From a virus, in the IMG/VR virus record IMGVR_UViG_3300030328_003715, positions 1 to 24,813 of that record: a stretch of 24,813 bases of DNA. One strand, 5' to 3'. Shown in pieces: positions 1 through 24,813 of this stretch. Both the position numbers and the translations under genes were made by a program. The stretch's first letter is position 1; each line of letters begins with the position of its first letter. The notes beneath the pieces were generated by a model. The model worked only from the letters and a program-made list of their open reading frames with translations, searched no databases and was not told the DNA's origin.

Positions 1-2
1 CA

Positions 3-1619
3 ATTGTTTTGTATGCACAGGTATCTAATGTTGGTATAGGTCAATCATATCCTAGTGTTACATTTACACATAGGAGAACGAGTGTAGCAACAAGAACGGC
101 AGGTAATGTAAGAAATAATAGACTTATTAAAGATGGTGAAATCCCACCAAATGATGCATTAGTTTTAATTGATGGTAGATTAGTTTTAGAAAGAACAGCA
201 GTGGTTTCTGATGCAATTGTTATCAGTGGAATACAGAGTGGTATTACAACAGTTACTGATGCTCAATATGATAATATAAGTGGAGTTACTACGATAACAA
301 CATTAGATCCACATAAATTTAGTGTTGATCATCAAGTAACCATGACAGGTATTGCATTTACTTGTCCATCAACTGCAGGTATTACAAGTGCTATTTTCCC
401 TGCACCACAAGCAGCATTTTCAATTACAAATGTAGTAGATGAGAATGGAAATGTAGGAATATCTAAAACATTTGTTGTCAATACTGGTATTGTAAAAGGA
501 TTGCCTCATACTTATAGAGCAGCTATTCATCGATTTGTTCGTTCAGAGGTAGGTTCTGTTAATGTGATTGGTGGTGATACATTAAAACCAACAGCAGCAG
601 ATTATGATCCTATTTCAGGTATTGTTAGTTTTACTGCTAATTATGGTACTGGTTTGGTAAATCCAGAACCATATACTGCAACAGATGCTTCAGTTACATC
701 TTATAATCATACTACAGGTCTTTTAACAATTAAAACAACTGCTACACCATCAGGAGGTTGGCAAACTGGTGATTTAGTATTATTTGAAGAAGGTGCTCTT
801 ACATTCCGTTGTGCAAAAGATAGTAATACAACAGACCATTCATATCCAAGAGTGGCAACTGGAGGAGCAGCAGCAGGTGTTGGAAGAACTACTGATCCAG
901 TATTTGGAAAGTTTATTCCAGTTACTAGAGTTGATGATACTACTTTTACTTGCAATGTTGGTATTGCTCCTATTCCAGGTGATCGACATGCTCACACATT
1001 CCAATCACCTGGTGCAGGAGGAAAAATAAAACGTCATCCAGCAAATCTTGCTAAGTCAAAAGTAGGACTTGCGACAGAAGGATTTGTATTTAAGTGCTCA
1101 CAAGATAATTATCTAACAGAACATAAATATCCCAGAACAACAGATCCATCGCATTGGGGTAGTTCTGGTGATGAATTGGGAGTTAATACTCCAGGTGTTC
1201 ATGTGGCAGTTAATTTACCTTGGGATAGTGCTATTACTATAACTGATACTAGTGAAAATACTACTGCAACCCCACAGATCACTGCTGCGAGTTATAATCC
1301 TAGCAATGGTGAATTGACATTAAATGTAGGAGCACATTCTTATACGACTTCAGATACTGTTAAATTTACTGCAAATAGTTTGAAATTCACATGTGATATG
1401 GATGGAAATAGTTCAACTAAGACTTATCCAAGAACAACTGATCCAGTATATAATAAAAGTATTCCAATTAAAAATTCCAGCACACCAAATATTACTGTTG
1501 ATGTTGGAAAGGTTAATCAATTCTCTGTACATGTAGGTGTATCAACTGCTGGTGGACTAGTTGGTCCTCTACAAATGGAACTTATTTGTAGTATTTTAGA
1601 AAATTCAACCGCACAGTAA
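3..1619 (+). CDS. Virion structural protein with C-x10-YPR repeats (5' partial)
   Basis: The reading frame is open to the left edge of the window, so the gene begins upstream; the TTG at position 9 is not a convincing start. The visible part is about 539 codons of Thr/Gly/Val-rich beta sequence. It has four repeat units, with cysteines at about nt 363, 810, 1095 and 1392. Each unit reads roughly F-x-C, then ten residues, then Tyr/Phe-Pro; the last three continue as YPR, and an RTTDP tag follows. Before the cysteine there is usually a YDP..G..T strand pair and a D.V segment. Such repeats occur in marine T4-like phage structural proteins; I know of no assigned function. It ends one base before the next start (TAATATG), so the two genes are probably translationally coupled. 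A baseplate or fibre-attachment role is inferred from position only. Confidence 0.75.
   Translation: MVLYAQVSNVGIGQSYPSVTFTHRRTSVATRTAGNVRNNRLIKDGEIPPNDALVLIDGRLVLERTAVVSDAIVISGIQSGITTVTDAQYDNISGVTTITTLDPHKFSVDHQVTMTGIAFTCPSTAGITSAIFPAPQAAFSITNVVDENGNVGISKTFVVNTGIVKGLPHTYRAAIHRFVRSEVGSVNVIGGDTLKPTAADYDPISGIVSFTANYGTGLVNPEPYTATDASVTSYNHTTGLLTIKTTATPSGGWQTGDLVLFEEGALTFRCAKDSNTTDHSYPRVATGGAAAGVGRTTDPVFGKFIPVTRVDDTTFTCNVGIAPIPGDRHAHTFQSPGAGGKIKRHPANLAKSKVGLATEGFVFKCSQDNYLTEHKYPRTTDPSHWGSSGDELGVNTPGVHVAVNLPWDSAITITDTSENTTATPQITAASYNPSNGELTLNVGAHSYTTSDTVKFTANSLKFTCDMDGNSSTKTYPRTTDPVYNKSIPIKNSSTPNITVDVGKVNQFSVHVGVSTAGGLVGPLQMELICSILENSTAQ
793..1475 (+). repeat. Protein repeat units C-x10-YPR (copies 2-4)
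   Basis: Three clear copies begin near nt 795 (LTFRC), 1080 (FVFKC) and 1377 (LKFTC). In each, exactly ten residues separate the Cys from YPR. RTTDP follows at once in copies 3 and 4 and after an insertion in copy 2. A more diverged first copy lies near nt 349-405 (AFTC, ten residues, FP). The DNA copies are diverged, so the repeat is old at protein level. Confidence 0.7.
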
Positions 1620-1620
1620 T

Positions 1621-4600
1621 ATGCCTAAGTATTTTAGTGGTAGAGTAAAAAGAACCCCACAGAGCGGTTTAACGTCTGATAGGTATCAATATCTTAGTAT
1701 TGAACAAGCAGAACCCAATTTAGGTGATCCACCTGAAGTTGATAATATTCCTGGTGGACAACAATATCAAATTGTTTCTGTTGAAACGCATCCAGGAGAA
1801 AGATTTTGGAAACCTATTGGTGGTGGAGTTCAACCAGGTGCTATAACTGTTAGAAATGATGGAACTATTCTTCCAAATACTGCAGGTCTTAATAGTACTA
1901 CTGAGTTGAATATAAAAGGTAATATTCTTACTGCAGTTGGTACTTTAGATGCTGATGGTAATCCAGGAACAGCAGTTACGATTACTGCTGCTCCTATAGG
2001 AGATGATCATCAAGTTATTTTTAATAATAATGGAGAATTTGGTGCAGCAAGTGGATTGTCTTATGATAATACTAATAGTAGAGTTGGTATAGCAAGTACT
2101 CAACCACAAGAAACTCTTGATATTGATGGTACTTTATTCATTACTGGAAATGTATTTGATAAAGATCATGATTCTGGAGATACCGATCAAGTTCTTGTAA
2201 GAAGTGCCACTGGTGGATTAGTTTGGGCAGACCAATCAATAGATGGAGTTTCAGTTGCTGCTGGTGATAAAACACAAGTTCAATATCATGGTTCTGATGG
2301 AAAAATAACTGGTGGTAAATTACTTGTTTATGATTATACTAATGGTATCACTGATGAACGTGTTGGTATAGGAAGTACTCAACCAACTAGATTGTTGGAT
2401 GTTCTAGGTAATTCTAGGTTTGTTGGAGTTACTACTTTTGTAGGTAATGTTTTTGTTGAAGGTGCTGTAACATCTGAAGATGTAACTAATATAGATTCTC
2501 TTGGTATTGTTACAGCAGGACAAGGACTTAGAGCTAGTAATGGTGGATTGAAAGTTGTTGGTATTACCACTCTTGAAAATACAAGAATTCTTCATAATAA
2601 GGCATTATATTTTGGTAAGGATGAAGATAATAATTTAGAAATTAAATTTGATGGAACAGACTCTGTTATTAATGATATATCATCTGCAAATTTAGGTTTT
2701 AAGTTACAGCAAGGTGGGAATACTAGATTAGAAGTTACTGGAGCAGGTGTAACTGTTACTGGAGTCACAACTACTAATATTCTTTCTGTAACTGGACTTG
2801 TAACCAGTCATTTAATACCAAGTCCTTCTGATGTTGGCCTTTTTGATTTGGGATCTCCTAATAATAGATGGGATAATATCTATGCTAATAATATTAACGG
2901 TGGGATATATAGTCCAGTTGCAATAAATGTAGAACAATTAAAGGTAACAGGAATTTCTACACTCAAGAACTTGGAAGTTTCTGGTATGTCTACCTTTATA
3001 GGATTATCTACTTTCAGTGATGGTTTAGAGGTAATATCTGGTGTAACTACATTTGCTGGTATTACAACAGTAACTGGTGAGACTTTATTTACAAAACAAT
3101 TTAGTGTTTCTGGTGTTTCTAGTATTGGAACTGCATCTGCAACTGATTTATATGTAAGTGGATTATCTACATTTGTAGGATTTTCCACATTTAAAGATGA
3201 TGTATTTGTTGCTGGTGTATCTACATTTATAGGATTCACTACATTTAGGAATGATGTACATGTAACTGGTCTTTCCACATTTGTAGGATTTTCTACATTT
3301 GGAGATGTTATTGTTGGTGGAATGTCTACTTTTGTAGGTATATCCAGTTTTGAGGGTAATGTATCATTCAATGCAGGTATTAGAGATAAAGATGGTGAAT
3401 TGGGTGGACCAACTGAGGGATATATTTTAGAGTCTAGAGATGGTAAAGTAAATTGGGCAAATCCTCAAGGATTAACTGTAGAAAATGCTAATAAGGTTGG
3501 TATTGGATCTACGGATAAAGATTCAATTTATTATCCTGCTTTTGTTAAAAATAATAATGAACATGATGATAGACAAAATGAATATCTTTATAATACTCAT
3601 GATTTCATCTATTCTTATGATGGGAATGCAGGTATAGGTTCTGTTGGTATTGGAACTGATATAATATCTGATGATACCACGTTAAATGTTACTGGTATAA
3701 CATCATTTAAAGGTAGTGTATATTTTAATGGTCTTCAAAATAATATTGGATTTACTTCACTTACTTGGCAAAGTGGTACAGGTAAATTGGAGTTTAAAGA
3801 TGAAGTACAAGCTACCTTTGGTAGTAAAACAGGCGGCGATTTACGGATATATCATACTGCGAGTCTTCAAGGTGAACTTGATAAGAATGGAGATCCTATT
3901 ACAAAGAATAATAATACTAACTGCTCATTTATTCATGAGAAAGGATCGGGTGGATTAGTATTCAGGTCAGATGGTGGAGGTGGTCCAGGAGCATTCCAAT
4001 TCTTTGATGAAGATTGGAGACCATTATTAAGATTGCATAGTGGTAATAATGCAAGAGCTCTTTTATATCATAGTGGAAAAGAAAGGTTAGAAACTATAGG
4101 AACTGGTGTTACCGTAACAGGAATAACTACAACTAATAGTTTATCTGTATCTGGTATTTCTTCTTTCTGGGGTCCAGTATGGGATGAAACTGGAAGTCCA
4201 GGTCAATCCACTTATCTTTTAGAATCAACAGTAACAGGAGTTAATTGGAAGTCTCCAGATGATATAACAGTTCAGAATGCCTTTAAAGTTGGTGTTGGTA
4301 CTACTGGAGCAGTATCTGTTGGTGCAACTTCAATCTATTACCCTACTTTTGTTGATTCTAATAATACAGAAGGTAGAGATATGGAATATCTCTATTCTGG
4401 TAATGCCTTAACTTACAACGTTCATTATGAAGATGGTAATGATGTTGGGATAGGTTCTATTGGTATTGGAACGACTACACCAAATACTACTCTAGATGTT
4501 CTTGGTATAACTTCTTTTAGAGGAGATGTATATTTTAATGGTATTGATGATAATGATGGTAGTGTAGGAATAACTTCTATTACTTGGAAACCATCTTCAT

Positions 4601-7600
4601 CTGCACTAGAGTTTAAAGATAATGTAAAAGCAGTATTTGGTGATGGTAACGATTTACAAATATATCATGATACTAATGATACAGAACCTAATAGTGTTGT
4701 TGAACATAATAATCCTGCTGCTTCAGCATTATACTTATCAAGTAATCAAAGAGTTGAAATAACAGATGAAAATCATGTAAATTTAAGTCTTCGTTTTAAT
4801 AATACTGGTAATTATGAGACAGAATTGTTTCGTGGTACTGCTAAAAAATTAGAAACCACTGATGCTGGAATTAAAGTTACTGGTCTTACTACTACTGGTT
4901 CATTAAGACTTGATGGTGCATTTTATGATAAAGATAATAGTTATGGTACAGAAAGTGGATATATTTTAGAAACAAGACAAAGTGGTGGTGTAGCATGGGT
5001 TTCTCCTAGTGACTTGACAACTATTAATGCTAGTAAAATTGGTATAGGTAGTATAAATGCAGCAGATGCTGGTATTGGAACACATTTTATAACTTTTGTT
5101 GATGAAAATCATCCTCATGATGATAGAAAGAGTGAGAAAGTTTATTCAACTGGTTTATTTGTTTATGACCCTCAAGATAATGGTAGAGTTGGTATTGGAA
5201 CCACAATTCCATCTGATACTTTAAGTGTTAGTGGTATAACTTCATTTAAAGGTAATGTATATTTTAATGGTACTGATGAAAATAATCTTGGTATTACTTC
5301 ACTTACTTGGAGAAGATCTGCAGGAATATTAGAATTTAAAACTAACGTAAAAGCAATATTTGGTGATGATGATAGTGATGAGCTTCCAGGATTAGAAATT
5401 TATCAGGATGGAAGTGATGCTATTATTCATAATAATGGAGAAGGTAATTTAAATTTAAAAACATATGGAGGATCTTTAATACAACTTCTTGGTAATAATA
5501 CTGAGTCAATGGTTGTTGCTAAATCAAATTCTTCTGTTGATTTATATTATGATGGAGGTGGTCCAAAATTACAAACTTCTGGTATAGGAATTACGGTAAC
5601 AGGACTTACTAGTACCACAGACTTGATGGTTAAAGGTAAATTTTATGATGGTGATAATGAATCAGGTGAACTTAATGAAGTATTAACTTCTCAAGGAGGT
5701 ATTGTAAAATGGACTAATCCAGGTAGTTTATCAGCTGATACTGCTTATAGAGTTAATACTGTTGGTGTTGCTACTGATCGTGCATATCATTTAACATTTG
5801 TTGAGGATAATAATGCTGATCCAGGTCAACCTGAAGGTGTTTATACTGGTGCTGGAATAACATTTAATGGTAATCACAGTCATCTATATCTTGATGGATC
5901 TCTTTGGTTAAAAGGAGAAAATGGTACATCTGGTGATATTATTAGTTATGGTGGTGATGATGGTATTTTTGGAATTTTTAGTCGTGGATCCGCTTTTATG
6001 GGGATAAGTGTAAAGGATACTGTTATTGTAAGTGATAATGATGTAGGAATTGTTAGTTTTATTTCAGAAAATGGTGCTAGGAAAACATATTTTAATTCAA
6101 ATGTAAATCCAAAGACAAATCAGACTTATAATTTAGCAGAAAGTAATTCTCATCGTTGGGCTAATGTTTATGCTCAAAATTATCATGGAGAATTTTTCAA
6201 CATTTATGATTCTGATAGTACTAATAAAATTACTCTTCAAGCTCCAGCCACAGGAAATTTAACAGCAGATTATACACTTACATTACCTGTAGATGATGGA
6301 GAGGCAGATGAGGTTCTTAAAACTGATGGAAGTGGAAATTTAAGTTGGACTACAAATACTCCTGGAACACCAACATTAGATAAAATAGAAGAAGGTAATA
6401 CATCAGCAGAAGTAGTTGATACTGGTACTAATGGACACTTCAAGGTAATAACAGAAGGAACCGAAAGACTTCAAATCAATAAAGATGGTAGATTTTTATT
6501 AAGAAGTGGAACAACAAGTTCTCAATCAAAAACTGGTGGATTTGAGAATGCACTCCAAATAGAAGGAATAGATGCATCAACTGCAAGTATCTCAATTACA
6601 AGAAATAGTGATGATGAACATCCAGCATACATTAATTTTGGTAAGTCAAGAGGAACTGCTGTAGGTTCAGATGGTGCTGTTAAAGGTGGTGATAATATAG
6701 CGCAAATTGATTTTAGTGGTTCTGATGGTAGTGGTGATTATAATGTTTTTGGTGGAATAAGATCTCAAGTTGATGAAGCAAGTGGTGTTGTTGTTGATAA
6801 TGATGAATCACCAGGTAGATTAGCATTCTACACAACTCCTGCTGCTAGTACTAATCCAATAGAAAGACTTCGTATCACAAAAGATGGTGCTATTGGAATT
6901 GATGCTGGAGGTGCTGGAAGAAATGCCACTCAAATTTATGGATCGAATGGTCAGGTATTAAAGAGTGGTGGAGATGGTGTAAGTGTTTATTGGGGTGCTG
7001 AAGGTACTGGTAATGCTGTTACTGATGTATTTGTTAAACAATATAAGGATGATTTAAGTCAGAGCAATCCAAGAACTGAAAGAGAATGTGATGCTTTAGA
7101 TGCACCTATTACTGTTGTTACTAGTGCTGGTACTTCAGTTATAGGTATTGGTTCAACCAGTAATGCTTATGGTAAAAGGTATATTGGTGATACTGAACCT
7201 ACTGGTAATCTTTGTGAAGGTGATATTTGGTATGATACCAGTGCTTCTGCTGGTGTTAATGGTAGTACAGGAATAACTAAGGTTGCATTATTAGAATATA
7301 GAACAGATAGTAGTACTGGTGATTTAGGTTCGATTACTGCAAACGAATGGACATCAAGAGCACTAAGTGATAAGGTTGACCCTCAAGGTTTTGTTACTTT
7401 TCCAGTAGCTACTGATACAGCCACTATAAAGACTGAGTTTTCATTGGGTTCAGGTACTTACCGAATAAAATGGAGTGTTCCTGCTGGTAGAATGGATAGG
7501 CATCAAACATCTCTTCGATATAGTACCGATTCTACTTTTTCTTCTTATGATAGGGTTTTAGGAAGTTCTGAATGTGTTGAAAATAGTGCCAATACGGTAC

Positions 7601-10600
7601 AAAGTAGATCATTTGGTGAAACTATATTAACTCTTAGTGAAAGAACATACTTTAAAATGTATTCGATAATTGATGGTGTTGCAGTTGGTGGTATGTCACC
7701 AACTAGAGGTTTTAATACTGCTGCAATTTTTGGTGATGGTAGGACTATTACTGGTGGAGATGCACCTGATAAGTCAGTTTATACACAAATATCGATAGAA
7801 GATTTAGCAACTGCTGTTAAAGAAGTAGATGTATTAAACACAGGAATAACTAGAGTTGCATTAATAAAAGATGCAAAGATTGATAGTGTAAACGGTGGAG
7901 GATTTGCTGCAGGTGCGTGGAGAGATAGAGATTTAACAGAAATAGAAGATCCTCAAAGTTTTGTTAATTTTAATAGTAATGGTGGAACAAAGACCACTCC
8001 AAGTACTGGACTTAAACCTGGTTATTGGTCATTACAACCAGGAACTTATAAGATAGAATGGAGTGCTCCTGCAAAGAGTAATGATCGTCATATGAGTAGA
8101 TTGGTTTGGAGTATAGTTGAAGGACAAATTTCAGCTTCTGGTCTTCATGCATCAGCATCATATGTTGAGGGTTCAACTGAATATAGTGATCCTTCACAAA
8201 CAAGATCATTCGGTTCTAAGGTTATAAAGATCACTCAACCAACTTGGTTTAAGATTATGCATTATTGTACTAGTGATATTTCAGGTGCAACTGATGGATT
8301 TGGTCGAAAATTGTCTACTGCTGGTGCTGGAGATCCTGATAACATTTATACGGAAGTAAGAATAGAAGACTTAGCAACTGCTGTTAAAGAAGTAGATGTA
8401 GTAAACACAGGAATAACTAAGGTTGCAACAATAAAAGATCAAAGACCTGTCACTGCAGGAAATCCAGCATCTGATCATGGAGGGGATGCTGCTATAGGTC
8501 CGAATATTAGAAAATTTAATACATTAGATGATACAAATAATATTGGTATTACTCTTCATAATACTGCCACTATTGGAAATGGTTTCGCAACAATAATTAA
8601 AGTACCTGCAGGTACTTATAGTATTAAATGGTCAGCTCCTGCTTATAATGTAGATACACATAATACTGTATTACAATATTCTACTAGTGATAGTGTAAAT
8701 GTTGATGGGAGACTTGACAGTAATGTAAGTTCAGTACAGGGTTCTTCCGAGTTTTCTGCAACAGAGGAAGAAATGACAGCTGCAGCATGGACAGGTGGTA
8801 ATGTTGATAAAACTATCAATCACACAGCTTCATCTTCATTTGGAACTATTGCTTCTATAACCTTTGTTCAAGACACCTATATTCAATTATCGCATTGGTG
8901 TGAATATGCATTCAGTATTTATGGACTTGGTTCTGCCAACTATTCTGCAAATGCTGGTGATTCAGTTTATGCACAAATAGAAATAGAAGATTTAAAAACT
9001 GCTGTTAAAGAAAATACAGGAAAAACTAAAGTTGCTCTATTAAAAGACCAGAAGAATTATAATGTACAGGGTGGAACTTTTACGAAGGATGCATGGAGAG
9101 ATAGAGATTTAACAGTAAAAGAAGATCCTTATGGTTTTGTTAATCTTGTTCCTACTCCCAATGGTCAGACAACTGCAGGTACTAATGGAAACACTCCTGG
9201 TTATTGGTCACTACCAGCAGGAACTTATAAGATAGAATGGAATGCTCCTGGAATGAATGTTAATCGTCATATAACTAGATTGATTTGGAGTACTACGAAA
9301 GAAGACATTTCAGATCCTGGTATGCCTAATTCTTTAGAATCTACTGGTAATTATGCTCAAGGTTCATCTGAAAATACAACTGGAGAAGGTACTGGAACAA
9401 TACCTACATCGACAAGATCATTCGGTTCTAAGATTGTAGAAATTACCGACACCACTTGGTTTAAGATTGTTCATTGGTGTAACGAAACCCAGGCTAATAC
9501 TGGATTTGGTCAAAGAGTGGCCGATTCCTTGGGTGCAACTAATTCTTCAATTTATACGGAAATAAAGATAGAAGACTTAGCAACTGCTGTTAAAAATGCT
9601 GGAGATGATTATGTTGCAGGAACATCTAAAGTTGCTCTATTAAAAGACCAGAAAGACTTTGGAACAACTGGTGGTGATTTTAATCAGGATGCATGGGTAG
9701 ATAGAGATTTAACTGTAGAAGAAGATCCATTTGATTTTGTAACTTTTTATCCAACTTCAAATGGTCAAAACGTAAAGAGTGGTGGAATTACACCTGGTAG
9801 TTTTTCACTGCCAGCAGGAACCTATAAGATAGACTGGAGTGCTCCTGGTTTTAATGTCAATCGTCATAAAACTAGATTAGTTTATAGTACTACCTCATCA
9901 CATATTACAAATGCTGGACTTGATGGAGGAGCATCATATGTCGAAGGTTCAAATGAAAATACTACTAATGCTAATAATGAGCATGTTCAGTCTGTTAGTA
10001 CTGGATCTAAAATTATAACTACCACTGCTTCGGAAACATATTTTAAAATTATGCATTGGGCTACAGAACCTAAAAGTGATGTAGGACTTGGACACGGTAT
10101 GAACCCTGGAGGTAGTTATAATACTGGACCAGAAATTTATACCCAAGTAAGGATAGAAGACTTAGCAACTGCTGTTAAAAATGCATCAGCAGATAAAATA
10201 GAAGAAGGTAATACATCAGCAGAAGTAGTTGATACTGGTACTGATGGACACTTCAAGGTAACAACAGAAGGAACAGAAAGACTTCGTATCACATCAGAGG
10301 GTGATACAATAACTATAGGAAGACAGTATCTTTCTCGTAGGAATAGCACTGCTGCTTCTAAAACTAGTCTTAAAGAAACTTTTTATTATGAAGTAGCAAA
10401 TGGAGCTTCTCAAGCTTTCCAACTAGAAGGAACTCCTTATGGGGGTGGTTTAGTTACTGTTGTTAGTATGAGAGATGCTAACGCAACATTTATGACAACA
10501 AGAACCTATCAAATTGGGTTAAGAGGAACAAATAATTCTAGTTTAGATTGGATGAATGCAGCCTGCGATGGAGAAAGTGGTGGATCTAGTTATTCAGTTG

Positions 10601-10692
10601 CAGGATCTTCAGCAGGTATTACAGTTACAAATGATAGTGGAAACACAAGTGATATTTTTGTAACTTTTGATGTCCACGGTTTTATACCATAA
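1621..10692 (+). CDS. Giant tail fibre / adhesin protein, 3023 aa
   Basis: A very long virion fibre protein, about three times the length of T4 gp37. It starts with ATG one base after the previous stop; no Shine-Dalgarno is visible, so coupling is likely. Domains in order: N-terminal attachment region (residues 1-150); GIASTQP..TLDIDG and GIGSTQP..LLDVLG fibre motifs (about 155-262); GxSTFxGxSTF shaft repeats (about 440-585); three copies of a module with YYP.FV....R..EYLY, GITSFKG.VYFNG and LEF...V.A.FG (about 620-1275), plus a partial fourth (1373-1480); a LTLPVDDGEADEVLKTDG motif (about 1550); DKIEEGNTSAEVVDTG (1587); five tandem domains of about 190 aa (1884-2857); a second DKIEEGNTSAEVVDTG (2858); and a compact beta-rich end of about 115 aa ending in FDVHGFIP. 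No S74 chaperone or signal peptide is seen. It is probably a homotrimer reaching out from the baseplate with the C-terminal domains binding the host surface; the trimer and receptor roles are inferred from the family. Confidence 0.85.
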   Translation: MPKYFSGRVKRTPQSGLTSDRYQYLSIEQAEPNLGDPPEVDNIPGGQQYQIVSVETHPGERFWKPIGGGVQPGAITVRNDGTILPNTAGLNSTTELNIKGNILTAVGTLDADGNPGTAVTITAAPIGDDHQVIFNNNGEFGAASGLSYDNTNSRVGIASTQPQETLDIDGTLFITGNVFDKDHDSGDTDQVLVRSATGGLVWADQSIDGVSVAAGDKTQVQYHGSDGKITGGKLLVYDYTNGITDERVGIGSTQPTRLLDVLGNSRFVGVTTFVGNVFVEGAVTSEDVTNIDSLGIVTAGQGLRASNGGLKVVGITTLENTRILHNKALYFGKDEDNNLEIKFDGTDSVINDISSANLGFKLQQGGNTRLEVTGAGVTVTGVTTTNILSVTGLVTSHLIPSPSDVGLFDLGSPNNRWDNIYANNINGGIYSPVAINVEQLKVTGISTLKNLEVSGMSTFIGLSTFSDGLEVISGVTTFAGITTVTGETLFTKQFSVSGVSSIGTASATDLYVSGLSTFVGFSTFKDDVFVAGVSTFIGFTTFRNDVHVTGLSTFVGFSTFGDVIVGGMSTFVGISSFEGNVSFNAGIRDKDGELGGPTEGYILESRDGKVNWANPQGLTVENANKVGIGSTDKDSIYYPAFVKNNNEHDDRQNEYLYNTHDFIYSYDGNAGIGSVGIGTDIISDDTTLNVTGITSFKGSVYFNGLQNNIGFTSLTWQSGTGKLEFKDEVQATFGSKTGGDLRIYHTASLQGELDKNGDPITKNNNTNCSFIHEKGSGGLVFRSDGGGGPGAFQFFDEDWRPLLRLHSGNNARALLYHSGKERLETIGTGVTVTGITTTNSLSVSGISSFWGPVWDETGSPGQSTYLLESTVTGVNWKSPDDITVQNAFKVGVGTTGAVSVGATSIYYPTFVDSNNTEGRDMEYLYSGNALTYNVHYEDGNDVGIGSIGIGTTTPNTTLDVLGITSFRGDVYFNGIDDNDGSVGITSITWKPSSSALEFKDNVKAVFGDGNDLQIYHDTNDTEPNSVVEHNNPAASALYLSSNQRVEITDENHVNLSLRFNNTGNYETELFRGTAKKLETTDAGIKVTGLTTTGSLRLDGAFYDKDNSYGTESGYILETRQSGGVAWVSPSDLTTINASKIGIGSINAADAGIGTHFITFVDENHPHDDRKSEKVYSTGLFVYDPQDNGRVGIGTTIPSDTLSVSGITSFKGNVYFNGTDENNLGITSLTWRRSAGILEFKTNVKAIFGDDDSDELPGLEIYQDGSDAIIHNNGEGNLNLKTYGGSLIQLLGNNTESMVVAKSNSSVDLYYDGGGPKLQTSGIGITVTGLTSTTDLMVKGKFYDGDNESGELNEVLTSQGGIVKWTNPGSLSADTAYRVNTVGVATDRAYHLTFVEDNNADPGQPEGVYTGAGITFNGNHSHLYLDGSLWLKGENGTSGDIISYGGDDGIFGIFSRGSAFMGISVKDTVIVSDNDVGIVSFISENGARKTYFNSNVNPKTNQTYNLAESNSHRWANVYAQNYHGEFFNIYDSDSTNKITLQAPATGNLTADYTLTLPVDDGEADEVLKTDGSGNLSWTTNTPGTPTLDKIEEGNTSAEVVDTGTNGHFKVITEGTERLQINKDGRFLLRSGTTSSQSKTGGFENALQIEGIDASTASISITRNSDDEHPAYINFGKSRGTAVGSDGAVKGGDNIAQIDFSGSDGSGDYNVFGGIRSQVDEASGVVVDNDESPGRLAFYTTPAASTNPIERLRITKDGAIGIDAGGAGRNATQIYGSNGQVLKSGGDGVSVYWGAEGTGNAVTDVFVKQYKDDLSQSNPRTERECDALDAPITVVTSAGTSVIGIGSTSNAYGKRYIGDTEPTGNLCEGDIWYDTSASAGVNGSTGITKVALLEYRTDSSTGDLGSITANEWTSRALSDKVDPQGFVTFPVATDTATIKTEFSLGSGTYRIKWSVPAGRMDRHQTSLRYSTDSTFSSYDRVLGSSECVENSANTVQSRSFGETILTLSERTYFKMYSIIDGVAVGGMSPTRGFNTAAIFGDGRTITGGDAPDKSVYTQISIEDLATAVKEVDVLNTGITRVALIKDAKIDSVNGGGFAAGAWRDRDLTEIEDPQSFVNFNSNGGTKTTPSTGLKPGYWSLQPGTYKIEWSAPAKSNDRHMSRLVWSIVEGQISASGLHASASYVEGSTEYSDPSQTRSFGSKVIKITQPTWFKIMHYCTSDISGATDGFGRKLSTAGAGDPDNIYTEVRIEDLATAVKEVDVVNTGITKVATIKDQRPVTAGNPASDHGGDAAIGPNIRKFNTLDDTNNIGITLHNTATIGNGFATIIKVPAGTYSIKWSAPAYNVDTHNTVLQYSTSDSVNVDGRLDSNVSSVQGSSEFSATEEEMTAAAWTGGNVDKTINHTASSSFGTIASITFVQDTYIQLSHWCEYAFSIYGLGSANYSANAGDSVYAQIEIEDLKTAVKENTGKTKVALLKDQKNYNVQGGTFTKDAWRDRDLTVKEDPYGFVNLVPTPNGQTTAGTNGNTPGYWSLPAGTYKIEWNAPGMNVNRHITRLIWSTTKEDISDPGMPNSLESTGNYAQGSSENTTGEGTGTIPTSTRSFGSKIVEITDTTWFKIVHWCNETQANTGFGQRVADSLGATNSSIYTEIKIEDLATAVKNAGDDYVAGTSKVALLKDQKDFGTTGGDFNQDAWVDRDLTVEEDPFDFVTFYPTSNGQNVKSGGITPGSFSLPAGTYKIDWSAPGFNVNRHKTRLVYSTTSSHITNAGLDGGASYVEGSNENTTNANNEHVQSVSTGSKIITTTASETYFKIMHWATEPKSDVGLGHGMNPGGSYNTGPEIYTQVRIEDLATAVKNASADKIEEGNTSAEVVDTGTDGHFKVTTEGTERLRITSEGDTITIGRQYLSRRNSTAASKTSLKETFYYEVANGASQAFQLEGTPYGGGLVTVVSMRDANATFMTTRTYQIGLRGTNNSSLDWMNAACDGESGGSSYSVAGSSAGITVTNDSGNTSDIFVTFDVHGFIP
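2953..3365 (+). repeat. GxSTFxGxSTF beta-repeat shaft
   Basis: This stretch of the 3023-aa protein encodes repeated units of the form (V)SGxSTFxGxSTFxxDVxV, about 16-20 residues each, with at least seven recognisable units. Short hydrophobic, Ser/Thr and Gly alternation of this kind is typical of a beta-helical or triple-beta fibre shaft. Similar units recur in the gene at the right end (near nt 24020-24190). Confidence 0.75.
3478..5440 (+). repeat. Three copies of a fibre module (YYPxFV / SFKGxVYFNG / LEFKxxVKAxFG)
   Basis: Three copies begin near nt 3478, 4270 and 5020. Each has in order: a KVGIGST-like strand; (Y/I)(Y/T)(P/F).FV followed by acidic/His-rich residues and R..E.(L/V)Y; a VGIGT segment; (T/S)L.V.GITSF(K/R)G.VYFNG; GITS(L/I)TW; and LEFK..V.A.FG followed by L.IY. 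The spacer between copies carries a VTVTG(I/L)TTT strand and a YDKD or WDETG start. A partial fourth copy lies near 5737-5960, and related starts occur in the next fibre gene near 10795 and 12275. Confidence 0.75.
6379..6471 (+). repeat. 93-bp direct repeat, copy 1
   Basis: Encodes DKIEEGNTSAEVVDTGTNGH and the following FKVITEGTERL. It matches the copy at 10192-10284 at 90 of 93 bases by direct comparison and is in the same reading frame. The two copies bracket the region that holds the five tandem domains. A diverged third version, with IVEKDTSAEVVDVG, is at about 12832-12930 in the next gene. Confidence 0.9.
7270..10191 (+). repeat. Five tandem ~190-aa adhesin-like domains
   Basis: Domain starts at nt 7270, 7843, 8410, 9019 and 9619 are 189-203 residues apart. 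Each begins (I/K/S)(T/S)(K/R)VA(L/T)(L/I)(K/E), has a Gly-Thr-Tyr-(K/R/S)-Ile-(K/E/D)-Trp strand followed by (A/V)P and .(D/N)RH or DTH, then a (R/S)SFG or similar strand, a H(W/Y)(C/A) or equivalent position, and closes with Y(T/A)(Q/E)...IEDL.TAVK. Copies 2, 4 and 5 carry AW.DRDLT; copy 1 is diverged and copy 3 replaces that strand with a different sequence. This resembles a beta-sandwich (jelly-roll) domain common in phage tail proteins; the fold and ligand binding are inferred. Confidence 0.8.
10192..10284 (+). repeat. 93-bp direct repeat, copy 2
   Basis: Near-perfect partner of 6379-6471, differing at three positions (one changing Asn to Asp, one Ile to Thr, one silent). It follows directly on the last of the five tandem domains and precedes the C-terminal beta domain. 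Confidence 0.9.
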
Positions 10693-10698
10693 ATCATG

Positions 10699-10706
10699 AA
10701 TAAATA
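10699..10706 (+). promoter_or_regulatory. T4-type late promoter-like octamer
   Basis: AATAAATA matches the T4 late promoter TATAAATA at seven of eight positions and lies in the short gap 19 bases before the ATG of the 2145-aa fibre gene. In T4, gp55 recognises this element and transcription starts a few bases downstream, which would leave a leader of only about a dozen bases. The sequence around it is very A+T-rich, so a chance match is possible. Confidence 0.4.
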
Positions 10707-10724
10707 TTTAAAAAATAATAGATA

Positions 10725-13700
10725 ATGGCAATTAAAGTATACAAAGGTGGTTCTTGGGTTAATGCGACAGGTGTTTCTGCAATAGGAAAGGCTGATAGAC
10801 TTGCTATTGGGCAGACTGATACTTCTCTTGCTACATCAGATAAAAATTATTATCTTTCTTTTGTTGATGAAAATCATTCCCATACTGACAGAAAATATGA
10901 AGATTTTTATACTGGTATTGGAATAACCTATAGTCCTATTAGTAGGTCTCTTGGTGTAGGTGGTGTATTATATTTGAGTGGAACTTGTAATAATTTTCAG
11001 GGATCTATAAGAAGTTATGGTGGAGCAGATAAATTATTTGTTTTATATAATGAAAGTTCTGAAGGTATAATTTCTATAAATCCAGCAAATAGTGCTGGAG
11101 ATACTGTAGGACTTGTTACTTTTAAAAGCAGTACTGCGGATGGAAATAAATCGTATTTTAAATCAGATGTAAGTCCAACTATAGATTGTACTGGGATTTT
11201 TGATTTAGGAAAAGCAGATAAAAAATGGAATAAGGTTTATGCCAATTGTTTCATAGGTAATGGTAGTGGACTGGATGGTACTGGTCATTGGGATGAGGAT
11301 GTTTATAAAAACTTAAAGGCAGGTACTTATGCTGGTAATGCTATTACTGCACAGACTTGTTATAATATTTTTGTAGGAGCATATGCTGGTTGTAAGACTA
11401 CTGGTGCTGGTGGTGCTGGTGGTTCTGATGAAGTTGGAGATGCTAATGTTTTCTTAGGTGCTTCTGCTGGAAGGCACAATATTACTGGATCTTATAATTT
11501 TTATGGTGGATATCTTGCTGGACGTGGTAAAATTGATTCATCACCATCTGGATGTTGTAATATTTTTATTGGTAGATCTGCTGGACAAGAAATTACTAGT
11601 GGTAAACAAAATGTATTTTTAGGTCCCCTTGCAGGTGAGGCAATGGAGACTGGAGATAATAATATTTTCTTGGGTTTATCTGCTGGTCGTTATGCATCTT
11701 CAGCATCTTACACAATTGGAATTGGTCTTGGTGCAGGATTATGCAATACCAGTGCGAATGGTAATACTTTCTTAGGGGCTTATGCAGGTCGTGGTGTTAC
11801 TAGTGGTGGTAATAATGTTGCAATTGGTTCTAATGCATTAAGAGGAAGATTAGTAACTGTAGGGGATACAGAAGTCTCTTGTGATATTCTTGGAATACAA
11901 AATACTGCTATTGGTTTTAAGGCTGGTTTTTGTCTAGGACCACTTGCAGTAGATCAAGGTGCAAATACATTTTTAGGAGCACAGGCAGCATGTACTCAAT
12001 TAGATGGAAGTTTTAATGTTGCAATAGGGTATCAAGTTGAATTAGATCTTAAAACATGCGCTAATGCATCTTGTGTTAGTAATCAATTAGCCATTGGTGC
12101 TGGTTCTAATCGTTGGTTAACTGGTGATAAGAGTTTTAATATTAAACCTGGTAGAGGTATAATAGATTGTGCTGGAAGTTCTGGTGGTAGTGCTCAAGTA
12201 TTAACTGCCATTGAAGATGGTGGTGCATCATATGTAAAATGGGAAACAAATTCAGCTGTTGCAACTAATGCGGATAAGGTTGGTATTGGAACGACCGATA
12301 ATGCAAATGGAGATGATGTACAAAGTTACTATGTTTCTTTTGTTAGAGATAATAATGCTCATAATAGTAGACAATATGAGCAATTGTATAGTGATAGTAA
12401 ATTAGTTTATAATTATAAGGCATCTAATGATACTAGTACATTTGGTATTGGAACTAATAATCCACAATCACCGTTACATATTCAGAATTCTGGACCTCAA
12501 CTTCAATGGACAGATTCTGATGATAATTCCGATTCTAAAATCAGATATAATAGCCCAAATTTTATAATTGAAGCAGACTCTAATAATGAAGCAGAAGACA
12601 GTAATATTTCATTTAGAATTGATGGTTCATTAGTTCATCCTAATGAAAAACTTCGCATCACATCAGCAGGTCATGTTGGTATAGGAACCACAAATCCAAT
12701 TGCTGATGATGCTATTATTGGTAAAACAATTAAAGATTATCTTGAGGATAATAATAGTGTTTTAGCTGTTGGTATCGTTACTGCTCGTGACTATTATGGT
12801 AATTTTAAAGGTACTATTGATAGTACAATTGATAAAATAGTAGAAAAAGATACATCTGCAGAAGTAGTTGATGTTGGTTTAACTACACACTTTACAATAA
12901 AAACAGATGGAATACAAAGACTTCGCATTGATGATGCAGGAATATCTACATTTAGTTCTGATAAAGCACTTGTAGCTAGATTCGAAAGAATTGGAAATAC
13001 TGATGGAAAATGGGCAAAGGTAGATATTAAAGCAAATACCACAGACGGAAATTCATATCTTACATTTAGTGATTCTGGTGCAACTGAAGTTGGTGCTATT
13101 AATTATGAACATAATGATGATACTCTAAGGTTTGAAGTATTGGATGTCAATAATGCTGATCCTCTTAAAAAAGTTAGAAGATCAAGATTACAGGTCGGAA
13201 ACGCTGGTCAAATTGGTCTTTGGGGTGGATACACACCTGACGGTTCAGGTATCAGTGATAGTTATGGAACGGATGGTCAAGTATTAACCAGTAAAGGTTC
13301 TTCTGCTGCAGCTATATGGCAAGATGCTAGTGACTTACCTGCAAGTACTGCAACAACATTAACTATTGGAACAGATGATAATGCTGGTGATCGTTATTTA
13401 ACCTTTGTTGCTGCTAGTGGAGATACTCAAAATGTATATATGGATAGTGAACTTAAGTATAATCCTAATACTGATACATTAACATCAGGTAATATAACCT
13501 CACCTAATGTAAGTGTTAGTACTCTGTTGAATGTTGAGGGTAATACAACACTTGGAAATAGTGCTAGTGAAGATACGATAACATTTACTGGTAAAGTTAA
13601 TAGTTCCGTATTACCAAAAACTAATGCAGATAATAAGGATGATGTTAGTGGTTTAGATCTTGGTGGAGGTAGTGCATATTGGAGAAACATTTATGCCAGA

Positions 13701-16700
13701 CAATTTACAGGTTCTTTATCTGGAGATTCTACATCTGCACAAGCATTAGATATTGGAACAGATAATAATGCTAATGATCGTTATTTAACCTTTGTTGCTG
13801 GTAGTGGAGATAGTAAAGATGTATATATGGATAGTGAACTTAAGTATAATTCTAGTACTGATACATTAACTCCTGTAAATTTAACTGTAACTGGAAATAC
13901 AACTCTTGGTAATACTAATGCTGATACAACAACATTCACTTCCAAGGTAGCCAGTCATATCATACCAGTATTGGAGGAAGATAATGAGACTGGTGTATCA
14001 GAATGGAATCTTGGAGAACTAGGTGCCAAATGGGGTACCGTTTTTGCTAATGAATTTAATGGTTCTTTTAGTGGATCAATAGAAAAAATTAATACAGCAA
14101 GTAGTGAAAATGAAAATACTACTTATCTAACATTTACTACGACTACACCAACTGATACTGATCGTGGTTCATTTCTTCTTGTAAATCCACACTTAAAGTT
14201 TAGATCAAATTCTGCAGATGATGGTGAGAAATTAACCGTTGATTGTCAACTTGATGTTACTGGTACTGCAACCTTAAATGGAAATGTTACATTAGGAGGT
14301 GCTGCAACTGATACTGCAACATTTAATAGTAAAGTTGCTAGTCATATATTCCCATCACATAATGCATCTGCTAGTGATGATGCTGATGGTAAAGATCTTG
14401 GTGATGGTTCCAACTATTGGAGAAAGGTTTATGCCAAAGAATATACTGGTAAGTTTATTGGTACTTTAGAATCAAGAAAAATTGCAATGACTGGTGATGT
14501 TGCATGGGAGGTTAATTTTGATGCTAGTGGTGATGTAACTGCAGATGGAACTATTCAACCAGGAGCAGTTGATGAAAGTATGATTAATATTACTAATGCT
14601 CCATCTGCGTCTACTGCTGGATATTTTCTTCAAACTAATGCATCTGGATCTTTAACTTGGGCTCAAGTTGCTGCTGGAGATGGAGTAAACCTCAATTTTG
14701 TTGATTTAGAAGATACACCTAGTGCTTACACTGATAATGCTAATAAACTTGTTGCAGTTAATGGTAATGCAGATGCATTAATATTTACTGATGCATCTTC
14801 TGTGGGTACTGATAGTTATGTTACTGGTGCTAGTTGGAGTAATATAACAGGAGGTAGACGATTAACTCTAACAAGAAATCAGAGTTTAGTAGATATAACA
14901 GCAGATCTTACTTTATCATCTCTTGGTGGTGCTAGTAATTTCTTAGATCTTACAGATACTCCTGAAAGTTATGGTACTACTAATGCAGGCGGTTTAGGTA
15001 AAGTTGTTGCAATTAATTCTACTAATGATGGATTAGAATTTGTTAGTAGAACTTATACATTACCTACTTTTGGTAATGCTAATGGAAGTAGTGGAATAAG
15101 ACTTTCTCTTGGTGGTACAAATAATGATGATGTAAACATTACAGGTGCTAATGGAATTACAGTAAAAGGTAATTCTAGTGGAGGTAATAATACATTAACA
15201 ATTGGTTGTGAAGATGGATTTTCTTCGAATAAGGTTAATATAACATTGAAATCTGATAATGCAACATACTATCCTACATTTGTTTCTGGAAATACTGCTG
15301 AAGGTAAAGAAGTACATCAAGATAGTGATGGTTTAACATACAATCCACATGCTAATTTATTAACAACTGGTACTCTTATGACAGGAGTTTTAGATGCTAC
15401 TGGTGCTGCAAGCTTAAATGGAAATGTTACATTAGGAGATGCTGCAGCTGATACTGTAACATTTAATGCAAAGAGTACTACAATAATACCATCAGGTGAT
15501 AGTGGTACTCAGAATTTGGGTAGTGAAAATAATAAATGGGGTACTGTTTATGCTGATAATATTACAGGAACATTGACTGTTCCTACTGCAGAACACCAAG
15601 TTTTATATACAGGACTATCGGGTACTAATCCAATAGTTGCTGGTACTAATGAGTTTACATTTATAACAGAACCTAATTCTAAAGAGAAAGCTGTAAATAT
15701 ATTAAAAATTTCTCATCTTACTAGTCCTGATGATAGGGGAGAGGTATTTGCTTATGGTGGTAACGATGTTAATTATGCTTCTATAAGTGGTGATGGTGGT
15801 ATAGAAATATGTAGGGGTACTAGTGATACTGGTTTGGAGGATGGTGGAGCATATATTGATTTTAAAGATAGTTCTGAAGGTGAGAATTATGATGCTCGTA
15901 TACAATTAACAAAACAAGGTTTAGGTGCTGACTGGGATGCTGGTGATAATTATGGAATATTATTTGAAACTGGTGGAATAGGAAAACGACATATGTTGTT
16001 AACTGAGGAAGGAACTTTAGGTATAACAACTTCTAATGTTGGTGCTGGTGCAATAGTTAAGAAAGCAAGTAGAACAATTGGATTTGCTCCAGGATATTCT
16101 AGAGATACTGCATCCTTTATAGACGGTGCAGTTGCTTTGGATGTTAATGGTACAGCATTACTTCGTAGACATGATAATGTAAAGCAAGGTGGTCAGATAA
16201 CATTCTGTAATAGTGATGATACTGTAGCATATAGTATTGATGTCAAGGGTACTACTGCTGCTAATTCTGTACTTAGAATCATTGATGAAAAAACACTAGC
16301 TGATAATGATACTAGAGGGACTCAAAGATATGTAATTAATAGAAGTGGTGCATTTGGTATTGGAGATGAAGGTGCTGCAGATTATGGAGAAAACGGCCAG
16401 TTTTTAAAAAGTACAGGTGATGATTCTCAGCCTGTATGGGATGCTATTTCTACAATTGATAGTTATGTTACTGGTGCTAGTTTTAGTAATATAACCGATG
16501 GCAAAAGACTTACTTTAAATAGAAATCAGGGTTTAACAAATATAACAGCAGATTTCACTTTCCCCAATCTAGCACGTGGTATGTACTTTAAGCATTGGAC
16601 GAACGGTACCAATACATGGAAACCAAAAACAGGGTCTCCTGCTGATTATGATCAGTTTCTGGTTATATGTATTGGTGGTGGTGGTGGATCTGGTAGAGCA

Positions 16701-17162
16701 GAAGGTCAAGATGATGATGGTTGTGATGGTTCTACCACTGGTGGTGGAGGAGGTGGAGGTTGCGCCATCAGTTACTTTAATCAATCTTCATTGAGTGGTA
16801 ATTATAGTGTTGTTGTTGGAGGAGGTGGAGCAGCAGGAAAGGCAGGTAGTAATGGTCAATCAGGTGGACAAAGTAAGGTAACAGGTACCAATATGACTGT
16901 TAAAGCTAATGGTGGAGGTGGTTCTTCTAATACTGGTATTGGACAAAGATCTGCTGGTGGAAGTGGTGGTACTATTTCAAATGGTACTCTTAAGTTTACA
17001 GGTATGCCTGGTGGGAGGTCAGATGCTGCTGGTGCTGGTGGAAGTGCTGGTGGTTTGGGTGGTAGTAACTATGGTAAAGGTGGAGCTGGTAGAAGTGTAT
17101 GTAATCAATCAACAAATGGAAATGCTGGTAATAAGGGTGTTGTAATAATTCTTGGATGGTAA
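10725..17162 (+). CDS. Giant tail fibre protein with glycine-rich distal tip, 2145 aa
   Basis: Starts MAIKVYKGGSWVNATG, a short N-terminus also seen on other marine phage fibre proteins. Domains in order: fibre module with YYLSFVDENH (about residues 35-75); LGKADKKWNKVYA (about 162-174); a series of about 13 NxFxGxxAG repeats (about 214-460) with unusually many cysteines; a second YYVSFV...R..EQLY module (about 530); GIGT.NP..PLHI and LRITSAGHVGIGTTNP motifs; a diverged SAEVVDVG repeat; several repeated modules with DNA-level duplication (13365-15467); two F.DL.DTP..Y motifs (about 1325 and 1406); and a glycine-rich tip (about 1984-2145) ending GVVIILGW. There is no S74 domain; the chaperone-like gene follows directly. 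No Shine-Dalgarno is visible. The protein is probably a trimeric fibre with a receptor-binding tip; this is inferred from motifs and gene order. Confidence 0.85.
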   Translation: MAIKVYKGGSWVNATGVSAIGKADRLAIGQTDTSLATSDKNYYLSFVDENHSHTDRKYEDFYTGIGITYSPISRSLGVGGVLYLSGTCNNFQGSIRSYGGADKLFVLYNESSEGIISINPANSAGDTVGLVTFKSSTADGNKSYFKSDVSPTIDCTGIFDLGKADKKWNKVYANCFIGNGSGLDGTGHWDEDVYKNLKAGTYAGNAITAQTCYNIFVGAYAGCKTTGAGGAGGSDEVGDANVFLGASAGRHNITGSYNFYGGYLAGRGKIDSSPSGCCNIFIGRSAGQEITSGKQNVFLGPLAGEAMETGDNNIFLGLSAGRYASSASYTIGIGLGAGLCNTSANGNTFLGAYAGRGVTSGGNNVAIGSNALRGRLVTVGDTEVSCDILGIQNTAIGFKAGFCLGPLAVDQGANTFLGAQAACTQLDGSFNVAIGYQVELDLKTCANASCVSNQLAIGAGSNRWLTGDKSFNIKPGRGIIDCAGSSGGSAQVLTAIEDGGASYVKWETNSAVATNADKVGIGTTDNANGDDVQSYYVSFVRDNNAHNSRQYEQLYSDSKLVYNYKASNDTSTFGIGTNNPQSPLHIQNSGPQLQWTDSDDNSDSKIRYNSPNFIIEADSNNEAEDSNISFRIDGSLVHPNEKLRITSAGHVGIGTTNPIADDAIIGKTIKDYLEDNNSVLAVGIVTARDYYGNFKGTIDSTIDKIVEKDTSAEVVDVGLTTHFTIKTDGIQRLRIDDAGISTFSSDKALVARFERIGNTDGKWAKVDIKANTTDGNSYLTFSDSGATEVGAINYEHNDDTLRFEVLDVNNADPLKKVRRSRLQVGNAGQIGLWGGYTPDGSGISDSYGTDGQVLTSKGSSAAAIWQDASDLPASTATTLTIGTDDNAGDRYLTFVAASGDTQNVYMDSELKYNPNTDTLTSGNITSPNVSVSTLLNVEGNTTLGNSASEDTITFTGKVNSSVLPKTNADNKDDVSGLDLGGGSAYWRNIYARQFTGSLSGDSTSAQALDIGTDNNANDRYLTFVAGSGDSKDVYMDSELKYNSSTDTLTPVNLTVTGNTTLGNTNADTTTFTSKVASHIIPVLEEDNETGVSEWNLGELGAKWGTVFANEFNGSFSGSIEKINTASSENENTTYLTFTTTTPTDTDRGSFLLVNPHLKFRSNSADDGEKLTVDCQLDVTGTATLNGNVTLGGAATDTATFNSKVASHIFPSHNASASDDADGKDLGDGSNYWRKVYAKEYTGKFIGTLESRKIAMTGDVAWEVNFDASGDVTADGTIQPGAVDESMINITNAPSASTAGYFLQTNASGSLTWAQVAAGDGVNLNFVDLEDTPSAYTDNANKLVAVNGNADALIFTDASSVGTDSYVTGASWSNITGGRRLTLTRNQSLVDITADLTLSSLGGASNFLDLTDTPESYGTTNAGGLGKVVAINSTNDGLEFVSRTYTLPTFGNANGSSGIRLSLGGTNNDDVNITGANGITVKGNSSGGNNTLTIGCEDGFSSNKVNITLKSDNATYYPTFVSGNTAEGKEVHQDSDGLTYNPHANLLTTGTLMTGVLDATGAASLNGNVTLGDAAADTVTFNAKSTTIIPSGDSGTQNLGSENNKWGTVYADNITGTLTVPTAEHQVLYTGLSGTNPIVAGTNEFTFITEPNSKEKAVNILKISHLTSPDDRGEVFAYGGNDVNYASISGDGGIEICRGTSDTGLEDGGAYIDFKDSSEGENYDARIQLTKQGLGADWDAGDNYGILFETGGIGKRHMLLTEEGTLGITTSNVGAGAIVKKASRTIGFAPGYSRDTASFIDGAVALDVNGTALLRRHDNVKQGGQITFCNSDDTVAYSIDVKGTTAANSVLRIIDEKTLADNDTRGTQRYVINRSGAFGIGDEGAADYGENGQFLKSTGDDSQPVWDAISTIDSYVTGASFSNITDGKRLTLNRNQGLTNITADFTFPNLARGMYFKHWTNGTNTWKPKTGSPADYDQFLVICIGGGGGSGRAEGQDDDGCDGSTTGGGGGGGCAISYFNQSSLSGNYSVVVGGGGAAGKAGSNGQSGGQSKVTGTNMTVKANGGGGSSNTGIGQRSAGGSGGTISNGTLKFTGMPGGRSDAAGAGGSAGGLGGSNYGKGGAGRSVCNQSTNGNAGNKGVVIILGW
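11365..12110 (+). repeat. NxFxGxxAG repeat head (YadA/Hep_Hag-like)
   Basis: About 13 units such as NIFVGAYAG, NVFLGASAG, NIFIGRSAG, NVFLGPLAG, NTFLGAYAG and NTAIGFKAG, often joined by .TG..N. The pattern resembles the left-handed beta-roll repeats of trimeric adhesin heads and of many phage fibres. The last units are degenerate (NVAIGYQVE, NQLAIGAGS). Confidence 0.75.
13365..13463 (+). repeat. 99-bp direct repeat, copy 1
   Basis: Matches 13752-13850 at 92 of 99 bases by direct comparison; both are in frame and encode IGTD(D/N)NA.DRYLTFVA.SGD followed by VYMDSELKYN. The copies are 387 bases apart, consistent with a tandem duplication of one fibre module. Confidence 0.9.
13752..13850 (+). repeat. 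99-bp direct repeat, copy 2
   Basis: Partner of 13365-13463 with seven mismatches, most of which change an amino acid. The module continues into N.TLGN....T.TF..KV.S, which is also shared in weaker form by both copies. Confidence 0.9.
14268..14327 (+). repeat. 60-bp direct repeat, copy 1
   Basis: Encodes ATLNGNVTLGGAATDTATFN. It matches 15408-15467 at 56 of 60 bases and in frame. Confidence 0.85.
14811..14906 (+). repeat. 96-bp diverged repeat, copy 1
   Basis: Encodes DSYVTGASWSNITGGRRLTL and the following RNQ.L..ITAD. The same motif recurs at 16458-16553, just before the glycine-rich tip. DNA identity is high in the first 25 bases and lower after that. Confidence 0.8.
15408..15467 (+). repeat. 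60-bp direct repeat, copy 2
   Basis: Partner of 14268-14327 with four mismatches. The segment that follows differs from that after copy 1 at first, then rejoins it at an LG....W..VYA motif. Confidence 0.85.
16458..16553 (+). repeat. 96-bp diverged repeat, copy 2
   Basis: Partner of 14811-14906, encoding DSYVTGASFSNITDGKRLTL and the following RNQ.L..ITAD. It sits about 120 bases before the start of the glycine-rich tip. Confidence 0.8.
16674..17159 (+). other. Glycine-rich C-terminal tip of the 2145-aa fibre
   Basis: About 160 residues with runs of glycine (five after ICI, seven after STT, four in VVGGGGAAG), spaced by short strands such as ISYFNQSSLSGNYSVVV and NGTLKFTG, and ending GVVIILGW. 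This matches the style of glycine-rich phage tip domains, of which T2/S16 gp38 with a polyglycine-II core is the best-known example. Homology to gp38 is not shown here; a receptor-binding tip is inferred. Confidence 0.6.
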
Positions 17163-17180
17163 TAGGGGTTAGAAAAAATG

Positions 17181-17188
17181 GATAAATA
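17181..17188 (+). promoter_or_regulatory. T4-type late promoter-like octamer
   Basis: GATAAATA matches TATAAATA at seven of eight positions and lies 50 bases before the ATG of the chaperone-like gene. It overlaps codons 2-4 of the 18-codon frame, so transcription from it would not cover that frame's start. Confidence 0.4.
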
Positions 17189-17225
17189 TGGTATTATTGA
17201 AAGTAATAAAGTAACATTAATTTTT

Positions 17226-17230
17226 AGGAG
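17226..17230 (+). promoter_or_regulatory. Shine-Dalgarno AGGAG for the chaperone-like gene
   Basis: AGGAG lies seven bases before the ATG at 17238. It is the only strong ribosome-binding site ahead of any gene in the window and supports the chosen start. Confidence 0.75.
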
Positions 17231-17237
17231 ATAGAAC

Positions 17238-17651
17238 ATGGGCATATACGCTGTTGTTGAAGATAACAAAATAACAAATGTAATAGAATGGGATGGTAAC
17301 ACAACCACTTGGACACCTCCTACTGGATCTACTATGGTTGGTATAGCATCCACAGAGTATGCTGGTATTGGTATTGGACAATCTTATATTGATGGAAAAT
17401 TTATAATACCAGAATATGTAGATCCAACACCTCTAAGTGAGTATTATGAACAAGTTAGAGAAAAAAGAAATAAAAAATTAACTGGTTCAGATTGGACTCA
17501 ATATACTGATAGTCCATTAGACTCTACTAAGAAGACAGAGTGGGCTACATATAGACAGGCACTAAGAGATTTGCCAGCAAATCTTACTGATAGTAATGTG
17601 AAGGATGTTATATATGTATCTCATTCATTTTGGCCAACAAAACCATCTTGA
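17238..17651 (+). CDS. Tail fibre assembly chaperone-like protein (137 aa)
   Basis: A small soluble protein probably helping the preceding fibre fold or trimerise. Residues 1-50 hold a start of the type MGIYAVVEDNKITNVIEW followed by a W.PP.GS strand and a GIG..Y.DGKF segment, as in many phage proteins beginning 'Y.VVENN.V.N'. Residues about 65-137 match the phage tail assembly chaperone-like (APC) pattern: RNK.L..SDWTQ..DSPL, K..WA.YRQALRDLP. The family's trait is the DWTQ...W..YR..LRDLP core, which is complete here. It follows a fibre gene, as Tfa-type chaperones usually do, with a 75-bp gap that contains a similar vestige. The start is supported by AGGAG seven bases upstream. The partner fibre is inferred from position. 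Confidence 0.75.
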   Translation: MGIYAVVEDNKITNVIEWDGNTTTWTPPTGSTMVGIASTEYAGIGIGQSYIDGKFIIPEYVDPTPLSEYYEQVREKRNKKLTGSDWTQYTDSPLDSTKKTEWATYRQALRDLPANLTDSNVKDVIYVSHSFWPTKPS

Positions 17652-17699
17652 CAAAATAAAATAGATGATCTATAATTAAAAAAACTTATAGTGACTTCT

Positions 17700-17885
17700 A
17701 TGGACGAGAATGTTCTTGGTGTTGTAATTGATTTGTGTTCTCGTGCATTTTTGATTAAAAGTAATCAAGGGTGCGAGAAATACTTAAAATGTGAGGATAC
17801 AGATCAATTTATGAGAGTATTGAAGGTATGCACCGATCTTTTGAATGAAGATGAGATAAAATATGACTCAATACCACCTCGATAA
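17700..17885 (+). CDS. Small conserved-type protein of unknown function (61 aa)
   Basis: Reads MDENVLGVVIDLCSRAFLIK and continues to a C-terminus ending DSIPPR. It is acidic, with predicted helix around CEDTDQFMRVLKVCTDLLNEDE and three cysteines spread over the protein plus one in CSRAF; no signal peptide or membrane segment is seen. I do not recognise a functional family, though short proteins of this look occur among structural genes of marine myoviruses. A GTG at 17691 would add three residues; I chose the ATG because the GTG lies in the edge of a weak A+T-rich inverted repeat and neither start has a Shine-Dalgarno. Its place between a chaperone-like gene and a fibre suggests a virion assembly role, but this is only context. 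Confidence 0.65.
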   Translation: MDENVLGVVIDLCSRAFLIKSNQGCEKYLKCEDTDQFMRVLKVCTDLLNEDEIKYDSIPPR

Positions 17886-17906
17886 AAATTATTAATTTCT
17901 GCCTTA

Positions 17907-17913
17907 CTAAATA
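17907..17913 (+). promoter_or_regulatory. Possible late promoter variant CTAAATA
   Basis: ACTAAATA lies 28 bases before the ATG at 17942 and matches the T4 late octamer at six of eight positions. It is the best candidate in this 56-bp gap; support is weak. Confidence 0.3.
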
Positions 17914-17941
17914 TATCATAGAAATAGATTAGAAGTCAGCG

Positions 17942-20900
17942 ATGCCCCTGAATAAGCTAGATAATTTCCTAAAGAATGTAGAAGGTCGTATTCTTTATGT
18001 GAGTCCAAGTGATTTGGATTCGACGGATGACATTACAAATGAAGGTAATTCTCAGACAAGACCATTCAAAAGTCTGCAGAGAGCATTAATTGAAGCAGCA
18101 AGATTTTCTTATAATATAGGAAATAATAATGATTTAGTAGAGAAAACTACTATATTATTAATGCCAGGTGAGTATTTAATTGATAATAGACCTGGATATG
18201 GAATATTAGATAATGGTGGAGTTAAAGCATTAACACCTGGTGGGGCGCAAGTAAATGCATCCATATTCGATTTAACATTAGATTCTAATTTTGATTTAAA
18301 TCAAGCAGATAATGTACTTTACAGATATAATAGTGTTCATGGTGGAGTTATTGTACCTAGAGGTACCTCTATTGTTGGACTAGATTTAAGAAAGACGAAG
18401 ATAAGACCTAAGTATGTTCCTAACCCTACAGATGATACTGCAACATCTGCCATCTTTAGAATAACTGGTGGATGTTATTTCTGGCAGTTCTCTATTTTTG
18501 ATGGGAATGAAAATAGTGAAGTTTATGTTAATAATTCTGATGTTGAAAGACCAACGTTCTCTCACCATAAATTAACTGTATTTGAATATGCTGATGGAAT
18601 AAATAAACATCCTGTTACAGGTATAGATGATTTGAATATGTATTATCATAAGCTTTCTGTGGCTTATGATTCTGCATCTACGAGAAATATTCAAGATAAG
18701 TATCCTACAAGTACAAGAGGATTTTCATCTAGAAGACCAGAGTATGAAATTGTTGGTGCATTCGCCTCAGATCCTGTTTCTATAACTAAAATCTATGCAG
18801 GTGATGAAGTATATGCAACAAGTCAAGTTACTGTAGAAACTCAAAATGATCATAATTTTGATATAGGAACTCCTATTAAAATTAATGGTGTTAGTCCAGC
18901 TGATTATAATGTATCTGCTGTAGTTACACAAACATTTCCAAATGATTCTAAGAAATTTAAGTATACTCTTGCTGATTTCAATCCAGGATTAGAAACACCT
19001 GCTAATAATGTAACAGGTGCCACAGTAACTATTGAGACTGATACTGTTGATGGTGCATCTCCATATATCTTTAACTGTTCATTACGTTCAGTTTATGGTA
19101 TGAATGGTATGAAGGCAGATGGTAATAAGTCAACTGGATTTAAATCCATGGTTGTTGCTCAGTTTACTGGTGTCTCACTGCAAAAAGATGATAGAGCATT
19201 TGTAAAATATAATAAATCGAATAGATCATATGAAGGAATTAATATTGTAGCAACTCAACCACCTAGATTAGCACAAGAATCATCACCAACTAATCCTTCT
19301 AGGGTCTATCATTTAGATTCTGAGGCAATTTATAGATCTGGATGGGAAACCACACACGTTAATATTACTAATGATGCTATTCTTCAGATAGTTTCTGTGT
19401 TTGCTATTGGATATAATAAGCATTTTGCTGCAGAAAGTGGTGGTGATGCTTCTATCACAAACTCTAACTCTAACTTTGGACAAATTGCATTAGTTTCTGA
19501 TGGATTTAAGAAAGAAGCATTTGAAAAAGATGACACGAGTTATCTAACACATATTATCACACCAAAAGCAATTACTTCGGATGAAGAAGAAATTGATTGG
19601 ATGAGATTTTCTGCTGATACTGGTGGAAATGGTGTATCCAGTGATGGAAAAGTATATCTTGATGGATTTATAAGTGAAGATGTTAAACCACCATCTTTAA
19701 CCCAAGGTTATCGTATAGGTGCTAAAAAAGAAGATAAGATATTTGTTAAAGATGCCAATGGTGTTGAAAAATGGGCATACATTAGTATGATTGATGCTAA
19801 TGGTTCTATAAGCACTACTATTAGGAGTGTTAAAGAGTATTCAGTCGATTCACCATCAGATAAACTTTTCACACTATTTTCAGGAACACATCAACTTGCA
19901 ACAGGTGAAAAGGTTCTTGTTAGAAGTGAAGATGGAGATCTTCCTGAAAATATTGAAGAAGATGTAGTTTATTATGCAATTAGATATTCTAATTCACAAT
20001 TTAAATTAGCATCTTCTAAATCTAATGCTGATTTAGATGTTCCAATAGATGTTACTGGAGGAACAAATCTTAAAGTTCTAAGTAGAGTTACTGATAAAGA
20101 ATCTGGTGATATTGGTCATCCAATACAGTATGATAGTAGTAATAATCAGTGGTATATTGCAACCAATAGTCAAGCAGATCAGAACTCTCAAGGTGCTACA
20201 CTTTATGCTTATTTGGATAGTATAAAAGGTGCAGGTGTAAAAACAGAACCAACTTATGTTAAGAGAATAGCTGATAATAGAAATTTAATCGATAAAATAT
20301 ACAAATTAAGATTAACAATTCCTGGTGAAACCCTTCTTGCAAAGAATCCTGAAAATGGATTTGTTATACAAGAATCAAGTAGAACTGGTTATAGAAAAAA
20401 TGAAGATTTTACTGTAGATACAGATACTACTGACTTAACTAGAAATGATTATGATTATGCTAGAAATTTAAAGTATATTCGTAGTGCTACTTACAATAGT
20501 AGTATTCAAAAAGTAACTATAGGTGGTAATAGATCACATAATTTGAATATAGGTGATACTGTTGTAATTAAAGGTTTGAAATCATCAGGTAATACTACTG
20601 GTGAGGATAATGTTGGATACAATGGAACCTTTACTGTAGATGGTCTTATTGATAGTATGTCATTTACATATTCTCCAGGAAGATCTTTAGCTGCGGCAAC
20701 AACAAATCCGTTTGTAGGTAACGTTACTGCTGATGTATCATTACCTAGATTTGAAAGAATAGATATGCAATCAAATGTATATCTTTATAGAAATGAAATT
20801 TTTACAAATTATAATACAAGTGATTCTGTAGATGGTATATATCATGCATATCCATTAAATGCAAATAATAAATTACCTGTTGATGAAGGTGGATTTGAAA

Positions 20901-23548
20901 AATTAAAATACAGTCAAAATGTTGTTAATTTATACCCACAACTTAATAGAGATAATATTGATGAGAATCCAAAGGCATCTAAATCGTTTGCATTAAGAGC
21001 ACCATTAGGAGCAGTTGGAACTAATTATCCTGATAGAAGTATTACAAGAGAGACTGTTGATACTCTTAATATAAATCTTGGTATTGGTTTAACAATTAGT
21101 AGTATATCACATGCCTCTAACAGTTCAACAATTACCTTTGGAAGGGATCATAATATAGGTGGTTTAGTATCAGGTGTTCCTCAATCAAATGGTTCTGGGT
21201 ATACTAATGGAACATATTACAATGTAAAGATATTTACTGATTCTGGATTATCAACTTGGAAAGGAACATTAGCTAAAATAGTAGTTCAAAGTAACACTAT
21301 AAGTGAATTAACTATTACAAATCCTGGTTCAGGTTGGTCTGCTGGTGGTAAAGGTTATTATGATACTAGTGTTATTGGTGCTGGTAGTAATGGTCATATA
21401 TCTGCTGATACATCTGGTAGTAATCTTACAGATGCTCAGTTAGGTAACAATACAAATCTTACAATTCAATTTACTGGATCTGAGACTACCAGTGATTTAT
21501 ACTATAGGATGACTACAGTTCCTGGAACAAATCAGATTGGTATTGTAACAGCAACAGGAGATGCTAGACCTACTACAGATCAATATGCTTTTGTTGTTGG
21601 TCCTAGTATTGAAGCATCTGTAGAGATTGTAAATGGTCAATGTGTATTTACAACCGTTGGTAGCAAACCTCATGGATTGGTTAAAGGTAATAAAATTCAA
21701 TTTAATAGTTCTGATAATGTTAATAGGGGAGAATTAATTGTTGAAAAACTTGGTGGTACTGCAGGTGGTAATGTAAATACGAGATTTATTACAAAAACTA
21801 CTCCAAGTGGTACCTTACCATATTCTAATGGATGGATTCTAAAACATGGATTGTCTGCAAATGATGAGGTTTCTGAAAAGGATAATGAAAATATATCTTC
21901 AAGAGGTGCAGAAATATTTAATTATGAAGTTGCTAGTGGTGTTGTAAATTCTGATGATACGATTGGTCCTATCACTTTATTGAATAGTAAATCTGGTATT
22001 TCACAAAGATTCCCATATGGTTCTTATGCACAAATTGGTAATGAGATTGTAAGAATTAAGAGTTCTACTCTATTGGGAGCTGGTAGTGATAAATTACAAA
22101 TTATTCGTGGTGTTTTAGGAACACAAAAGCAAAGTCATGGATCTGCTGCTGTATTGATTAGAAGTATTAGACCTATTGCTATTGAGTTTCATAGACCTTC
22201 TATACTACGTGCTTCTGGTCATACATTTGAATATCTTGGTTATGGACCAGGTAACTACTCAACAGCATTACCACAGGTTCAGGTAAAAACTCTTACTGAA
22301 CAAGAAGAGTTCTTATCACAATCACAAGAAAGAGGTGCTGGTGCAGTTGTCTACACTGGTATGAATAGTAAGGGTGATTTCTATATTGGAAATCAGAAGA
22401 AATCTGCTCTAACAGGTGAAGAAGTTACATTTGACACTCCAATTCCAACTGTTGCTGGAGAAGATCCTGCAAGGTTAAGTGTTTGGTTTGATGAAGTAAT
22501 TGTAAATGAAAGAATTGTTGTTCAGGGTGGTACATCTCAGACATCACTATCTGAATTTGATGGTCCAGTTACATTTAATAATGAAACTCAATTTAAAAAG
22601 AAACCTGTAAAAATAAAATCTGGAACTAGTTCTAGTAGTACAAATACTGGTGCTCTTCAAGTTACTGGTGGTGTTGGTATTAGTGAAAACTTATATGTTG
22701 GTGGTAGTCTTAATATTACTGGTAGTTCTACATTCACAAATACTATAATAGCAGATGGTGGACTAACTGGTAATGTAACTGGATCTTTAACAGATACTAG
22801 TTTAACTTCAGGTCGTGTTGCACTTGTTTCAACTGGTGGAAAAATAACTGATGATCCAGACTTAACTTTTGATGGAACTAATTTAGGTCTTCTTGATGAT
22901 AAAAAGATACTATTAGGTACTGATAAAGATTTTGAGATATATTATGATCATTCTGATACTGGACATAGTGTTCTTCACTCAGGTTCCAAATCAATCTCCA
23001 TAAGGAGTGGAAACACAGTTGAAATTGAAGATGCGAATGGTGTTAGTAGTGCTGTATTTGATACTGATGCTGGTGTAAAACTTCACTGGAGAGGATCAAC
23101 TAGTGCTGGTAAAAAATTTGAAACCACTCAAACAGGAGCAACAGTTACTGGAGCTCTTCTAGTAACTGATGATATTACTGCCTTCTATTCTTCTGATAGA
23201 AACTTAAAAGATAATATCTCACCTATCAAACAGGCACTAGATAAAGTTAAATCAATTAGTGGTAATACATTTGATTGGAATGCAAATACTACTAAAGAAG
23301 GTAGTGAAGTTGGTGTAATCGCACAAGAAATTGAGGCACTTGATCTTCCTGGATTGACTACTACGAGAGATAATGGATTTAAGGCAGTAAGGTACGAGAA
23401 ATTAGTACCATTACTAATTGAGTCTATTAAAGAACTCTCTGCTAAAGTTGAAAAACTAGAATCAATGGCACATCCGAAACCAACTGGGAAAACTCAGAAA
23501 AGGAATGAGGATAGATTAGATGCTATTGAAAAACAGATAAATAACTAA
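17942..23548 (+). CDS. Tail fibre/spike protein with pectate-lyase-like N-terminus and S74 chaperone, 1868 aa
   Basis: Residues 14-60 read EGRILYVSPSDLD....TRPFKSLQRALIEAARF, the start of a pectate-lyase-like right-handed beta-helix as in tail spikes (PF..(I/L)Q.A...A pattern), running to about residue 220. The middle has several HN(F/L)..G....I or similar modules (about residues 300, 860, 1060 and 1240) and ordinary fibre motifs (VTGGVGISENLYVGGSLNI near 1580, then a FEIYYDHSD-type segment). Residues 1751-1868 are an S74 intramolecular chaperone: SDRNLKDNI, LDKVKSI.G.TFDW, EVGVIAQE(I)E, VRYEKLVPLLIE(S)IKEL, then a short coiled coil. In this family the chaperone trimerises the fibre and cuts itself off before the Ser, with the Ser and nearby Lys as the dyad; Ser1751 and Lys1756 fit. 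The gene follows a 56-bp gap; only a weak AGAAG is upstream. No active-site residues of a depolymerase could be assigned. Confidence 0.85.
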   Translation: MPLNKLDNFLKNVEGRILYVSPSDLDSTDDITNEGNSQTRPFKSLQRALIEAARFSYNIGNNNDLVEKTTILLMPGEYLIDNRPGYGILDNGGVKALTPGGAQVNASIFDLTLDSNFDLNQADNVLYRYNSVHGGVIVPRGTSIVGLDLRKTKIRPKYVPNPTDDTATSAIFRITGGCYFWQFSIFDGNENSEVYVNNSDVERPTFSHHKLTVFEYADGINKHPVTGIDDLNMYYHKLSVAYDSASTRNIQDKYPTSTRGFSSRRPEYEIVGAFASDPVSITKIYAGDEVYATSQVTVETQNDHNFDIGTPIKINGVSPADYNVSAVVTQTFPNDSKKFKYTLADFNPGLETPANNVTGATVTIETDTVDGASPYIFNCSLRSVYGMNGMKADGNKSTGFKSMVVAQFTGVSLQKDDRAFVKYNKSNRSYEGINIVATQPPRLAQESSPTNPSRVYHLDSEAIYRSGWETTHVNITNDAILQIVSVFAIGYNKHFAAESGGDASITNSNSNFGQIALVSDGFKKEAFEKDDTSYLTHIITPKAITSDEEEIDWMRFSADTGGNGVSSDGKVYLDGFISEDVKPPSLTQGYRIGAKKEDKIFVKDANGVEKWAYISMIDANGSISTTIRSVKEYSVDSPSDKLFTLFSGTHQLATGEKVLVRSEDGDLPENIEEDVVYYAIRYSNSQFKLASSKSNADLDVPIDVTGGTNLKVLSRVTDKESGDIGHPIQYDSSNNQWYIATNSQADQNSQGATLYAYLDSIKGAGVKTEPTYVKRIADNRNLIDKIYKLRLTIPGETLLAKNPENGFVIQESSRTGYRKNEDFTVDTDTTDLTRNDYDYARNLKYIRSATYNSSIQKVTIGGNRSHNLNIGDTVVIKGLKSSGNTTGEDNVGYNGTFTVDGLIDSMSFTYSPGRSLAAATTNPFVGNVTADVSLPRFERIDMQSNVYLYRNEIFTNYNTSDSVDGIYHAYPLNANNKLPVDEGGFEKLKYSQNVVNLYPQLNRDNIDENPKASKSFALRAPLGAVGTNYPDRSITRETVDTLNINLGIGLTISSISHASNSSTITFGRDHNIGGLVSGVPQSNGSGYTNGTYYNVKIFTDSGLSTWKGTLAKIVVQSNTISELTITNPGSGWSAGGKGYYDTSVIGAGSNGHISADTSGSNLTDAQLGNNTNLTIQFTGSETTSDLYYRMTTVPGTNQIGIVTATGDARPTTDQYAFVVGPSIEASVEIVNGQCVFTTVGSKPHGLVKGNKIQFNSSDNVNRGELIVEKLGGTAGGNVNTRFITKTTPSGTLPYSNGWILKHGLSANDEVSEKDNENISSRGAEIFNYEVASGVVNSDDTIGPITLLNSKSGISQRFPYGSYAQIGNEIVRIKSSTLLGAGSDKLQIIRGVLGTQKQSHGSAAVLIRSIRPIAIEFHRPSILRASGHTFEYLGYGPGNYSTALPQVQVKTLTEQEEFLSQSQERGAGAVVYTGMNSKGDFYIGNQKKSALTGEEVTFDTPIPTVAGEDPARLSVWFDEVIVNERIVVQGGTSQTSLSEFDGPVTFNNETQFKKKPVKIKSGTSSSSTNTGALQVTGGVGISENLYVGGSLNITGSSTFTNTIIADGGLTGNVTGSLTDTSLTSGRVALVSTGGKITDDPDLTFDGTNLGLLDDKKILLGTDKDFEIYYDHSDTGHSVLHSGSKSISIRSGNTVEIEDANGVSSAVFDTDAGVKLHWRGSTSAGKKFETTQTGATVTGALLVTDDITAFYSSDRNLKDNISPIKQALDKVKSISGNTFDWNANTTKEGSEVGVIAQEIEALDLPGLTTTRDNGFKAVRYEKLVPLLIESIKELSAKVEKLESMAHPKPTGKTQKRNEDRLDAIEKQINN
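23192..23545 (+). other. S74 intramolecular chaperone domain and predicted cleavage site
   Basis: The domain begins at the second Ser of FYSSDRNLK (codon 23192-23194, Ser1751). Known S74 fibres cleave immediately before this Ser, which would release a mature fibre of 1750 residues and a 118-residue chaperone. The conserved Lys of NLK is present, as are VIAQE and VRYEKLVPLLIE, so the domain looks intact. Confidence 0.85.
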
Positions 23549-23557
23549 AAAGAAATA

Positions 23558-24813
23558 ATGGCAAATTATACTAAGTCATTCAATTTTAGAAATGGGGTAC
23601 AGGTTGACGATGATAATTTCGTTATAAATCCTAGTGGATTAGTAGGAATAGGGACTTCACAACCAAATAAAGAACTTGATGTTCTGGGAGATAGTAGAGT
23701 TTCTGGAATTTCTTCCTTCAATCATATTGGAGTAGTTGGAGTTGTAACGGTTGGTACGGGCATCACAATGGATGCTGCCACTGGTATTATAACAGCAACC
23801 AAATTTGTAGGTGATGGTAGTGAATTACTTGGTATTGGAAATACGGGTTGGAATCAATTATATGAAGGTTCAGGTTTAACAACTTCATTTAATATTGGTA
23901 TTGGAACAACTGCATCTGATGATTATCAACTTCAAATTGGTAATGATCCTGTAAGTGATGTGGGTGTTGGTATTACAGGAGGAAATATTACTGTAAGTGG
24001 ATTAACAACAACTAAAGATCTATTTGCAACTGGAATATCTACTGTTGTGGGACTTGCCACATATAGTGGTTATGTATTTGTTAGTGGAATGTCAACATTT
24101 GCAGGAATTACAACTGTAACTGGAGGTACTTTCTTTGCAGAAGATGTTATTGCATCTGGTATTTCTACTCTCAATAATGTTGTTGTTGGTGGTGCTACAA
24201 CACAATTAATTGTAACTGGTAATGCAAGAGTTACTGGTGCTATTACTGCAGATATACTGAGTGCAGAAAGTCTTACAACTCAGTATCGTATTCCTTATGT
24301 TGGTGCTGGTAATACATTAGTAGAATCTGGTTCATCAGTTTGGACAAATGGTACATCAATATATGCAACTTCATTTCATGGAACTAATTTTATAGGAGAT
24401 GGTGCTTCAATCAATGGTGAGATTTCAGCAATAACTTTCAGTGGTGGTGCTAGTGGATTAACTGGTGTTAAACCAGAATCCTTTACTAATACTGGAATTG
24501 GTACAGTTAAAGGATTAGAGATAACAGGATTAACTACAACAAATCTTTTATATTCAAATAATGTAGGTGTTGGAACTACTAATCCTACAAGTGATCTTGA
24601 AGTTAAGAAACCTGAATCTTTTGTTCAATTTGTTGGTGAAGTTGGTGTATCAACAGTAAGTATTGGACAATCTCTTGGTATTGGACATAGTACTGGTGGT
24701 TTAAGGTTTGGTAATTCTACTGGAACCTTTGATGTTTTCAATAATGATAAAGGTAATTTCAATAGTTATATTCATAAGTCTTCATTAGATCATAATGTTG
24801 GTGTAAGTACAGG
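23558..24813 (+). CDS. Tail fibre protein (3' partial)
   Basis: ATG at 23558 follows the previous stop by nine bases; the frame is open for 418 complete codons to the right edge. It begins MANYTKSFNFRNGVQVDDDN, then GLVGIGTSQPNKELDVLGDS, a standard marine phage fibre entry motif. Further on are a KFVGDGSELLGIG segment, GISTVVGLATYSGYVFVSGMSTF and GISTLNNV shaft repeats (about residues 155-210), an FIGDGASINGEI strand, and VGVGTTNPTSDLEV (about residues 335-350). No strong Shine-Dalgarno is present, and coupling to the upstream gene is likely. The C-terminal part, which would show the tip type, lies outside the window. Confidence 0.8.
   Translation, partial: MANYTKSFNFRNGVQVDDDNFVINPSGLVGIGTSQPNKELDVLGDSRVSGISSFNHIGVVGVVTVGTGITMDAATGIITATKFVGDGSELLGIGNTGWNQLYEGSGLTTSFNIGIGTTASDDYQLQIGNDPVSDVGVGITGGNITVSGLTTTKDLFATGISTVVGLATYSGYVFVSGMSTFAGITTVTGGTFFAEDVIASGISTLNNVVVGGATTQLIVTGNARVTGAITADILSAESLTTQYRIPYVGAGNTLVESGSSVWTNGTSIYATSFHGTNFIGDGASINGEISAITFSGGASGLTGVKPESFTNTGIGTVKGLEITGLTTTNLLYSNNVGVGTTNPTSDLEVKKPESFVQFVGEVGVSTVSIGQSLGIGHSTGGLRFGNSTGTFDVFNNDKGNFNSYIHKSSLDHNVGVST

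Follow-up and report, generated by a model that had tools for sequence, protein, structure and literature searches.

Does a near-identical repeat inside a giant tail-fiber gene mark out a removable cassette, or does it mark something else? The window analyzed here is a stretch of 24,813 nucleotides of the IMG/VR virus record IMGVR_UViG_3300030328_003715. The source record is itself a fragment, a viral contig of 27,465 bases. The initial annotation of this window described a 93-bp repeat bracketing five tandem domains and proposed that the segment could be removed or exchanged as a receptor-binding cassette. The repeat pair itself was confirmed. Positions 6379-6471 and 10192-10284 are equal at 90 of 93 bases, both copies lie in frame 0 of the ORF at 1621-10692, as had been claimed, and likeness is lost sharply at both edges of the pair. 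The copies are spaced by 3,813 bases (1,271 codons), and the longest exact run common to them is 51 bases. The features concerned are the following:

1621-10692, + strand: tail-fiber-like gene of 3,023 codons containing copies 1 and 2, with PHROG tail fiber matches at residues 1582-1780 and 2654-2824.
6379-6489, + strand: motif copy 1, 37 codons (repeat core 6379-6471), from repeat comparison and motif profile.
6490-6888, + strand: module on the 3' side of copy 1; this module and the motif together match the related locus L004 at 85% DNA identity over 511 bases, the upstream flanks being unrelated.
7267-10179, + strand: five tandem domains, predicted C1q/TNF-like jelly rolls, from an HMM count and a structure match for domain 5.
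7267-7821, 7840-8388, 8407-9009, 9016-9594 and 9616-10179, + strand: array domains 1 to 5, from the HMM.
10192-10302, + strand: motif copy 2 (core 10192-10284), directly 3' of domain 5, from repeat comparison, motif profile and HMM.
10303-10689, + strand: C-terminal domain; its L071 counterpart is 79% identical at the protein level and likewise comes after an array and the motif.
12831-12941, + strand: motif copy 3, diverged, in the next tail-fiber gene (10725-17162), from the motif profile.

A further gene lies at 17942-23548. Its first 1,000 residues are 49-55% identical in protein to its closest relatives (best 15 of 460 records), which are, among those same best 15 of 460, tail-fiber proteins of Synechococcus phages and a single-cell marine virus. 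The window is therefore regarded as a cyanophage-like tail-fiber cluster. Between these fiber genes, at 17238-17651, is a small gene for a tail-fiber assembly chaperone (Pfam Phage_tail_APC at 66 bits). L072 and L073 have it at about 80% identity, although the fiber gene that precedes it is just 40-48% alike.

Copies 1 and 2 show an excess of synonymous identity. At 28 of the 29 sites where both encode the same residue, the codons are identical, compared to 16.3 expected from the codon usage of the window (P = 4.9e-7). Other repeats in the same protein are diverged at the DNA level, as had been noted, with those listed being 60-87% alike within ORF 1621-10692. The window repeat D9, compared in frame, has 127 of 147 bases equal. 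The core of copy 3 (12831-12923) is 75% alike to the 93-base repeat. The near-identical pair is not the only one of its kind in the window, as the next gene also has high-identity short repeats. A 75-base direct repeat in that gene (14253-14327 and 15393-15467) is 92% alike, with 19 of 19 same-residue codons equal and 10.7 expected, which is another sign of recent copying inside the fiber cluster. A 151-base direct repeat in the same gene (13348-13498 and 13735-13885) is 87% alike.

In translation the repeat reads DKIEEGNTSAEVVDTGT-GHFKV-TEGTERL, which is the core of a motif 37 residues long (DKIEEGNT...TEGTERLRI). For the motif, block-end and cluster-pair analyses, 77 of 248 loci were used. 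A profile search detected the motif at full length in 72 of these 77 records, with 85 copies; the five records without the full motif were left out of the motif count. Also left out of the counts were L001-L003 (the window's own record), L069 (the contig of L043) and other loci from the same contig. The motif is present in tail-fiber genes of many viral contigs and a few cultured phages. Nine cultured-phage records have it, some phages being counted as two records, and in Prochlorococcus phage P-TIM68 it lies inside a gene annotated as tail fiber. The region 6301-6600 had no DNA match among cultured phages. Genome contigs of bacteria and archaea, searched with copy 1 and the next 74 residues, yielded 114 pattern matches, none of which was confirmed as a relative. 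Same-residue codon identity of the motif between records averages only 0.45, and therefore DNA homology in the motif is good only among near relatives. In the structure model of motif copy 1 (whole-model mean pLDDT 65.7), the motif is predicted to form four beta strands, at a pLDDT of about 80. Foldseek with this model gave no match below 0.001, and a PDB sequence search with the alignments of the motif and of the array domain gave none either. No account of this motif was found in the literature searched, with the motif string included among the queries, and the available part of PMC6957217 held nothing bearing on this subject.

The array-domain HMM identified the domain in 18 ORFs, at 1 to 5 copies each; the window's five are included, and some of the ORFs are one contig fetched twice. 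Array domain 2 alone as a query gave 3 pattern matches, none of them confirmed. There was no Pfam C1q/TNF match to the array domain. The model of domain 5 is a jelly roll, with residues 10-100 mostly at pLDDT 67-94 and weaker values beyond. Plain Foldseek with this model found weak matches only; with a second-look aligner, the nearest structures were C1q/TNF-like heads, BclA among them (Z 12.3 over 137 residues, rmsd 3.3). From this model, the array domain is predicted to have a C1q/TNF-like jelly-roll fold. The likeness to the BclA C-terminal domain is a match of fold only, at about 11% sequence identity, and the window differs in having up to five tandem domains in a phage fiber. C1q/TNF-like jelly-roll domains usually trimerise. 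A receptor-binding role therefore suits the array, and we infer such a role for it.

The fate of the sequences on either side of the motif was followed through similarity block ends and through pairs of flanks. Inside motif-bearing ORFs, 43 of 134 ends of DNA similarity blocks (at least 200 bases and at least 75% identity) coincided in both records with an edge of the motif, compared to 5.1 expected. Retrieval of the loci relied largely on the motif, and motif-touching blocks are therefore over-represented; the controls lessen this bias but do not remove it. Control motifs in the same genes gave 3 ends against 2.5 expected (GIGTxxP), 0 against 0.3 (GQVLxS) and 4 against 2.0 (other ERLRI sites). 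When ends were clustered by position and the edge rule was changed slightly, 26 of 102 were at edges, compared to 5.9 expected. Stricter blocks (at least 300 bases, 80% identity) left a small excess, with 4 of 45 ends against 2.0 expected.

For the comparison of flanks, three of the 85 motif copies were dropped for having fewer than 35 residues on a side, and the remaining 82 were merged beforehand to 64 clusters, which removes near-identical two-sided pairs. At 60% protein identity or more on one side, there were 83 cluster pairs, which are not independent. Likeness was confined to the upstream side in 48 and to the downstream side in 11, and these 59 pairs had no detectable likeness across the motif; the other side was weak in 21, and both sides were strong in 3. 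Many upstream-only pairs involve short N-terminal modules (about 40-77 residues), the familiar conserved-anchor pattern. Alignments would likewise stop at the edges of a conserved linker if the domains around it were fast-changing, and only one-sided pairs of high identity exclude that. L022 and L029 are identical at 150 of 150 upstream bases and have no protein likeness downstream. Window copy 1 and L004 are identical at 142 of 150 downstream bases and have no likeness upstream. L025 is a mosaic, resembling L034 upstream and L047 downstream. Window copy 3, L004 and L007 have a common upstream module and different downstream modules, that of L004 being the module behind window copy 1. The motif is thus a site where fiber modules are exchanged between phages, and to this extent the proposal of an exchangeable part stands, but the segment between the two copies was not observed as the unit of exchange. 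Two motif copies on one further contig (L008, at 6509 and 7796) have modules before the motif that are 73% alike and unrelated sequence behind it.

Why, then, are the two window copies near-identical? Their orthologous flanks are found apart, with the module after copy 1 in L004 and the module after copy 2 in L071. In the 93-base core, copy 1 matches L004 at 78 bases, copy 2 matches L071 at 76, and L004 matches L071 at 65, compared to the 90 that the window copies have in common. Each window copy is therefore just 82-84% identical to the motif beside its own orthologous flank. Codon identity to the L004 and L071 orthologs is lower in the motif (37 of 48) than in the adjoining modules (190 of 205; p = 0.003 pooled, p = 0.053 and 0.025 taken singly), and thus the motif has a history separate from its flanks. 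Outside the window, the motif closest to both copies is that of L007 (86 and 85 of 93 bases), whose upstream module is 69% alike to that of window copy 3. Because 28 of 29 codons are equal and each copy is farther from the motif beside its orthologous flank, copies 1 and 2 have been homogenized recently, most likely through gene conversion or through the arrival of one motif allele at both places. A crossover within the motif was looked for with four breakpoint tests, which gave p values of 0.10, 0.15, 0.18 and 0.37, none of them significant.

If the repeat worked as first proposed, recombination between the copies would excise 6472-10284 and produce long- and short-fiber forms of one phage. 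Clean in-frame excision of about 3.8 kb is possible in principle, given direct, in-frame, near-identical copies with their exact run, and adaptive deletions of 579-686 bases within gp37 are described for phage PP01 in the available part of PMC6027323. The viral-contig scans, however, showed no deletion form: in these fragmentary records, the sequence left of copy 1 was never found joined to that right of copy 2. Furthermore, 7 of the 8 closest records examined have a single motif copy. The five tandem domains are real, but about 780 bases separate the end of copy 1 from domain 1, and an unrelated module lies in that gap. In relatives, the repeat-bracketed segment was not seen as a unit; the array is found in other genes, with 1-4 domains and the motif just behind it. 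The motif follows the last array domain by 5-9 residues in seven distinct records (the window, L019, L024, L042, L043, L045 and L071), and therefore copy 2 belongs by rule to the 3' end of the array. Copy 1 is tied to a different module, the one common to L004. A motif before the array was found only in the window (about 260 residues upstream) and in L041 (about 200 residues upstream), and L041 has a single array domain, 61% identical to window domain 3, with no motif behind. The same repeat flanking different arrays, which the initial annotation suggested looking for, was not found in relatives; in the six named with the window, the motif stands only behind the array. We consider a removable cassette improbable. 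An assembler that joined two fiber genes at a shared repeat could also produce this arrangement, since the record is a viral contig and the parts of the giant gene are distributed over separate genes in L071, L068 and L004. The copy 1 upstream module gave 20 pattern matches in the viral-contig scan, none confirmed, and no other record showed the motif preceded by the left flank of copy 1. Such an artefact is very unlikely, with an exact run of just 51 bases and 3 differences in 93, and with copy 1 and its right flank recurring in L004 and copy 2 with both of its flanks recurring in L071.

Protein-level conservation alone would make the copies two old constrained linkers, alike through residue constraint and codon bias. 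The motif is indeed widespread at the protein level, the window has a strong codon bias, and copies 1 and 3 are also equal at 16 of 18 same-residue codons. This explanation is nevertheless unlikely in view of the codon excess between copies 1 and 2, the greater nearness of each copy to the other than to the motif beside its orthologous flank, and the module joins that are one-sided and have 85-100% DNA identity. Sharp edges of likeness would also fit a site-specific recombination target or an invertible cassette of the Mu/P1 kind, but the copies are direct, the window has no inverted repeats of at least 30 bases, and the hairpins close to the copies are short and weak. Records have no common DNA signature in the motif, as seen from their codon identity, and no recombinase was found among the window proteins searched in this fragment. 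We give the site-specific reading next to no weight.

The explanation that we favor, and regard as likely, is that the motif is an in-frame joint between interchangeable fiber modules, used by general recombination. A conserved, strand-rich linker of 31-37 residues would separate interchangeable modules in tail-fiber genes of aquatic phages. Because it is conserved in protein and, among kin, partly in DNA, it would offer an in-frame homology patch between otherwise unrelated fibers. General recombination in co-infected cells could then attach a different module on either side of it with the frame intact. We infer homologous recombination as the agent, and likewise any effect on host range.

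Related arrangements are known. In the T-even phages, the conserved motifs belong to gp37/gp38 and lie within the adhesin region. The likeness is that homology islands in fiber genes allow swaps of adhesin specificity; the difference is the gp37/gp38 setting, and the motifs are likened here by description, not by sequence. Recombination between conserved motifs in the distal tail fiber of T-even phages was reportedly described by Tetart in 1998, a study cited in PMC3797505. In the available part of PMC10408124, conserved motifs of 44 and 95 nt beside receptor-binding domains are reported in tailspikes of lytic coliphages as possible recombination hotspots. These are also short conserved coding stretches that adjoin an exchangeable receptor-binding part. 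As far as that part describes them, they lie at the N-terminal anchor end, one more motif being placed downstream of the gene, and were compared by description, not sequence; the window motif, unlike them, lies mid-fiber, at several positions and in several genes per phage, beside many module types, and in cyanophage-like contigs. Like a hotspot motif, it is a conserved stretch adjoining exchangeable domains with unrelated sequence beyond, and module changes concentrate at it, subject to ascertainment bias and with a small excess for long high-identity blocks. On the available description (PMC10408124), the joint motif is of the same kind as the motifs already proposed in coliphages, in another setting. 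Fiber-module exchange in marine phages is likewise reported in the accessible part of PMC10579305, where unrelated Alteromonas phages have common host-recognition modules; there, whole multi-gene modules are exchanged, whereas here sub-gene domains have a common seam.

A broader reading is possible but doubtful: the motif may be a transferable universal joint, one seam across many aquatic phages and several fiber genes, with likeness within a genome due to gene conversion. If this is true, any seam-ended module could be plugged into any fiber of the same or a co-infecting phage. 

Tail-fiber shuffling determines the bacteria to which a phage can attach. A recognizable seam allows module boundaries to be read from metagenome sequence, and it makes the reassortment of receptor-binding parts in aquatic phages, cyanophages included, testable.
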